A DNA stretch of 64,000 bases from Botrimarina mediterranea (GTDB lineage Bacteria; Planctomycetota; Planctomycetia; Pirellulales; Lacipirellulaceae), in assembly GCF_007753265.1 (NCBI RefSeq), contig NZ_CP036349.1, positions 2,327,363 through 2,391,362 on the forward strand, in the 5' to 3' direction. The notes under the pieces were generated by a model. That model did not search any database. It was not told the origin of the DNA and saw only the letters and a list, made by a program, of their open reading frames with translations. The position numbers and the translations under genes are program-made. Shown here piece by piece: positions 1 through 64,000 of this stretch. The stretch's first letter is position 1. Each line of letters starts with the position of its first letter.

Positions 1-24
1 ACCGTGTCAGTTTACAGCGGCGGC

Positions 25-291
25 TCAGAACTCGGTCGCCGCACTGGCCAGTTGCTCGGCAGCGACGCCAAAGATCCAGCTATGCGCCAGGTCGCTGACT
101 TTCGCCACGAGCGGTAGGTCGTCACGGCCGAAGCTGCCCGAGTCCTTCCACTCCTCGCCCTCCTTGTAGAGACGGCTGAGGGTGACATTGTGTCGGGGGC
201 CGTTCTGAGTATCGTTCTCCCAGATTGCCGCGCGGACTCGGCCAACACGGACTTCGTGAACCGGACGCATCTTCTTCGCTTGAGTAGCCAT
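25..291 (-). CDS. small conserved hypothetical protein upstream/downstream of DUF932 gene
   Basis: An 88-residue soluble protein of unknown function. The ATG at 291 is chosen over an in-frame upstream start at 366 because AAGGAGAG lies a few bases before it and the upstream residues look like read-through of a leader. The protein is basic at its N-terminus (MATQAKK) and carries conserved-looking WEND and HNVTLSRLY segments followed by an acidic stretch. It is too small for confident domain assignment. It sits 90 bp downstream of the DUF932 gene on the same strand, so both may be one transcript. Small partners next to DUF932 proteins are common on plasmids and integrative elements of planctomycetes (general knowledge), which hints at a mobile-element accessory role; this is inference. 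Confidence 0.7.
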   Translation of the reverse strand: MATQAKKMRPVHEVRVGRVRAAIWENDTQNGPRHNVTLSRLYKEGEEWKDSGSFGRDDLPLVAKVSDLAHSWIFGVAAEQLASAATEF

Positions 292-381
292 CGCAAAACT
301 CTCCTTGGTAAAGGAACAGGAAACCATCACGGAGCCGCAACACACGACACCGCGAACACACCACATAGCTCGTCGCGATTA

Positions 382-1404
382 TCACGCGGCGAGTGCCAAG
401 AGCGACGCCGCCTTTGCGTCAATCTCGACCCGGTCGCCCGCGTAGCGGACTTCTTGGGCGAGACGCGTGAGCGCATCGACCAGCGAGAAGATCGAGAACC
501 GCCCGCTCTGCTGCGCCAGCTCGGTCGCCTTGGCCGCGAGGCCGCGGGGGATTCCTTCGCTGGCCAGTGTCTTCAGAACATCATCGGCTGCGGAGCCGAG
601 CGTCTGTTGCATGGCGCCGGAGATCACCTTCACGAAGCCGTCGCGACGCTCGTCACGTTTGGCGACCAGCCGCTCGATAAGCCGACGGATCTCCGAAAGC
701 CCGTCGCCCACTTTGGCGGTGTGCTTGCGGGTGAACTCGACGACCTCGACCGCGTCCCACACGATGTGGTTCTGGCACACGGCCTGGAACCAGAACGTCT
801 GGATGCCCAAGGACCGTCTGCCAACCTCCGAGTTCCACACAAAGAAACCCGGCGCGAAGGCCTCGCCCTCGATCTCAATCCACCCGGTAGGGTCGATCAA
901 GAACGCGAACAGGTCCTGCTCGCCGCAGTAGAGCCCGGTCGCGCCGTTCATGCCCACTTGCGGGGGCTCGAAGTCGCTCGCGAACTCACTAACAACTGAC
1001 AACAGGTCGTCGTTCCAGAGCCGCGTGTAGCTGACGCCATGCAGCGAACGAATCGACTTGCCGGTGGCGAGCAGCTGGAGCGGCTTGTCGCTGGCGGGAA
1101 GCGTCTCCCGCAACGCTTGACTCGCCGTCTCTGCCGAGAGTCGATTGATTGTCTCCTTGCTCACGCCGGCGAGCCGGCAGAGCTGGGAGAACGACCAGTC
1201 GCTGAGGCGATGGATGTCGTCGTCCAGGGCGAGGGTCACCTCGCCGCCGACCACCTGCGGTCGCAGCGTTTGCGGCGGTTGCCAGTGGTCCGTCGAGAAT
1301 CGCTTTTCTTGGCCACAGTGGTCGCGCAGCTCGACGAGCGAGCTGAAGCGTTCGTCGGGAGACCGCTCGAACAGTTGCTGGGAAGCTCGGGTAAGGGTAG
1401 CCAT
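382..1404 (-). CDS. DUF932 family protein (phage/plasmid-like)
   Basis: A 340-residue protein with the look of the DUF932 family, found on plasmids, prophages and integrative elements with no settled biochemical function. The ATG at 1404 follows CTGGAGT and is preferred to the ATG at 1521, whose extra 39 residues have no family resemblance. Family-like features are the N-terminal segment on sorting residues to a central 'LWNDDLLSVV' region, the 'GLYCGEQDLFAFLIDP' type segment near the middle and the following 'NSEVGRRSLGIQTFWF' and 'CQNHIVWD' segments, which are the best conserved part of such proteins. No transmembrane segment or signal peptide is seen. The start is followed upstream by about 370 bp without a convincing gene. 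Its presence suggests that the left edge of the window belongs to an accessory element. Confidence 0.85.
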   Translation of the reverse strand: MATLTRASQQLFERSPDERFSSLVELRDHCGQEKRFSTDHWQPPQTLRPQVVGGEVTLALDDDIHRLSDWSFSQLCRLAGVSKETINRLSAETASQALRETLPASDKPLQLLATGKSIRSLHGVSYTRLWNDDLLSVVSEFASDFEPPQVGMNGATGLYCGEQDLFAFLIDPTGWIEIEGEAFAPGFFVWNSEVGRRSLGIQTFWFQAVCQNHIVWDAVEVVEFTRKHTAKVGDGLSEIRRLIERLVAKRDERRDGFVKVISGAMQQTLGSAADDVLKTLASEGIPRGLAAKATELAQQSGRFSIFSLVDALTRLAQEVRYAGDRVEIDAKAASLLALAA

Positions 1405-1780
1405 CGTGATTACTCCAGGAAAGAATGAAAGGGAAAGAAACAGCCGACACAGGGCTGAGCCGAACGCTGCGGTGACAGGCAACGAACGACTCAACCCCGG
1501 GTCGGCTGCTGGAGTAAGCAATGCTGATGGAGGAGTCGGGACGCACGAACTCGCACGAAATACGCACTCAACAAAACCTGAGTAGTTACGCCGCCGCCTC
1601 CTCCGTGCGCAGCTCGGTGGCTCGTGGGTGAACGAGCCAGGAGCGTCGCAAGGGTCAGGCGACTAGGGTCCCATCTATTCGAAGCGAGAAGGAAGAAAGA
1701 GCGTGGGCTTTGGCCGGTCAGAAAGGCTGCCTGCCAAGTTCCATACCACTCTTATGCCGGAATGTCACGCGGGTGTGCTG
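1405..1780. other. intergenic, promoter region of the DUF932 gene; no gene seen
   Basis: About 375 bp without a supportable gene. It must hold the promoter of the minus-strand DUF932 gene and the 3' end of the transcript of the next minus-strand gene. Short open frames here lack a ribosome binding site and have no protein-like character. Confidence 0.5.
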
Positions 1781-2077
1781 TTAGAAACAAGAAAAGGTGG
1801 GTTCATCGACACGGAACTGGTCGTAGTCCGGCAGGATCGCCCCTGAGTCGAGCGTCGACTCGGTTAGCAGCCACAAGGCCGTCCGCCGTTCTTGGTGGCT
1901 GATAAGCCAGCGAATTGCTTCGGCCTTCTCACACGGCAGCAGCGCCCAGTAACAGGCTTCGTTGCCAGCACGCATCGAAAAACAGCGGCGTAACAGAAAT
2001 AAGGAGGTGTGGTGATGCTCGGGAGCGATTAACTCGACACCCTCGACCGATACCACGACAAGATAGCAATCGTTCAT
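1781..2077 (-). CDS. small hypothetical protein
   Basis: A possible 98-residue protein not recognised as a member of any family. Starting at the ATG at 2077 the sequence looks protein-like (MNDCYLVVVSVEGVELI, then HHH and a Trp/Leu-rich middle with WALLPCEKAEAIRWL). The open frame runs further upstream to 2251, with other ATGs at 2119 and 2179, but that part is rich in Arg and Ser and looks like read-through. An ATG at 2179 has GGAG only three bases away and would begin 16 bp after the stop of the upstream secreted WD40/PDZ gene, so coupling is possible. No signal peptide or membrane segment is evident. Both the existence and the start are uncertain. Confidence 0.4.
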   Translation of the reverse strand: MNDCYLVVVSVEGVELIAPEHHHTSLFLLRRCFSMRAGNEACYWALLPCEKAEAIRWLISHQERRTALWLLTESTLDSGAILPDYDQFRVDEPTFSCF

Positions 2078-2195
2078 GCGATAGACGTACCACGCCGAGC
2101 TAGCCAATCGCAAGCTCATCCGTAGCCGGCTGCTTCGCCACGCAGAAGGCACATTGGAAACGACAAACAGGCGGAGCATTCGCTCCGTGGTTTCG

Positions 2196-3623
2196 TCACT
2201 CCTTCGCCGCCGCGTCATCGGGCAGTGCGTCTGACTTTGGCTGGGAAGCATCGTCCTCGTCCGATTCGCCTGTCACTGAGTCAACTGCCACCGAGTCGAG
2301 CGTCAGCGTGCCGTTGATATAATAGGCAATCGATTTGCCATCGGGGCTGATCCGGACCTCCTCGACCGCGTGTTCCCCCGGTGGCTCGACTTGGCGGATC
2401 TTCGACCCATCGGTAGCGGACCAGAGGGTCACTTCACCGCTGGGGGCGCCGATCGCCAGCACCCCGTCGGCGGTCATGTCGAAGGTCGTCAAGAGCGGAT
2501 GGGGAGAGCGGCCCGAGGACTCCTTGAACCACCAACCGACGGGGCCTTTCGGCGAATCGCCATCTTCCGAATCGGCGTCGATTCGCATCGTCGGCTTCCA
2601 TCCTAGATTGATCTGCTTGGTGAATTCACGCTCCCCGAGGTCGAGCACGTAGATGGAGTCGTGACTTCCAATGAGGAACTGCTGGCTGTCAGCGGAAAAT
2701 TTTGTCTCTTGAAAGCTGTCGTCGAATGGGATCGAGAAGACCCTTCGCCGCGTGGCCAGGTCGAACACCTCGACCATGAATCGCGTGTCACCGCGCTGGC
2801 GCCGCTCTGCGACCACAGCGAACCACTTGCCATCCGGGGAGACGCCCCTCAGACCGGATGGTTTGACTTCTTCGGTGGCGATAATCGAATTAATTTCGCC
2901 GCTGGCCGCGTCGAGGAAGACGTAGTAATCATCCTTGGTAAAGATAGTGACCGGTACGCCATCCCGCCTCGCGAGTGGCGGCAAGAGGCGAACGGTGTCA
3001 CCGACGATTTCTCCACGGCTGCGCACCATGTCGATGCGTTTCTCACCGCGTTGGCCTCGGGGGATGATGGAGATGCCGACGTTGGTGCCGGCCGGTCCCT
3101 GGAGGGCGGCAGTGGTTGCTTTCTCACCTCGCCCCAGGAGATTACGCCGCTCCCCAAACTCGTGCGTCGCGACGATCTCGTCTCCGACTTTGATCTTGGC
3201 TTCGTCGGCCGGACTGCCAGGAGTGACGCTGCTTACCAACAGCTTCCCCCCTTCTTCATCGTAACGCAAACCAACGACCCCTGGCGGCAGTCGCCAGCGG
3301 ATGTTCGCGACTTGCCCCGTCGTCAGGTTCATCGCTTGGGTAGCGCGGGTGGATACCATGAGCGCCTGCTTGCTGTCGCGCGTCACGGCAATCGTGAAGG
3401 GCGTGATCGACTGCTCATGCTGGACCCGGAAGCCATCGACGGCAACGACCATCACCCCCTTTCCCGATGAGAACAGGACTTGTTTGCTGTCGGGCGTGAA
3501 CTGCAACACGTTCGCCGAGTAGGGCTTACCCGAGCGGCTGAGAACACGGAGTGTGTAGTACTCCGCACTCGCGGAACCAGCTACGAAACTAACCAAGAGG
3601 AAGCAGGCGAAACATCGAAACAT
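2196..3623 (-). CDS. secreted WD40-like/PDZ domain protein
   Basis: A 475-residue exported protein. The ATG at 3623 gives a clean signal peptide (MFRCFACFLLVSFVAGSASA, cleavage after about residue 20), preceded by GAGGGCC; the in-frame ATG at 3695 would spoil it. The mature part begins with beta-propeller-like repeats ('FTPDSKQVLFSSG', 'VTRDSKQALMVS'), interrupted at about residues 115-190 by a PDZ domain (VTPGSPADEAKIKVGDEI), then continues with further 'SPDGKWFAVV', 'SADSQQFLIG' and 'SPDGKSIAYY' blades. The C-terminus is acidic and low-complexity. Such proteins in planctomycetes are periplasmic scaffolds of unknown target. Its 5' end abuts the left copy of the 250-bp repeat, so the island boundary lies immediately upstream of this gene and its native promoter may have been displaced or may lie in the repeat. 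Confidence 0.8.
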   Translation of the reverse strand: MFRCFACFLLVSFVAGSASAEYYTLRVLSRSGKPYSANVLQFTPDSKQVLFSSGKGVMVVAVDGFRVQHEQSITPFTIAVTRDSKQALMVSTRATQAMNLTTGQVANIRWRLPPGVVGLRYDEEGGKLLVSSVTPGSPADEAKIKVGDEIVATHEFGERRNLLGRGEKATTAALQGPAGTNVGISIIPRGQRGEKRIDMVRSRGEIVGDTVRLLPPLARRDGVPVTIFTKDDYYVFLDAASGEINSIIATEEVKPSGLRGVSPDGKWFAVVAERRQRGDTRFMVEVFDLATRRRVFSIPFDDSFQETKFSADSQQFLIGSHDSIYVLDLGEREFTKQINLGWKPTMRIDADSEDGDSPKGPVGWWFKESSGRSPHPLLTTFDMTADGVLAIGAPSGEVTLWSATDGSKIRQVEPPGEHAVEEVRISPDGKSIAYYINGTLTLDSVAVDSVTGESDEDDASQPKSDALPDDAAAKE

Positions 3624-3627
3624 GGGA

Positions 3628-3876
3628 TGGCCCTCAGCATGGGTGCATAGCTCGACAAAGGACGGGATTATAAACGGGCTACCACTGACTCTCAATCAGC
3701 CGCCCAGCCCACCGACGCCCATCCAAGCACCCTCAAAGCTCGCCCCCATCAACGCCTCTCCCTCGCGCCCCTTCCGCTGTCACCCTCACGTCGGCCTCGC
3801 CCCGCCGTATGGGCCGACGTGAGGGGGATGGCGGGAGGCGGCGCGGTCCCCCTTCTGCCGAGCCGGAACTGAGGTC
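3628..3876. repeat. left copy of 250-bp direct repeat (island boundary)
   Basis: An imperfect direct repeat, with its partner at 24673-24919. The two are collinear over their whole length, with an offset of 21045 bp on the left half and 21043 bp on the right half, so only about two bases of indel separate them. Identical blocks are 3628-3646, 3691-3702 and a 74-bp core at 3765-3838; 3849-3867 and 3871-3876 are also shared. The core holds a perfect inverted repeat. The copies bracket the defence gene island on both sides. Confidence 0.9.
3783..3825. terminator. perfect 14-bp stem with 15-nt loop in the repeat core
   Basis: Bases 3783-3796 pair perfectly with 3812-3825 (CCCTCACGTCGGCC against its reverse complement) around loop 3797-3811, which contains TCGCCCCGCCG. 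There is no T-tract, so it is not a canonical intrinsic terminator, but it could insulate the divergent genes on either side. The same hairpin recurs at 24826-24868, and a related one at 15432-15503. Confidence 0.6.
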
Positions 3877-3887
3877 GCGTCACGTCC

Positions 3888-3899
3888 AAACCGCGGTTT
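3888..3899. promoter_or_regulatory. 12-bp perfect palindrome upstream of the helicase gene
   Basis: AAACCGCGGTTT is a perfect palindrome 170 bp before the helicase start and just outside the repeat. Position and symmetry suggest an operator; no cognate repressor can be assigned from sequence. A 34-codon open frame (3918-4022) follows it, of doubtful reality. Confidence 0.35.
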
Positions 3900-4068
3900 A
3901 GTTCCTATCTATTGCCCATGAACGCGTTAGAGCGACCGACGCTAGTTCCAAGCGGAACCCCGCTGGTTTACCATAAGGTTCTTGTCGGTTCCTGCCACGG
4001 CGGCGTTCCCGCTAAGTGTTCGTAGGGAGATGGCGGTGTTCGGATGTTTTGAATGAAAGGTTTGACAG

Positions 4069-7000
4069 ATGCAAGACGGCGGCTCGGCCTCTCCTACTAG
4101 CCCTGACGAAGATGCCGAGCGCACGGGAAGCGAATCGGCTCCGCACCTTGCCATCGAGGCGGCCGACTCGTTCAACTACGCCGCCTGGCAGAACGCCGTG
4201 CCGCTGCTGCGAAGTGTGTCGATCGACAACTCGGGTGGCCCTGAACTCTCTTCGCTCGTCGTCGAGCTGAAAGCCTCGCCGGGTTTCGCCCGCGACCGGC
4301 GGTGGACAATCGATCGCGTCGGGGCGGGTGAGACGCTCACGCTAAAAGACGTCGATCTCGAAATCGACCCAGCTTATCTCGACGGCCTGGACGAGGCAGA
4401 GCGAGGCGTCCTGACGTTTCGACTGATACGCAAGGGCGAAGCTCTTCACGAGACAACGCACGTGCTGCGTGTGCTCGCCCGCGACGAGTGGGGAGGCATG
4501 TCGACGATGGGGGAACTGTTGCCGGCGTTTGTGACCCCTAACGACCCCGCGCTGGCCACGCTGCTCCGGTCGGCCGCGACGCTGCTCGGCCAACACGGTC
4601 ACCCGACCGCTCTGGACGGTTATCAGTCCGGCGACCCCAATCGCGCTTACCTGCTTGCCGCGTCACTCTGGTCCGCCGTGGCAGGCCGGTCTCTTATCTA
4701 CGCCAACCCGCCGGGGAGTTTCGAGCAAGTCGGGCAAAAGACACGTCGTGTCGGGACAGTGCTGAGCGACGGACTAGCGACGTGTCTTGATACGTCGCTG
4801 TTGTTCGCATCGGCCCTGGAAGCGGTGGGGCTCAATCCCGTTCTGGTGATGACCCAAGGACACTGCTTCACCGGCGTCTGGCTGGTCGAGAGGTCGTTCA
4901 AGCGGCTCGTCGAACGGGATTGCAGCGAGCCGCGCAAAGCAATCGCCGCGAAAGAGCTGCTGGTCTTCGAAACAACGATGGTGACCCACCAACCGCCCGG
5001 GCGATTCCCCGATGCGGTGACGATGGCGACCGGCGCCATTTCCGAGGAGAAAGAACACGAGTTCGTCGCGGTCGTCGACGTGTCGCGGGCCCGGATGTCC
5101 CAGGTCCTGCCGCTGGCTTCTCACTCCGCCCGGAAAGAAGAAGTCCCCGATGAGCTGGAGTCGGGTCCGCCTCCGTTGCCGGCGTCGCCCGGTTACGATT
5201 CGGCGCCGGCGACCGAAACCGAAGAGCGTCCCCAAAGTCCTGCTGGCCGCATCGAGCGCTGGCAGCGGAAGCTGCTCGACCTGTCGTTACGCAACAGGCT
5301 GCTCAACTTTCGCCCTTCCAAGCAGACCGTTCCGATCTTGTGCCCCGATGTGTCGCGGCTGGAGGATCGACTGGCCGACGGGGCTCGCCTGCGGCTGGTG
5401 TCTCTCGCCGACGGGAACCCCCTGGGGCAGCGGGACGCGGAGCTGCACCAGAAACGAACGAAGAAGGACATCGACTGGGAGTTCGCTCGGCAGGCGTTTG
5501 ACCGGGACGAGGTGGTCTCTCCGGTCGATCTGCGGGACCTCGATGTACGGCTCACGGCGCTCTACCGGAAGGTGCGCAGCGACTTGGCGGAAGGTGGGTC
5601 GAACACCCTATATCTGGCGGTCGGATTCCTGCGCTGGAAGCAAAACCCCACCGACGAGAAGACCTACCGGGCGCCCCTACTGTTGGTGCCGGTGAAGTTG
5701 ACGCGGCGCAGCGCTTCTTCTCCCTACTACCTTGCCAACCATGAAGACGAGGTCCGCTTCAATGCCACCTTGCTCCAGTTGCTAAAGAAGGACTTCGACT
5801 GCGACCTCACGGAGTTCGAGTCAGACTTGCCAATGGACGACAGCGGCGTCGACGTGCCGCTGGTGCTAGACCGGATGCGGCAAGCGGTGCGTGACATCCC
5901 GGGTTTTGAGGTGGTTGAAGAAGCGGCGATTGCGCCCTTTTCGTTCGCCAAGTACCTGATGTGGAAGGACTTGGTCGATCGGGTCGGACAACTAGAGCAC
6001 AACCGCGTCGTGCGTCACTTGATCCACGAGCCCGACAAAGCGTTTGCGGCGGACGGCGTCGGCCCGATGCCCCAACCGCACGAGATCGATACGCGGTATG
6101 CCTCGGCGGAGATCGTCCACCCGCTGCCGGCCGACTCGTCGCAGCTCGCGGCGGTGATGGCCGCCTCCGAAGGGCATGACATGGTGATTGTCGGCCCCCC
6201 CGGCACGGGGAAGAGTCAGACGATCGCGAATCTTATCGCGCAGTGTCTCTCCGTCGGCAAGACGGTTCTGTTTGTCGCGGAGAAGACGGCGGCCCTCGAT
6301 GTGGTGCACCGTCGGCTCAAGTCGCACGGGCTCGGCGACTGCTGCGTCGAACTCCACTCCAACAAAGCTGAGCGACGGCGATTCCTCGATCAGCTCGAGG
6401 CTTCTTGGAAGCATCGTGGCAAAGGGAAGGCGTCCGAGTGGGTGACGATCAACGAGCGGCTGCAAGTCCGCCGTGACCAACTTAACGCCTACGCCGCGGC
6501 GGTGCATACGGCCGACTCCAACGGCTGGACCGCTTATCGCGCAATGGGGGAATGCGTGCGGGGCCGCCAGGTGGAGACGCCCCGGCTCGATTGGCCCGCG
6601 TCGGTCCGCCACGATCAAGCGGCGTATACGCGGCTCCAGACGACCGTCGGGGAACTCGCCTCGACGTTCCAGGCCGTTCCGGCTGAGGCGGCGCTGTCGC
6701 GGGTGCAGGCGACCGAGTGGTCGATGGCTTGGGAGACGGGGCTGTTGGAATCCTGTCGTCAGCTCGAATCGGCGTCCGCCTCGCTGGCGGCCTCGATCAC
6801 CGCGCTCTCAGCGAAACTTGAAACTCCGGAATTGGCGGACGTCTCCTCGGCGCAACTGACCCACCTCTACCGGTTGGGTCACGAGTTGACACGCCCTAGT
6901 CTTCCCGCCGCCGAAATCCTGCTCCACGAAAGTCTCGACGCGCTCCCGTCGACATTGGACGAACGACGTGGTCTGGTTGAGCGTAGGGACCAAGCGAATG

Positions 7001-10000
7001 ACTCGCTGCAGAACGCACTGCTTGGCTACTGCCAAGCGCTCGGCGTCTCAGCGGCGGGTCCGGTTCCCGAAGCGATGAAGAGTCGGCTCTACCGATTAGC
7101 GAACGAGTTGGTGCGCCCTGAACTTCCGCCACCCGAACTGGTATTCCACCAGCAGTTCGATGAATTGACGCTAGCCCTTGCTGAGCGGCCGGCGCAACTG
7201 CGGGGTCGCGATCAGGCCTTCGACGCAATCGAAGCGCGCTCGTTCAACCCGGCTCTCATCGAACGCATCAAGGTTCAGGACTTGGAAGCCGAGTGGGGGA
7301 AGGCCTCAGGGTCGTTCTGGCCCGTCTCGTTGCTCAAGAAGAGCGGCGTGAAGAAGAAGTTGAAGGCGTACATGAAGGCGGGAGGAACTGCCGAACCCGA
7401 AATCGACCTGCCCCTGCTCGGCGAATACCGAAGTGCGTGTGAGCGCCTGACGGAGAACCTCGCAGCGCTGGGCCTCCCGCCGCACCTGCAAGCCGCCGTT
7501 GAGAAAGACGCCGGCGCGCTGGACTCCCAGCTCCCCTTGGCCGTGCGTCTGCGGGAAGCGATCATCGCGGCGGGACTCACCCCGGACGGAGTCGGCAAGA
7601 CTTCGCAGGGCGCTCTCGAACCCCTGATCGAGGCGGCGCGGCGCCTCTATCCACCCGGGCGGGAGGTGGAAACTCTCCGCGTGAGCCTGGCGGAGAACCT
7701 CGCTGCGCTCGGCTTGCCCTCCGAGCTTCAGGCCGAGGTCACACGGGACGCTAGCGCCCTGGACGCGCAGGTGAAAGCGGTTCGGAGCATTCGTGAAGCG
7801 GCCACCGCCCTGGGCTTCTCGGGCGACCGCCGGTCGCAGACGCTGCAAGCAATTCTAAGGGCGGAAGAGCAGCCCCGCCGCGAGGCGGCCGCCGACTGCT
7901 GCCGGTCGGCCAAGGCGTTTCAAGTCGCCTGGGTGGCGTACACGAAACAAGCCGCCTCTCAGCCGGTCGCATCCGCGTCGGCGACCGTGGTGGCCGACGC
8001 GGCCGCCCAAGCGCAACAGGTGCTTGCTCGTCGCACGGCGCTGAGACAGTGGACCGCTTGGGTGGCGGTCAAGAAGCGGTCGGAGCAGCTCGGTTTAGGG
8101 TCGTTTGTCGAGGCGCTCGAGAACGGAAACATGACTGCGGCAGAAGCCGCGGCGCAGTTTCAGTTGGCCTACGCTCGGTGGTGGCTCCCCGCGGTGGTCG
8201 ACAAGCGCGAGCCGCTGCGAGCTTTTCAAAAGTTCCTTCAGGAAGACGCCATCGAAGAGTTTTGTAGCCTGGACGACCAGGCACGCCGAGCCGCGGCGCC
8301 GAGGGCTCGGCACGCCGTGCTCCATGGCCTGCCGCCGACCGATCAGGTTCCCCGTAAGTCCGAGCTGGGGCTGCTGCGTCATCAGATGGGCCTCAAGCGC
8401 CCGAGCAAGTCGATCCGCGAAGTGATTGGGGGCATGCCCGACACGTTTGGGAAGCTGGCCCCTTGTTTGCTGATGTCGCCCCTGTCGATCGCGCAGTACC
8501 TGCCCGCCGACCAGGCCCTGTTCGATGTGGTGGTGTTTGACGAGGCGTCGCAGATTGCCACCTGGGATGCGATCGGCGCCATCGCCCGCGGCAAGCAGAC
8601 CATTATTGTCGGCGATCCCAAGCAGCTCCCGCCGACCAACTTCTTTGGCCGGACCGACAGTGATGAGGACAGTGCGGAACTCGAGGACCATGAAAAGGAC
8701 CTGGAGAGTATCCTGGACGAAGCGCAGGCTTCGGGATTGCCCACCCTTCAGCTCAACTGGCACTACCGCAGCCGCCATGAATCGCTGATCGCCTTCTCCA
8801 ACTGGAACTACTACGGCAACCAGCTCGTGACGTTCCCCGCCGCCGAGTCGGAGCACCGGGGGGTCTCGCTGAAGCACGTGAAGGGGGCGCTGTACGATCG
8901 AGGCAAAAGCCGCACCAATCGCCAGGAGGCCGAGGCAATCGTAGCAGACGCGGTGGAGCGGATGCGGCGGTGCCTACGCAAGCCAGAAACAGAGCGGCTT
9001 ACCTATGGCGTGGTGACCTTCAACAGCCAGCAGCAGGAGTTGATTCAGGACTTATTCGACGACGCGCAGCGGCAGCACCCCGAGCTGGAGTGGTTCTTCT
9101 CCGACGATCGCATCGAACCGACGGCCGTCAAGAACCTGGAAAACGTGCAGGGAGACGAACGGGACGTGATGATGTTCTCGATCACGTTCGGCTTCGACGC
9201 CGTGGGGAAGTTCCCGGTTGATTTTGGGGCGATCAATCGCGACGGGGGCGAACGCCGCCTCAATGTGGCGGTGACTCGTGCACGGCAAGAGCTGGTTGTT
9301 TTCGCATGCTTCTTGCCCGACCAACTCCGTGCCGAGCGGTCCGGCGCCCGCGGCGTTCACGACCTCAAGGCGTTCCTGGAATACGCCGAGAAGGGGCCCG
9401 AAGCGATCGTCGCACGGGTCGAGGGGTCGCTGGGGGGGCTCGAGTCTCCGCTAGAGGAGGCGGTCGCTGCGGCGCTGGAGCAGCGGGGCTGGCGCATCGA
9501 CCCTCAAGTGGGCGTTTCCGGCTTCCGCATCGATCTGGGGGTCGTGCATCCCGACAAGCCAGGGGCTTACCTGGCAGGCGTCGAGTGCGACGGCGCGACG
9601 TACCATCGTTCGGCGGTGGCGCGGGATCGTGACAAGACGAGGCAACAGGTCTTGGAGAACTTGGGATGGACGATCCTACGGGTCTGGTCGACCGACTGGT
9701 GGTACGACCCGGAGTCGGCCATTGAGCAGCTCCACGCCGCGCTCAATGAGCAACTAGACCTGACACGTAAGGAAGCCGCTGGCGAGGCCTCGGCCGGCGG
9801 TCTCGATACCCCGCTAAGCGACGACACGACGGAGCCCCTTGATTCGTTGCCAGAGGCGCCCGGCGGCTGCAAGCTGGACGACTTGCCGGCGGACGACGGC
9901 GTCAACGAGTTGGCGGAAGAGCGATCGAGAGAGCTGAAGGCCCGTCCGCAGCTTGTCGCGAAGCAGGCCGCCCAGGCAGCCCGGCCGCTCTACGTCCGCG

Positions 10001-10482
10001 CCGCGTTGGCGGACGCCTCGGTCCATCAAGACCGCTTCTTTGATGACGACTATTCCGAAACGCTCAAGAGAATGGCGCAGGCCGTTCTTGAGTCGCAAGG
10101 ACCGATTCTCGACGACGCTTTGGCGCGCGAGTTGGCCAGGGCACACGGGTTTGGCAGAACGGGCGCCCGGATCAAACAACGGGTATTGGAGCTGCTGCCC
10201 GGCGTCATCTCCACCGTCGAGTCCGTGGGAACGTTCCTGTGGCCCGGGGCCGGCGCCCAAGAGTCGATCCCCTTTCGGTACTCGGCTGACGACGCGGAGC
10301 GTCGCAGCATCAACGAGGTCGCGATGCCCGAGCTTGTCGGCCTAGTTCGTGCTCGTCCCGACCTCGTGGCCAGCGACGATCCGGCGCTCGCGTTGGCTCG
10401 GGAGATCGGGCTAGCGCGGCTCGCCCGCTCGGCGAGGGAGCGGCTGGAGGAAGCCCTGGAGTCTTGTCATTCCGATGGGTAA
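4069..10482 (+). CDS. Hhe-like DUF4011-helicase-Vsr-like nuclease-DUF3320 defence protein
   Basis: A 2137-residue multidomain protein. The ATG is preceded by GAAAGG at suitable distance. In order: an N-terminal beta domain; a transglutaminase-like segment with Cys239 (LATCLDTSLLF) and His265 (QGHCF); the DUF4011 signature from about residue 394 (RIERWQRKLLDLSLRNRLLN); a superfamily 1 helicase core with Walker A GPPGTGKS at 709-716, a long coiled insertion to about 1400, Walker B DEAS at 1491-1494, GDPKQLPP at 1515-1522, motif V-like NVQGDERD near 1692 and motif VI-like NVAVTRAR at 1732-1739; a Vsr/DUF559-like nuclease at about 1790-1890 (Asp1822, Glu1839, Asp1841); and a C-terminal DUF3320-like helical domain. 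This architecture matches the single-gene Hhe anti-phage system of the Gao 2020 survey as I recall it. The insertion carries two tandem duplications (see findings). It leads the island and may share transcription with the next two genes. Confidence 0.93.
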   Translation: MQDGGSASPTSPDEDAERTGSESAPHLAIEAADSFNYAAWQNAVPLLRSVSIDNSGGPELSSLVVELKASPGFARDRRWTIDRVGAGETLTLKDVDLEIDPAYLDGLDEAERGVLTFRLIRKGEALHETTHVLRVLARDEWGGMSTMGELLPAFVTPNDPALATLLRSAATLLGQHGHPTALDGYQSGDPNRAYLLAASLWSAVAGRSLIYANPPGSFEQVGQKTRRVGTVLSDGLATCLDTSLLFASALEAVGLNPVLVMTQGHCFTGVWLVERSFKRLVERDCSEPRKAIAAKELLVFETTMVTHQPPGRFPDAVTMATGAISEEKEHEFVAVVDVSRARMSQVLPLASHSARKEEVPDELESGPPPLPASPGYDSAPATETEERPQSPAGRIERWQRKLLDLSLRNRLLNFRPSKQTVPILCPDVSRLEDRLADGARLRLVSLADGNPLGQRDAELHQKRTKKDIDWEFARQAFDRDEVVSPVDLRDLDVRLTALYRKVRSDLAEGGSNTLYLAVGFLRWKQNPTDEKTYRAPLLLVPVKLTRRSASSPYYLANHEDEVRFNATLLQLLKKDFDCDLTEFESDLPMDDSGVDVPLVLDRMRQAVRDIPGFEVVEEAAIAPFSFAKYLMWKDLVDRVGQLEHNRVVRHLIHEPDKAFAADGVGPMPQPHEIDTRYASAEIVHPLPADSSQLAAVMAASEGHDMVIVGPPGTGKSQTIANLIAQCLSVGKTVLFVAEKTAALDVVHRRLKSHGLGDCCVELHSNKAERRRFLDQLEASWKHRGKGKASEWVTINERLQVRRDQLNAYAAAVHTADSNGWTAYRAMGECVRGRQVETPRLDWPASVRHDQAAYTRLQTTVGELASTFQAVPAEAALSRVQATEWSMAWETGLLESCRQLESASASLAASITALSAKLETPELADVSSAQLTHLYRLGHELTRPSLPAAEILLHESLDALPSTLDERRGLVERRDQANDSLQNALLGYCQALGVSAAGPVPEAMKSRLYRLANELVRPELPPPELVFHQQFDELTLALAERPAQLRGRDQAFDAIEARSFNPALIERIKVQDLEAEWGKASGSFWPVSLLKKSGVKKKLKAYMKAGGTAEPEIDLPLLGEYRSACERLTENLAALGLPPHLQAAVEKDAGALDSQLPLAVRLREAIIAAGLTPDGVGKTSQGALEPLIEAARRLYPPGREVETLRVSLAENLAALGLPSELQAEVTRDASALDAQVKAVRSIREAATALGFSGDRRSQTLQAILRAEEQPRREAAADCCRSAKAFQVAWVAYTKQAASQPVASASATVVADAAAQAQQVLARRTALRQWTAWVAVKKRSEQLGLGSFVEALENGNMTAAEAAAQFQLAYARWWLPAVVDKREPLRAFQKFLQEDAIEEFCSLDDQARRAAAPRARHAVLHGLPPTDQVPRKSELGLLRHQMGLKRPSKSIREVIGGMPDTFGKLAPCLLMSPLSIAQYLPADQALFDVVVFDEASQIATWDAIGAIARGKQTIIVGDPKQLPPTNFFGRTDSDEDSAELEDHEKDLESILDEAQASGLPTLQLNWHYRSRHESLIAFSNWNYYGNQLVTFPAAESEHRGVSLKHVKGALYDRGKSRTNRQEAEAIVADAVERMRRCLRKPETERLTYGVVTFNSQQQELIQDLFDDAQRQHPELEWFFSDDRIEPTAVKNLENVQGDERDVMMFSITFGFDAVGKFPVDFGAINRDGGERRLNVAVTRARQELVVFACFLPDQLRAERSGARGVHDLKAFLEYAEKGPEAIVARVEGSLGGLESPLEEAVAAALEQRGWRIDPQVGVSGFRIDLGVVHPDKPGAYLAGVECDGATYHRSAVARDRDKTRQQVLENLGWTILRVWSTDWWYDPESAIEQLHAALNEQLDLTRKEAAGEASAGGLDTPLSDDTTEPLDSLPEAPGGCKLDDLPADDGVNELAEERSRELKARPQLVAKQAAQAARPLYVRAALADASVHQDRFFDDDYSETLKRMAQAVLESQGPILDDALARELARAHGFGRTGARIKQRVLELLPGVISTVESVGTFLWPGAGAQESIPFRYSADDAERRSINEVAMPELVGLVRARPDLVASDDPALALAREIGLARLARSARERLEEALESCHSDG

Positions 10483-10583
10483 CGACGCTGGTTCGGCCCG
10501 CAATGGGCAGGACGCACATTTTCATTCAGTACCGCGAGTTCATCGTCATCACTTGCAGTGCGTAAGGGCGGAAGGAGTTACCG

Positions 10584-11825
10584 GTGTTCAAGTTCTTGCA
10601 CGCGGCGGACATCCATCTGGACAGCCCCTTGAGGGGATTGGACCGGTACGAAGGCGCGCCGGCCGACCAGATCCGCGGCGCGACCCGACGGGCTTTCGAG
10701 AACCTGGTCGAGGTCGCGTTGCGGGAAGAGGTTGCGCTGGTGGTGCTCGCTGGCGACCTCTACGACGGGGATTGGCGGGACTTCAACACGGGGCTCTTCT
10801 TCGTCAAACAGATGGCGAGATTGAAGGAGGCGGGCATCCCTGCGTATGCAGTCAGCGGCAATCACGACGCGACGAGCCGGATCACACGCCGCCTCCCCTT
10901 GCCCGAGAACGTCCATGTATTCCCGACTGGGGAGGCGACGACGGTTCGCCTCGAAGGGGTCGACGTGGCTATCCACGGCCAGAGTTTTGCGGAGCAATGC
11001 ACGACTGAGGACTTGGCGAAGAACTATCCGGCGGCCGTCTCCGGCGTTTTCAATCTCGGCGTGCTGCACACCAGCATGACGGGGCGAGACGGTCACGGCA
11101 GCTACGCCCCTTGTTCGGAGGCTTGCCTTCGCGACCGAGGTTACGATTACTGGGCGTTGGGCCACATTCATCAACGGGAAGTCTTATCCGGCGCAACGAC
11201 GATCGCCTATCCGGGCAACATCCAGGGGCGTCACATCCGTGAAACGGGTCCCAAGGGTTGCCTGGTCGTACACGTCGATGACAACCTGGCCGCCGACCCG
11301 GTGTTTGAGCCGCTCGACGTACTCAGGTGGGAAGTCGCCCGAGTTGAGCTGGAGGGCGCTGAAGGTCACAGCGACGCCCTTGGCCGAGTGGGGGACGCGC
11401 TCAGCCAAGTGGTTGAACAAGCCGAGGGCCGCTTCGTAGCCGTTCGCGTGGTCCTGGAGGGGGCGACTTCGCTTTCCGAAGCGATTGCTGCCGCGGGTCG
11501 CCAGTGGGTGGCGGACATCCGGGCGTTGGCGCTCGACATCGGCGCCGAGAGGCTCTGGCTCGAAAAGGTGGTCAACGAGACGACCCCGCCGGTCGATTCG
11601 CGGCCTTCGGCAGAAGAGGACACGCCGCGGGCGGAAGTCGCCTCGCTGGTGGGGGATCTGCTGGCTTCGGCGACTGCCGGCGCGGACATCGGCGTGGACC
11701 TCAGCGACCTCCAGCAGAAACTACCCAGCGAACTTTCGGACGCACTCAGGACGGCTGACTCGGATTGGTGGCGGGACGTTCTGGGCGAGGCTCGGTCGCG
11801 ACTGCTGGCGGAGCTAAAGGGGTGA
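10584..11825 (+). CDS. YhaO/SbcD-like metallophosphoesterase (Mre11 family nuclease)
   Basis: A 413-residue calcineurin-like phosphoesterase of the DNA repair exonuclease type. The GTG at 10584 is preceded by GAAGGAG with 6-base spacing. Metal ligands are visible in family order: HAADIHLDS at 6-14, GDLYD at 57-61, GNHD at 92-95, His162 in VLHTS and GHIH at 193-196. Residues from about 220 onward form the capping domain and an acidic linker. Mre11-type enzymes cut DNA ends together with a Rad50-type ATPase, and the next gene, 3 bp downstream, encodes just such a partner. In the YhaO/YhaN branch the role is less settled than for SbcCD. It starts 101 bp after the giant helicase gene on the same strand, so it could be a housekeeping-like repair pair captured in the island or a working part of a larger nuclease system; this is inference. 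Confidence 0.9.
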   Translation: MFKFLHAADIHLDSPLRGLDRYEGAPADQIRGATRRAFENLVEVALREEVALVVLAGDLYDGDWRDFNTGLFFVKQMARLKEAGIPAYAVSGNHDATSRITRRLPLPENVHVFPTGEATTVRLEGVDVAIHGQSFAEQCTTEDLAKNYPAAVSGVFNLGVLHTSMTGRDGHGSYAPCSEACLRDRGYDYWALGHIHQREVLSGATTIAYPGNIQGRHIRETGPKGCLVVHVDDNLAADPVFEPLDVLRWEVARVELEGAEGHSDALGRVGDALSQVVEQAEGRFVAVRVVLEGATSLSEAIAAAGRQWVADIRALALDIGAERLWLEKVVNETTPPVDSRPSAEEDTPRAEVASLVGDLLASATAGADIGVDLSDLQQKLPSELSDALRTADSDWWRDVLGEARSRLLAELKG

Positions 11826-11828
11826 ACG

Positions 11829-14800
11829 ATGCACATTGAGCAATTGCGACTCACGGCGTTCGGGCCGTTCACGGGATGCTCCGTGAGTCTACGCCCGGGG
11901 CTCAACATTCTTTACGGGCCCAATGAGGCGGGTAAGAGTTCGGCCTTGCGGGCGATCCACTCGCTGCTATTCGGCGTCCCCTCGAGGACGGCGGACAATT
12001 TCCTGCACAGCTACGGGCAACTCCGGGTTGGCGGCGTGCTGGTTCGGGGAGATGACCAGCGACTGGAGTGCGTGAGGCGTAAAGGGAATAAGGCGACGCT
12101 GCGGGACGGCGAGGACGACAAGCAGCTGGACGAGAGCGTGCTCGACCGATTTCTGGGAGCGGTCGACGCGGAGTTTTTCCGTTCGGTCTTCGGGATCGAC
12201 CACGAGCGGCTTCGCGCTGGGGGAGAAGAGGTGATTCGCGGGGAAGGACGGGTCGGCGAGTTGTTGTTCGCCGCTGGCGGCGTCTCCCACCTGCGCGAGA
12301 TCCAGCAGAAGCTCGAAACGGAAACGTCGCAATTGTTCAGGGCTCGGGCCCAACAACCGAGCATCAACAGCGCAGTGTCGCGCTTAGACCAGCTCCGCGC
12401 CGAGGTGCGGGAAGCCCAGGTTTCTTCAGAGGAATGGGGACGGCACGACGCTGAGAGAACCAGGCTGTTGGAGCAAGCGGAGCGACTGGGAGTTGAACTA
12501 GCCGACGCCGAAGCGACCAAGGAGCGGCTGTCACGAATCAGCGCGGCGTGGCCAACGCTCAGTAGTTGGAAAGCGAAATGCGCAGACCTCCAGGCGTTGG
12601 AGGAAGCCGTCTTGCTGCCCGTGGACGCCGAGAAGCGGCGCACGGAGGCAAACGAGCAACTGAGTCTAGCTCATTCAACTCTGCGGCTAGCACAGTCGCA
12701 GTTGGAGCGGGTCAATAAACAATTGGCAGAACTTCAGACGCCCGAGGCGGTCCTGAGAGAGCAAGAACGTATCGACCAGCTCTACCGACGACTCGGAAGC
12801 CACGAGAAGAACGCCGAAGACCGCGGCACGCTGGAAGCGAGAAGGCGAGCGGCCCGAAACAACGCCCGGCAGACGGTCGATAGGCTCGGCTGGAGCGTCT
12901 CCCTAGAAGAAGTCGAGAAGAGTCGCTTAGCGGACCACAAGAAGGTCACGATCCGCACGCTGGCGAAACAACACGGCGAGATCGTGCAGCGGCTCAGCAG
13001 CGCGACGAAGCTGAACGCCAAGTCGGGCAAGCGACTCCAAACGCTTGAGCAGGAGCTTACCGGCGCATCTGTCGGGAGCGAAACCAAGGGGCTCACGCAA
13101 GCACTGGCGGAAGCGAATTCGTTGCTCGATGTCTTCGCAGGGCTCGAGGCAAGACGGGACACGATAAATCGCCTCCGGCGTGAAGCGGACGAGGCGCTCG
13201 CTCGTCTTCCGTTGTGGAGTGGCACGCTGGATGAGCTGCGACGGATGAAGACGCCGACAGAGGCGGCTGTCGAAGAGTTCGACGAGCGGCGACGCGACAT
13301 CACGACGCGACTCAGCGCCCTTCAGGAACGAATGCAAGAGAATACCGAGAGCGAAGCCAGCCTGTTGGAAAAGCTGGCGGCTCTCGAAAAAGGGGACGTG
13401 GTTCCCACCGAAGCAGAGCTTCTGGAAGCCCGAGCGATCCGCGATCGTGGCGTGCGGCTCGCGGTCGACACCCTTGAGGGGCGAACGCCGGAATCGCGGG
13501 AAATTGAGAAGTTCATCGGCGAGGTCCGGGAGGGAGAAGCTTTATCGTCGGCCCTCGGGCCGAGCGTGCTGCGGGCGGACAAGGTGGTCGATCGCCTGCG
13601 GCGTGAGGCGGACCATGTTGCGGCGAAGGCCCAACTGGTCACTCAGCGAGACTCGCTTAGCCGTCAGAGGCAGAACCTCACGTCGAGCATTGAGGCAGCC
13701 GAAGCCGAGCAGCGTCGCTACGCCGAGGAGTGGAACAGCCGATGGGCCTCAAGCGGTCTGACTCCCCTTTCGCCACCCGAGATGCGTTCGTGGCTGCGTC
13801 AGCACGCCCAGCTGCTGGAGTCGGCTAGCGAGGTCACTTCGCAGTCCGAGGCGCTCGACGCGGACGAGCGACGATGCGAGTCGATAAGAACCGACTTGCT
13901 GAAAGAGCTGTCGGCCGTCGGCACGGAAGCTAAGGGAACGGGCCTGGATGGGCTCGCCGACCTCGCGCAACACCACATCGAGAGCTTGCGGAGCGAGCGG
14001 GCGCGTCGAGAGCAGCTAGCGGCGGACATCGAGCGGGTGAAAGTGGAATCGGACGAAGCTGGCGAGGAGCTGCGCGAAGCGGAAGAGTTTCTAAGCGCGT
14101 GGCGGGTCTCTTGGGCTGAAGCGATGGCTCTGCTCCAGTTGCCGGCCGACGCGTTACCCGAAGAAGCCGAGTCCATGCTCTCGAATCTTGATCAGCTGTT
14201 CCGCGAACTGGACGAGGCGGACGGTTTTCGGGGGAGGGTTTACGGAATCGACAAGACTGCCGAAGAATTCTCCCTGGCCGCCCAAGAACTCGCGTCCGTC
14301 ATCGCCCCCGACCTCGCGGGACGGCCGGTAGAAGAGCTGGTCGCCACGTTAAACACTCGGGTCAGCGAAGCGCGTCGCGTCGATCAACAGGTCAAGACGC
14401 TAACCGAACAGCGTGCAACGCAGGAAGGGCTGGTGCGTGACGCCGAGGCGAGCGCCGCGAAGTCTCAGGCGGTCTTGGATGGCCTCCTCAGCGAAGCGGG
14501 GTGCACGAACACTCAGGAACTGTCAAAGGCAATCGAGCGTTCTGCTCAAAAGCGAGCGCTGCAACAGCAAGTCGAGGAGCTTAAGACACAACTCGCGCCG
14601 CATTGCGGTGGGCAGACGTTGGACGAGTTCCAGGAGGACGCGACGACGGAAGACCCCGACCGCCTAGCGAGCAAGATGGCAGAGGTGGAAGGCCTTGTAA
14701 CTCGGCTGAGAGAACAGCGAGAGGCGTCGCTAACGGCGGCGGAACGTGAAGCGAGTGCGCTGACGAGGTTCGACGGGGGCGATGCGGCCGCGGAGAAAGA

Positions 14801-15356
14801 AGCCTTGCGGCAGTCGTTGCTTACGCAGGTAGAAGAAGACGTGCGCGAGTACGTTGTAACGACGGTGGCCTCGAATCTCTTACGGCGCGCCATCGAAAGG
14901 TACCAAGAACGCTCGCAAGGCCCCGTCTTATCCCTGGCGAGCGATCGCTTCCAGCAGTTGACGTGCGGAGCGTTCGCAGGCTTGAAAGCCGACTACGACG
15001 AGTCCGGGAATGACATTCTGGTCGGTGTACGGGCGGATGGTAGTAGCCCGCTACGCGTGGAAGGGATGAGCGAAGGCTCACGGGATCAACTCTATCTGGC
15101 GTTGCGGCTGGCGACGCTTGAACACTGGTTCGACCATCACGAGCCCGTCCCCTTCATTGTTGACGATGTCTTGTTGAGCTTCGATGATGCACGGGCGGAA
15201 GCGACCTTGGGGGCGCTGATAGAATTGTCGGCTCGCACGCAAGTGCTCTTCTTCACCCACCACGACCACCTCGTCTCCCTGGCAAGGAAAGTTAGCGATA
15301 TCCACAGCGGCGATTCGAGCGTGCATGTCGTGACGGCTTGGAACGGCCAAAGTTGA
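11829..15356 (+). CDS. YhaN-like SMC/Rad50-type AAA ATPase
   Basis: A 1175-residue ATPase with ABC half-domains at both ends and a long coiled coil between. The N-terminal lobe has Walker A GPNEAGKSS at residues 30-38, followed by a Q-loop region; the C-terminal lobe carries the signature-like EGMSEGSRDQLYLALRL and Walker B PFIVDDVLLSFDD close to residue 1120, with a D-loop/His switch (FFTHHDHL) after it. The middle is rich in Glu, Arg, Leu and Ala with heptad spacing, as expected of a coiled coil; no clear CxxC zinc hook is visible, in line with YhaN rather than Rad50/SbcC. The gene begins 3 bp after the nuclease stop, so the two are translationally linked and very likely form one complex that senses and processes DNA ends. 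A stem-loop follows the stop and may end the transcript. Confidence 0.9.
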   Translation: MHIEQLRLTAFGPFTGCSVSLRPGLNILYGPNEAGKSSALRAIHSLLFGVPSRTADNFLHSYGQLRVGGVLVRGDDQRLECVRRKGNKATLRDGEDDKQLDESVLDRFLGAVDAEFFRSVFGIDHERLRAGGEEVIRGEGRVGELLFAAGGVSHLREIQQKLETETSQLFRARAQQPSINSAVSRLDQLRAEVREAQVSSEEWGRHDAERTRLLEQAERLGVELADAEATKERLSRISAAWPTLSSWKAKCADLQALEEAVLLPVDAEKRRTEANEQLSLAHSTLRLAQSQLERVNKQLAELQTPEAVLREQERIDQLYRRLGSHEKNAEDRGTLEARRRAARNNARQTVDRLGWSVSLEEVEKSRLADHKKVTIRTLAKQHGEIVQRLSSATKLNAKSGKRLQTLEQELTGASVGSETKGLTQALAEANSLLDVFAGLEARRDTINRLRREADEALARLPLWSGTLDELRRMKTPTEAAVEEFDERRRDITTRLSALQERMQENTESEASLLEKLAALEKGDVVPTEAELLEARAIRDRGVRLAVDTLEGRTPESREIEKFIGEVREGEALSSALGPSVLRADKVVDRLRREADHVAAKAQLVTQRDSLSRQRQNLTSSIEAAEAEQRRYAEEWNSRWASSGLTPLSPPEMRSWLRQHAQLLESASEVTSQSEALDADERRCESIRTDLLKELSAVGTEAKGTGLDGLADLAQHHIESLRSERARREQLAADIERVKVESDEAGEELREAEEFLSAWRVSWAEAMALLQLPADALPEEAESMLSNLDQLFRELDEADGFRGRVYGIDKTAEEFSLAAQELASVIAPDLAGRPVEELVATLNTRVSEARRVDQQVKTLTEQRATQEGLVRDAEASAAKSQAVLDGLLSEAGCTNTQELSKAIERSAQKRALQQQVEELKTQLAPHCGGQTLDEFQEDATTEDPDRLASKMAEVEGLVTRLREQREASLTAAEREASALTRFDGGDAAAEKEALRQSLLTQVEEDVREYVVTTVASNLLRRAIERYQERSQGPVLSLASDRFQQLTCGAFAGLKADYDESGNDILVGVRADGSSPLRVEGMSEGSRDQLYLALRLATLEHWFDHHEPVPFIVDDVLLSFDDARAEATLGALIELSARTQVLFFTHHDHLVSLARKVSDIHSGDSSVHVVTAWNGQS

Positions 15357-15431
15357 ACAAGGCCGTATCCTTCGGCTTCGAGGACGCGAGTCCGGTTGCT
15401 GAAACGTTAGATTCGCAAAATCTCGCTTCGG

Positions 15432-15503
15432 CTTCCTTCCCTTCATCCGTATGGCCCTCGCCCCGCCGATTGGGGCCGTGCGGAGGAAGGGGAAGAAGCC
15501 CGC
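15432..15503. terminator. stem-loop after the YhaN-like gene, related to the boundary repeat hairpin
   Basis: An imperfect long hairpin about 75 bp past the stop. The left arm ends in CCGTATGGCCC and the right arm begins GGGGCCGTGCGG, with outer CTTCC/GGAAG pairing. The loop carries CTCGCCCCGCCG, the same loop string as the hairpin in the 74-bp core of the boundary repeats, though the stems differ in sequence. A transcription terminator or insulator between the YhaON pair and the IetAS-like operon is the simplest role. Confidence 0.55.
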
Positions 15504-15616
15504 ACACACCCGCCACCTCCGCACCGGCTTTCTTTAGCAGATTCCGGTGGCCCCTCATCGCTATAATCCTTCGCCCGTTGACTCCCACGCCCGGCTGCTG
15601 GAAAATTAATCGTAAG

Positions 15617-15635
15617 TCTATCAACGACCGATAGA
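15617..15635. promoter_or_regulatory. inverted repeat upstream of HTH gene, candidate operator
   Basis: TCTATC and GATAGA form a 6-bp inverted repeat with a 7-base spacer, about 50 bp before the HTH start and next to an AT-rich patch that could be the promoter. The helix-turn-helix protein encoded directly downstream is the obvious candidate to bind it. Support is limited to symmetry and position. Confidence 0.35.
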
Positions 15636-15684
15636 GTACTGAGGAGAGGAACCAGCAGAGCGGAAACCCGAGGAGAGCCAATCC

Positions 15685-15948
15685 ATGCCCTACGAGCGTT
15701 CCTACGAGATTGAACAGCGCCTCAAAGCGGTCCTCCGTTGCATCGCGACGGGGAGCTACTCGACCCCGCAGATCGCCGAGGAGCTGGGCGTGTCGGTGCC
15801 CACCGTCTCGCGCAATGTGCTCGCCCTACGCGAACGCGGCCACGCCATCCGCTCCGAGAAGCGAGGCGATGGCTGGCGGTACGTCCTAGAGGGAACCACC
15901 GGCGCCGAGAAAGACACCCCCCAACCCCGGAAAGGCGCCCACGCATGA
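15685..15948 (+). CDS. helix-turn-helix regulator of the IetAS-like operon
   Basis: An 87-residue DNA-binding protein. GAGGAGAG precedes the ATG. The winged-helix/HTH_11-like core is at about residues 10-65: a first helix (IEQRLKAVLRCIATG), the turn and recognition helix (TPQIAEELGVSVPTVSRNVLALRERG) and a beta wing (IRSEKRGDGWRYVLE). The C-terminal 20 residues are polar and probably disordered. Its stop overlaps the start of the AAA ATPase gene by four bases (ATGA), which ties its expression to the operon. It most likely controls the ATPase-subtilase pair, perhaps through the inverted repeat at 15617-15635. The IetAS pairs I know of are usually described as two genes, so a dedicated HTH gene is worth noting. 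Confidence 0.85.
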   Translation: MPYERSYEIEQRLKAVLRCIATGSYSTPQIAEELGVSVPTVSRNVLALRERGHAIRSEKRGDGWRYVLEGTTGAEKDTPQPRKGAHA

Positions 15949-16952
15949 AAGCCGAGATGATCAAGAGGATCGTCCGCGCGATCGCTGACGGGTCGCAGGA
16001 GGACTTGTCGCGATTGGCCCAGCGGGTCGTCGAGACGGAGCGGGAGCGCGGCCACGAGCGGTTGGCGGGCGAGCTGTCGCAGATCCTCGCGGGGGGCAAA
16101 TCCGCCAAACCATCCCGCCCGACTACGCAGGACCCGGGGAGTCATCTCCGCGAACTGCCGCTGAGCCGGCGCAGCGGCGAGCTGCTGCTGTCGGTACTCC
16201 CGCGCGAGTCGCTCGAACACCACATGGTGCTCCCGCCAGCGGTCGAGGAGCGGTTTGCGCGGGTCGAGCGCGAGTACGCCGCACGCGAACGCTTGGGCGC
16301 CTATGGTCTCCGCAATCGCAAGAGAATCCTGCTCTACGGCCGCCCCGGTTGCGGCAAATCCCTCGGCGCCCAGCGGCTGGCGTGGAACACCGGCCTGCCG
16401 CTGCTGAAGGTCCGCTTCGACGCCCTGATCTCGTCGTTTTTTGGGGAATCGGCCACAAACCTGCGGGCCGTGTTCGACGCCGCCCGCGAGCGTCCCTGCG
16501 TGCTGCTGCTGGACGAGTGCGACTTCATCGCCCGCTCGCGCACCAGCGGCCGCGACATTGGCGAGGCCTCCCGAATCGTCAACTCGCTCCTGCAATTGAT
16601 GGAAGAGTACGACGCCCCGGGCCTGTTGGTGGCGACCACGAACATTGACACCGAGCTCGACAACGCCCTGTTCCGCCGCTTCGACGAGATCCTGGAGGTC
16701 CCTCCCCCGGGTCCGGCCGAAATCGAGCAGCTCCTGAAGATGACGCTCAGCGCGGTCGAGGTTTCGCCGAGCGTCAAGTGGCGTCCCTTGGTGGGCAAAC
16801 TAGCCGGCTCTTCGGCGGCCATCGTCGTGAAAGTCGCGCGCGACGCGGCCAAAGCGGCGGTGCTCGAGGGTAAGAAGGTGGTCACACAGACGCTGCTGGA
16901 AGGGGCAATCGCCGATCGGCGCTGCGAAGGAGAGGACGCAGCAGGCGCCTAA
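15945..16952 (+). CDS. ietA: AAA+ ATPase, IetA-like partner of the subtilase
   Basis: A 335-residue protein with an N-terminal helical region (1-90) and a C-terminal AAA+ module of the FtsH/CDC48 kind. Walker A is GRPGCGKS at 132-139, Walker B LLLDECD at about 187-193, sensor 1 ATTNID at 230-235, and an arginine-finger pair at 244-245 in ALFRRFDE. The GFRD-type pore loop of classical unfoldases appears only as SSFFGES (163-169). It is translated from an ATGA overlap with the HTH gene, and the subtilase gene begins 3 bp after its stop. AAA ATPase plus S8 protease pairs are known as IetAS, first described as a plasmid stability toxin-antitoxin on Ti plasmids and later as an anti-phage system; here the ATPase would be the controlling component. 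Assignment to IetA rests on arrangement plus domain types. Confidence 0.85.
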   Translation: MKAEMIKRIVRAIADGSQEDLSRLAQRVVETERERGHERLAGELSQILAGGKSAKPSRPTTQDPGSHLRELPLSRRSGELLLSVLPRESLEHHMVLPPAVEERFARVEREYAARERLGAYGLRNRKRILLYGRPGCGKSLGAQRLAWNTGLPLLKVRFDALISSFFGESATNLRAVFDAARERPCVLLLDECDFIARSRTSGRDIGEASRIVNSLLQLMEEYDAPGLLVATTNIDTELDNALFRRFDEILEVPPPGPAEIEQLLKMTLSAVEVSPSVKWRPLVGKLAGSSAAIVVKVARDAAKAAVLEGKKVVTQTLLEGAIADRRCEGEDAAGA

Positions 16953-16955
16953 GTC

Positions 16956-19538
16956 ATGCCACCCGACCACCAGTTCGAGCACCTCCCGCTTGTTTTTAAG
17001 CATCACGGCCCGGCGCGCCTCACCGGAGGCGGCTCCGACGCCGACCTCACCAAAGAATTCCGTCGCAATCGCAAGAGCCACTCGACGACACTCCTGTCGA
17101 GCCTGACGGCGGCGTCCGACGCATGGCGAAAAACTCAGGTGGCCCGACGTGAGCAGGACGCGCCGGAGGTGGAAGCAGGCATCCCCCTGGTGCTCCAGGT
17201 CGATACGTCCTTGGACCTGGACGACCTGCGTCGGCAGTTCGCATTCGAGGTCGTGGCGGAGGAAGAGGATGGCTATGTGATTGTCGCTTCGGAAGACGTC
17301 GATCTGGCTCTCTTTCGGCAGAAGGTGAAGGATTTTGCGGGAGGGGGGACCGGATCGGGAAACATCGCGAAGGTCCACGAGCTGCTCGACAGCGACACGC
17401 AAGAAGATCGGCTTCGGCGCGTGCTCTCCGAGCGCCTCTTCGCGGAGTGGCCCGAAATGCAGGACGACGCCTTATACATCTGCGACGTCGGCATCGCCTG
17501 CACCGGTAACTGGGCGGCCCCGAATCCGTTCAAGCCACGCGCTCACTGGAAAGCGGAGACGAACCAGCGGCACGAAGAAAAGAATCGTGCTGAGGTTCAG
17601 GCAGCCTACGACCGCTGGGACGAGCTGCGTGAGGACCGTCGGGCGGAGGTCAAGCGGATCACGGACCACTACGGCGCCGAGGTGCTCGGCGAGTACGAGA
17701 AGGCCGTGCCTGTTCCCGATAGCTTCACGCTCCGCGTGCGTATCGCAGCTCGGGGGCTCAAGGACCTGGTGCTCAGCTACCCCTATGTATTCGAGGTGAC
17801 CGAGCCGGACGAGATCGAGACGCCGCAGCAGCAGGCCCGCGACCTGGAGGACCAACTGGCGGAGATAGAGTTCCAGGCTCCAGCTCCCGACGCCCCGGTG
17901 GTTTGCGTGATCGACAGCGGCATTCAGGAGGAACACCGCTGGCTGGCGGCGGCCGTCGATGGGAGCGTGTCGAAGAGCTTCTTGCCGGCGCCGGACGCCG
18001 ATTCGGTGGCGGACCATGTCGCTGGCGGCGGACACGGCACCCGGGTCGCCGGCGCCGTGTTGTACGGCCGCACAATTCCCAAGTCGGGGGTCGTGCCCCT
18101 CGAAGCTCGCCTCCAGAACGCTCGAGTGCTGAACGGTCGTTGCGAGATGCCACGCGAGATGTTTCCGCCTGAAGTGCTGGAGCAAGTCGTCGAGCATTTC
18201 CACCGAGTCGGCAATACGCGACTCTTTAATCAGTCGGTAAACGCCGACAGCCCCTGCCGCACCACGCATATGTCGGCTTGGGCGGCGGAAATCGACCGCC
18301 TCTCGCACGAAAACGACATTCTCGTCGTTCAAAGCACGGGCAATCTCAAGACCGATCGTCCCGCGCCACGCCCTGGGGTGGCGCAGCTTTTGGAGACGGG
18401 AAGGCCCTACCCGGATTATCTCGATCAGCCCGCCTGCCGGCTCGCCAACCCGGCGCAGAGCTTGCAGGCGATGACCGTCGGGTCGGTCGCGATCGAGACG
18501 CTTGAACAAGACGGTTGGCGGAGCATCGCTACGGCCAGCGGCGCTCCCTCGGCTTTTGGTCGCTCGGGGCCGGGCATTTGGGGCGTGATCAAGCCGGAGG
18601 TCGTCGAGCAGGGTGGCGATTTTCTGGTGAGCGATGGCGCTCCGCCGGCCGTGGCGACTCCTGATGTGGGCGCCAACTGCTATACAGAACTGGTTCGGTC
18701 GACAAGAAACGGCGGACCCGCACACGCCCGCGACTGCGTAGGGACTTCTTTCGCGGCGCCGCAGGTCGCCAGGATTGCGGCCCGCCTGCAAGCGGTGCTG
18801 CCCGAAGAACCTTGCCTGCTCTACCGAGCGCTGATTGCCCAGTCGGCGCGGTGGCCGGCCTGGGCAAACGGCCTCTCGCCCGCCGAGCAGGCCGCCCTCT
18901 TGCGACGCATCGGATACGGCATCCCCGACCTCGACCGGGCGACAACCAACACCGATCAGCGGGTCACGCTCATCACCAGCGGTAAGACGAAGCTCGAAGC
19001 AGGCGGCTGTCACATCTATCAGGTGCCGGTCCCGGAGCGGTTGCGGCGCCCCGGAGAAGATCACCAGATACGGATTGACGTGACGCTCTCCTACTCCACC
19101 GCGACGCGGCGGACGCGGCGAAAGCACGCCTATCAGGCGACTTGGCTCGACTGGGTGACCAACCGACGGGACGAGTTGTTGGAACCATTCGTGGAGCGCG
19201 CGATTAAGCGCGAAGCCGAGTATGCGAACCAGGGGCGCGAGACGTTCAATTGGACGGTACACCCGCAAGTGCAGTATGGTCTGAGCGGCGCCAACCGCAG
19301 TGCGGGCACACTGCAAAAGGACTGGGCCTATATCAATTCTTACAACCTGCCGAGGGATTTTTGCATCGCGGTGCGGGGGCACCAGGGCTGGAACACCTCG
19401 CCCGATTCATCAGCCGCTTATACGCTAGCCGTAACCTTCGAAGCGACGGGCGGCGAATTATCGGTCTACGAAGAAGTCAGGGCCGAGGTGCTGGAACTAA
19501 TTGTGCAAGCTGAGCAAGAGGTAGAGATATCCGACTAG
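16956..19538 (+). CDS. ietS: S8 subtilisin-like protease, IetS-like
   Basis: An 860-residue protease with no signal peptide, hence cytoplasmic, unlike most secreted subtilases. The catalytic triad is complete: Asp320 in CVIDSG, His360 in GGGHGTRVAG and Ser598 in GTSFAAP; an oxyanion Asn is likely in the STGN segment near residue 460. A 300-residue N-terminal extension, with a charged helical stretch around 200-250, precedes the catalytic domain; a C-terminal beta-rich region of about 230 residues follows. The gene starts 3 bp after the AAA ATPase stop. In IetAS-type systems the protease is the toxic effector and the ATPase restrains or directs it; this is established only for a few members. 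A 636-residue open frame on the opposite strand is a coding shadow caused by GC-rich codon use. Confidence 0.87.
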   Translation: MPPDHQFEHLPLVFKHHGPARLTGGGSDADLTKEFRRNRKSHSTTLLSSLTAASDAWRKTQVARREQDAPEVEAGIPLVLQVDTSLDLDDLRRQFAFEVVAEEEDGYVIVASEDVDLALFRQKVKDFAGGGTGSGNIAKVHELLDSDTQEDRLRRVLSERLFAEWPEMQDDALYICDVGIACTGNWAAPNPFKPRAHWKAETNQRHEEKNRAEVQAAYDRWDELREDRRAEVKRITDHYGAEVLGEYEKAVPVPDSFTLRVRIAARGLKDLVLSYPYVFEVTEPDEIETPQQQARDLEDQLAEIEFQAPAPDAPVVCVIDSGIQEEHRWLAAAVDGSVSKSFLPAPDADSVADHVAGGGHGTRVAGAVLYGRTIPKSGVVPLEARLQNARVLNGRCEMPREMFPPEVLEQVVEHFHRVGNTRLFNQSVNADSPCRTTHMSAWAAEIDRLSHENDILVVQSTGNLKTDRPAPRPGVAQLLETGRPYPDYLDQPACRLANPAQSLQAMTVGSVAIETLEQDGWRSIATASGAPSAFGRSGPGIWGVIKPEVVEQGGDFLVSDGAPPAVATPDVGANCYTELVRSTRNGGPAHARDCVGTSFAAPQVARIAARLQAVLPEEPCLLYRALIAQSARWPAWANGLSPAEQAALLRRIGYGIPDLDRATTNTDQRVTLITSGKTKLEAGGCHIYQVPVPERLRRPGEDHQIRIDVTLSYSTATRRTRRKHAYQATWLDWVTNRRDELLEPFVERAIKREAEYANQGRETFNWTVHPQVQYGLSGANRSAGTLQKDWAYINSYNLPRDFCIAVRGHQGWNTSPDSSAAYTLAVTFEATGGELSVYEEVRAEVLELIVQAEQEVEISD

Positions 19539-20154
19539 CTGAGATAAGACAGCGGACAAGATCAAGGGCAGAGTTGTTACAGGATGTTTCAATGATTTCG
19601 CACCTCCAGCTCCCGCGGTTTAGGAGTGAACACGCCCCTTGCGGCAATCTCCGTACTTGCAAGCAGATTAGGGTTTATGTCCCTGCGTTTTGCAATTGAG
19701 GCCACAACTTTACCCCGCCGGTACGCAGGAGCGACCTCGTGCGAGACTAATCGGTGTTTTCCTCGGAATGGGTCGAGCAACGCGATTTCTGATTCGGTGG
19801 GACTCGTCGGTTGTACGCCACCGCATCCTCCCACCGTCCCATTGTCGGTTTGGCCCTGCCCCGTCCCGGAGTGAGCATACAGAGGGGAGGGAGCCGCCAA
19901 ATCCGTCGTTGCAGGCGTGCGTTACCCCCGCCTTGGCTTGCTCTAGCCGAGGCTACTGGCCCGAGGGCGAATAGACCTCCACACCAGTCGCGTGTCAGAG
20001 GTTAAACTGTGTGCTTCCGAGAAGACACCTCGCTGTCGCCGTCGTACGGACTAAAACGATGGTGTAGAACCACGACGATGGGGTGATAGATCGACGACGG
20101 CAAGGTCAATGAGCCCATGCCGAATTCAAAGCCGTAACTGGAGGGTCTGCCGCC
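19539..20154. other. 615-bp gap before the RT gene; possible regulatory or non-coding RNA region
   Basis: No convincing protein gene. Open frames at 19626-19974 lack ribosome binding sites and protein-like character. A hairpin is present at 19931-19952 (CCTTGGCT paired with AGCCGAGG). Some defence reverse transcriptases have a template RNA encoded just upstream, so this gap is the place to look; I know of no established RNA for the type 1 systems. Confidence 0.4.
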
Positions 20155-23100
20155 TTGGCTAAAAAACGCCGACCAACCTGGGACCCATTCACCCGGCCAC
20201 AGCCGACGTGGGAGTGCTTGACGCACCCCGCGCTCCTGGTGCAGGCCTGGAAGAAGACACACAGTTACCTTCGTTCAAAGAGCTGGTTTGCGGACATACT
20301 TGAGCTCGACTTGTCGGCAGTCGATCTTAAGGAGTATATCGATGTGCTCCGTCAAGATATCTGCGATGGACCAGAGCGCTTTGCTCCCTCGCCCATGCGA
20401 CTGGTACCGGCGCCCAAGTCGGACCTCTATCCGTGGGTGTTCAAAGACGGGGCGTGGCAACCGGGGCCAAAGACAAAGAAGTTCGTCCGACCGCTGGCGC
20501 ACCTAGCCTTACGCGACCAGGTGCTCGCGACGGCGGTAATGATCTGTTTGGCGGACTGTGTCGAGACCATTCAAGGCGACAGCGACCTACCGACCGCAGA
20601 CGCGAGGAAGGCGGGTGTCACAAGCTATGGGAATCGACTTTTGGTCGACTGGGTCAGCGGTGACGCAACGCCGCAATCGGGTCACTTCACGTGGGGCAAT
20701 GCAGCACTTTATCGCAAGTACTACCTAGACTACCAAGCGTTCCTAAAACGCCCCATCGACATCTGCCGTCAGCAACTTTCACTTACGCCGGAGGACGCTG
20801 AGCTTGGTGTAGTTACGATCGACCTACAAGGTTTCTACGACGCAATTCCAGTCGACGAGGCAATCGCCGCCTTGAAGAACCTCTCCAAGGAAGCGGGGCA
20901 TAGAAACGACCTTCGCTTCTGGCAGGCCGTTAAGAGTTGCTTTGCCTGGACGTGGGACAAGTCGGACGCCCAGTCTAAAACGTTGCTTAAGAGCAAGAAG
21001 CTGCCGTCTGGGCTTCCCCAGGGGCTCGTCGCCGCCGGGTTCTTTAGCAACGCGTACATGGTCGATTTTGACCGCAGGCTGGCCCGAACGATTAAGCGAG
21101 CAAAGCCGGACGTCGGAAAGGGGTGGCGTATCCTCGACTACTGCCGGTACGTCGATGACATCCGACTGGTGGTCGCCGGACCGATCGCCTCCGATGGAGA
21201 AGACATACCACGGTTGTGCGGCGACTGGATAAACAAGCAGTTGACGAAGTATATCAAAGGGCAGCAGTGTAATGATGGAAAGTCGGCTTTCGCCACGCAT
21301 GAAGAGGTGGAGAGTCGGACGATGCGACCGGTCTTGATGGCGGCGATCCAGGACAAGCTTAGTGGCCCGATCGATCTCCAGTCGCTCGAAGAGGCGGGGC
21401 TAGCCCTCGACGGCTTACTGAACACCGTTGGTAACAGTGAAGCCGTCGGAGGCGCTACGGAAGCAAAGCCGCAGGACGACCAGCACGACAAGACGCTTGC
21501 TTTGGAGCGGATACACGCCCCTCGCCACAGCGTGCGCGACGACACCGTAGCGCGCTTCGCGGCGTTTCGACAGCTCAAGGCACTCCGGGCTCGCCGTTTC
21601 TTGCTTGCGGCTGAGCCGGCCGGAGTACGCTCGACGGCTCTAAGACGGCTCGACGCGGAGGTCGAGTCCTCGGCGCGGCGGATGGTTTGGATGTGGAGTC
21701 GCGATCCTTCCCTTGTGATCGTCCTACGACATGCGATGAACCTTTGCCCTACGCCAGAGCTGATCGAGCCGGTGCTCGAAGCGCTTCGGTCGGTAATAGG
21801 GCCGGACGGACTCAAGAAGCAGGACGGTAAAGAGGAGGCATTTGACCAGGCCGCTGCGTGGTACACCGCCGGCGAGCTGCTCAAGGCGGGGGTGATTGAG
21901 ACGGGGTTCGAGGCGTCTCCTTCCGAGCTGCCGGAGAAGGCCGACTTAGAGGGGTACCGGGAGTCACTTGCGGATTTTTCTGAAGAGCTGTTGAGAGAGG
22001 CTCGCACGCCATGGTTTGTCGCGCGTCAGGCGGCTGTGTTCCTGCTGTCTGTAGGTCGCATACCGTTGCCGTCCACCGCACTCCGCAAAACGATCGGCAA
22101 CGACTATATCGCTCTACTCAAAGTTGCGAAAGGCGGCATTTCTCTAGCAGGCGACGGCAGCCGCTTGCTGCCACTCCTTCTCGTACTCGACCAACTGTGT
22201 AACCATCGGTCGAAAACCCTCACGAGACTCAGAAAGTACTTCTTGTCCCTGACGCCTGAAGAAGCGCCGCACGAGGTGGAACGACTAGTGCTCGCGAATC
22301 TTCAGATTGCGATCGATCTTCGTGCGCATCTAATTGCGAAGCGTTCCTCGAAACGGAAGTATGTGCCGCTGATTGCCACACTACCCAACGACGACGAGCG
22401 CGACAAACACGAAACCACCGATCTTGGCAGGAACGCAACTCTTGGCGAAGTAATGGGGGCGCGGGACAACCCATTCGCACAGGAAACGGCAGCGCTGCAG
22501 CTCCTGAAAAAGCTCGCGGAAGCCTTGAGAGTGGGCGAGATCCACCAAGAACAACTGCAACCGCAAAGCTTGCGGCTCAGTATCAACGCGCCCTGGCGGA
22601 CCCTAAAAAATCCTCGTCGCAAGCAGACTCTCGGCGTGCATCAAATTGACAGCAAACATGCCGACCCTCGCTATGTCAATCCGACGTGGGCCAACGGGGA
22701 ACGGGGGGAGCTGTACGCGCTGGGGCGGCTCCTCCGGTCCGCTGTTCTGGGTTCCAATGACTTCACTGCTTCGAGCTTCGAGCTGTCGCAGTATCGTGAC
22801 GGCTACTCCGGCCTCAAGAGTTCTTGGTTCAAGCGCCAGCACGGCCTATCGACCGACTTATCGGCCTCGGAATGGGACACGACCAGCCGGTCTCCCTGGT
22901 TCGCTTCCCTGGTAGCGCATCTGCTTAGCTGGCCAGGCAGCCGCGTTGATCCGGACGGCGAGTTTACCCAACTCCGGACCGTGGACGGCCTGCTGAAAGT
23001 AGTCAGCTCGCGGCTAACGGTGCTCAAAAAGATGTTTGGTCGCGCGACCGACCTTCCCGTGTATGACTGCGACCTACGCCTTGAGCTTAAGTCTCCGCCA

Positions 23101-23949
23101 ACGCTGTCGATGGCGCTCGTGCAGACCGTCCGACCTACCCGTGACGATTTTATAGCACACGGGGCCGATCTCGGGTCGAGCGCTTTCCGGCCCGTGCATC
23201 GGGGGCACCTCGCCTCAATGCTCCGCCTAACCTACGAGCACTTGGCGCTGCGTCCTAGTTACGACAAGAAGGCAGTCGTCGACTTCGTGGTGCTCCCCGA
23301 ACTGAGCGTTCACCTAGACGATTTAGACCTCGTAGAACGCTTCATCGACGCGACGCAAGCGATTGTTTTCTGCGGCCTCTCGTTTTTTAACGACGCGCGG
23401 CGAGGCGGCCTCGTTAATAGTGGATTGTGGCTTATCCCCGAGCGCCGGAAATCGGGCCGGAGCTTTCGTCGGCTGTTGCAGGGAAAGCACCACCTCACCG
23501 AGGAAGAAACGAAACTGGGTGTGCTCCCCCACCGCCCCCACCAACATGTTCTCAAGGTCCGTGGCCTTGCGAATCAGAAACCGTTCGCGATCTCCGCGGC
23601 GATCTGCTTCGACGCGACGGACCTCTCACTCGCCGCCGACCTGCGCGACCAAACCGATATGCTGATTGTGGCGGCGAACAATAAAGACGTGCCGACGTTT
23701 GACACGATGGCGACGTCGCTCAGCTGGCACATGTTTCAACACGTCGCCATCGTGAACAGCGGCGAATTTGGCGGATCGGTTGTCAGTGCTCCTTACAGGG
23801 AAAGGCATCAGCGGGTGCTCAAGCACGACCACGGAGGTCTCCAGGCCGCGATATCGATTGTCGAGATCGACCTCAGCGACTACCAGCGGATGCGCGAACA
23901 TCCGCCTAGAAAACTGAAAACACCCCCCGCAGGCTTTGCACGGCACTAA
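20155..23949 (+). CDS. drt1: reverse transcriptase-nitrilase fusion, DRT type 1 (UG1)
   Basis: A 1264-residue protein. The TTG at 20155 is chosen because GGAGGG lies about 9 bases upstream and the first residues (MAKKRRPTWDPF) look like a true N-terminus. The N-terminal third is a reverse transcriptase of the unknown-group/Abi kind: first catalytic Asp223 in TIDLQGFYD, GLPQG at 286-290 and YVDD at 332-335. The middle is long and alpha-helical. The C-terminal 230 residues form a nitrilase/carbon-nitrogen hydrolase domain with a complete triad: Glu1049 (VLPELS), Lys1111 (GKHHL) and Cys1151 (AICFD). RT-nitrilase fusion is the hallmark of defence-associated RT type 1. All five catalytic motifs are intact, so the protein should be active. 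It stands alone, 616 bp after the subtilase gene. Confidence 0.94.
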   Translation: MAKKRRPTWDPFTRPQPTWECLTHPALLVQAWKKTHSYLRSKSWFADILELDLSAVDLKEYIDVLRQDICDGPERFAPSPMRLVPAPKSDLYPWVFKDGAWQPGPKTKKFVRPLAHLALRDQVLATAVMICLADCVETIQGDSDLPTADARKAGVTSYGNRLLVDWVSGDATPQSGHFTWGNAALYRKYYLDYQAFLKRPIDICRQQLSLTPEDAELGVVTIDLQGFYDAIPVDEAIAALKNLSKEAGHRNDLRFWQAVKSCFAWTWDKSDAQSKTLLKSKKLPSGLPQGLVAAGFFSNAYMVDFDRRLARTIKRAKPDVGKGWRILDYCRYVDDIRLVVAGPIASDGEDIPRLCGDWINKQLTKYIKGQQCNDGKSAFATHEEVESRTMRPVLMAAIQDKLSGPIDLQSLEEAGLALDGLLNTVGNSEAVGGATEAKPQDDQHDKTLALERIHAPRHSVRDDTVARFAAFRQLKALRARRFLLAAEPAGVRSTALRRLDAEVESSARRMVWMWSRDPSLVIVLRHAMNLCPTPELIEPVLEALRSVIGPDGLKKQDGKEEAFDQAAAWYTAGELLKAGVIETGFEASPSELPEKADLEGYRESLADFSEELLREARTPWFVARQAAVFLLSVGRIPLPSTALRKTIGNDYIALLKVAKGGISLAGDGSRLLPLLLVLDQLCNHRSKTLTRLRKYFLSLTPEEAPHEVERLVLANLQIAIDLRAHLIAKRSSKRKYVPLIATLPNDDERDKHETTDLGRNATLGEVMGARDNPFAQETAALQLLKKLAEALRVGEIHQEQLQPQSLRLSINAPWRTLKNPRRKQTLGVHQIDSKHADPRYVNPTWANGERGELYALGRLLRSAVLGSNDFTASSFELSQYRDGYSGLKSSWFKRQHGLSTDLSASEWDTTSRSPWFASLVAHLLSWPGSRVDPDGEFTQLRTVDGLLKVVSSRLTVLKKMFGRATDLPVYDCDLRLELKSPPTLSMALVQTVRPTRDDFIAHGADLGSSAFRPVHRGHLASMLRLTYEHLALRPSYDKKAVVDFVVLPELSVHLDDLDLVERFIDATQAIVFCGLSFFNDARRGGLVNSGLWLIPERRKSGRSFRRLLQGKHHLTEEETKLGVLPHRPHQHVLKVRGLANQKPFAISAAICFDATDLSLAADLRDQTDMLIVAANNKDVPTFDTMATSLSWHMFQHVAIVNSGEFGGSVVSAPYRERHQRVLKHDHGGLQAAISIVEIDLSDYQRMREHPPRKLKTPPAGFARH

Positions 23950-24121
23950 GTGTCGATGGGGATAATGGCTATCCGCAGAATCTTCTCTGAGAAGCAACAT
24001 CTGATGTCCTTGCACATGAGAGTCGGGACGTTTCGGCTTCCGTCGACAATGAGCTGGAAGGCGGCAAGCCGCTGGCGATTGTCAGGACTCGCTCCATGAC
24101 ACCTGACGAGGGAAGAATTCA

Positions 24122-24695
24122 ATGACGTGGCACGCTCAATCTGGGAAACTGGTTCTCTCAGGCAACGAAGCCAAGCTATACCGGGAGGCAATCCTCTTCA
24201 TGTGCGACCTCAGCGTCGGTGCGGCTGACGACGAAGAGTCGTGCTTCGAAGGCGCCACGGTTTTCGACCGAATGAGCAGGGTCCCAACAGTTAGCTTCGC
24301 TTGAAATCGTCGCCCTGCATCTCTTCCACGAGACGGCCGAGTGCCTGCCGCTGACAGCTTGGTCGCAGGCGACGCTCGCAAGCGTGCTTTACGAGGTCAG
24401 GACCATGATCCTTAGAGAGGTTGAGGAGGCAGAGCGGGACGACTTGCGACGAACGGTCGTGGACGCCCTGGACGCGCACGAAGATGTCACGGGGTTTGAA
24501 TCCGAAGAAGGCTGGATTGGTCTGTTGGACGCTAACGACGAGCGGTTCCTGTGGGACCTCGATTTCGAAAACGACGACCTCTCCGACCTGCCACTCGAGC
24601 ACTCATCGCATACCCGCCGGGCGCTACACTTTTCGACTGCCGATGAAGCATTCGAAACTACGAAGCATAGGGTGGCCCTCAGCATGGGTGCTTAG
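24122..24695 (+). pseudogene. frameshifted hypothetical protein gene
   Basis: Two open frames that belong to one protein. The first (24122-24304, 60 codons) starts at an ATG with GAGGGAAG in front and ends soon after MSRV. The second frame is open without a stop from 24276 through 24695 and continues with a segment starting QQLASLEIVALHLF, which reads as a natural helix continuing the first part. A single-base shift near the CCC at 24283-24285 would restore about 190 residues with a helical N-terminal half and an acidic C-terminal half (WIGLLDANDERFLWDLDFENDD). I do not recognise a named family, although proteins with this general pattern occur in planctomycetes. Either decay or a sequencing error is possible. 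Its stop lies inside the start of the right boundary repeat. Confidence 0.65.
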
Positions 24696-24919
24696 CTCTA
24701 CAGCAACCCGAATTGTAGTCGGGGCATGATTGACACTCAATCAGCCGACCAGCCCACCTGTGGCCATCCAGGCATGCCAAGCCCCTCCCCAGCCTATGCC
24801 TCGCCCTGCGCCCCTTCCGCTGTCACCCTCACGTCGGCCTCGCCCCGCCGTATGGGCCGACGTGAGGGGGATGGCGGGAGGTGGCGTCATGCCCCTTCTG
24901 CCGAGCCGGAGCTGAGGTC
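24673..24919. repeat. right copy of 250-bp direct repeat (island boundary)
   Basis: Partner of the repeat at 3628-3876, same orientation. It begins within the last codons of the frameshifted gene and contains the identical 74-bp core at 24808-24881. Outside the core the copies differ in scattered bases, so the duplication is not recent or is under little constraint beyond the hairpin. Confidence 0.9.
24826..24868. terminator. 14-bp perfect stem in right repeat copy
   Basis: Same hairpin as at 3783-3825, with arms at 24826-24839 and 24855-24868. Here it follows the frameshifted gene and precedes the metal island by some 320 bp, a position fit for a transcription stop, though no T-tract follows. 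Confidence 0.6.
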
Positions 24920-25190
24920 AGGTGTCCGCGCCTCTCAATTGACGAGCCTTGCCAGCTATCTGGTAGGCTGAGGGATTACGGCGAAACCCTTCAGACGACA
25001 GCCGCCACGGACAGAGTGGCCCATTGTCCGTCCGTTCGAGTCAGAGTAGGCCAGGATGCGGCGTTTCCGCGGACAAAGCGGGTTTGCCCCAAGATCGCGA
25101 TTTGGCTAAACTTAGGGTTGATCCGACCCGATTGAAAAGAACAAGAGGCAGACGATGCGCTCTTGCATTATCGATTCAGGGAAATGACCT

Positions 25191-25676
25191 TTGTTCCGCT
25201 GCTACCACAACACGAAGCGAGGAGTCGCCCTGCTTGGGGTGCTGCTCGCCTTGTTGTCGAGCACGGAGCAGGGACACTGGCTTTGCCAGCTAGGCGCCTG
25301 CTCAGTGGCTGCCGCGGACGATTCTAGTGGTCACCACGACGAGGTCGCTGCTGGGGGCTGCTCACACTCGCACGGGTGTTCCGTCTCCTGCGAGAAGTCG
25401 TCGGAACAGCCGTCGTGTGACACTCAGCGTCACCACGATAGTAAATGCCCCTGTCCTCCAAGCTGCTGGTGCAAGCAAGCGCCACAGCCGTTGGAACTGC
25501 CGAGGGATGGAGCCCAAACTTCCGAACTTGAGCTGGCTGGCGTCTCGCCTAGCCATGCGTCGGCGCTGCTCGCCTTTGAACCTGGGGCGAAGTTCCCGGG
25601 CGCTCAATCAGTTAGCGACTTAGTACAAGTCACCTCAGCAGAGCGCTGCGCTCTGCTCTGTCGCTTCCTGATTTGA
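25191..25676 (+). CDS. Cys/His-rich exported small protein with LCRFL C-terminus (family A, copy 1)
   Basis: A 161-residue protein of unknown function at the head of the metal island. The TTG start at 25191 gives MFR followed by a hydrophobic export signal (RGVALLGVLLALLSS). The mature part is packed with Cys and His: CSHSHGCSVSC, then CPCPPSCWC. It ends with CALLCRFLI. A second protein in this window (41782-42240) starts with MFR, has a similar signal and ends with ILLCRFLT, so the two are paralogues with conserved ends and a variable metal-ligand-rich middle. A periplasmic or surface metal chaperone is the likely role; this is inference. About 175 bp of leader separate it from the HMA-domain gene. 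The ribosome binding site is only AGGGA at long spacing, so the start is moderately secure. Confidence 0.7.
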   Translation: MFRCYHNTKRGVALLGVLLALLSSTEQGHWLCQLGACSVAAADDSSGHHDEVAAGGCSHSHGCSVSCEKSSEQPSCDTQRHHDSKCPCPPSCWCKQAPQPLELPRDGAQTSELELAGVSPSHASALLAFEPGAKFPGAQSVSDLVQVTSAERCALLCRFLI

Positions 25677-25853
25677 TTTCTCTTCGACGCAAGCCCTCTG
25701 CTTGCGTGTGACGCACCCCTTTGAATTTGGCGAACGCCTTATTCACCGCCGGGGAAGAGGTCCGTTCCCGTTTGATCGTTGTTACCCGCTGCGCGATGAC
25801 GTGCGCAGTAGGGAAGCGGCGTTATTACAACCACCGATTATGAAGGAGAAGCT

Positions 25854-26561
25854 ATGCGCACGAAGTGCAATTTCTTGTTCGCGGCCGTCATGTCATGCCT
25901 CGTAGGTCCAACGACGACAGCCCTGGCGGCGAATCCTGCGCCTGCGCAGCAGGTGCAGATCGTCGCGGAGAAAATGTGTTGTCAGGGTTGTGCCCGCAAG
26001 GTCACGGCGCAACTCTACGCGGCTCGCGGCGTGCAGAGCGTTAGTGTCGATATGCCGACGCACACCCTTACCGTGACCCTGCCTCAGCCCAGCGCTGTGG
26101 CGCTTGGCAGCCTCTGGGACGCGGCAGAAAAGGGGGACGGCGGTCCGACGACGATGGTGATTGGCGATGCAACCTTTTCCTTCTCCCGCGCGGAGTCCAG
26201 CGCGAACGAGAATGACCCTAGCCGCGCTGCTGCGGCCCCAATGACGATCGCCATCGACAACCTGCACTGCAAAGGCTGTGCGCAGAAGATCGCGGCCCAG
26301 TTGTATGCCACCAAGGGCGTGAACAAGGTAAGCGTCGATATGCAGCAGGGACTTCTCCACGTCGAAGCCGGGCCCGACTCGCGCTTGTCGCCGTGGGCGT
26401 TGGTCGACGCGGTCTTCAAAGCGGGAGAGCGGCCCCTCAGCGTCACCGGCAAGCAGGGTGAGCTATCGATCGCTTGGGCCACCCCTGCTGCGCCCAAAAC
26501 CGACGATCCGAACACGCAAGCAAACCTTTCACAACCCAACGCACAAGGGATTCAAAGATGA
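25854..26561 (+). CDS. exported protein with two heavy-metal-associated (HMA) domains
   Basis: A 235-residue protein with a signal peptide (residues 1-26, ending ALAA) and two HMA-type ferredoxin folds. The first has MCCQGC with Cys43 and Cys46 as the CxxC pair; the second has LHCKGC with Cys139 and Cys142. Each CxxC is followed by the expected helix (ARKVTAQLYAARGV and AQKIAAQLYATKGV), and the two helices are nearly the same, which points to domain duplication. A tail rich in Pro, Asn and Gln follows. GAAGGAGAAG precedes the ATG. Two exported HMA domains would bind soft metals such as Cu(I), Ag(I) or Hg(II) in the periplasm. The next gene overlaps its stop by four bases, so this binder is expressed with the lipoprotein and ABC exporter and probably feeds them. 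Confidence 0.9.
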   Translation: MRTKCNFLFAAVMSCLVGPTTTALAANPAPAQQVQIVAEKMCCQGCARKVTAQLYAARGVQSVSVDMPTHTLTVTLPQPSAVALGSLWDAAEKGDGGPTTMVIGDATFSFSRAESSANENDPSRAAAAPMTIAIDNLHCKGCAQKIAAQLYATKGVNKVSVDMQQGLLHVEAGPDSRLSPWALVDAVFKAGERPLSVTGKQGELSIAWATPAAPKTDDPNTQANLSQPNAQGIQR

Positions 26562-27109
26562 CAAAAATGCACTCGACGCTATTGTTTGGCTTACTAGGAA
26601 CTGTCACCGCAGTCGGCTGCGGTACGGCGGCGGATTCTGGGAAGTCGATTCCCACAACAACTCGTGTTTCGAACGCCGCGGCGAGCATCGACGCGAGCCA
26701 TTACAAGCTCGCGGAAGAGCCCGAGGGCGCGGTTGGCGTGATCGCCGCCCGTGAATCGGCCGAAGACGGCGCACCGCTGGTGCTGGTGGGCCGAATCGGC
26801 GGCGCGGCAAATCCTTGGATTGACGGCAGAGCCGCGTTTACGCTGCTCGATCCGTCGATGTCGGTCGTCGCCAACGGCCAAGATTCAGGCGAGACCGAGC
26901 TGTGCCTGGACGACTGTTGTGCCGTTGATCGGCAGAACTGCACGACGCTCGTAAAAGTCGTCGATGGCCAAGGCAAGTTGGTGGCGGTTGACTCACGCGA
27001 ACTGCTCGGGGTGAAAGAGTCCGACATGGTTGTGGTGAAGGGGACCGCGCAGAAGGACAAGTCGGGCAACTTCGTGATGCTCGCCAGTGGTGTCTATATC
27101 CGTAACTAA
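26558..27109 (+). CDS. lipoprotein with Cys cluster, metal-exporter accessory
   Basis: A 183-residue lipoprotein. The ATG at 26558 overlaps the stop of the double-HMA gene (ATGA) and has AAGGGA before it; the in-frame ATG at 26474 would lose the signal. The signal peptide ends in the lipobox AVGC, with lipid attachment at about Cys21. The mature protein has a possible OB-fold-like beta pattern ending in MVVVKGTAQKDKSG, and a cysteine cluster CLDDCC followed by QNC. I do not recognise a named family. It sits between a metal-binding HMA protein and an FtsX permease, which suggests delivery of metal at the outer face of the inner membrane or sorting of substrate to the exporter; both are inference. 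Confidence 0.75.
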   Translation: MTKMHSTLLFGLLGTVTAVGCGTAADSGKSIPTTTRVSNAAASIDASHYKLAEEPEGAVGVIAARESAEDGAPLVLVGRIGGAANPWIDGRAAFTLLDPSMSVVANGQDSGETELCLDDCCAVDRQNCTTLVKVVDGQGKLVAVDSRELLGVKESDMVVVKGTAQKDKSGNFVMLASGVYIRN

Positions 27110-27157
27110 GCGGCCGCAAGCAACCGCTCGCTTCGGGCTCGCTACAAGGAAGAACCT

Positions 27158-28327
27158 ATGCTCGGTCAAAAACTGCTCCCCTGGGACTACGGCGTGCGGA
27201 ATCTATTCCGCCGTCCGTCCCGGAGTGCGCTAACACTCGGCGGCCTGACGATTGTCGTGCTGCTCGTGTTGGTCGTGGTCGGGTTCATCCGTGGCCTAGA
27301 GAAGTCGCTCGCCGCGACCGGCAATCCCAACGTCGTGCTCGTGTACGCGCTCTCGTCGGGCGCCGACATCGAGAACTCGTCGATCCCCGGACGGACGCCC
27401 GCCTTGTTGTCGGCGAGCGTCGATGGGGTCCGTCGTCAGCACGGCGTGGAGTACGTTTCGCCAGAGCTTTACCTGGGGACGCGGATCACGACGACGGGCA
27501 CGACCGAACCGGGAATGGGGCTCGTGCGTGGCGTCACGACGACCGCGCCGCTCGTACGCGGGCAGGTGCAAATCGTCGAAGGCGCCTGGCCCCAACGTGG
27601 CGAAGTGATGGTAGGTCGGCTGGCGCACTCGAAGCTTAGCGCGAGCAAGGAAGACTTGGCAGTCGGCCAGCAGGTGACGTTCGACGGTCAAACCTGGAAC
27701 ATCAGCGGCCTGTTCAATGCGGCCGGGTCGGCGTTCGAGTCGGAGATTTGGGCGCCGCTGGAAGAGTTGCAGACGGTGCTCAAGCGTCAAGATCTGAGTA
27801 TGGTCGCCGTCAGCATGGAATCGCCCGACGGTGCCGCCGACGTGGAGTTGTTCTGCCGCGAGCGGATCGACTTGGAACTTAAGGCGGTGGCCGAAAGTTC
27901 TTACTACGCCGCGATGCAAAAGCACTACAAACCGGTCCGCATGTTGGGCTGGGTCGTGGTGGCTTTAGTGGCCGGCTCGGGCATCTTCGCGGGACTGAAT
28001 ACGATGTACGGCGCGGTGGTCGGCCGGATACGCGAGCTGGCGACGCTCCAGGCGCTGGGCTTCCGTCGCCGAGCCATCCTGCTGACGCTTGTGCAGGAGG
28101 CTACGCTGCTGGCGTGTGCCGCCGCCATCATGGCGTGTCTTGCTGGGCTGCTCGTCGTCGATGGGACGGCGGTTCGGTTCACAATGGGGGCCTTTATGCT
28201 CTCGGTCGATAGTGTCGGCATCGCCGTAGCCTGCGGAGTCGCCGCGCTGCTGGGAGTAGTCGGCGCGCTGCCCCCCGCGATTAAAGCGATGCGCCTGCCA
28301 GTTGTTGAAGCGATCAAATCCATTTAG
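27158..28327 (+). CDS. FtsX/MacB-type ABC transporter permease (first)
   Basis: A 389-residue membrane protein with the MacB_PCD/FtsX layout. The first transmembrane segment (ALTLGGLTIVVLLVLVVVGF) is at about residues 25-48, a periplasmic domain spans about 50-255, and three transmembrane segments follow in the C-terminal half (VVVALVAGSGIFAGLNTM, then two more). The conserved coupling segment IRELATLQALGFRRRAILLTLV is present between TM2 and TM3. AAGGAAG precedes the ATG. It begins 48 bp after the lipoprotein and is followed by the membrane-fusion protein gene. With the second FtsX-type permease at 30749 it could form a heterodimer served by one ATPase, as in LolCDE-type transporters. The presence of an HMA protein upstream suggests metal as cargo. 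Confidence 0.9.
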   Translation: MLGQKLLPWDYGVRNLFRRPSRSALTLGGLTIVVLLVLVVVGFIRGLEKSLAATGNPNVVLVYALSSGADIENSSIPGRTPALLSASVDGVRRQHGVEYVSPELYLGTRITTTGTTEPGMGLVRGVTTTAPLVRGQVQIVEGAWPQRGEVMVGRLAHSKLSASKEDLAVGQQVTFDGQTWNISGLFNAAGSAFESEIWAPLEELQTVLKRQDLSMVAVSMESPDGAADVELFCRERIDLELKAVAESSYYAAMQKHYKPVRMLGWVVVALVAGSGIFAGLNTMYGAVVGRIRELATLQALGFRRRAILLTLVQEATLLACAAAIMACLAGLLVVDGTAVRFTMGAFMLSVDSVGIAVACGVAALLGVVGALPPAIKAMRLPVVEAIKSI

Positions 28328-28369
28328 TTGCCGTCCGTAACGCAGCGATGCGAGAGGCATCCAAGAATT

Positions 28370-30001
28370 ATGTCAGAACAATCTTCACAACTCGATCTCA
28401 GCCAACTTGCCGTTGACCGCAGCGGTGCGGCCAACAAATCGGGCATCCGGATCAAGCGCTCTTGGTTCACGAAATACGTTTTACCGCTGGGCATTCTTAC
28501 GGGCTTCGTCGGTTTGTTCGGCTGGGCTGCACGAGACAGCTTTTTGCCCGCCCAATCGATCACGATTACCCCGGTGGTGGTTAGTCGGGCCGAGGTCAAG
28601 CAAGAAGGAACGCCGTTGTTTCAGGCGGCGGGCTGGATCGAACCGCGGCCAACCCCAGTCATGGCCTCCGCGCTTGCTGCGGGCGTGATTGAGGAGTTGT
28701 TCGTGATCGAAGGACAGCACGTGAAGCAAGGCGAGCCGGTCGCCCGACTCATAGACGCCGACGCCAAGCTGGCGCTTGCCCAGGCACGCGCTGCTCATGC
28801 CTTACAGGAAGCCGAGGTGAGTCGCGCCGAAGCCACGCTCGCTGCGGCAAGGACGAACTTTGCGCGGCCTACCGAGTCGCAAGCGACTCTTGCTGAGGCA
28901 GGGGCGAGGCTTCACGAAACGGAAGTCGCCATCAGCAACCTGCCCTACGCAATCGAAACCGCACGCTCGCGGCTCCAACTAGCGACGGAGAACGAGCGTC
29001 GAAAAGAGCTGGCCGGCCAGGCAATCTCTGGGCGGGTGCTACGCGAAGCCCGCGCCGAGCTGGCGGCGGCGAAAAACACGCTTGCCGAGTTGGTCGCTCG
29101 CGAGCCGAAGCTCGAAGCCCAAGCCAGATCGCTCCGAGAAAAACGGGATGCACTGGGTGAGCAGCTTCGGCTGCTGACCAATGAGACGCGGGCCGTCGCC
29201 GAAGCCAAAGCGAATCTAGCGGGAGCAATGGCGCGACTTGATCAAACCCGCCTCCGCGTAGAAGTAGCCGAGTTGACCATGGCGCGGATGATCGTTCGCT
29301 CACCCATTGACGGTTGCGTCCTCAGCCTCGACGCGCGGCCTGGGCAGTGGCTTTCTGGCATCGGTTCGGCGCAGGGCACGAGCGCCGTCGCGGGGCTCTA
29401 TGATCCCCAAAGTCTGCAAGTCCGGGTGGATGTCCGCTTAGAAGACGTACCCCAAGTGCTGATTGGTCAACCGGCTCAAATCGAAACCGCCGCCTTGGGC
29501 GCACCCATTGAAGGAGAGGTGGTCTCGGTTACCACGTTCGCTGACATCCAAAAAAACACGCTCCAAGTCAAAGTGGCGATCAAAGACCCTCCGGCGGTCA
29601 TCAAGCCAGAAATGTTGGGCAAAGTGACCTTCCTCGCGCCCCCATCCCCAGTGATGGAGGGCGAGCCGAGCGAGTCGCCGCTGAAGCTGTTCGTGCCGCA
29701 GTCCTTGGTTTCGACGGGTGAAGGTAGCGCGAACGTCTGGGTCGTCGATCTGACAGCGGGGGTCGCGAAGCGCAAAGCGGTCGAAGTGGGACATGGCGCG
29801 ACTGAGGACGGTCTTGTTGAGGTCACGAGCGGCCTGCTCCCCACCGACAAGTTGATCGTCGCAGGTCGCGAATCGGTCGCCGAGGGCTCGCGTGTTCGTG
29901 TATCTGGCGAAGACAAAAGCCTCGCAGGGGGCGCGTGGAATTCGCAATCAACACGCCCCGCCCCCCTGACCGCTCAAGCAGCCGTTAGCGAAGTCAACTA
30001 G
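28370..30001 (+). CDS. HlyD/MacA-type membrane-fusion (periplasmic adaptor) protein
   Basis: A 543-residue periplasmic adaptor. The ATG at 28370 is used; the upstream frame to 28328 has no support. A cytoplasmic N-tail of about 40 residues leads to one transmembrane segment ([16 protein letters not shown]). Then come the lipoyl-like half (about 90-130, [22 protein letters not shown]), a long helical hairpin of Ala, Glu and Arg heptads (about 135-290), the second lipoyl half ([20 protein letters not shown]) and the beta-barrel and membrane-proximal domains. The layout matches MFPs that serve ABC exporters rather than CusB. It lies between the two permeases of the ABC unit and is followed by the ATPase, so the four form one exporter, which would use the TolC-type lipoprotein at 31982 as outer-membrane exit. 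Confidence 0.88.
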
Positions 30002-30035
30002 CTCCGAAACACTAACCTCCGAAAGCAGGTTCACT

Positions 30036-30746
30036 ATGCCCCTCGTTGAAGTATCCAATGTCACCAAAGAGTACGCCAACGGCGAGGAGACGATCCGTCC
30101 ACTCGACGGCGTCAGCTTGACCATCGAAGAAGGGGACTACGTGTCTCTGATGGGCGCCAGCGGCTCGGGAAAGAGCACGCTCTTGAACCTGATTGCCGGC
30201 ATCGACCGGGCCACTTCGGGCGAGATTGTCGTCGCCGATACCGATATCACCAAACTCTCCCGCGGCAAGCTGGCCGACTGGCGGGCCGCCCATATCGGTT
30301 ACATCTTTCAGACCCACAACCTGATCCCCGTGCTAACGGCGTACGAGAACGTCGAGCTGCCGCTGCTGCTCCTGCCGATGTCGGCGGCCGAGCGCCGCAA
30401 GCGGGTTGAAATTGCTCTCGAAGCGGTAGACCTGACTTCGCGGGCCACGCATTACCCGCGTCAAATGTCGGGCGGTCAAGAACAGCGGGTCGGCATCGCG
30501 CGGGCCATCGTCGCCAATCCGACGGTTGTCGTCGCCGACGAGCCGACCGGTAGTCTCGACGACGAGACGACTGAACAGATTCTGCAACTGCTAGAACGAG
30601 TAAACAACGAACTCGGCATGACGCTCTTGATGGTCACGCACGACGCCGACGCTGGTTCACGCGCCAAGCGACGCATCCGCTTGGAACGCAGTCGCCTGAT
30701 CGAGAACGGCAAAGAGATTCATATCGCTACTTTACGGACCGCCTAA
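30036..30746 (+). CDS. ABC transporter ATPase (LolD/MacB type)
   Basis: A 236-residue nucleotide-binding protein with every ABC motif: Walker [10 protein letters not shown] near residue 43, Q-loop with FQTHN, signature [13 protein letters not shown] near 145 and Walker [14 protein letters not shown], followed by the switch MVTHD. The length fits the stand-alone LolD-type family, which powers MacB/FtsX-type permeases. The signature has Glu-Gln in place of the usual Gln-Gln-Gln. The start has a weak AGG at 10 bases. The second permease gene starts 2 bp after its stop, so translation is coupled. Confidence 0.93.
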
Positions 30747-30748
30747 TC

Positions 30749-31891
30749 ATGCTCAAGTTCATCCCTTACGTCTTGAAGAGCCTCTGGCGGCACCGCGCCC
30801 GGACACTGCTTACCGTGAGCGGCACGGCCGTGGCGCTGCTGGTCTTCTGCTTTATCGGCGCAGTGCAGCAGGGGCTGCTCGCACTGACCTCGGGTGACGA
30901 CGCTGGCCGGACGTTGATCGTTTTTCAAGAGAACCGCTTCTGTCCGCAGAGCAGCCGGTTGCCGCAGGATTACGCGGGAGACATCGCGAAGCTTTCGGGC
31001 GTGCAAGATGTCGTGCCGGTTAAGGTGTTTACGAACAACTGCCGAGCCAGCCTTGATGCCATCGTGTTCCAGGGAATGCCGCCGGAGAAGCTGAAGGCAT
31101 GGCGCGATCTCGACTTGCAATCGGGTAGCTGGTCGGCGTTTTCAAGTCAGGACGATGCCGCCTTCGTGGGCGTTGATGTCGCGACACGGCGCGGCCTAGG
31201 TGTTGGCGACAAGTTCACCATTGGTGACGTGTCGGTGGTGGTGCAAGGCGTGTTCCACTCCGCCACTGCCGCCGATAACAACCTTATTTTCACTCAGCTT
31301 GAGTTTCTGCAACGGGCGCGGGGGGCGAACGACGTCGGCACCGTGACCATGCTGGAAGTGCATCTCAACGACACGGCCGACCCCGAAGCCCTGGCGAAAC
31401 AGATTGACCAGGCGTTTCACGCTGGCCCTGTCGGTACGACGACTCGCACCAAGGGTATGTTCCAAGCCGATACGCTTGCCGACCTCGCGGAACTGATTGG
31501 CTTTGTCCATTGGCTCGGCTACGCCTGCGTTGGCTTAGTGCTGTCGCTCGTCGCCACGACGACCGTCATGGCCGTCCAAGATCGAATCAAGGAACACGCC
31601 GTACTCCAAACGCTGGGATTGCGCCCGCTGCGTGTCTTCGGCCTCGTGCTGACCGAGAGCCTGCTCCTCAGCACGCTAGGGGGCGTCCTAGGCGTCGCCG
31701 GGAGCGTGCTCTTGCTGTCGCTCAGCGGGATGTCGATAGCAGCCGAAGGGGTAACGATCGCCTTTGAGCCCTCGGTCAATCTAGCGATCCAAGGTGTCGC
31801 TGTGGCCGTCGTCGTTGGCATCCTCGCGGGGCTCGCGCCGGGATGGCAGGCGTCGCGGACGGAGATTGTCTCGGCATTGCGCCACGCGTAA
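30749..31891 (+). CDS. FtsX/MacB-type ABC transporter permease (second)
   Basis: A 380-residue permease with the same layout as the one at 27158: a short cytoplasmic amphipathic start ([20 protein letters not shown]), one transmembrane segment, a periplasmic domain of about 200 residues with a pair of cysteines ([14 protein letters not shown]), and three C-terminal transmembrane segments. A coupling helix ([22 protein letters not shown]) sits between TM2 and TM3. The two permeases share only moderate similarity, so they are diverged, as in heterodimeric LolC/LolE. It ends the ABC block; a 90-bp gap with AAGGAGG before the next ATG leads to the TolC-like gene. Confidence 0.9.
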
Positions 31892-31981
31892 GTGACGCGG
31901 TTCGGTTTTAGCTAGGCCACGTCGAGTGACAAACCCGATAGAAATCACAAGATAGCTAAACTTTCGTCAAGGAGGTCAAGG

Positions 31982-33394
31982 ATGACCCAATATCGAATCT
32001 ACAGCGCGGTGGTTCTGCTGCTAGCAACAGGGTGTGCCTCAGGACCACAGCACATCGCTACGCAAACTGAAACGCCGGGCGCAGAGAGTGTCGTCTTGAA
32101 TAAGCCCACAATCACCAAGGTGGATTATGAAGAAGCCATGACGCCCGAGCTGATTCAACCGCCAACGGTCGCCGAGGGGCTTGCTCTCGAAGCCAGTACA
32201 AACGCCCCTGAACGCTTACCGTCTGCTAGCGGACTGACGTTGACCGCTCTGGAGCAGATGGCGTTTGGGAGTAATCCAGCGATCGCCCAGTCCGAAGCGC
32301 GGGTGCGGGCGCTCAGGGGCAAGTGGGTGCAAGTCGGTTTAGCGCCAAACCCAACGGCGGGCTACAGTGCCGGAGAAGTTGGCAATGATGGAAAGGCGGG
32401 TCAGCAGGGCGGTTTTGCGGGTCAGACGTTTATCACCGCACACAAGCTCCAGCGCAACCGAGCAGTCGTTGCCGCTGAGATCACCCGCGCCGAGCAAGAA
32501 CTCGTCCAAATTCAGCAGCGGGTGCAAACCGACGTGAGGCGGAGCTACTACGAAGCGCTTCTCGCCCAACGCCGAGTGGAACTAGCAGACCAATTGGTGC
32601 GTGTGACTTCGGAAGCGGTCACGGCGTCCAAGTCACTTCTTGAGGCCGAAGAAATCCCGCTCGCGGGCCTCTTGCAAACCGAAGTTCAACAGCAAAACGC
32701 CATTGTGCTATCGAGAACCGCTGCGAATGGGCTCTCGCAAGCTTGGCGCCAACTCAGTGCGGTGGTCGGCGGCTCTGACTTACCGTTTCAGCCGCTCGAC
32801 GGCGACGTCACGCTGCTACCCGAGACCCTCGACTGGCAACAGCAGCTAGTCCGAATTAGCAACGAAAGCCCTGAGATGGCTGCAGCGATGGCCGACGTTG
32901 AGCGTGCCCGGCGCGCATTGGATCGGGCTAGTGTCGAAGCAATCCCCGATATCAGCACTCAGGTCTCGGTGCAGTACGATGCCTCGACAACCGACACAAT
33001 CACCGGTGTGCAAGTCGGCATTCCGCTCCCGATTTGGAACCGCAATCAGGGAGGGATTCGCCAGGCGCAGGCCGAGGTTACCGAGGCGGTGCGGAACGTC
33101 GATCGCGTTGAGTTGAACTTGAACCAACGCTTGGCCAATGCTTTTCGAGAGTATTCGGACGCTCAAGTCACCGCTACCAGCTACGCCGAAGAACTCCTTC
33201 CCCGGTCGCAGAAAACCTTCGATCTCGTCCAACGCGGCTTTCAGCAAGGGGAGGTCGGATACCTCGACCTCTTGGTCGCTCAGCAGACCTACTCGCAAAC
33301 CAACCTGATTTACCTCGACGCCCTGGGAAACCTCTGGCGGAGTTATGTCCGGATCGAAGGCTTGCTGCTTGAGGGCAGCCTGGATGCCCGTTGA
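31982..33394 (+). CDS. TolC/CusC-family outer-membrane efflux lipoprotein
   Basis: A 470-residue outer-membrane channel protein. The start has a textbook AAGGAGG. The signal ends with the lipobox ATGC (lipidation at Cys18), as in CusC/OprM-type factors. After a Pro-rich linker of about 70 residues come the two OEP repeats, each with long Ala/Gln/Glu helices; GNDGKAGQQGGFAGQTF marks the first beta-turn and PIWNRNQGGIRQAQAEV the second, the usual equatorial element. It lies between the ABC exporter and the CusB/CusA genes, so it could be the shared outer exit for both. Confidence 0.9.
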   Translation: MTQYRIYSAVVLLLATGCASGPQHIATQTETPGAESVVLNKPTITKVDYEEAMTPELIQPPTVAEGLALEASTNAPERLPSASGLTLTALEQMAFGSNPAIAQSEARVRALRGKWVQVGLAPNPTAGYSAGEVGNDGKAGQQGGFAGQTFITAHKLQRNRAVVAAEITRAEQELVQIQQRVQTDVRRSYYEALLAQRRVELADQLVRVTSEAVTASKSLLEAEEIPLAGLLQTEVQQQNAIVLSRTAANGLSQAWRQLSAVVGGSDLPFQPLDGDVTLLPETLDWQQQLVRISNESPEMAAAMADVERARRALDRASVEAIPDISTQVSVQYDASTTDTITGVQVGIPLPIWNRNQGGIRQAQAEVTEAVRNVDRVELNLNQRLANAFREYSDAQVTATSYAEELLPRSQKTFDLVQRGFQQGEVGYLDLLVAQQTYSQTNLIYLDALGNLWRSYVRIEGLLLEGSLDAR

Positions 33395-33488
33395 AGACGC
33401 CTGTCCGGATGACGTAGACCCATAAGTAGTCGTCGAGTAAGATTAAGGTTCTAGCCACTTCCCTTGTGCCAGTTGAGTAGTCCCGATT

Positions 33489-33953
33489 TTGAGTCGCATC
33501 CTTCGTAGCCTGACAGCCGTGGCCATTTTGGCCCATGCCCTACTGGGCTGCTGCGCGCACGAAGCCCATGCAGCCGACCACGCAGATTGCGGTCAGGGGC
33601 ATGGTGAGATCGCGAATGCCAGCTCACATAGGGTTGAGCAACCGAGCGTAGAGGACCATGCTGGGCAAGGTGAGGCGTATTCCATCTTGGAGTTAGGTCC
33701 TAGCGACTGCCAGCACGAACCGGCGCCCGAGGCGCCGCATAACTGCCAGCACAATAGCTGTGTGTGGACCACGCACAGCGATAGTGGACTCGATCTAACG
33801 CAGCTAACCGTTTGGTTTGCGCTCGGCAACTGCGGGGTGGATCAGTCAAAAGGCTTCGATTTTCATCGACCTCTGCAAAGCTCCTCAGTCGATGATGTCC
33901 ACTTTGCGCTACCGGTGCGCTCGCATCTTGCGTTGAGTGTCATTCGGATTTGA
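33489..33953 (+). CDS. His/Cys-rich exported small protein of CusBA loci
   Basis: A 154-residue protein whose TTG start gives a signal peptide with LLGCCAHEAHA near the cleavage site. The mature part is rich in His and Cys (DCGQGHG, CQHE, HNCQHNSCVW). It resembles in general form small exported proteins found next to CusA genes in planctomycetes; I know of no experimental role. It differs from the two LCRFL proteins of this window: it ends in VIRI and has HNSCVW in place of Cys-rich clusters. It sits between the TolC-like and CusB-like genes, so a periplasmic metal carrier or buffer is likely (inference). The ribosome binding site is weak, so the start is uncertain. Confidence 0.65.
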   Translation: MSRILRSLTAVAILAHALLGCCAHEAHAADHADCGQGHGEIANASSHRVEQPSVEDHAGQGEAYSILELGPSDCQHEPAPEAPHNCQHNSCVWTTHSDSGLDLTQLTVWFALGNCGVDQSKGFDFHRPLQSSSVDDVHFALPVRSHLALSVIRI

Positions 33954-33973
33954 GCCACTTCTTGAGACGCTGC

Positions 33974-33991
33974 ACGCCTTAATCAAGGCGT
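33974..33991. terminator. short hairpin after the His/Cys-rich gene
   Basis: ACGCCTT pairs with AAGGCGT around a 4-base loop, 20 bp past the stop. There is no T-tract, so it may only attenuate or stabilise the message before the CusB-type gene. Confidence 0.35.
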
Positions 33992-34121
33992 CCGTAGCAT
34001 GTCTCATCCCTCTTGTGTGGTTCTTTCTACGCTGACGTTTTCTGTCCGCGTAGTATCCTCCGTCCAACATCGCGTCTATCCACGCTGTCATGCGTAGGGG
34101 TGGACTCGTGGAGCATCGGCT

Positions 34122-35531
34122 ATGTCGGCCCCTCAAAAGCAAACACAGAAGTCCCGCCGGTGGTGGGGTCCCTATCTGCTCGGAATCGGCTGCCTCTTGG
34201 TGATTGCCATCGCTGCCTTTGCAACCAAAAGCCAGTGGATGCCGCTGGTGAACGTGCCGGGCATGGCCGGCACCGATTCATTGCAGGAGGACGCCGCCGA
34301 TCCGCACGCGGGGCACGACCACGGCCAGGCGGGTCATAGTGAGGCCGCGTCGATTGAACTGAGCGACAGAGGGCTCAAGAACATCGGATTCAAGCCGTTT
34401 GTCGTTGAGCCGACTCCGTATGAACGCGTTCTTACGCTACCGGCAATTGTGGTCGAGCGGCCGGGAGGCTCGCAGATTCACATCACCGCGCCATTGACCG
34501 GCATCGTGACACAGATCCTAGCGGCGAACGGCGAAGCAATAGAACCGGGCCAGCCACTCTTTGAGCTTCGACTAACGCAAGAAGATATCGTCAATGCCCA
34601 GCGTGACTACCTCACAACTAACGCAAATCTCGAAATCGTCAATCGTGAAATCAAGCGTCTTGAATCACTAGGTGAGGGGGTCATCGCCGGGAAGCGTATC
34701 CTGGAGCAGGAATACGAAAGACAAAAATTAGAAGTCGCATTGCGTGCGAACGAACAAGCGATGCTTTTGCACGGTCTCAGCGATGAGCAGGTGGCCGCCA
34801 TCCGCCAGACAGGGCAGCTCTTTCGTAACCTTACTGTCTACGCCCCCGAGCATACCGACACAGAGGAAGCGTGTCGGGGGCCGCACTTGTTTACGATCCA
34901 GCGGCTAGGGGTGGCCAGAGGCGAGCAAATCGAAGTCGGCCGCGAACTGGCGGTGCTGGCCGACCATTGCGAGTTGCACGTGGAAGGTATCGCGTTTGAA
35001 GACGACGCTGCTGAGATACGGGAAGCGGCACGAGAACGCAAAGAAGTGAGCGCTCGGCTTCTGAGGGGCGATTCTCAAGGATCGCTAGTCCGTGGACTAA
35101 CGATCCGCTACGTCGCAGACCAGATCGACCCCACGTCCCGTGCGTTGAAGGTCTATCTCAGTCTACCCAACGAAGTGGCCTTGGATCGCACCGAGGGCGA
35201 CAGCAAGCGGTTTCTTGAGTGGAGGTACAAGCCTGGGCAACGAATGGAGATTCGCGTCCCCGTTGAGACTTGGCAGGACCAACTGGTGCTGCCAGTGACC
35301 GCAGTCGTCGACGAAGGAGCTGAGGTCTATGCCTACCGTCAAAACGGTGACCACTTCGACCAAGTGCCGGTACATGTGATTTATCGCGATCAAGAGTCGG
35401 TTGTCATCGCCAACGATGGGGCGCTCTACGCTCAAGACGTTGTTGCCGGCGACGGCGCGTTCCAGATGCACCTTGCTCTCAAGAACAAGGCGGGCGGCGG
35501 TATCGACCCCCACGCTGGACACAACCACTAA
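34122..35531 (+). CDS. CusB/CzcB-type RND periplasmic adaptor
   Basis: A 469-residue membrane-fusion protein of the heavy-metal efflux RND family. An N-terminal anchor (YLLGIGCLLVIAIAAFATKS) is followed by a His-rich linker (HAGHDHGQAGH) and the adaptor body: beta-barrel start (VLTLPAIVVERPGGSQ), lipoyl-like part (GIVTQILAANGEAIEPGQPLF), a helical hairpin of about 90 residues, second lipoyl part and a membrane-proximal domain ending in AGDGAFQMHLALK. The C-terminus adds HAGHNH. His stretches at both ends suggest a divalent ion such as Zn, Co or Ni, but metal choice cannot be settled from this. GGAG precedes the ATG. The RND pump gene begins 52 bp downstream. Confidence 0.9.
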   Translation: MSAPQKQTQKSRRWWGPYLLGIGCLLVIAIAAFATKSQWMPLVNVPGMAGTDSLQEDAADPHAGHDHGQAGHSEAASIELSDRGLKNIGFKPFVVEPTPYERVLTLPAIVVERPGGSQIHITAPLTGIVTQILAANGEAIEPGQPLFELRLTQEDIVNAQRDYLTTNANLEIVNREIKRLESLGEGVIAGKRILEQEYERQKLEVALRANEQAMLLHGLSDEQVAAIRQTGQLFRNLTVYAPEHTDTEEACRGPHLFTIQRLGVARGEQIEVGRELAVLADHCELHVEGIAFEDDAAEIREAARERKEVSARLLRGDSQGSLVRGLTIRYVADQIDPTSRALKVYLSLPNEVALDRTEGDSKRFLEWRYKPGQRMEIRVPVETWQDQLVLPVTAVVDEGAEVYAYRQNGDHFDQVPVHVIYRDQESVVIANDGALYAQDVVAGDGAFQMHLALKNKAGGGIDPHAGHNH

Positions 35532-35583
35532 CGATACGCCAGCGCAACAATCCAGCTCGATCGCTCCTTTCGGTATACCTTCT

Positions 35584-38500
35584 ATGCTCAATGCCATCAT
35601 CCGATTCGCTCTTCACAATCGCCTCTTGGTGATCGCCGCGGCGATTTTCTTGCTCGGCTATGGTGGATGGCAGGCGACGCAGTTGCCAATCGATGTCTTT
35701 CCCAACCTGAATCGCCCTCGCGTTGTGGTCATGACCGAGGCCCATGGGTTAGCGCCTGAAGAAGTCGAAACGCTGGTGACGTTTCCGATTGAGACCGTGC
35801 TCAACGGGGCAACCGGTGTTCAAGACGTACGCACCTCCTCGGGGATCGGTCTGTCGGTTGTCTACGTCGAGTTCGATTGGGGCACCAACATTTATAACGA
35901 CCGCCAGATTGTTGCCGAGCGGATGGCCCTGGCAAGCGATATCTTGCCGGCAGACGTGTCGCCACAACTGATGCCGATTTCCTCGATCATGGGGCAGATC
36001 ATGATGGTAGGCGTGACAGCCCAAGGGGAAACGTCTCCGATGGAGTTGCGAACACTCTCCGACTGGGTCATCCGGCAACGCCTGCTCACCATCCCCGGCG
36101 TCTCCCAGGTCATTGTCATGGGAGGGGACCGTAAGCAGTTTCAGGTGCTGGTCGATCCTGACCTGCTGCTACGCTTTGGCGTCACGCTTCACGAGGTGAA
36201 GCAGGCCATCCAGGACAGCAATCAGAATACCGCCGGTGGCTATCTCGATGAGCAAGGACCTAACGAGTTTCTAGTTCGTTCCTTGGGTCGAGTCGGAACC
36301 GTCGAAGAGATTGGCGACATCGTCATCAAGCAGAGAGATCGTCAGTCGATCACCCTCTCCCAGGTCGCCCGAGTCGTCGAGGGGGCTCAGGTGAAGCGTG
36401 GCGATAGCTCCGCGTTTGCCCGAAACGAACAGGGCGAAATGGTCGGGGGTCGTTCGGTGGTCTTGACCATTCTCAAGCAGCCCGATGCCGATACCCGCGC
36501 AGTGACCAACAAGGTGACCGCCGCCTTAGAAGAAATGCGTGCGTCGCTGCCAGCTGACGTCCGGATTCTTCCGGAACTCTACCAGCAAAAAGAGTTCATC
36601 GATCTGGCGATCGAGAACGTCGTCGAAGCGCTTCGTGATGGTGCGATCCTCGTCGTCATTATCCTCTTTCTCTTCTTAATGAATGTACGAACGACGCTAA
36701 TCACGTTAACGGCTATCCCATTGTCGATCGTCATTACGGCGATGGTGTTCACGCTCTTCGGATTATCGGTCAACACGATGACGCTTGGCGGTCTGGCGGT
36801 AGCAATCGGTGAGTTGGTCGATGATGCGATTGTCGATGTCGAAAACATCTTCCGGCGTTTGCGCGAAAACCGACACGCGGAGAAGCCGAAAGCTCCCTTA
36901 CTCGTTGTCTTTCAAGCAAGCGTGGAGATCCGTAACTCGATCGTCTATGGCACCGTTATCGTCATGCTGGTGTTCATTCCCTTATTTGCCCTCACGGGAA
37001 TGGAAGGACGGCTCTTTACGCCCCTGGGGATCTCCTACATCGTTTCGATTGCATCCTCGCTGCTCGTCTCTCTGACGGTCACGCCGGTTCTCAGCTACTG
37101 GCTACTGAAAGGTTCCAGCACCGAAGGCGAAGAACGTGACGGACTCCTGCTGCGTGGCCTCAAGGCGATTGCCGACGTGGTAATTCGTCTCAGCCTGCGG
37201 GTTGCTTGGCCTATCCTCATACTCGCAACGATTGCCGTTGGTATTTCAGGGTGGGGTCTCCTACGGCTCGAAAACGACTTCCTACCCCCGTTCAACGAAG
37301 GCGCCGTACAGATCAATGTCTTACTCCCACCCGGGACCTCCTTGGAAACGTCGAACCAGGTCGCCGCACGCGTTGAGCAACGCCTCGCCCAGCTCGACGA
37401 TCTCGTCGCTTTCGTGCGAAAGACGGGTCGGGCCGAGCTGGACGAACATGCCGAGGGAGTCAATGTTTCCGAGTTCGTGGCTACCGTTGATCCGAATACT
37501 GAGCGGTCTCGCGAAGAGGTCATCGAAGAGATTAGTGAGGCGCTCGCCGACATTCCCGGCATTGTCACCGCCGTCGAGCAACCGCTTGCCCACCTTATCT
37601 CGCACATGCTCTCGGGAGTTAAGGCCCAGGTGGCCATCAAACTATTCGGCGACGACCTCGACGAACTGCGTCGTCAAGCGAAAGGGATTGAAGCCGCGAT
37701 TGCCGATATCGAGGGCATTCGCGATTTGCAAGTTGAGCAGCAGGTCATTATCCCACAACTTCGCATCGAGGCCGACGGAAAGAAGCTCAAGACGTTTGGG
37801 TTGCGTCGTAGCGATGTGAATGAATTTGTTGAGACGGCGATGCAAGGCGCGGTCATTTCGCAAGTGCTTGACGGACAGCGGACGTTTGACCTGATGGTTC
37901 GTCTGGGCGAAGAGTTCCGAGAAGACCTGGAAGCGTTGAAACGCCTCCAAATAGACCTGCCCGATGGCGGTAGCGTTAAGCTGGAAGACGTTGCCCGGGT
38001 TTATAAGGCGGGTGGTCCTAATACGGTCAATCGAGAGCAGGTGCGCCGACGTATTGTCGTGCAGTGCAACGTCTCGGGACGGGGACTCGTGGATGTCGTC
38101 AACGACATGAAGCAACGGCTAGAGCCTGTACGCGAAGAGCTTCCAACCGGCTACTTCATGGAGTTCAGTGGGCAGTTTGAAAGCCAGCAATCGGCCTCCC
38201 GGATGATTGCTATTCTGTTCGCCGTGTCCCTCGTCGGCATGTTCTTGGTGCTCTACAAGATGTTTCATTCGGTGAATTTAGCGCTTCAAGTGATGGTCGC
38301 TTTGCCAATGGCGTTTATCGGCAGTGTGGCTTCGTTGTACCTAACCGACCAGACACTCACCGTTGCGAGCATGGTCGGCTTTATCTCATTGTGCGGGATC
38401 GCGTCTCGCAACGGCATTCTTCTGATCAACCACTACCTCCACCTCGTGAAGTACGAAGGGGAAGGGTGGACGCGAGACATGGTTGTTCATGCCGGTAAGG

Positions 38501-38766
38501 ATCGCCTCGCGCCGGTGTTGATGACCGCGTTGACCTCGGGTATCGGCCTAGTGCCGCTGGCAATGGCGGCCGGTGAACCGGGTAAGGAGATCCTCTACCC
38601 AGTAGCGACCGTCATCATAGGCGGACTGGTGACAAGTACGCTTCTGGAGTTCCTCGTTAGGCCGGCGCTCTTCTGGACCATGGGTATATCGGCCGCCAAG
38701 CAGGTCGTTGAAGCGGGGCAAGAACAGATCGAGCTTGTTGAAGAAGAAATAGTCGCAGTCGGCTGA
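35584..38766 (+). CDS. CzcA/CusA-type heavy-metal RND efflux pump
   Basis: A 1060-residue inner-membrane proton-driven pump, the normal length for the family. The ATG at 35584 gives the typical MLNAIIRFALHNR N-terminus; upstream frame is read-through of the adaptor gene. Twelve transmembrane segments occur in the standard 1+5, 1+5 pattern, with two large periplasmic loops (about 35-330 and 555-865). TM4 holds the proton relay region GELVDDAIVDVENIFRRL, with an acidic pair and the final Glu-Asn of the HME family. The loop starts with the family motif FPNLNRPRVVVMTEAHGLAPEEVE. The metal specificity is uncertain; the Asp-rich TM4 differs from copper-type CusA, which favours divalent cations. It works with the adaptor upstream and the TolC-type lipoprotein. 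Confidence 0.93.
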   Translation: MLNAIIRFALHNRLLVIAAAIFLLGYGGWQATQLPIDVFPNLNRPRVVVMTEAHGLAPEEVETLVTFPIETVLNGATGVQDVRTSSGIGLSVVYVEFDWGTNIYNDRQIVAERMALASDILPADVSPQLMPISSIMGQIMMVGVTAQGETSPMELRTLSDWVIRQRLLTIPGVSQVIVMGGDRKQFQVLVDPDLLLRFGVTLHEVKQAIQDSNQNTAGGYLDEQGPNEFLVRSLGRVGTVEEIGDIVIKQRDRQSITLSQVARVVEGAQVKRGDSSAFARNEQGEMVGGRSVVLTILKQPDADTRAVTNKVTAALEEMRASLPADVRILPELYQQKEFIDLAIENVVEALRDGAILVVIILFLFLMNVRTTLITLTAIPLSIVITAMVFTLFGLSVNTMTLGGLAVAIGELVDDAIVDVENIFRRLRENRHAEKPKAPLLVVFQASVEIRNSIVYGTVIVMLVFIPLFALTGMEGRLFTPLGISYIVSIASSLLVSLTVTPVLSYWLLKGSSTEGEERDGLLLRGLKAIADVVIRLSLRVAWPILILATIAVGISGWGLLRLENDFLPPFNEGAVQINVLLPPGTSLETSNQVAARVEQRLAQLDDLVAFVRKTGRAELDEHAEGVNVSEFVATVDPNTERSREEVIEEISEALADIPGIVTAVEQPLAHLISHMLSGVKAQVAIKLFGDDLDELRRQAKGIEAAIADIEGIRDLQVEQQVIIPQLRIEADGKKLKTFGLRRSDVNEFVETAMQGAVISQVLDGQRTFDLMVRLGEEFREDLEALKRLQIDLPDGGSVKLEDVARVYKAGGPNTVNREQVRRRIVVQCNVSGRGLVDVVNDMKQRLEPVREELPTGYFMEFSGQFESQQSASRMIAILFAVSLVGMFLVLYKMFHSVNLALQVMVALPMAFIGSVASLYLTDQTLTVASMVGFISLCGIASRNGILLINHYLHLVKYEGEGWTRDMVVHAGKDRLAPVLMTALTSGIGLVPLAMAAGEPGKEILYPVATVIIGGLVTSTLLEFLVRPALFWTMGISAAKQVVEAGQEQIELVEEEIVAVG

Positions 38767-38819
38767 CGCTGATGTGCGAATTGTGCGGCCATTCGGCCAT
38801 TAACCTAAGGAAGCCTTCC

Positions 38820-39506
38820 ATGAAAACGCAGATGTTAACGCAGATGTTACTGTTGGCCCCCTTCCTACTCGTTTCGCTAGCGAGTGGTGCCCATGCTCAA
38901 GCAGACCGCAACGACGGCAATCAGGAACTAGTGATCGCGCATCGCGTGGTGGAGTGGCAGACCAAGCACTTCGATGACCAGACAAAAGCAAAACAGCATT
39001 CGGAGACCCTCACAAGGCTCGGCGCTGAAGTCCGCATGGACCAGCATGAGGGCCACATCGATGTCACCTATCGCTCGCCCTCTTGGCGACCTCTGCGAGT
39101 TGAGTCGGATACGCTCGCTCACCAGTGGCAAGAGTGGCTGCGTGCATCGGGTTTTGAGACGATCCACGGGCACAGTCCTGACCACGATGAGCACGCTCAT
39201 CACGAAGGGCATGACCATGAGCAGGGCGATGCGGCATCTGATGGCGATATCGTCCTGTACCGTGCCCCGGCTTGGGGCGCTCAGCACTTTGATCAACCGG
39301 GGAAGGCCGACGAGTTTGTCATCCTCACTCAGGCACTACGTTGTCAAATCGAAACGACAGGCCACGCCGGACACACGGATATTCGCTTCGTTTGTCCTCA
39401 ATGGACCGCTGTTGAATTCCCCAATCACAAGGTAGCTGAAGCTTGGATAAAATGGCTTGAATCGGCTGGGTTCGAGGTCAAGCACGAAGACTACCACGAC
39501 CACTAG
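38820..39506 (+). CDS. exported protein with internal tandem domain duplication, His-rich linker
   Basis: A 228-residue exported protein of unknown family. The ATG at 38820 has TAAGGAA before it and a signal peptide ending in AHAQA; the earlier ATG at 38772 is unlikely. The mature protein holds two copies of an 80-residue domain. Both have the order V-W/A-W..-HFD - acid/basic helix - H-x-GH-x-D - P-S/Q-W - A-W-x-x-W-L/I-x-x-x-GFE. They are joined by an Asp/His-rich linker (DHDEHAHHEGHDHE), and the protein ends DYHDH. The GH-x-D segments and the His runs suggest metal binding, probably feeding the CusBA-type pump encoded just upstream; this is inference. No homologue is known to me. Confidence 0.75.
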   Translation: MKTQMLTQMLLLAPFLLVSLASGAHAQADRNDGNQELVIAHRVVEWQTKHFDDQTKAKQHSETLTRLGAEVRMDQHEGHIDVTYRSPSWRPLRVESDTLAHQWQEWLRASGFETIHGHSPDHDEHAHHEGHDHEQGDAASDGDIVLYRAPAWGAQHFDQPGKADEFVILTQALRCQIETTGHAGHTDIRFVCPQWTAVEFPNHKVAEAWIKWLESAGFEVKHEDYHDH

Positions 39507-39561
39507 TTACCTCTTATTCACAGTCTTGTTCTTTATCACCCCACTTACCTCGGAGAGAACC

Positions 39562-40086
39562 ATGAACATTTCACGTTTACTTGCCGGAACGATTGCCAGC
39601 GTTTCCGCTCTCTTGCTCACAGTAGTTGGCTGTGGCCAGTCTCAAGATGGCGTTGTTGGTACCGCACCACCCGCGACTGTCGATTCGCATGATCACCCAA
39701 GTGAAGGTCCCCATCACGGTGGGCTAATCGAGCTAGGCAATGAAGAGTACCACGCCGAGCTGGTGCATGATGACGCAGCGGGAACCGTGACGGTCTATCT
39801 GCTCGACTCGGCTGCAAAAGCGGCCGTTCCAACTGAGGCGCCTGAGCTGCTCGTTAATCTCAGCCATGACGGAAACGCGGAGCAGTTCAAACTGGTCGCG
39901 AGCCCGGAAGCGAGCGATCCAGTCGGTAAGTCTTCGCGATTCACGTCAAGCGATGCCGAACTCGCTGAAGACCTAGACCATGAAGGAGCAGCAGCCCAGC
40001 TCGTAGTAACCATTGGCGGAAAGCAGTTCCGTGGCAACATTGCTCACGACCACGACGGAGAATCGCATGAAGAGCATGACCAATAA
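39562..40086 (+). CDS. His-rich lipoprotein, putative metal-binding
   Basis: A 174-residue lipoprotein. The ATG at 39562 is preceded by GGAGAG; the longer frame from 39457 has no support and overlaps the previous gene. The signal peptide ends in VVGC. The mature N-terminus is His-rich (SHDHPSEGPHHGG), which is typical of proteins of the efflux locus, and the body is beta-rich with HAELVHDDAAGTVTVYLLD. The C-terminus again has HDHDGESHEEHD. It appears to be a periplasm-facing metal-binding lipoprotein, plausibly a helper of the RND system. No named family is recognised. The following gene, an HtrA-like protease, starts 58 bp later. Confidence 0.75.
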   Translation: MNISRLLAGTIASVSALLLTVVGCGQSQDGVVGTAPPATVDSHDHPSEGPHHGGLIELGNEEYHAELVHDDAAGTVTVYLLDSAAKAAVPTEAPELLVNLSHDGNAEQFKLVASPEASDPVGKSSRFTSSDAELAEDLDHEGAAAQLVVTIGGKQFRGNIAHDHDGESHEEHDQ

Positions 40087-40144
40087 TACTTAACAACAAC
40101 TTTGTGGATTTGACTTGGTCAATATGGGAAAGGTAGCGATCTCT

Positions 40145-41623
40145 ATGAACGGGTTCCTTGTAGCTAGAGCGGTGGCGATTGCTGTGTTGGCGACCGCCTC
40201 ACTTTCCTGCGTTCATGACCTAGCCTACGCTGCTGAGCTAAACCAGACGGCGGAGAAAAAGGACGAGACGCCTGCGCAGAAACTTTCGACTGAGTTTCGC
40301 GAAGCGGCAGAACGGGCGACTCCGGGGCTCGTGACGATCTACACGATGCGGGGCCCTCACGAGACCCCGGAATGGCGGAGCATGGAGGCTCGTGGGGGTA
40401 CGCATCCCTCGACGCAAAAAACGTCCGGGCCTGCTGCTTACCCCGATGCGGGGTCTCCCGACGAGCAAGGGTCGGGGATCATCGTCGATTCGCAGGGTTT
40501 GATACTGACGTGTCACCACGTCGTTGCAGCGGCTGATGTTGTATTCGTTGTCCTGCCGGACGGTCGCCGATTCGAGCCAGTCGAAGTGTATTCCGATCCA
40601 GAAGCGGACTTGGCGCTGCTGCGAATTGAGGGAGCAGGAGAGCTATCTGCCGTTCGCCTGGGCAACTCGGATGAGTTGGAAGTCGGTGACTGGGTTGTCT
40701 CGTTGGGGAATCCTTACGAACTCAAGCGTTCGGTCAGCGCGGGCATAGTCAGTGCAATGGACCGATGGGTGCCAGGCATTCCACATCCCATGATTCAGAA
40801 CGACACTGCAACCAACCCTGGTAGTTCTGGGGGCGCTTTGCTCAATCTCGATGGAGAAGTGATTGGCATCATCACCGGGGCTTTCGGCTCGCGTGAAGAG
40901 TTTCAAGGCATCGGATTGGCAATTCCTGTCAACCTAGTGACGGACTTTATCGGCTCCAGGAACAACGAGCGGCCACCGATGCAGGCGTATCTCGGCTGCC
41001 AAACTCAGAAGCTTTCTCCAGAAGTGGCGAAACAGCTTGAGCTGCCTGTTGCAGGTGGACTCTACGTTAAAGACGTTGAAGAAGGTTCTCCGGCCTCGAA
41101 AGCGGGCCTCTCCGAAGGCGACATCATCACTCATTTCGATGGCCAGCCAATCGACGAAGGTTTCCGGCCTGAGCAACTGCATGACGAGCCCAAACCAGAG
41201 GAAAAGCACGCATTCTCAGTTGTTCGTGGTGGACGTTCGATTGCCATGGTTGTGAAGATGACTGGATATCCCCACGAAAGAATGGACACTCAAGCCTTAG
41301 CTGCGGAACACGCCGTAACCCCTTGCGAGTACTTTGATCAGGCGCTCGGGATGGGGCTTACCACGTTGACACAAGATGTGGCCAGGGAGTTGCGTATCCC
41401 GATAGACCAGAAGGGCACCCTCATTACTGAGGTTGCGGTCGCAAGCCCGGCCTACAAGGAAGGGCTTGCTGCGGGAATGGTCGTCGTACGCTACAACGAG
41501 CACGCAACGGTCGATCCGAAACTCTACGAAACAGCGGCGAGCAGTGCGCCTGCCGACCGACCGGTGCTTATGCTTGTTCGCTCAAGTAAAGGCAATCATC
41601 TTGTCGTGTTTGACGTTCAGTAG
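40145..41623 (+). CDS. HtrA/DegP-like periplasmic serine protease with two PDZ domains
   Basis: A 492-residue protease. The ATG at 40145 is preferred because GGAAAGG lies 12 bases before it and it gives a signal peptide ending DLAYA; a TTG at 40115 and an ATG at 40124 are alternatives. The trypsin-like domain has His125 in TCHHVV, Asp155 in EADLALL and Ser228 in NPGSSGGAL. PDZ1 (about 275-370, GLYVKDVEEGSPASKAGL) follows, then PDZ2 (about 390-485, TLITEVAVASPAYKEGL). The enzyme presumably deals with misfolded or metal-damaged envelope proteins. Its place inside the metal island, right after the lipoprotein gene, is unusual for a general stress protease. Confidence 0.9.
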   Translation: MNGFLVARAVAIAVLATASLSCVHDLAYAAELNQTAEKKDETPAQKLSTEFREAAERATPGLVTIYTMRGPHETPEWRSMEARGGTHPSTQKTSGPAAYPDAGSPDEQGSGIIVDSQGLILTCHHVVAAADVVFVVLPDGRRFEPVEVYSDPEADLALLRIEGAGELSAVRLGNSDELEVGDWVVSLGNPYELKRSVSAGIVSAMDRWVPGIPHPMIQNDTATNPGSSGGALLNLDGEVIGIITGAFGSREEFQGIGLAIPVNLVTDFIGSRNNERPPMQAYLGCQTQKLSPEVAKQLELPVAGGLYVKDVEEGSPASKAGLSEGDIITHFDGQPIDEGFRPEQLHDEPKPEEKHAFSVVRGGRSIAMVVKMTGYPHERMDTQALAAEHAVTPCEYFDQALGMGLTTLTQDVARELRIPIDQKGTLITEVAVASPAYKEGLAAGMVVVRYNEHATVDPKLYETAASSAPADRPVLMLVRSSKGNHLVVFDVQ

Positions 41624-41781
41624 TCTGCTTAGCGTACGTATAGGTGTCGATAAACACTAGAGTTGGAACACTGTCCCCTGTGAGTGTGAAGCAGTTGATG
41701 TATTGAAGTCATGCGGGCGATATTGATAGATATCTAATGAACGATGGCCAGCCATCACAACTCAACTATTCTGGCGTTAGA

Positions 41782-42240
41782 ATGTTCCGACGTATCAATC
41801 TTGTTGTTCGAAAGGCTGTCGCGTTATGCCTGGCCGTCGCGATTTTGTGCCAGACGGCATTGGCGGAGCAATGCGTCTGTTCACCGTGCCCGACGACGGG
41901 TTCGTCATCCTGTGCTTGTTGTTATGACCAAGGCGATACTCACAACACGGTTGGCTGTTCAGAATGTTCCGCAATATGCTGTCCCGTCAGTAGCGACGAC
42001 GGCTCGATTCCCTCGCAGCCCTGCTCATGCCAGTGCCATCAGGCTCCTTTCGGTGTCGTCCCACTCCCTTCAGATATATGGGCGGGATTATATGAACTAA
42101 TTGACCATGCGGACTTCTATGTGCCCTATTGGCCGATCGTGCCTAAGCCTTCGTCGCTAAGGCTTCTCCGCTTTCATCGGGCGAACGATTCTTGGTCGCC
42201 GCTGGAGACATGTATACTTCTCTGCCGGTTCTTGACTTGA
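41782..42240 (+). CDS. Cys-rich exported small protein with LCRFL C-terminus (family A, copy 2)
   Basis: A 152-residue protein. The ATG at 41782 is chosen because it gives MFRRI followed by a signal peptide ending in TALA and aligns with the N-terminus of the paralogue at 25191; an in-frame ATG at 41737 is possible. Cysteines dominate the mature N-terminal half: CVCSPC, CACCYD, CSECSAICC, CSCQCH. The C-terminal half is not Cys-rich and ends in CILLCRFLT, matching CALLCRFLI of the other copy. In total about 18 cysteines would make this a strong binder of thiophilic metals. It lies after the protease gene with no clear operon partner. Confidence 0.7.
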   Translation: MFRRINLVVRKAVALCLAVAILCQTALAEQCVCSPCPTTGSSSCACCYDQGDTHNTVGCSECSAICCPVSSDDGSIPSQPCSCQCHQAPFGVVPLPSDIWAGLYELIDHADFYVPYWPIVPKPSSLRLLRFHRANDSWSPLETCILLCRFLT

Positions 42241-42429
42241 AAATGGCTCTGAGCCTTTCGATGTGTCGCTAGCGTAGCTTCTCGTTGATTGGTATCCACT
42301 CAGCCGATTGATACCGTTCGTGTCCGCTTGCATCGCTGCCACCGTTGGTGCGATAGGTTTTCCCATTTTGACGGGCATTGCCGGCACGCTGTCTACATTT
42401 CAAGCCAAGTACAATAAAAGGAGTTAGCC
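42241..42429. other. intergenic region, no gene seen
   Basis: About 190 bp without a supportable gene, ending with AAAAGGAG in front of the receiver-like gene. Confidence 0.4.
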
Positions 42430-42963
42430 ATGTTAGCCTCTGAATGCGCGCCGCGCGACGTTGAAGGCCATGTTAGTACCACGGGCTTTTGCAGCCCCAG
42501 CAAAGCAAGGCAGCCTAAGCCTCGCGAAGTTATTCTGAACAGCGAGACGATTGGATCTGTGATCGTCGTCGAGTTTCGCGATGAAGTTTATGCCTCGATT
42601 GAGACACTGTTCCAGCAACATGGCTTGGTCATGGACCGGGCCGAGAGCGCGACGGAACTCGCGGACAAGCTAGTGCGCCATAAGGCGGAGCTAGTTCTAA
42701 TCAATGGCACACAACCAGACGAAAGTGCTTGGCTCACGTCCGCCAAATTGAGAATCATTGACGCCTACCGATCGGTGTGGATCTACACGCCGAAAGGCCC
42801 TAGTGCGATCGACGAGTGGCTCAGTATGGCCGGTGCCGATGACATCATCGTTTACGGGGGCATACTTCACTCGCTGATTGACGCTTTGCAGCATCGCCTC
42901 GCGTCACGCGCGACAGGAAGCGGCCGCACCACAAGAAAAGTGGTAAGCCGAATCTCTGCTTAA
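42430..42963 (+). CDS. degenerate receiver-domain (REC-like) protein
   Basis: A 177-residue protein. AAAGGAG precedes the ATG. Residues about 42-165 have the alternating beta-alpha pattern of a response-regulator receiver domain: IGSVIVVEFR in place of beta-1 with its acidic pair, ELVLIN for beta-3 and WIYTPKG for beta-4. The phospho-acceptor Asp is replaced by Asn92, and the acidic pocket is weak, so ordinary phosphorelay is unlikely. There is no output domain. It resembles helper or pseudo-receiver proteins in planctomycete gene clusters. Since no other regulator exists in the island, it might act as a signal partner of an unlinked sensor, but this cannot be shown from sequence. Confidence 0.55.
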   Translation: MLASECAPRDVEGHVSTTGFCSPSKARQPKPREVILNSETIGSVIVVEFRDEVYASIETLFQQHGLVMDRAESATELADKLVRHKAELVLINGTQPDESAWLTSAKLRIIDAYRSVWIYTPKGPSAIDEWLSMAGADDIIVYGGILHSLIDALQHRLASRATGSGRTTRKVVSRISA

Positions 42964-43056
42964 TACATTTCTTAAAACAAGACCTACTGTAACCTAATTG
43001 CTTTGCCCGTTGTGGGCGTTGCTATCAAGTTGACTTTCTCATGGAGGATGCCGAAG

Positions 43057-43179
43057 ATGCCAAGTATAGGTATTTCAGCGTTGCTCGTTGCAGTCTTGCT
43101 TTGCATCACTGCGACGGGTTGTCAATCAACCAACAAGAACCATCGTCCCGGAGGAGGGTGCCCCAGTTGTGGACCTTAG
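43057..43179 (+). CDS. small lipoprotein, 40 residues, CPSCG motif
   Basis: A 40-residue lipoprotein below the usual length filters. GGAGG precedes the ATG with a good spacing. The protein has a short positively neutral start, a hydrophobic stretch (ISALLVAVLLCITAT) and the lipobox TGC, then a hydrophilic tail that ends GGGCPSCGP. The CPSC pair could bind metal. A strong hairpin follows 46 bp after the stop, so it forms a small transcription unit. I cannot name it, but a lipobox, start and ribosome binding site together argue that it is real. Confidence 0.65.
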   Translation: MPSIGISALLVAVLLCITATGCQSTNKNHRPGGGCPSCGP

Positions 43180-43600
43180 AAGTTGGCGACTTACGCTTTG
43201 CTAGATAAGAGCGAATTGCCCGAAGTGGTTGGGCGGGGAGCTGCCCCGTCCGGCCACTCTGGTACTAACCCGACCCTTCGAACATATGGGTAAGGAATAG
43301 CAATATGAAAGATCAGCGTGTGAACGGTTTCGAGAGTGGCCTGCTACCGATGTGCGGGCCGTTGTTGCTAGCAGCTTGTTCAAGGGAAGTGTCGTCGTAA
43401 AATCCTGATCCAATTACTCGACATTACCGTAGGCGGAAGATGGCCACGCTCGATTTGCCCAATTTGATGACACCGTGGATAGCGATGATCAAGGCACCAA
43501 GAATGTGGATGTCTCCAGAGTCCAAGGCGTGCTTACGCGTCAGTATGAGGTCGTCCAAATCAGAAAGAGGGTTGCTTCGCTGCAATAGGAGGGACACAGC
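43180..43600. other. intergenic region; 31-codon ORF with RBS and a hairpin, otherwise empty
   Basis: 420 bp before the CDF gene. It holds the hairpin 43225-43257 and a 31-codon ORF at 43305-43400 with AAGGA in front, whose product has no clear signal. No other gene is seen. Confidence 0.4.
43225..43257. terminator. strong GC hairpin after the small lipoprotein
   Basis: GTGG and GGGCGGGG pair with CCCCGTCC and CCAC around a 5-base loop (AGCTG), with one mismatch. It lies 46 bp past the stop of the 40-residue lipoprotein gene. No T-tract follows. Confidence 0.5.
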
Positions 43601-44257
43601 ATGAGCGATGAACAAGCTAACCAGATTCGCAAAGGACGTCATCTGGAGACCGTCAGCCTGATCTACAACCTGCTGGAAGTCGGCGTTTCCTTGGCCGCTG
43701 GTTTTGCAACCGGCAGTTCGGCTCTGATTAGTTGGGGGATCGACAGCATTGTGGAGAGCAATTCAGCGGCTTTCATGATATGGCGGCTTCACGGTGAAGA
43801 GAAGGGCATCGGCCAACGCAATGTTCTGAAACGGAAGAAGATTGCGCTGAGCGTTCTGTCGGTTGCGTTCGCCATCGCTGTGCTGTTCATACTTTACGAA
43901 TCAATCAGCAAGGTTGTCAGTGGTGAGACATCATCTATTTCTTGGTGGGGAATTGGAATTCTGATGGTGTCTTTGGTCGTTAATCCGATCCTGGCATGGG
44001 GAAAATACCGGTTCGGGATGGAGACAGATTCGCCGTCACTGAAGTACGACGCTATCGACACGATGATCTGTGAGTATCAAACGATCGTGGTGTTGCTAGG
44101 AATCGGACTAGTGCATTGGCAAGGGTGGTGGTGGGCCGACCCTGTTGCGGCCCTGCTGATAGTTCCCTACGTCGCCTGGGAAGCCTTTCATGCTGGGCGC
44201 GATGCCTGGAACGTACACCCGGAGGATGCGGCTGTAGGCAACGATGCTTCGGCTTGA
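43601..44257 (+). CDS. cation diffusion facilitator (CDF) family metal exporter
   Basis: A 218-residue inner-membrane protein with about six transmembrane segments and no C-terminal cytoplasmic domain, which makes it shorter than most CDFs and more like the TMEM163-type short branch. GGAGG precedes the ATG. The paired metal sites are visible: SWGIDSIVES in TM2 and DAIDTMICEYQ with WWADP in TM5/6. A His-free loop joins TM4 and TM5. CDFs antiport Zn, Cd, Co or Ni with protons out of the cytoplasm. It stands just before the P1B ATPase gene, 74 bp apart on the same strand, so both probably serve cytoplasmic metal export. Confidence 0.88.
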   Translation: MSDEQANQIRKGRHLETVSLIYNLLEVGVSLAAGFATGSSALISWGIDSIVESNSAAFMIWRLHGEEKGIGQRNVLKRKKIALSVLSVAFAIAVLFILYESISKVVSGETSSISWWGIGILMVSLVVNPILAWGKYRFGMETDSPSLKYDAIDTMICEYQTIVVLLGIGLVHWQGWWWADPVAALLIVPYVAWEAFHAGRDAWNVHPEDAAVGNDASA

Positions 44258-44331
44258 TTCCTCGTCAAAGAATGCGGTGCTGGAACTCAAGCCGAGAAGG
44301 CAGCCAAATCCCTGAGAAGTAAAGGCGACCT

Positions 44332-46791
44332 ATGAACAAGACGAAGATTTCACTCAGCTTGCTCCTGCCCGGCGTGCCGGACGTCCGTGATGAGTGCGTC
44401 CGGCGAATCGCTGAACAACTCAAGATAAGAGGCGGTATCAGTGACGCGCATGGCATTGAGGCCGATGAGAGTCGAGCGGATCAGTTGTGCATCCATTTTG
44501 ATCCATCTGTCATTTCGCTCTCCGATGTTCGTGAAGTGGCGCAGCGAGCGGGTGCGCGACTCGACGACTGCTATGGACACCTTGTCACGCGAATCGGATC
44601 GATGCATGCACGCAGAGCTTCTGCAATAGAAGCTAGGCTATCGCGTATCGATGGGGTCGTTGAAGCCGTCGTCTCGCCCGATGGCACGATGCGTGTGGAA
44701 TTCGATCGCCAAATTACCAACGAGGAAAAGATAGATTCCACGCTTGGTGAGTGGTCAAAGAAGGCAGTGCGGAAGGACGAAGATCATGCCGGTCACCAGC
44801 ATGACGATGAAGGCCACGAGGGTGCTCATGATAGTTCCGGGCATGACCACGCCCACGGTGGAATTTTTGGCCCTCGAAGCGAACTGATCTTTGCCGTCCT
44901 GTGTGGAGCCTTTTTGCTCGTTGGATGGCTGCTTGAGACATTTACGGAGATGTCAGGATGGGTTCCGCTGGCGTGCTTCATTGCGGCCTATTATTTCGGG
45001 GGCTACTACACCGTCACCGAAGCCGTCGAGAAGATTCGGGCAAGCAAGTTCGAGATCGACTTCTTGATGATCGTCGCCGCTGTCGGCGCGGCGGCTCTGG
45101 GGGCCTGGGCCGAGGGCGCGCTACTGCTGTTCTTGTTCAGCATTGGGCACGCCTTGGAAGGCTATGCGATGGGGCGCGCCAAGCGGGCCATCGAAGCCCT
45201 CTCAGAACTGGCGCCGCGAACGGCTCGCGTGCGCCGCGACGGCGCTGAAGCCGAAGTCGCTGTCGAACAACTGGTCGTCGGTGACGTTGTTATCGTAAAG
45301 CCGGACGAGCGGATACCGGCGGACGGCTTTGTGATCGAAGGAGAGTCGAGCGTCGACCAGGCGCCAATTACTGGCGAGAGCGTTCCTGTCGACAAGCAGC
45401 CCGTCACCGATCTCGAAGCGGCAGCGGCAGACCCGGAGTCGATTGCAGCGGAGAGTCGGGTATTTGCTGGCACGATCAACCAGGCCGGGGCTATCGAGAT
45501 TCAGGTCACCAAGACGGCGGCAGAGAATACGCTTGCTCGCGTCGTCACTATGGTCAGCGAAGCGGAAACCCGCGTCTCGCCAACACAGCAGTTCACGAAG
45601 CGATTCGAACGGTACTTCGTGCCGTCCGTGATCGCGACGGTTGTGTTGCTGCTGTTCGCGCCGTTGGTGATTGACGAGACACTCTCCGAATCCTTCTACC
45701 GGGCCATGGCGGTTCTGGTTGCTGCGAGTCCTTGTGCTCTGGCGATCGCGACCCCCAGTGCGGTGCTCAGCGGAGTTGCTCGTGCGGCCCGCGGGGGCGT
45801 GCTCGTCAAAGGGGGTGGACCGCTAGAGCGTCTTGGCCAACTCGATGCTGTCGCGTTCGATAAGACGGGCACTCTGACTGAGGGCGAACCACGGGTTACC
45901 GACGTTCGTGCAGCAGAAGGTTTCGAGGAATCTGAGCTGCTTCGCATCGCGATTGCAGTTGAAGACCTCAGTAAGCATCCCCTGGCCAAAGCCGTGGTGC
46001 GTGACGGACGAGATAAACTGACTGAGGGAATGGAAGTACCCCAGGCAATGAACCTCAAAAGCATCACGGGCCGAGGTATCCAAGCCGAAGTGGAGGGTCA
46101 GTTGGCTCACATCGGCAAAGATGATCTGTTTGGCGAAGTCGAAGGCCCGCCGCTGCCGGACGCGATTCGCGAATTGGTCGAGTCACTAGAGCGTGAAGGT
46201 CGCACGACTATGATCGTTCGCCACGCCGACCGCTACCTTGGCGTCATAGGACTGATGGACACACCGCGTGAAGCGGCCAAGCGGACGATTGCCCGACTGA
46301 GAAAACTCGGCATCAAGCGGATGATCATGATTTCCGGTGACAATCAGCAAGTTGCGGATGCGGTGGCCAAAGCCGTCGGACTCGACGAAGCGCGTGGCGA
46401 CCTGATGCCCGAAGATAAAGTAGCTGAAATCAAGAAGCTGAACAGTGAAGCTGGCGTAGCAATGGTAGGCGACGGCGTCAACGACGCCCCCGCGATGGCC
46501 TCGGCTTCAGTCGGCATCGCGATGGGGGCCGCCGGAAGCGACGTGGCTTTGGAAACCGCCGACGTGGCCTTGATGGCCGATAACCTCGACCACCTGCCAC
46601 TGGCAATCGGGCTGAGCCGCGCGACACGCAGCATCATCCGCCAAAACCTCTGGATGAGTCTGGGGATGGTCGCGTTTCTCGTACCGGCGACCATCTTTGG
46701 TCTCAGCATCGGCCCGGCAGTCGCACTTCATGAAGGCAGCACGCTGGTCGTGGTCTTCAATGCACTTCGATTACTGGCCTACAGCCCCTAA
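44332..46791 (+). CDS. P1B-type heavy-metal ATPase (ZntA/CadA-like)
   Basis: An 819-residue ATP-driven exporter. The N-terminal 140 residues have two degenerate HMA-like folds without a CxxC pair; a His/Asp-rich segment (about 148-178, e.g. DHAGHQHDDEGHEG) follows. Then come eight transmembrane segments, the actuator domain with TGES, SPC at 466-468 in TM6, the phosphorylation site DKTGTLT with Asp510, HP at 549-550 and the hinge GDGVNDAP. The SPC motif with NALRLL in TM7/8 fits the Zn/Cd/Pb group better than copper (CPC). Loss of N-terminal Cys ligands suggests the His-rich linker has taken over metal sensing. AAAGGCG precedes the ATG. Confidence 0.93.
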   Translation: MNKTKISLSLLLPGVPDVRDECVRRIAEQLKIRGGISDAHGIEADESRADQLCIHFDPSVISLSDVREVAQRAGARLDDCYGHLVTRIGSMHARRASAIEARLSRIDGVVEAVVSPDGTMRVEFDRQITNEEKIDSTLGEWSKKAVRKDEDHAGHQHDDEGHEGAHDSSGHDHAHGGIFGPRSELIFAVLCGAFLLVGWLLETFTEMSGWVPLACFIAAYYFGGYYTVTEAVEKIRASKFEIDFLMIVAAVGAAALGAWAEGALLLFLFSIGHALEGYAMGRAKRAIEALSELAPRTARVRRDGAEAEVAVEQLVVGDVVIVKPDERIPADGFVIEGESSVDQAPITGESVPVDKQPVTDLEAAAADPESIAAESRVFAGTINQAGAIEIQVTKTAAENTLARVVTMVSEAETRVSPTQQFTKRFERYFVPSVIATVVLLLFAPLVIDETLSESFYRAMAVLVAASPCALAIATPSAVLSGVARAARGGVLVKGGGPLERLGQLDAVAFDKTGTLTEGEPRVTDVRAAEGFEESELLRIAIAVEDLSKHPLAKAVVRDGRDKLTEGMEVPQAMNLKSITGRGIQAEVEGQLAHIGKDDLFGEVEGPPLPDAIRELVESLEREGRTTMIVRHADRYLGVIGLMDTPREAAKRTIARLRKLGIKRMIMISGDNQQVADAVAKAVGLDEARGDLMPEDKVAEIKKLNSEAGVAMVGDGVNDAPAMASASVGIAMGAAGSDVALETADVALMADNLDHLPLAIGLSRATRSIIRQNLWMSLGMVAFLVPATIFGLSIGPAVALHEGSTLVVVFNALRLLAYSP

Positions 46792-46811
46792 AACTAGTAG
46801 GAGAACTAGCC

Positions 46812-47003
46812 GTGGAACTCAGGCATATTCTCCTCGGCTTGCTCGAAGGCGTCGTCTGGCACTTGTTCATCAATTACCTTCTCGACACCATTTGCAAGTC
46901 AGACCGCAATCTATGGATCGCTTCTGCTGTACTCGTCGGCCACTTCAATCCTGGGTTGGCCATACTGCGAAAATCCAGCTTAAGAGAGGTATGCCGAGAG
47001 TGA
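46812..47003 (+). CDS. truncated small ORF adjoining IS remnant
   Basis: A 63-residue open frame starting at GTG, 20 bp after the ATPase stop. Its first half (MELRHILLGLLEGVVWHLFI) looks like a membrane-associated helix, but the last part reads across the edge of the decayed transposase, so the original C-terminus has probably been lost. No family is recognised. It may be real but truncated. Confidence 0.35.
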   Translation: MELRHILLGLLEGVVWHLFINYLLDTICKSDRNLWIASAVLVGHFNPGLAILRKSSLREVCRE

Positions 47004-47427
47004 CGAAGGCGTTGAGGAACTAGGTGCGGAGGGCGATTTCGGTCTTTTGACTGGGTGGTTCGCGGTTCTTGAGACGGGTGCCGAAGGTCATCTTCAAGCG
47101 GCTCATGGCGGTTTCGGCCAGACTGTGTCGGTGGTAGCCGATTTCTTCCTTCCATACCGGCTTGCCGTCACGGCGGATCTGCCGGAGAAACTCGTCTCGC
47201 TCCAGCGGTTAAACCTTCGAGTTGCCGTGTAGACGGCTCTTCGCGTTGCCGCGTAGCGGGATGATCTGGCACATCTTCTCTTCTTCCAAGTGATCGCGAA
47301 CGCCGCACGTGTCGTACGGCCCGTCGCCGTAGAACGCTTCGACTTCTTGCTTGACTTGCTCCCAGAGTGGCTTCACTTGCATGGCGTCGTGCGTCCGCGA
47401 TACTGTGCCGTGCGCGTTGAATCGCAT
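46985..47427 (-). pseudogene. decayed IS5-family transposase fragment
   Basis: Reading the minus strand from 47427 gives a frame with FYGDGPYDT followed after a TAA by RDEFLRQIRRDGKPVWKEE, GYHRHSLAETAMSR and LKMTFGTRLKNRE, then a TAG, then FLNAFVTLGIP. The GYHRxSLxETxMxRxK and DGxYDT strings are characteristic of IS5-type DDE transposases, with the Glu of ETAM as the last catalytic residue. Two in-frame stops and loss of the N-terminal half show it is dead. Inverted terminal repeats were not found. It marks the join between the two metal regions. Confidence 0.75.
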
Positions 47428-47749
47428 TCAACTTGGACGAGAAGGCGTCGTAGGCAAGGAGCATGATGGGCATCTGAGAGCCACCTACCGCGGATTCGCA
47501 TCCAACCGGTCGCACTAGCAGCGCACTCACGCCCGCAATCCACGCCTTAGCGGTTGGTCAGCGATCTGCGACCCGTTGCAAACGTTTTTGAGCCACGGCC
47601 CCTCTGCGCCATTTGGAAATCCCCAGTTTTTCATCGGCTCGCGTGAAGAAGCCAGGGCAGCTTTGCATCCAAACAAGTAGTCTGTGACCATGCCTACCAA
47701 CAACACAGCGATTTCTGATCGACCACGGCAGAGCGTGTGAGAATCACAC
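47428..47749. other. intergenic scar, no gene seen
   Basis: About 320 bp between the transposase remnant and the acetyltransferase. Overlapping short frames exist on the minus strand but none has a ribosome binding site or recognisable domain. Further remnants of the insertion are likely. Confidence 0.4.
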
Positions 47750-48424
47750 GTGGGTAGTCGCCGCCCCACTCAGATGCGATTTGCTGCAGAGCGCCAAGTG
47801 CTAACTCGCAAGTTATTCCGAATTCCCTACCTATTTGCCCAACGGGTGATTCCAATGGAGGCGGTGCGTGTGTTGGTACTAGACGTAGATACGCAAGATA
47901 CTACGCGAAGCATGGATACTCACTCAATTCGTTTCCTGTCACCAGGGTTAGCAGCGGAGTACGCGGCCAGTGGCCAGCTTCTCTATTCGGAAGCCTACCT
48001 GGAGAGAATCGACGAAGATCGGATGTGGTGCGTTGGAGCCGAGTCCGCAGAGGGACTTCAATCGTTTGCGTGGCTGCACGAAGGAATCGCAGAGAAGGAA
48101 ATGAACGAAGGCTACCATTCCGCAACGGCCACAGAAATCAGGCTTTCGGCGGACGCAGCGTTTGTGTTCAACGTCTTTACCACACCTGAATCGCGCGGGT
48201 TGGGGCTTATGCCGGCCATTCTTGGACACGCAGCGACGAAATTGCGCCGGACACGTGGCGTCCGATGGCTCGTGACGACCACGGAGATAACCAACGATGC
48301 GGCGCGAGCCGGATTCCTCAAGAGCGGGTTTCGTGAGGTTGGCCAATACTTCCGTTACGGCATCGGGAAACAAGCGTGGGGATCGTACCCTAAGCCAGAG
48401 GGACCGATTCGAGGATTCGCCTAA
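47750..48424 (+). CDS. GNAT-type acetyltransferase-like protein
   Basis: A 224-residue protein with a GNAT-like fold in its second half. Features are the acid strand VFNVFTTPESRGLGLMPAILGHAATKLRRT, where RGLGLM sits in place of the acetyl-CoA pyrophosphate loop, and the closing strand AARAGFLKSGFREVGQYFRYGIG typical of the C-terminal helix-strand of the family. The GTG at 47750 keeps the whole open frame; an ATG at 47774 or 47855 is also possible and no clear ribosome binding site decides. Substrate unknown. It stands alone between the IS scar and the second metal cluster. Confidence 0.7.
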   Translation: MGSRRPTQMRFAAERQVLTRKLFRIPYLFAQRVIPMEAVRVLVLDVDTQDTTRSMDTHSIRFLSPGLAAEYAASGQLLYSEAYLERIDEDRMWCVGAESAEGLQSFAWLHEGIAEKEMNEGYHSATATEIRLSADAAFVFNVFTTPESRGLGLMPAILGHAATKLRRTRGVRWLVTTTEITNDAARAGFLKSGFREVGQYFRYGIGKQAWGSYPKPEGPIRGFA

Positions 48425-48486
48425 GAGCAGAGTATCATCGATCGCCATAGGCGAATACGTAACAACCTTGATTACGGAGGAACGTC

Positions 48487-49146
48487 ATGGACGCCATGGA
48501 CCGATTTAAGCGAGAGGTAGACCGCCGCCTCTCGAAAGCAACAGAACGGGAGGGCGACGAGAAGACTCAGCTGGCCTTAGAGATGGCAGTTTTAGCTGCC
48601 CGCCACGAAGAGTACGACGTACTCGCCAGCAAGCTGATTGAGAAAACGCTTCTGCCGAGAGTATTGGCACTCGCCAGCCGGTTTGAGAATGCCGAAGTCC
48701 AGCATGTAGAAGGTCGGTGCCTGGTGAGTTGTCGGTTCCGCCACTCGGCACGCTTTCCGGCAACGGTAGAGTTGCAGATGGGCGTCACTCCCGACGAACG
48801 GATCGAAAAAGTGGTCGTCTACTACGATCTCTCCATCCTACCGATATTCATGAAGTTTCAAAAACACGACCAGGTGATCTGGGATTTGGATGACGTGGAC
48901 GAGGAAGCGTTCACGTCTTGGGTGGAGTCGCACCTCGTCAGTTTCTTGGAGACTTACCTGCGGATCGAAGAAGTCGATCAATACCAGCAGGGGAGCCTAT
49001 GCACCGACCCGGTGTGTGGGATGCGAATTCGCAAGTCGGCGGCCGCAGCGACTGCAAATTACGACGGTGCGACGTTCTATTTCTGTGTGGAGGGGTGCCG
49101 GGACACGTTTGTTAGCGACCCCAAACGCTACGTGGACACACGATAG
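48487..49146 (+). CDS. YHS-domain protein (C-terminal metal-binding YHS)
   Basis: A 219-residue cytoplasmic protein. GGAGG precedes the ATG. The first 160 residues are a mixed alpha/beta domain without a recognised name; the C-terminal 45 residues are a YHS domain: CTDPVCGM, then ATANYDGATFYFC, and finally DTFVSDPKRYV. YHS domains occur as metal-binding appendages of copper ATPases and related proteins. It opens the second metal cluster and is likely a cytoplasmic sensor or buffer of copper or silver; this is inference. Confidence 0.8.
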   Translation: MDAMDRFKREVDRRLSKATEREGDEKTQLALEMAVLAARHEEYDVLASKLIEKTLLPRVLALASRFENAEVQHVEGRCLVSCRFRHSARFPATVELQMGVTPDERIEKVVVYYDLSILPIFMKFQKHDQVIWDLDDVDEEAFTSWVESHLVSFLETYLRIEEVDQYQQGSLCTDPVCGMRIRKSAAAATANYDGATFYFCVEGCRDTFVSDPKRYVDTR

Positions 49147-49196
49147 CGCGCCTTCACCAGATCGCCAGTGTTCCCTTGTTTCAACAGGAGTGCTCA

Positions 49197-50039
49197 ATGA
49201 TCGCTATGATTCGCTATCAACATACAATCGCTATTGCCGCTGCTTTGATGGCGATTGTAGTCGCCTCTATCGCGTATGCTCAAGAGAATACGGCGAGTCG
49301 TTCGTCGCTTGACCAAGCAGATCTTGTAGCCGAACTGCAAAACCTCCATGCCAAGGTGGCGGCCCTGGAAGCTGCGCTGGAGACACAGCATCAATCTCTC
49401 TACGGGGCTCCAACTTCGACAGATTCTTCTACTGCGTCTATGCAGCAAATCGGCGGAATGGGGGTGGGGGCGACACAGGGTAAGGCCGCAACGCAAGCCA
49501 TGCCAAGGGATTCGGACAGCTCACTGTCAGGGATGGGAATGGGCATGATGGACGAAGGCATGGGCGGCATGGGAATGATGTCCATGATGAAAGGAAAGAA
49601 GGGAATGATGGGCATGGGTATGATGGGAATGAACCCTGCCATGGCATCGGACTCAATGGCCGGGATGGACATGCCATCGGCATTGCCCGGATTCCCCGGA
49701 GCGTCGCATGTGTATCACATCGGCCAGACCGGGTTCTTTCTCGATCACCCCGAGCACATCACGCTGTCCGACGAGCAACAAAAGAAACTCAACTCGATCA
49801 AGGAGTCATCGTTGCTGGCGACTTCAACGGCCCAGCGCGAAATCGCAGAAGCCGAACAGGAATTGTGGAAGCTGACGGCTGCCGCTGAACCAGACATCAA
49901 GAAAATCGAAGCAAAAGCCAAAGAGATTGCCCAGCTCCAAGTCGCTACTCGGATTGCATTCATCCGCTCTGTCGGAGAAGCCGCCAGTGTACTGACGAAA
50001 GAGCAACGTCAAGCGTTGATTGGAGAAGGAAAGGAGTAG
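49197..50039 (+). CDS. Met-rich Spy/CpxP-like exported protein
   Basis: A 280-residue exported protein. AGGAG precedes the ATG at 49197; the frame extends to 49176 without a proper start. A signal peptide ends near SIAYA. A Met/Gly-rich low-complexity block (about residues 83-165, repeats of GMGMM) is followed by a helical domain with two LTxxQ-like motifs (LSDEQQKKL and LTKEQRQAL) as in periplasmic Spy/CpxP/ZraP proteins. Met-rich tracts bind Cu(I) or Ag(I), and the Spy-like helix pair is a metal- and envelope-stress chaperone. Compared with Spy it has an added Met block, which suits copper buffering. Confidence 0.8.
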   Translation: MIAMIRYQHTIAIAAALMAIVVASIAYAQENTASRSSLDQADLVAELQNLHAKVAALEAALETQHQSLYGAPTSTDSSTASMQQIGGMGVGATQGKAATQAMPRDSDSSLSGMGMGMMDEGMGGMGMMSMMKGKKGMMGMGMMGMNPAMASDSMAGMDMPSALPGFPGASHVYHIGQTGFFLDHPEHITLSDEQQKKLNSIKESSLLATSTAQREIAEAEQELWKLTAAAEPDIKKIEAKAKEIAQLQVATRIAFIRSVGEAASVLTKEQRQALIGEGKE

Positions 50040-50096
50040 TGCCGAAACCAAACAGGACAAATAGTTACTGAACCTAACAGAAAGCAGGAGACCCTC

Positions 50097-50567
50097 ATGC
50101 AAACGAAAACCAAATGTATTGGTGGAGTCAGTGTGGTTGCGGCAATCGCTCTTTGCATAGCGATCGCATTCACCGGACTGGCACACGCTCAGGACAAGAG
50201 TCACGATTCGCACAGCGGGACGCACGATCACGGTCCCGAAATGAAGATGATGAGAATGACGCAGATCAAGACGCAGGCCGAAGCGGAAGCACTCAAGCCG
50301 GGCGATTCGATCGCGATGGTATGCAGTATGTGCAAAATCGTGACCGTTCATGCTGTCGGCAAGGACAAGTCACACGTGAAAATGATGACGGTCGGTAACA
50401 AGCATACCTGTTCCGCTTGCGACGGCAAGGTGACGGTTGAAGGTACTGGCAAAGGAAAGGGCAAGCATCAAGAAGTAAAGCATGTCTGCGGCAAGTGCGG
50501 CGATGATGCGATGTTTGTGGTTGCGACGAAGGCGGACGATCACGACAAGCACAGTCAGCACAAGTAG
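50097..50567 (+). CDS. exported CxxC protein, zinc-ribbon-like, metal-binding candidate
   Basis: A 156-residue exported protein with a signal peptide ending in AHA. The mature protein is His-rich at first (DSHSGTHDHG), and then carries three CxxC pairs: CSMC, CSAC and CGKC, the last in KHVCGKCGDD. Four of these cysteines could form a zinc-ribbon-like site. It ends with a His/Lys-rich tail (DDHDKHSQHK). CAGGAG precedes the ATG. No named family is recognised. The operon context with the Met-rich protein supports binding of a soft metal. Confidence 0.75.
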   Translation: MQTKTKCIGGVSVVAAIALCIAIAFTGLAHAQDKSHDSHSGTHDHGPEMKMMRMTQIKTQAEAEALKPGDSIAMVCSMCKIVTVHAVGKDKSHVKMMTVGNKHTCSACDGKVTVEGTGKGKGKHQEVKHVCGKCGDDAMFVVATKADDHDKHSQHK

Positions 50568-50682
50568 TTTGACTTGTTGGAATGCCCTGAAGAACCGCGT
50601 GGCTCGTGCATCAAAGCTCACGGAGGTGCGCTCGGTGTTCGGGCCGCGTGTTGTTTGCTGAACGGGAATCTGAAAGGCTGCC

Positions 50683-52032
50683 ATGTCAGACCATGACGAC
50701 ATCTTCGAGAACGCGCTTCTTCGACTCGACCGAGCGGCTCAGTTTGTACAGATTGATCCAGAAGCACTGGAGCGCCTGAAACATCCGAAGTCGGTCGTGC
50801 ATGTCAGTATTCCAGTTCGGATGGACGACGGATCACTGCGAAGCTTTGAAGGCTACCGTGTCCGACACGACGACACTCGCGGACCGACCAAGGGAGGAAT
50901 CCGCTTTCATCCGCAGGTGCATCTTGGTGAAGTCAAAGCACTGGCGTTTTGGATGACCTGCAAGTGTGCGGTTGCGGGCATTCCTTTTGGCGGTGGAAAG
51001 GGAGGCATAATTGTCAATCCGAAAGAGCTTTCCCGAATGGAACTGGAGCGACTCAGTCGCGGGTTCGTCCAGCAGCTCGCCGATTTCATTGGTCCTGACA
51101 CAGACATTCCGGCTCCTGATGTCTATACAAACTCAATGATTATGGGCTGGATGATGGATGAGTATTCCACGATCCAGCGGCAACGCACCCCGGATGTCAT
51201 TACTGGCAAACCGATCCCACTTGGCGGCAGTCTTGGTCGCGATGATGCCACCGGACGCGGCGCTTACTACTGCATCAAAGAATTGGAGCGGTTCAACAAC
51301 TGGACTCGCGGAAACGTGCGAGTTGCCGTTCAGGGATTCGGAAACGCTGGTCAGCACGTAGCACGCCTGCTTCATAAGGACGGTTACCGGTGTGTGGCCA
51401 TCAGTGACTCCAAAGGCGCAATCTATCGCGAAGATGGAATAGATATTCCGCGGGCGATCGAACTTAAGCAGTCTCAAACGTCCATCTCGAACGTGTACGA
51501 CGAACGAAGTGTTTGTGACTGTCCGGAATGTGGATGTGTGGACTGTCATTGCAAATCAAATGATGCTGGCAGTGGTGCTGTTATCACGAATGAGCAGCTA
51601 CTTGAGTTGGACGTTGACGTGCTGATTCCGGCTGCCTTAGAGAACCAGATCACCGGCGAAAATGCCTCGCGAATCACGGCTCCCTACATCGTCGAAGTTG
51701 CCAACGGTCCAACAACGACGGAAGCCGACAACATCCTGAAAGAACTGGGGGCGACAGTTGTTCCCGACATCTTGGCCAATGCTGGCGGCGTCACAGTCAG
51801 CTACTTCGAGTGGACTCAGAATCGAGCGGGCTACTACTGGAGCGAGAAGAAAGTGCAGGAGCGGTTGCAGCGGATCATGGCTCAAGAATTCGAAGCTGTT
51901 CACGATTTGAGCGTCGAAGCCGAAATCGACATGCGAACTGCTGCCTATGCCCACGCACTCAATCGTATCGGCGAAGCGATGGAATCGCAGGGAACAAGTC
52001 GATACTTCAACTCAGTGATGAAGGTGACATGA
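50683..52032 (+). CDS. Glu/Leu/Phe/Val dehydrogenase (glutamate dehydrogenase) with Cys-rich insertion
   Basis: A 449-residue amino-acid dehydrogenase of the glutamate dehydrogenase type. The substrate domain has the family motifs RVRHDDTRGPTKGGIRFHP and CAVAGIPFGGGKGG; the Rossmann domain begins with VAVQGFGNAGQHVARLL, with GFGNAG as the dinucleotide loop. The enzyme converts glutamate to 2-oxoglutarate, ammonium and NAD(P)H, or the reverse. At residues 278-290 six cysteines (CDCPECGCVDCHC) lie in the loop that in most homologues has none. Its stop overlaps the start of the reductase gene by four bases (ATGA), which links it to the redox operon. Confidence 0.9.
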   Translation: MSDHDDIFENALLRLDRAAQFVQIDPEALERLKHPKSVVHVSIPVRMDDGSLRSFEGYRVRHDDTRGPTKGGIRFHPQVHLGEVKALAFWMTCKCAVAGIPFGGGKGGIIVNPKELSRMELERLSRGFVQQLADFIGPDTDIPAPDVYTNSMIMGWMMDEYSTIQRQRTPDVITGKPIPLGGSLGRDDATGRGAYYCIKELERFNNWTRGNVRVAVQGFGNAGQHVARLLHKDGYRCVAISDSKGAIYREDGIDIPRAIELKQSQTSISNVYDERSVCDCPECGCVDCHCKSNDAGSGAVITNEQLLELDVDVLIPAALENQITGENASRITAPYIVEVANGPTTTEADNILKELGATVVPDILANAGGVTVSYFEWTQNRAGYYWSEKKVQERLQRIMAQEFEAVHDLSVEAEIDMRTAAYAHALNRIGEAMESQGTSRYFNSVMKVT

Positions 52033-54023
52033 ACGAAAAGAATGGAAACACAATCAGCAAGTCGACACCCGGTCTAACATGGCTTGCCACGTTGTTTGCC
52101 ATCGTGTTGTTGCTTCTCACGGCTGCTTCGACCACAAACGCTCAGGTTTCCCAAGAAGAACACGCCCAGCATCATCCGGGGCAAACCGGGGATGCAAAAG
52201 GCGGTCCCGGAATGGGAGGCCCACCCGAAGGTGCCGGTCCGCAAAATGGCATGGGCGGCGGTATGGGCGGAATGATGGATGGCATGATGGAGAAAATGGC
52301 TGCGCCCAAGCCCAAGGACCTCTACCCGTCCTTGATGGAGCTGCCTGACCTGCCGATAGAGCGTCGGGGCGAACTTGAGCAGGAAGCTCATGGCCGAATG
52401 ATCGCCGGAACTCGCTTGTTGGGCGAAGGCTTTGAGGAGTTATCTCGTTCTGCTGCCGGCGATGACTTTGCGGCGATGCAGTCTGCCACGGCCAAGATTC
52501 GCGAAGGCTTGAGCGACTTTGAAAGCGGGCTGGCCGCACATCGTGCCTTGCGAGAAGGGAAGGCACCGCGAGACGTCGCTTTGCAGTGGTTCAAACGCGA
52601 ACTGAACATCGACGACTCGGTCAATGTAGCCCGATCTCAGGCACTACTCTGGGGAATGTCGCCGTTTCATGCCAGCGTGATGGTTGTCTTAATCGCGTTT
52701 GCGGTCGCCATGATCTGGATGTACTTCTTCAAGATGCGACGCGCGGCGTCACTGCTGGAAAAGCTGTCCACTCCAAACGCCATCGCCGAAGGTGTCGGAG
52801 TCCAAAGCGGGTCCGGTCGTACGGCCCCATCGACCGAGAGTGCCTCGTCAGTCGAAACGACGCCTAAACAAACGGCAACTCAACTTTCAGAACCTGCTGA
52901 TTGTTGTGCGACCGGCGACGGCTGTCCTACCGAAGCTCCCGCCGACGGGATTGATTCCAGCGGGTTGATTCCAGTCGCCAAGAAAACTCTCTGTCGACTA
53001 CGAGTCGCAAAGATCACGCAGGAAACCGAAGACGTGAAAACCATTCGCCTTGTGGCCTGCCACGGCGGTCGAATTCCGTTTAACTACCTACCCGGCCAGT
53101 TTCTGACTTTTACGCTGCCGGTTGGCGAAAAACCGATACGACGCAGCTACACAATTTCGTCGGCTCCAACCCAAGCATACTACTGTGAAGTCACCGTCAA
53201 ACGAGAAGATAAGGGTGCGGGGTCACGGTACCTCTGCGATGAACTTAAAGTCGGTGACACACTGGAAGTTAAAGCCCCCAGCGGGCGGTTTACGTTCACA
53301 GGCGAGGAGTCGGACAGGGTGGTGCTGATCGCTGGTGGAGTTGGAATTACGCCGATGATGAGTGTCACGCGAGCGCTAACAGATATGTGCTGGCCCGGTG
53401 AGATTCACTTCATCGTCGCCTGCCGCGATCCAAAGCACTTTATCTTCGAGTCAGAAATCAAACGGCTTGAAGAACGATACGACAACCTGCACGTTCACGT
53501 TGCCATGAGTCGCATTGATCAGGAAATCAACGGCTATCGCAAGGGAAGACTTACTAAGGAATTGCTGGCCGAGTGGGTGCCGGATATAGCATCACATCGA
53601 GTTCACATCTGTGGCGCTCCAGCGATGATGGACGCCACCAAAGCCATGCTGTCCAAACTCGGTGTTCCGGTTGAGAACATCCATACAGAGAACTTCGGTT
53701 CCACGCAAAAGCCCAAGGCTAAAGTTGCCAAGGGTCAGGAAGCCCATGAGCCGAAGGCGACGGGAGCCAAAATCACGTTCGCGAAGTCTGATAAGTCCAC
53801 TGAACTTTTGGCCGATGAAACGCTTCTCGAAGCGGCTGAGCGAGTCGGAGTAGGCATCGACTATTCCTGCCGTGTCGGGACGTGCGGCATTTGCCTCGCG
53901 AAGTTGCTCTCCGGCGATGTGACGATGGAAGTCGATGACGGCTTGGAGCCGGAAGACCGCAAAGCTGGCATGATTCTGTGTTGCCAAGCGAAAGCGAAGC
54001 AAGACGTGAGCATCGAAGCGTGA
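52029..54023 (+). CDS. FAD/NAD(P)H reductase with C-terminal 2Fe-2S domain and Met-rich exported N-terminal part
   Basis: A 664-residue fusion. The ATG at 52029 overlaps the dehydrogenase stop. An N-terminal signal or anchor (residues 13-36) leads to a Met/Gly-rich stretch (GMGGPPEGAGP, GMGGMMDGMM) and a helical domain of about 110 residues. A transmembrane segment at about 217-237 precedes the cytoplasmic part: FAD domain with RRSYTISSAP, NAD(P) domain with GGVGITPMMS and CGAPAMM, and a plant-type 2Fe-2S domain with Cys614, Cys619, Cys622 and Cys651/652. It passes electrons from NAD(P)H through flavin and iron-sulfur centres to an outside partner. The membrane protein and multiheme cytochrome encoded next are the likely acceptors. 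Met-rich exported sequence hints at copper or silver. Confidence 0.9.
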   Translation: MNEKNGNTISKSTPGLTWLATLFAIVLLLLTAASTTNAQVSQEEHAQHHPGQTGDAKGGPGMGGPPEGAGPQNGMGGGMGGMMDGMMEKMAAPKPKDLYPSLMELPDLPIERRGELEQEAHGRMIAGTRLLGEGFEELSRSAAGDDFAAMQSATAKIREGLSDFESGLAAHRALREGKAPRDVALQWFKRELNIDDSVNVARSQALLWGMSPFHASVMVVLIAFAVAMIWMYFFKMRRAASLLEKLSTPNAIAEGVGVQSGSGRTAPSTESASSVETTPKQTATQLSEPADCCATGDGCPTEAPADGIDSSGLIPVAKKTLCRLRVAKITQETEDVKTIRLVACHGGRIPFNYLPGQFLTFTLPVGEKPIRRSYTISSAPTQAYYCEVTVKREDKGAGSRYLCDELKVGDTLEVKAPSGRFTFTGEESDRVVLIAGGVGITPMMSVTRALTDMCWPGEIHFIVACRDPKHFIFESEIKRLEERYDNLHVHVAMSRIDQEINGYRKGRLTKELLAEWVPDIASHRVHICGAPAMMDATKAMLSKLGVPVENIHTENFGSTQKPKAKVAKGQEAHEPKATGAKITFAKSDKSTELLADETLLEAAERVGVGIDYSCRVGTCGICLAKLLSGDVTMEVDDGLEPEDRKAGMILCCQAKAKQDVSIEA

Positions 54024-54042
54024 TGTTGGAGAAGCCGATTCG

Positions 54043-54807
54043 ATGAAAGAGAAGGAAAAGATCGTCGTCACGGGCTTGGTCATGCTGATGTTGCTTGCAT
54101 GGCTTGGCTTTCCGCTGCACCACGCTCATCGGTTTGCAGGGAGTTTCTGGGGAGGAGTCTTCGGAGTAACCGGAGCGGCCCTGATGCTCGTTCCGTTGGC
54201 CTACCTAATCGTCAAGCGAAACAAGAAACTCAAGCAGACCGTCACCAAACACGTTTCGATGCGAACGCTGTTGGCTTGGCACATTTACGCGGGAGTGCTT
54301 GGTCCGATTTTGGTCATCATTCACAGCGGACATAAATACGAAAGCGTCGTAGGTATTGCGCTGACGGCAATGACCCTGCTGGTCGTCGTGAGTGGGTTCA
54401 TCGGACGCTACCTGATGTCTGGTTTCGCCAAGGAAATTCGCGAGAGGAAGGCGATGTTGACGGAATTGCAAACAGCCTATGATGAAGCCAGTGTTGCTGT
54501 CGGGTCCAATCCGGAGGCGGCAAATACCCTGCGGCCGTTCTCTGGATTCTTTAGCCGCTTGATGGCTGGCTTCTTCTTGTCGGAACCGACTACGGAGCCG
54601 TCGGTTGCCAAAGCCAATTCGATCACGCTGGTCCGTCTGGCTGAGTCCATAGCAGACGTGGAATACGCGATTCGGACTCACGAAGATTTCAAAACGTGGT
54701 TCGGCAAGTGGCTGAAGTTTCACATTGCCATTTCGTTCATCCTGTACGGGTTGATGTTTATCCATGTCAATTACGCCGTCTACTTCGGCTTGCGTTGGTT
54801 CGAGTAG
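54043..54807 (+). CDS. membrane b-type cytochrome-like protein
   Basis: A 254-residue inner-membrane protein with about four transmembrane segments: VVTGLVMLMLLAWLGF, a second at about 38-58, LAWHIYAGVLGPILVIIH near 80-100 and ISFILYGLMFIHVNYAV at the end. Histidines in the helices (HIYAG, VIIHSG, HIAISF, FIHVNY) stand at spacings fit for bis-His heme b, as in cytochrome b561/ferric reductase-type proteins. A cytoplasmic loop of about 90 residues lies between TM3 and TM4. It is 19 bp after the reductase gene and 11 bp before the multiheme cytochrome gene, which suggests it carries electrons across the membrane between them. The name is inferred from His spacing and context. Confidence 0.7.
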   Translation: MKEKEKIVVTGLVMLMLLAWLGFPLHHAHRFAGSFWGGVFGVTGAALMLVPLAYLIVKRNKKLKQTVTKHVSMRTLLAWHIYAGVLGPILVIIHSGHKYESVVGIALTAMTLLVVVSGFIGRYLMSGFAKEIRERKAMLTELQTAYDEASVAVGSNPEAANTLRPFSGFFSRLMAGFFLSEPTTEPSVAKANSITLVRLAESIADVEYAIRTHEDFKTWFGKWLKFHIAISFILYGLMFIHVNYAVYFGLRWFE

Positions 54808-54818
54808 AAGGAAATCGG

Positions 54819-55601
54819 ATGATTCGCTGGACAATCGTTACTCTTGTTCTCATCACCGCGGCAATTGCCTACGGAGCCGGTTGGATTCCGAACGAAGCGA
54901 AGGAGTTTGCTGCGCATTCGATGCATCAAGCCGTCAATCCCGGCGATCTCTCGGCGGCTCACGCAAGTCTGGCGAACAACTGCCAAGCCTGTCACACACC
55001 CGTGAAGGGAGTCGATACGGCAAAGTGCATCCTGTGTCACGCGAACAACGAATCGATCCTACAAAGGCAACCAACTGCGTTTCATTCGAGTGTCAATACA
55101 TGTAAGGAGTGTCATCTCGAACATCGAGGCCTCGACGCGAAGTTGTCGCAAATGGACCACTCGTTGCTGACCGGCATCGGAATGAAACAGATGCAGAAGG
55201 CTGAGTCCGGTAGCGAAGAACTGGCGGCCTACTTACGGCTTAGCGAGAAGCTGGAGACAAGTGTTGCCCCACATTCGCGGATCGGACTTGAAGAATCCGT
55301 TCTGGATTGTGCCTCCTGTCACTCGAACGATGATCGACACCAAAGCCTGTTTGGGGCGAATTGTGCTCAGTGCCATGCAACCGACCGCTGGACGATACCG
55401 GAGTACAAACACCCGTCAGCCAAGTCGAATGATTGCAGCCAATGTCATCAGGCTCCGCCGAGCCACTACATGATGCACTTCAACATGATCTCCGCCCGTG
55501 TGGCGGGCAAGCCGCACGCCAGAGTCGATCAGTGCAGCCAATGCCACCAGACAACATCGTGGAACGACATCAAACGAGTCGGCTGGTACAAGCATCATTG
55601 A
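54819..55601 (+). CDS. seven-heme c-type cytochrome
   Basis: A 260-residue exported protein with an N-terminal membrane segment (IVTLVLITAAIAYGAG) and seven CxxCH motifs: CQACH, CILCH, CKECH, CASCH, CAQCH and two CSQCH. GAAGGAAA precedes the ATG at 54819; the longer frame from 54696 overlaps the upstream gene and has no start support. Extra His residues between the motifs would give bis-His ligation. It resembles small multiheme cytochromes of the NapC/NrfH or DmsE-like group only in general, and the order of motifs does not let me name it. It should take electrons from the reductase and membrane protein and pass them to a periplasmic acceptor. Confidence 0.9.
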   Translation: MIRWTIVTLVLITAAIAYGAGWIPNEAKEFAAHSMHQAVNPGDLSAAHASLANNCQACHTPVKGVDTAKCILCHANNESILQRQPTAFHSSVNTCKECHLEHRGLDAKLSQMDHSLLTGIGMKQMQKAESGSEELAAYLRLSEKLETSVAPHSRIGLEESVLDCASCHSNDDRHQSLFGANCAQCHATDRWTIPEYKHPSAKSNDCSQCHQAPPSHYMMHFNMISARVAGKPHARVDQCSQCHQTTSWNDIKRVGWYKHH

Positions 55602-55615
55602 GGAGACCATGAGCT

Positions 55616-56023
55616 ATGCCTGAAACCACCACCATCGTTGAACATAACGTCATCTTGATTGTCGGCTGGGTGAAGCTGGCGATTGAAGTGTTCGGGGCGA
55701 CGCTGGTGACGATTGGCGTGTGTGTGGCAATCGTTCACTGGATTCGCACGGTTAGGAGTGGAAAGGAGCAAGACTTCGCCCAGACACGGCTTATTCTCGC
55801 TCGATACCTTTCGTTGGCTCTTGAATTCCAACTTGGGGCGGACATTCTCGGGACAGCGGTGTCGCCAAGCTGGGACCACATTGGAAAGCTTGCGGCCGTA
55901 GCTGTCATCCGCACCGGCTTGAACTACTTCCTCATGATGGAAATGAAGGCTCAGGCCCCAACAAACAACGACTTAGCGAAGTCGAGGTTAATTGAAGCAA
56001 GGCCGACAGAGGCCGAGCCATGA
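55616..56023 (+). CDS. DUF1622 family membrane protein
   Basis: A 135-residue membrane protein. It has the DUF1622 pattern: an N-terminal transmembrane segment (LIVGWVKLAIEVFGATLVTIGVCVAI), an amphipathic segment with the conserved TRLILARYLSLALEFQLGADILGTAVSPSW stretch (given here only as its key residues RYL, LEFQLGADIL and PSW) and a closing helix with RTGLNYFL. Function is not known for the family. It is 14 bp after the cytochrome gene. Confidence 0.88.
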   Translation: MPETTTIVEHNVILIVGWVKLAIEVFGATLVTIGVCVAIVHWIRTVRSGKEQDFAQTRLILARYLSLALEFQLGADILGTAVSPSWDHIGKLAAVAVIRTGLNYFLMMEMKAQAPTNNDLAKSRLIEARPTEAEP

Positions 56024-56133
56024 TGCGGCTGGCTTCGTGGCGTCAAGCGTCTGTCGTGCTATTGCTTGGGCTGCGCAGTGAAGAAACGAGGAAACTGAGC
56101 ATCTAATGTGAGAACGGAACTAGGGAGACTTGT

Positions 56134-56343
56134 ATGAAACACTTTTTGCACATGCTGATCGGTTGCGGCCTGCCGATGCTGCTGATTTTTGTCTTGCCAC
56201 TATTCGGCGTCAGCGAAGGAATCACGTTGACCGTATTCATCGTCCTGATGCTCGTGTGTCATCTGTTGATGAAGCGAGGACACATGACCGCTCATTCAGA
56301 ACAACAATCCAAGCATCAGGAGCACCGCCGTGAACAGACTTAG
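56134..56343 (+). CDS. small membrane protein (DUF2933-like), 69 residues
   Basis: A 69-residue membrane protein with two transmembrane segments (HMLIGCGLPMLLIFVLPLF and ITLTVFIVLMLVCHLLM) and a polar, His-rich tail. AGGGAG precedes the ATG. Small proteins of this form often lie in copper and silver clusters. Its stop overlaps the next start by 14 bases, indicating coupling. Confidence 0.7.
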   Translation: MKHFLHMLIGCGLPMLLIFVLPLFGVSEGITLTVFIVLMLVCHLLMKRGHMTAHSEQQSKHQEHRREQT

Positions 56344-56620
56344 CATTCCCCGATTTGGTTTTGCGGTTGGCGTTGCCTGTGCGATTGCCTACGTGGGTTG
56401 CGTTTTCGTGATGCTGTCCGTACCGCAGGATGTGGCGATCCGCTTCTTTAACAGCCTGATGCACGGCGTCGATGTGACGACGATCATGCGGTGGGACATG
56501 CCGTGGTGGGAAACAGTCCTCGGCGTAGTCGACATTTTCGCCCTTGGATGGTTGTTCGGAGCCTTGATTGCGGGCTGTTATAACTGCTGTGAAAAGTCAG
56601 CTTCAAAGCCCGGTCGCTGA
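56330..56620 (+). CDS. DUF5676-type small membrane protein
   Basis: A 96-residue membrane protein with two transmembrane segments at about 9-31 and 60-85, fitting the DUF5676 family. The GTG start is preceded by AGGAG and overlaps the previous stop. The function is unknown; copper-linked context is the usual setting. Confidence 0.7.
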   Translation: MNRLSIPRFGFAVGVACAIAYVGCVFVMLSVPQDVAIRFFNSLMHGVDVTTIMRWDMPWWETVLGVVDIFALGWLFGALIAGCYNCCEKSASKPGR

Positions 56621-56777
56621 CGCGCGGCAGTTTCCCGAGCAGAGTGGTCGCGCAGCAGGCAGCGGCAGCGGGGACTCCTTCCCGTGCAGCTTGGTGCCGT
56701 GATACCCTGGCGCGGTATTTGCCATTTGAAATAGCGACAGACGAAACGCACTGGAAATCAGGAGGTAATCTCACACC

Positions 56778-58115
56778 GTGGGCGATTCAGAAGAAACCGG
56801 AAAGTACGAAGAGAACAGCCTGTCTTTGACGGGATCGGTCGCTATGGGTACCGGTGTCATGATCGGGGCAGGAATCTTTGCGCTGACCGGGCAAGTTGCC
56901 GAACAAGCAGGAGGACTTTTTCCGTTGGCATTTCTAGCGGCGGCGATCGTGGCAGGATTCAGCGCCTATAGCTACGTGAAGATGGCCGAACAGTATCCGT
57001 CGGCGGGTGGAATCGCCATGTTCCTCATGAAAGCCTACGGTAAAGGAACCGTGACCGCAGGCATGGCGTTGCTGATGTACTTTTCAATGGTCATCAACGA
57101 GAGCCTCGTGGCGAGGACGTTTGGAACTTACACGTTGCAATTGTTTGATGCGAAGGACAATGCCTTTTTGGTGCCTGCGCTTGGTGTGGGGCTGCTCGTG
57201 GCCGCGTTTATCGTGAACATCCTTGGCAACAAGTTCATCGGTACCTTCTCGACAGTAACGGCCGTCATCAAGATCGCTGGAATCCTCATCTTTGCCGGTG
57301 CGGGGCTATGGGTTTCGGGTCTGACTTTTGAAAGCGTGGGGGTTACAGAGCGAACATCGGCTGGCAGCTTTCTCTCCGCAACCGCTCTGGCGCTATTGGC
57401 CTACAAAGGTTTCACGACGATTACGAATAGTGGCTCGGAGATCACAAACCCGAACAAGAACATTGGTCGTTCGATCATTATTTCGCTAGCGATTTGTCTG
57501 GTTGTTTATTTGCTCGTTGGACTCGCCGTCGCGGGCAATTTGTCCATCTCGGAAATCATAGAGAGCCGCGACTACGCGTTGGCCGAAGCGGCTCGACCGG
57601 CGTTCGGGCAATGGGGGACCTACTTCACGGTTGGACTTGCGATTGTGGCCACGATATCGGGTCTGATCGCTAGTACGTTTGCCGTGTCGCGAATGCTCGC
57701 AATGCTAAGCGAAATGAAGCTCGTTCCGCACAAACACTTCGGCTTGCCCGGCGACATCCAAAAGCACACGCTTGTCTATACGGTCGTGTTTGCGATTACA
57801 CTGACGATCTTATTCGACCTCTCGCGAATTGCATCTCTGGGAGCTATCTTCTACATCGTGATGGATATTGCGGTTCACTGGGGTGTGCTTAGGCACGTGC
57901 ACGGGAAAGTTAAGGCGAACCGATGGGTGCCAATCACGGCCATAGTGCTGGACGTGACCATCTTGGGGGCATTTCTCTGGCTGAAGGCCACCAGCGACAT
58001 GCTGGTGATATGGGTGGCCTTAGGCGGCATGGTGGTCATATTCGTTGGAGAGCGGGTGTTCCTGAGCTGGAAGGATGACGATCAGGAGGCTCACGCCGAC
58101 GGCAACCGAGAATAA
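56778..58115 (+). CDS. APC family amino-acid/polyamine permease
   Basis: A 445-residue inner-membrane transporter with about twelve transmembrane segments. The GTG start has GGAGG in front. The typical first segment GVMIGAGIFALTGQVAEQAG carries the unwound GAGIF motif of APC permeases, and the family Gly-rich segment in TM6 (LLAYKGFTTITNSGSEI) is present. It may import or exchange amino acids or a related substrate. Its place next to the glutamate dehydrogenase redox operon could be about glutamate uptake, but that is speculative. The gene is followed by 500 bp of empty sequence and then by the convergent RND gene. Confidence 0.9.
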   Translation: MGDSEETGKYEENSLSLTGSVAMGTGVMIGAGIFALTGQVAEQAGGLFPLAFLAAAIVAGFSAYSYVKMAEQYPSAGGIAMFLMKAYGKGTVTAGMALLMYFSMVINESLVARTFGTYTLQLFDAKDNAFLVPALGVGLLVAAFIVNILGNKFIGTFSTVTAVIKIAGILIFAGAGLWVSGLTFESVGVTERTSAGSFLSATALALLAYKGFTTITNSGSEITNPNKNIGRSIIISLAICLVVYLLVGLAVAGNLSISEIIESRDYALAEAARPAFGQWGTYFTVGLAIVATISGLIASTFAVSRMLAMLSEMKLVPHKHFGLPGDIQKHTLVYTVVFAITLTILFDLSRIASLGAIFYIVMDIAVHWGVLRHVHGKVKANRWVPITAIVLDVTILGAFLWLKATSDMLVIWVALGGMVVIFVGERVFLSWKDDDQEAHADGNRE

Positions 58116-58614
58116 GCAGCCTCCCGGTTGCACGGGCGGGCCACTCTTCTCAGGTCACGATTCACGCGATTGGACCTCAAGGAATGAAGACGCACGCAGG
58201 GTCGTTGCTGCGTTGCTGATGCTTATCCGAGCGAGCGCCGTCATGACAACAGGTTCTTCGCCGCTCTTGTTGATGGACGCGCCAGCAAGGTAACGTTGAC
58301 CGAAGTTGTTGTTCGTTGAGAGCCGACAGTCCCGCTGGTCGGCCTGTCAACTTGGTTGTGCAGTCGTCGATTAGCATTGCGACTCCGCTAGTTGAGTTCC
58401 TGACCATCGACCATATAACCTCGACGCATGAGGGAGTTAATAGAGAAGCGTCAGGTTAAGTGTCTGCGATTGACTCCAAGTTGGGCCTACGACTCTTCAT
58501 TGGGTCCAGCTTATCGCGTCCCGGGAGAACATGGCGTTTGAGTGCATGATGAAATCTCGGCGACCTGGGTGAGGATCCCGGCGATGGGCAATAGAGCTTG
58601 TTCGGTCAATCGAA
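58116..58614. other. intergenic region between convergent genes; nothing seen
   Basis: 500 bp between the APC permease and the end of the oversized RND gene. Short frames here have no ribosome binding site, and no hairpin with a T-tract stands out. Confidence 0.4.
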
Positions 58615-61600
58615 CTACGCATCCTTGGCGAACCTTGGGTCGTCGATCCCAAGTTTGAGCTTCCATTCCATGGCCCAGCAATACAAGACTGGGACGACAA
58701 GCATCGTCATAATTTCGATACTCATGCCGCCAAAACTGGGGATTGCCATCGGCACCATGATGTCACTACCGCGTCCGGTAGAAGTTAAGACCGGGATCAA
58801 CGCCAGCAGCGTTGTGGCGGTTGTCATCAGGCAGGGACGAACACGTCGCATGCCGGCAGTCACAGTTGCTTCGCGGGCATGCTTGGCGTTGGCGATCCGG
58901 TCTTTGCGAAAACTCTCGTCGAGGTAAGAAGCGATCACCACTCCGTCGTCGCTCGCGATCCCAAACAGGGCAAGAAAACCAACCCAGACAGCCACACTGA
59001 GGTTTATTGTGTGTACTTGAAACAACGCCCTCATATTCGTCCCAAAAACCTCGAAATCTAAGAACCATTCCGTGCCGTAGAGCCACAGCATGATAAATCC
59101 ACCGGCCCATGCAATCAGGATGCCACTGAATACAAGCGAAGTCGTGATGACGGATTTGAACTGGAAGTAAAGAATCAAGAAGATAATGCCAAGGGCTAAC
59201 GGAAGAACCACCATCAAAGTTTTCTGGGAGCGGAGCTGGTTTTCATAGTTTCCGGCGAACGAATAACTAACTCCTGCGGGCAAGACCAACTCTCCGCTCT
59301 GAATCTTTTCCTGCAAGAACGCCTGAGCATCTTCGACCACATCGACTTCGGCGTTTCCGGCCTTCATGTCAAACAGAACGTACCCGAGCAAGAAAGTGTC
59401 CTCGCTCTTAATGACTTGCGGACCACGTACGTATCGAATATCGGCCAATTGTTCGAGCGGAATTTGCTGGCCCATCGGTGTGGGGACAAGAATGCGCTCC
59501 AAGGACTCGGCGTCGTCTCGAAGTTCACGAGCGTAACGCACGCGCACCGGATAGCGCTCCCGGCCTTCTACCGTCGTCGTGATGCGGCGACCGCCGATTG
59601 CAACTTCAATGACATCTTGGACGCTACGAACATGCAGTCCGTACCGCTTGATTGCGTCGCGGTCGATGTCGATTTCCAAGTAGGGCTTGCCGACGATTCT
59701 GTCCGCGATCACTGCCGACGCTTGAACGGAAGGGACTTGCTTGAGCAATCCCTCGATCTGAAGAGCGACCCGCTCGATGGTTTCGAGGTCCGGGCCTTTG
59801 ATCTTCATGCCCATTGGGGCACGCATACCGCTTTGTAGCATGACGATGCGCGCCGCGATTGGCTGCAGCTTCGGCGCGGAGGTAGTGCCGGGAATGTCTG
59901 CCGCCTCGGTGATCTGCTCCCATATGTCATTAGGCGACTTGATCTCTTCTCGCCACTGACGAAACGGGCGGCCGAGCGGGTCTTCAATCAATTCACCCAG
60001 CTCATCGCGTACATACTCACCGACCTTTTCGTCATAACGAAATTTCAGTCGGTTGCCATTTTGGTCTGTCTTGTATTCAGACTTGTAGGCGATAAAGGTC
60101 TCGATCATGGAGATCGGCGCCGGGTCGAGAGGGCTGTCGGCTCGACCAATCTTACCGACGACTGATTCGACTTCGGGAATCGATATTAGGAATTTGTTCT
60201 GCAGTTGCAGTACGTCCATCGCTTCGCCAATCGACGCGTGAGGCATCGTCGTCGGCATGTAGAGAAATGAGCCTTCGTCCAGTGGCGGCATAAACTCTTT
60301 GCCGAGCCCAGGGAAGGCGTTGCTGGCCGATTGCCAGGGGCGCGAATCGCGAATCGCCGATTCGGAGACACCGACCATCGAAATCGTCTTTGGAACGAAC
60401 TTGAAAAGCTTATCAAACCCCTGCCATGAACAGGCGCCTAACAATAGGATCAGCGTGGGTAGCGTCAAGAACAGCAGCTTGTGATTGAGACACCACCTCA
60501 ACAACGGCTCGTAGATGAAACGCTGGAACACGGTAAAGAAACCGAGTAGTCCGCCAATAAGCAGTCCCACGAATAGGAAGTTCCGCAACAGTCCCTTCTG
60601 AGGCCCAAGCGGTAGCCAGTGTTCAGTCAGCAAGACCCCAACAACTAAGACGGCGACTGCACTGGCGGAGTACGGAGCGAACTTGTGATAGGCAGCGGGA
60701 ATCTTTTCCTCCATCAGTTTGAATAGACCTAAGCCAGCTACGATGGCACCAACCCACCATGTGACGAAGAACATGGCCAGCACTCCGGCAGCGACTAGAG
60801 CCATCATCATGTACCTGCGAAGCACGCCTGATTTTATTCGGCCTCCCATCAGAATATGAGCTGCGGGAGGAATAATCGTCAAGGCAACGATGACGGATGC
60901 CGCTAGTGCAAATGTTTTAGTAAATGCGAGCGGTCGAAATAGCTTGCCTTCGGCGGCAATCATTGTGAACACTGGAAGAAAGCTGACGACCGTTGTCGAC
61001 ACAGCGGTTAGCACTGCACCCGCGACCTCATGGGATGCCCGGAAGATCACGTGACCGCGATCCTCGTTCGGATCAGCTTCATCCAAATGCTTGAGAATGT
61101 TCTCGCATACAATGATTCCCATATCGACCATTGTGCCAATCGCAATCGCGATACCCGAGAGAGCAACGATATTGGCGTCCACACCAAACGTCTTCATCGC
61201 AATGAAAACGATCAGCACGGCTAAGGGAAGCAACGCGCTAATCAGTATCGAGCTTCGCAAATGCATCACCATCACGAGGATGACGATGATCGTAACGAGA
61301 ATCTCTTCGCTGAGAGCCGTATTGAGCGTGCCTAGTGTTTCGTAGATGACGCCGGTGCGGTCATAGAAAGGAACAACACGAACTTGGCTCGTAGTGATCC
61401 AGTGTGGCCACTGGTCTCTCGGTGTGCCTCGCAAATGTTTGACCCAAGAGTCATATTGCTGAGAAGTCGTGGTGATGAGTGGTAGGTCAAAAGACTTGGC
61501 GTAGGCCTCTACTTCAGCGATTGTCGTCTGCGTGTAGTCAATGACGACCTTGCTCGGAAGGCCCGGCGAGACCTCTTCAATCTTCTTCTTGACGTTCTTG

Positions 61601-62607
61601 ATCGCTTCGAGTGGATTGAATCCGTAGCGAACGACCGTCACGCCGCCAACTGCCTCAGCGCCCGCCTTATCCAATGCGCCGCGTCGCAACGCCGGACCAA
61701 GAGTGACGTTTCCAATGTCCTTGATCGTAATCGGAACATTGTCGGTGACCCTGACGACGGCTTTCTCAATGTCTTCCACTCGCTCAATAAAGCCCAGACC
61801 GCGAATCACGTATTCGGCTTTGTTGAGTTCGATCGTTCTCGCACCGACGTCGACATTCGACATGCGAACGGACTGAAACACGTCGGCCAACGAGACCCGG
61901 GCGGCTCGCATCGCATCAGGGTCAACGTCGATTTGGTACTCCTGAACGAAGCCGCCAATGGACGCGACTTCGCTGACGCCTTCCGCAGACGCGATTGCGT
62001 AGCGGACGTACCAGTCCTGTATCGTTCGCAGCTCATGCAGATCCCACCCGCCAGTTGGATTTCCATCGGGGTCTTGTCCTTCGAGCGTGTACCAGAGAAT
62101 TTGGCCGAGTGCAGTGGCATCCGGACCCAAGGTCGGTTGCACACCTTCAGGGAGCGTACCGGCAGGCAGGCTGTTGAGCTTCTCAAGGACTCTTGAGCGG
62201 GACCAATAGAATTCGGCCTTCTCGTTAAAAATCACGTAGATCGTCGAGAAGCCAAACATCGAATAGCTGCGAATTGTCTTAACTTCGGGGATGCCCAGTA
62301 GTGCAACTGTCATCGGATAACCGATTTGGTCTTCCACATCCTGCGGGCTACGCCCCATCCATTCAGTGAAAACAATCTGCTGGTTTTCGCCAATGTCAGG
62401 AATCGCATCGACGGGCACGGGATCACGAGGGAGACTACCGACTTGCCAATCGAACGGGGCGACCATGATGCCCCAGCCTACAATCGCTAATACGAGAAGA
62501 AAGACAACCAGCTTGTTTTGCAGGCAAAACCAAATGACGGCGCCGAGGATCGTGCGGCGACCGATTTCGATATCGGGGGCCATGCCATTGGAAGTATTAG
62601 TCATCAC
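58615..62607 (-). CDS. oversized CusA/CzcA-type RND efflux pump (1330 residues)
   Basis: A heavy-metal RND pump of 1330 residues against about 1040 for the family. It opens with an AIVGWGIM-type TM1 and FPRD-like PVDAIPDIGENQQIVFTEW start of the first periplasmic loop, holds the TM4 relay IGTMVDMGIIVCENILKH and ends with the C-terminal TM block (RRVRPCLMTTATTLLALIPVL). Between the two halves, about residues 590-735, there is an added membrane region of about four hydrophobic segments that normal CusA lacks, followed by a KFVPKT start of the second half. A shorter insertion near residue 900 contains a charged loop. The pump would be linked with the adaptor encoded just upstream on the minus strand. 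TM4 with one Asp and Glu fits the Cu/Ag branch better than the Zn branch, but this is tentative. Confidence 0.92.
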   Translation of the reverse strand: MMTNTSNGMAPDIEIGRRTILGAVIWFCLQNKLVVFLLVLAIVGWGIMVAPFDWQVGSLPRDPVPVDAIPDIGENQQIVFTEWMGRSPQDVEDQIGYPMTVALLGIPEVKTIRSYSMFGFSTIYVIFNEKAEFYWSRSRVLEKLNSLPAGTLPEGVQPTLGPDATALGQILWYTLEGQDPDGNPTGGWDLHELRTIQDWYVRYAIASAEGVSEVASIGGFVQEYQIDVDPDAMRAARVSLADVFQSVRMSNVDVGARTIELNKAEYVIRGLGFIERVEDIEKAVVRVTDNVPITIKDIGNVTLGPALRRGALDKAGAEAVGGVTVVRYGFNPLEAIKNVKKKIEEVSPGLPSKVVIDYTQTTIAEVEAYAKSFDLPLITTTSQQYDSWVKHLRGTPRDQWPHWITTSQVRVVPFYDRTGVIYETLGTLNTALSEEILVTIIVILVMVMHLRSSILISALLPLAVLIVFIAMKTFGVDANIVALSGIAIAIGTMVDMGIIVCENILKHLDEADPNEDRGHVIFRASHEVAGAVLTAVSTTVVSFLPVFTMIAAEGKLFRPLAFTKTFALAASVIVALTIIPPAAHILMGGRIKSGVLRRYMMMALVAAGVLAMFFVTWWVGAIVAGLGLFKLMEEKIPAAYHKFAPYSASAVAVLVVGVLLTEHWLPLGPQKGLLRNFLFVGLLIGGLLGFFTVFQRFIYEPLLRWCLNHKLLFLTLPTLILLLGACSWQGFDKLFKFVPKTISMVGVSESAIRDSRPWQSASNAFPGLGKEFMPPLDEGSFLYMPTTMPHASIGEAMDVLQLQNKFLISIPEVESVVGKIGRADSPLDPAPISMIETFIAYKSEYKTDQNGNRLKFRYDEKVGEYVRDELGELIEDPLGRPFRQWREEIKSPNDIWEQITEAADIPGTTSAPKLQPIAARIVMLQSGMRAPMGMKIKGPDLETIERVALQIEGLLKQVPSVQASAVIADRIVGKPYLEIDIDRDAIKRYGLHVRSVQDVIEVAIGGRRITTTVEGRERYPVRVRYARELRDDAESLERILVPTPMGQQIPLEQLADIRYVRGPQVIKSEDTFLLGYVLFDMKAGNAEVDVVEDAQAFLQEKIQSGELVLPAGVSYSFAGNYENQLRSQKTLMVVLPLALGIIFLILYFQFKSVITTSLVFSGILIAWAGGFIMLWLYGTEWFLDFEVFGTNMRALFQVHTINLSVAVWVGFLALFGIASDDGVVIASYLDESFRKDRIANAKHAREATVTAGMRRVRPCLMTTATTLLALIPVLTSTGRGSDIMVPMAIPSFGGMSIEIMTMLVVPVLYCWAMEWKLKLGIDDPRFAKDA

Positions 62608-62675
62608 AACCGTGAGTTCTCGATGCTATTCTTGAAGAAGTGCTGCGGTTCTGGACTGAACCGCACGAAGTTTTC

Positions 62676-64000
62676 TTACTCTCGATTGTGCCCGGCGTGC
62701 TCTTCGGGTGGAGGCTCTTGATCAGCAAGCGGCGCGACCTTATCGGCACACTTCAGCATTGATGCACCGTAGTAAGGATTGCGAACGGCGGCGTCGGTTT
62801 GAATCCAACTTGCACCACGTCCATCGAAAGCCATCGGGCAATGCAACTCATAGAGTTGATCGCTATTCGGCAGGCCGAAAGTGCGTTGCAGCGTCAGCAA
62901 CTCCTCCGACAGAAGAGCAAAAGCCGAACGGAGGGATTCGAGGTCGTTGGCCGTCGCCAAACGGGCAGCAATTGTCGACAAGCTGCTCAATTCGGCCGTC
63001 CAACGTTCAGCCGCCTTTCCGTCGAGTGATTGGGAATTCAGGGAACTTACCGCTTGGTGAAGGCCGGAGATCGCGGCCGCCGCAGCACGTGCGTCATCAG
63101 CCGCCAGAGCGTTGGAGATTGCAAGGTATGGGCGAACAATCTGGCTCAACTGATTGCGAAACTCAGCCGGAATATCGAGACTTTGTTCTTCCATCTGATG
63201 TTGTCCGTGCGACAATCCAAACATTGCCTGAAGCCGCTCGGTGTGACGCTTCGTGACCAAGTAGATGCGATCCGCATCTTGTAACGAGTCTATTTCTTTG
63301 CCTTCCACGGCATCATTTCTTAGCAGCATCTCAAACTCTTCGAGTTGGGCGCGCATGTCACCAGACAATAGACCTTCGTCTAATGAAGACACGGCCGTGC
63401 CAAGCTGTGAGTAGGCATTGCGAATCGCTTGCAGCTCCGCCTCTTCAATTGCCTCACCAACGAAAGCCACGGATCCCAAGACTTGATGCAACTGCGCTTG
63501 CAACGCGGGTGGGAGTGACATACCGGGCGGCCCCGCCATTTGCATCGACTCGCCATTAGCGGTCGGCTCCGAATCGACGCCGTGGTTGTGGCCGCCACCT
63601 CCCCCGCCGCCTTCGGGCGTCATCATTGAGGGCTTTGCGGAAATCTGCAGGGCACTGTCGAGCTTGAAAGTGCCGTTAGTAACAATCAGCTCACCTTCTT
63701 CAAGCCCCGATTTGACGAGGTAGTAGTCGCCGGCACGCGGGCCAAGCACAATCTCTCGGCCTTCGTAGGTTGGCTCTGGCGCATCGGGAACCTGGACATA
63801 GACGATGGCCCTCGTTCCTGTTAGCAACGCCGCCGAAACGGGAATTACCAATGGCTTGGCAGTGTCGCTGGGTTCGGCTGTAACGTAGCCCAGCGTCTCC
63901 GCTCGAACCAATGGCATCCCGCAGATGTCGCAATTTCCTGGTCCATCTTTCACGATTTCTGGGTGCATTGGGCTGATCCATTTTCCCGCCAGCGACGCAT
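62676..64000 (-). CDS. CusB-type RND adaptor, C-terminal part, truncated by window end
   Basis: The reading frame is open up to base 64000 and has no start inside it, so only the C-terminal part is seen (about 440 residues). Near its visible start it has the heavy-metal-binding segment MHPEIVKDGPGNCDICGMPLV, the usual HMBD/YHS-like domain of CusB-type adaptors. A beta-barrel and membrane-proximal part follow (ILLTGTRAIVYVQVP), then a Gly/His linker (GGGGGGGHNHG) and a helical DUF3347-like domain of about 250 residues that appears to repeat the CusF-like cap found at adaptor ends. It ends HAGHNRE. It is 68 bp upstream of the RND gene on the same strand, so both form one operon. Confidence 0.88.
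   Translation of the reverse strand, partial: ASLAGKWISPMHPEIVKDGPGNCDICGMPLVRAETLGYVTAEPSDTAKPLVIPVSAALLTGTRAIVYVQVPDAPEPTYEGREIVLGPRAGDYYLVKSGLEEGELIVTNGTFKLDSALQISAKPSMMTPEGGGGGGGHNHGVDSEPTANGESMQMAGPPGMSLPPALQAQLHQVLGSVAFVGEAIEEAELQAIRNAYSQLGTAVSSLDEGLLSGDMRAQLEEFEMLLRNDAVEGKEIDSLQDADRIYLVTKRHTERLQAMFGLSHGQHQMEEQSLDIPAEFRNQLSQIVRPYLAISNALAADDARAAAAAISGLHQAVSSLNSQSLDGKAAERWTAELSSLSTIAARLATANDLESLRSAFALLSEELLTLQRTFGLPNSDQLYELHCPMAFDGRGASWIQTDAAVRNPYYGASMLKCADKVAPLADQEPPPEEHAGHNRE

Follow-up and report, generated by a model that had tools for sequence, protein, structure and literature searches.

Gene content and layout of the locus

The window, a stretch of 64,000 nucleotides from Botrimarina mediterranea, carries a giant helicase-nuclease gene (ProA) followed on the same strand by YhaO and YhaN genes, with gaps of 101 bp and 3 bp between consecutive genes (Table 1). 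An earlier note, made from the sequence alone, had described this arrangement, and its order, direction, and coordinates were exact, including the position of the pair 101 bp downstream of the helicase gene. The note had also placed the pair before any hairpin, which is true of both gaps, as the strong hairpin comes only after YhaN; it is a possible transcription-unit end or processing signal. The promoter or terminator that the note had said might separate the units was not seen in the 101-bp gap, where our signal scan returned neither a promoter-like nor a terminator-like match and where there is no hairpin and folding is not unusual (z +0.80). Weak terminator-like matches within the genes occurred at about the chance level (19 found versus 14.1 expected). 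We infer that the three genes are cotranscribed. We discarded the idea that the hairpin belongs to a repeat family with a common loop, its 12-base loop pattern being found 9 times in the genome versus 6 times for the reversed control.

Table 1. Features of the locus and of the ProA protein
Feature	Position	Strand	Remarks
ProA-type anti-phage gene	4069..10482	+	2137 aa; NCBIfam NF058533 match
Gap ProA-YhaO	10483..10583		101 bp; SD-like AAGGAG ahead of GTG start
YhaO, Mre11/SbcD-type metallophosphoesterase-nuclease	10584..11825	+	413 aa; GTG start
YhaN, Rad50/SMC-like ABC ATPase	11829..15356	+	1175 aa
Strong hairpin 3' of YhaN	15425..15503		No U tract; -51.4 kcal/mol, z -5.04
Possible transglutaminase-like domain	ProA N-terminal region		C239, H265
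DUF4011	ProA residues 401-572		Pfam
Split SF1 helicase	ProA Walker A 709, DEAS 1491, motif VI ~1732		Motif positions
MTES_1575/Vsr-type nuclease	ProA residues 1796-1892		Pfam
DUF3320 winged helix	ProA residues 1988-2037		Pfam

The first gene belongs to the ProA family

The earlier note had called the first gene an Hhe-like helicase, an identification that the curated NCBIfam cut-offs and the PADLOC ranking rule out. The protein scored 2079.2 bits against the NCBIfam model antiphage_ProA (NF058533; cut-off, 1500), with residues 36 to 2117 aligned to the full length of the model (1 to 1903 of 1903), versus 784 bits against Hhe (NF042953), below the threshold of 2000. PADLOC concurred, ranking PDC-S37 (1167.5 bits) above Hhe (531.2 bits). 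Hhe, which we take to be a single-gene DUF4011-helicase-Vsr system, has DUF4011, an SF1 helicase, and a Vsr-type nuclease in common with the first gene, but the gene stays below the Hhe cut-off. An anti-phage role for ProA is predicted from the NCBIfam family assignment.

DUF4011, the AAA_11/AAA_12 helicase, the MTES_1575 nuclease, and DUF3320 all scored over their Pfam cut-offs, so that the gene has the domain content expected of ProA (NF058533; PADLOC candidate PDC-S37) as well as the full-length match, but it differs in that a Mre11-Rad50-type pair follows it. An N-terminal transglutaminase-like domain is presumably also a feature of ProA; in the window's protein, C239 and H265 are invariant among 13 aligned rows, and the top Foldseek match of this region was transglutaminase 2 (E 5.4e-4, TM-score 0.21), with unrelated beta-proteins mixed in. 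Neither NCBIfam nor PADLOC returned a ProB/ProC-type companion family for the YhaO/YhaN partners. From the name alone, we would guess that ProA is linked to the DefenseFinder system Prometheus, which the passages available to us only list by name and whose gene content was not found in the open-access literature searched.

A survey of HEPN proteins describes giant proteins that join a transglutaminase, an SF-I helicase, a Vsr REase, and a winged helix (MTES_1575), are encoded without modification genes, and include HEPN-fused examples (PMC3710099). ProA has the same class of domain string, and the passages of that survey available to us mention no Mre11/Rad50 partner. A description of ProA with such partners was likewise not found in the open-access literature searched.

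YhaO and YhaN form a Mre11/Rad50-like pair

The nuclease-ATPase pair proposed in the earlier note was confirmed by fold and motifs. YhaO matched Pfam Metallophos (54.1 bits), and its metal-site motifs are intact in a 12-row alignment (D9, H11, D58, N93, H94, H162, H194, and H196). Its AlphaFold2 model (mean pLDDT, 82.6) has the Mre11 fold, with Pyrococcus furiosus Mre11 as the best PDB match (E 2.1e-16). YhaN matched Pfam AAA_27 (232.4 bits) and has the ABC ATPase motifs (Walker A at 30, signature at 1081, and Walker B at 1111). A motif search found no CxxC zinc hook in YhaN, and because of this we describe YhaN as Rad50-like and not as a canonical Rad50. The pair thus has the Mre11 fold with its metal site and the ABC ATPase motifs in common with Mre11-Rad50/SbcCD but differs in lacking CxxC and in lying in a defense island; the same genome encodes a second, diverged pair at another site (YhaO 31% identical).

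The trio is rare in Planctomycetota

The trio was found in only two Planctomycetota genomes of one family, the window's genome and G357, which share an 11.8-kb block (window 3530 to 15364, contiguous at 87.0%) with the same gene order. Between them, dN/dS is 0.112 for ProA, 0.147 for YhaO, and 0.166 for YhaN (dS 0.47, 0.30, and 0.40, respectively), and all three genes are under purifying selection; the ProA-YhaO gap is identical in 85 of 101 columns. None of the 32 other above-cut-off ProA genes in the phylum sample, some of them on short contigs, was part of a trio, and no gene of Mre11 type appeared in the stretches fetched around the closest relatives of the window's ProA whose flanks could be read (G364 at 64%, G069, G152, and G473). 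A planctomycete-wide association of ProA with YhaO-YhaN was thus not found in this sample.

A general rule that YhaO-YhaN pairs go with a helicase was also unsupported, as searches with four query helicases found one in the fetched stretch at 3 of the 33 examined YhaO-YhaN loci without ProA and at 0 of 15 loci with other YhaO types. One genome of the phylum sample, G106 (L040, L157), carries a YhaO-YhaN pair with a distantly ProA-like helicase ORF lying about 1.1 kb upstream in the same orientation; as this ORF scored 185 bits against NF058533, we did not count it as ProA. The same-genus genome G380 has a related pair (YhaO 66%), downstream of which come, in overlapping ORFs, a 105-aa reading frame and an SF1 helicase of a different kind, whose C-terminal nuclease is DUF559/MTES_1575-like (MTES_1575, 35.5 bits with a cut-off of 38.2; DUF559, 30.2 bits with a cut-off of 20.6).

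ProA adjoins Mre11-type pairs in other bacteria

We clustered the neighbors of 80 ProA loci, four ORFs on either side, with no family picked beforehand. The commonest neighbor family was a Mre11-type phosphoesterase (11 of 80 loci), followed by an SbcC-like ATPase (8 of 80) and a next family at 5. At nine of these loci (L181, L182, L183, L186, L188, L189, L190, L231, and L255), ProA directly adjoins the pair or as much of it as its first gene where only that is visible, versus about 0.16 expected from how densely such genes occur across 25 genomes, uncorrected for relatedness. Partner pairs also stood beside ProA in 9 of 15 plasmid records, hand-picked from 30 among 377, at 2 of 11 above-cut-off ProA genes in a sample of the class Alphaproteobacteria (two of the 11 flankless), and at 4 of 26 in a sample of the order Hyphomicrobiales, where G984 and G1084 are probably one locus in near relatives.

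The partner is either YhaO-YhaN or an unrelated, small SbcD-SbcC pair, and it takes several positions. The order is ProA-YhaO-YhaN in the window, in G357, and on a Bosea plasmid and YhaO-YhaN-ProA in L190, L313, and a Rhizobium beringeri plasmid, whereas Rhizobium sp. BK650 has ProA-SbcD-SbcC with a 2-bp gap and a 4-bp overlap. Divergent (Mesorhizobium) and convergent (L255) arrangements also occur. Pairs or ProA genes were broken or interrupted in L182, L260, L264, L270, and L272, which suggests that some units may be decaying. The association that the earlier note had asked about in other genomes therefore does recur, with unrelated pair families and in several orders, but it is rare in Planctomycetota.

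A quick ProA tree (476 columns, no bootstrap) was built from 128 rows with scores of at least 850 bits and ORFs of at least 1000 aa, which left out 8 of the 80 ProA loci and 9 of the 37 loci L120 to L156. Nine short-contig rows stayed unlabeled, and 119 were labeled, with L187, L194, L196, L199, and L206 coded as having no partner (a Mre11-type or SbcC-like gene is near, with no adjoining matching pair). Partners were present in 18 of 26 rows of the window's clade versus a single row among the 91 of the other large clade, a contrast that rests on few independent events because many partner-bearing rows are near relatives; the starred branches force only two changes per pair type. Both unrelated pairs adjoin members of one ProA clade, and in most labeled rows (98 of 119) no pair adjoins ProA. 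We conclude that the pair is facultative for the ProA family and that in the window's ProA lineage it is recurrent and interchangeable (YhaO-YhaN or SbcD-SbcC).

Competing explanations for the adjacency

The window is a defense island, in which the trio's neighbors include IetA-IetS-like genes and a reverse transcriptase of the Drt1a type. We ruled out IetA-IetS as part of the unit on account of a 588-bp gap that holds a strong hairpin and of an 87-aa helix-turn-helix ORF, both of which lie ahead of IetA. Even so, IetA-IetS stand before ProA-SbcD-SbcC on a Rhizobium plasmid. ProA and YhaO-YhaN might then be independent systems brought together only by mobile-element clustering. Such clustering would fit the transposase genes that bound the G357 block, the wide spread of YhaO relatives (95 of 294 genomes in the phylum sample), the mostly pairless state of ProA, and a Methylomonas plasmid where YhaO-YhaN comes after the brxL gene of a BREX operon. 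We nevertheless consider this unlikely, given that Mre11-type genes are the top ProA neighbors, far above IetA (1 of 80 loci), that two unrelated pairs occur at one ProA clade, and that the SbcD-SbcC case is so tightly spaced.

The pair could instead sense DNA ends and license ProA as the effector, perhaps abortively, through its nuclease and possibly its transglutaminase-like domain, in the manner proposed for Lamassu. According to the passages available to us, Lamassu is SMC-like and senses DNA topology or ends (PMC12904381, PMC10586767). Like Lamassu, the trio couples an SMC/Rad50-like ATPase to a nuclease, YhaN weakly matches the PADLOC LmuB model (55.1 bits, E 1.9e-15), and the Cys-His pair of ProA is conserved in a region with weak structural similarity to transglutaminases. 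The trio differs in having a Mre11-type nuclease and the ProA helicase; a PADLOC scan of the five genes from 4069 to 19538 matched none of them to LmuA or LmuC (for YhaN, among the best 25 of 33 families), and YhaO keeps all its metal ligands, so that the pair itself looks catalytic. We regard a sensor-effector arrangement as quite improbable. Least credible to us, with only a slim chance of being right, is self-protection, in which YhaO-YhaN would mend chromosome breaks or clear dead-end DNA left by the ProA nuclease and so lower the cost of ProA instead of attacking phage. YhaO and YhaN do fall in the Mre11/Rad50 repair class (PMC10586767, in the passages available), and the genome does hold the second, diverged pair, but that pair might suffice for general repair, and the ProA clade of 91 rows would be expected to need a pair too.

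A proposed three-gene defense unit

The association of ProA with Mre11-type pairs is well supported. We consider the adjacency to be more than chance because the G357 block keeps the same order, the genes are under purifying selection, and ProA recurs beside Mre11-type pairs. By a narrow preference, we read the locus as a three-gene defense unit in which the ProA helicase-nuclease is transcribed together with YhaO-YhaN. The compound operon suggested in the earlier note thus gains from the association elsewhere and from the lack of a terminator or promoter between the units, but the association lies mostly in one ProA clade, and 33 YhaO-YhaN loci are without ProA.

If ProA and the pair cooperate physically or functionally, as we infer, the YhaN ABC ATPase clamp and the YhaO manganese-type nuclease would, by analogy with their families, recognize and trim free, blocked, or branched ends of phage DNA that is entering the cell or being replicated. 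The trimmed ends would be the entry point for the ProA SF1 helicase, which would translocate while its Vsr/MTES_1575-type nuclease cuts the DNA and its C-terminal winged helix aids DNA binding. More speculatively, the N-terminal transglutaminase-like domain could be a sensor or a second effector.

If this reading is true, a defense gene catalogued as a lone actor has a lineage teamed with a Mre11-Rad50-class end-processing machine, and the single-gene annotation of ProA is incomplete for that lineage. It would explain how giant helicase-nucleases reach phage DNA, namely, via ends, and would be another case of defense systems swapping repair-derived modules at one slot (YhaO-YhaN for SbcD-SbcC), with a three-gene unit ready for assay. 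More tentatively, and with slightly less than even confidence, we propose that a hitherto undescribed compound system is built around one ProA lineage, with two unrelated pairs interchangeably filling its end-processing slot, while the sister lineage acts alone. Helicase-Vsr nucleases would then, as a general class, recruit end-sensing machines of the repair type, as the YhaO-YhaN-helicase locus of G380 also hints.

ProA and the downstream pair

The first gene of the trio matched the NCBIfam model antiphage_ProA over its full length (2079.2 bits; cut-off, 1500). The earlier note had called this helicase gene Hhe-like, an identity that we rejected: Hhe scored 784 against a cut-off of 2000 in NCBIfam and 531.2 bits in PADLOC, below the 1167.5 bits of the candidate family PDC-S37. 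Pfam placed DUF4011, AAA_11/AAA_12 helicase, MTES_1575 nuclease, and DUF3320 domains in ProA, and inspection of the motif positions showed that the helicase motifs are intact. Within the N-terminal 350 residues, C239 and H265 were invariant across 13 aligned rows, and the predicted model of this part (mean pLDDT, 76.3) showed a weak likeness to transglutaminases (best E value, 5.4e-4; TM-score, 0.21). A HEPN survey (PMC3710099) describes giant proteins that combine a transglutaminase, an SF-I helicase, a Vsr nuclease, and a winged helix.

YhaO retained all Mre11 metal ligands in an alignment, and the best structural matches of its model (mean pLDDT, 82.6) were Mre11 (E value, 2.1e-16); Mre11 and SbcD chains were already found by sequence alone. 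YhaN carries AAA_27 (Pfam, 232.4 bits) and three ATPase motifs; a motif search found no CxxC, and no solved structure matched it by sequence at an E value of 0.001. Elsewhere, the same genome encodes another, diverged YhaO (31% identity) with a YhaN alongside.

The coordinates confirmed that the pair follows the helicase gene in the same direction at a distance of 101 bp, as the earlier note had read it; 3 bp separate YhaO from YhaN. Its statement that no hairpin lies in the first gap also held, with folding not above that of shuffled sequences (z, +0.80) and a strong hairpin 3' of YhaN (z, -5.04 versus shuffles). A scan of this gap gave no promoter-like or terminator-like match. After the hairpin come, in order, the helix-turn-helix open reading frame (ORF), IetA, and IetS. 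The IetA- and IetS-like genes were good PADLOC matches but fell below the NCBIfam cut-offs (207.6 versus 510 and 111.3 versus 900).

Genes of the island, in window coordinates
Feature	Position	Strand	Description
ProA-type gene	4069-10482	+	ORF, 2137 aa
YhaO	10584-11825	+	ORF, 413 aa
YhaN	11829-15356	+	ORF, 1175 aa
Helix-turn-helix ORF	15685-15948		87 aa; overlaps IetA by 4 bp
IetA-like ATPase	ATG at 15945		PADLOC match
Helix-turn-helix ORF, IetA-like ATPase, and IetS-like S8 protease	15685-19538		
Reverse transcriptase-nitrilase fusion	20155-23949		Drt1a match, 1197.8 bits

A 280-bp direct repeat (3597-3876 and 24642-24919; 81% identical) flanks the entire island of ProA-YhaO-YhaN, IetA-IetS-like, and Drt1a genes. 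The 5.87-Mb genome holds exactly two direct copies, each with a very stable hairpin (left copy, -70 kcal/mol and z, -6.82), and these repeats may delimit a unit that was inserted or can be excised. Beyond them, 25854-63968 looks, by eye from translations, like metal efflux and copper handling genes (RND pumps, a P-type ATPase, and heavy-metal-associated domains).

Relatives in Planctomycetota

G357, which belongs to a different genus of this family, holds an uninterrupted counterpart of positions 3530-15364 that is 87.0% identical. dN/dS between the two was 0.112 (ProA), 0.147 (YhaO), and 0.166 (YhaN). The shared block stops 8 bp past the YhaN stop codon, and transposase genes lie beyond both block ends; G357 therefore does not show where the unit really begins and stops. 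Three sampled genomes of the window's genus had no ProA at an E value of 1e-50; the trio was therefore probably acquired.

ProA exceeded the cut-off in 33 of the 294 genomes of the phylum sample, and neither YhaO nor YhaN was found in the fetched flanks of the other 32, some of which end at contig ends. G364 has a ProA 64% identical without a pair; G380, G435, and G459 have YhaO at 64 to 66% identity with no ProA within the fetched stretch. The association sought in other genomes stood in part: it recurs outside the phylum, but the order sample (196 genomes) held the trio only in the window's genome and G357.

At YhaO-YhaN loci without ProA, a helicase was nearby in 3 of 33. In G380, of the same genus (locus L160, 9805-18372), a 105-aa ORF comes after YhaO-YhaN, and then an SF1 helicase distinct from that of ProA, whose C terminus is DUF559/MTES_1575-like; the ORFs overlap, and this is possibly another pair-helicase unit.

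ProA and its partners in other bacteria

We took the best 80 of 559 confirmed ProA relatives from a genome collection, with 10-kb flanks where available, and clustered the closest ORFs around ProA, four to a side, with no family picked in advance. The top neighbor family among these 80 was an Mre11-type phosphoesterase (11/80), followed by an SbcC-like ATPase (8/80); the next family had 5. The pair or its visible gene abuts ProA at nine of the 80 loci (L181, L182, L183, L186, L188, L189, L190, L231, and L255), versus about 0.16 expected by chance from 26 such genes in the 126 Mb of 25 genomes, an expectation that assumes independent loci, which these are not. In Rhizobium sp. BK650, ProA, SbcD-like, and SbcC-like genes stand in series, with a 2-bp gap and then a 4-bp overlap; these partners passed no NCBIfam cut-off and gave weak PADLOC matches.

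Class and order samples had the pair at 2 of 11 above-cut-off ProA genes in Alphaproteobacteria (G485 and G756; two of the 11 on contigs without flanks) and at 4 of 26 in Hyphomicrobiales (G485, G871, G984, and G1084; three judged from coordinates alone), where G984 and G1084 seem to be a single locus. Of 377 plasmid records with a ProA match, we opened 15; a pair lay beside ProA on nine and none on six. YhaO-YhaN was upstream of ProA in Rhizobium beringeri, divergent in Mesorhizobium amorphae and M. loti NZP2037, and downstream, the window's order, in Bosea sp. Tri-49. SbcD-SbcC was downstream in Rhizobium sp. C104, Rhizobium sp. Pop5, R. phaseoli, Sinorhizobium alkalisoli, and M. loti 582.

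The Pop5 plasmid (locus L262, 4900-18724) carries IetA, IetS, ProA, SbcD-like, and SbcC-like genes consecutively on one strand, systems also present in the window but here with the alternative pair. Four rhizobial plasmids (L261, L263, L269, and L272) have a PDC-S06-type ATPase of 877 to 896 aa close to ProA, split in L261; two of the four lack an Mre11-type pair. In Methylomonas koyamae, a plasmid carries YhaO-YhaN (L259, 11864-16586) directly after the brxL gene of a BREX operon, which includes a Shedu-type nuclease gene as well.

A quick maximum-likelihood tree (128 ProA rows, 476 columns) had an adjoining pair in 21 of 119 labeled rows, 11 of SbcD type and 10 of YhaO type. The starred clade that includes the window's ProA has 26 rows (10 SbcD type, 8 YhaO type); the other large clade had a partner in 1 of 91, and two YhaO-type rows (L190 and L313) branch outside both. 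The minimum number of changes was 7 for any partner and 10 for three states, of which the starred branches alone force only 2 per pair type. The YhaO-type rows sit within groups of SbcD-type rows, a pattern that exchange of the pair would produce.

Interpretation

Recurrence with two unrelated pairs and in several gene orders supports a link between one ProA lineage and an Mre11-Rad50-type module. The open-access literature searched gave no description of such a pairing. Hitchhiking within defense islands would also place a pair next to ProA, and we regard it as a rather unlikely explanation of the adjacency. The pair might also act as a Lamassu-like sensor, which we think unlikely, or serve in self-protection, which seems quite improbable.

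In the reading that we favor, the pair would recognize and trim DNA ends, and ProA would translocate along and cut DNA. Two papers (PMC10586767 and PMC12904381) support the idea that defense machines, Rad50-type ones among them, target DNA ends.
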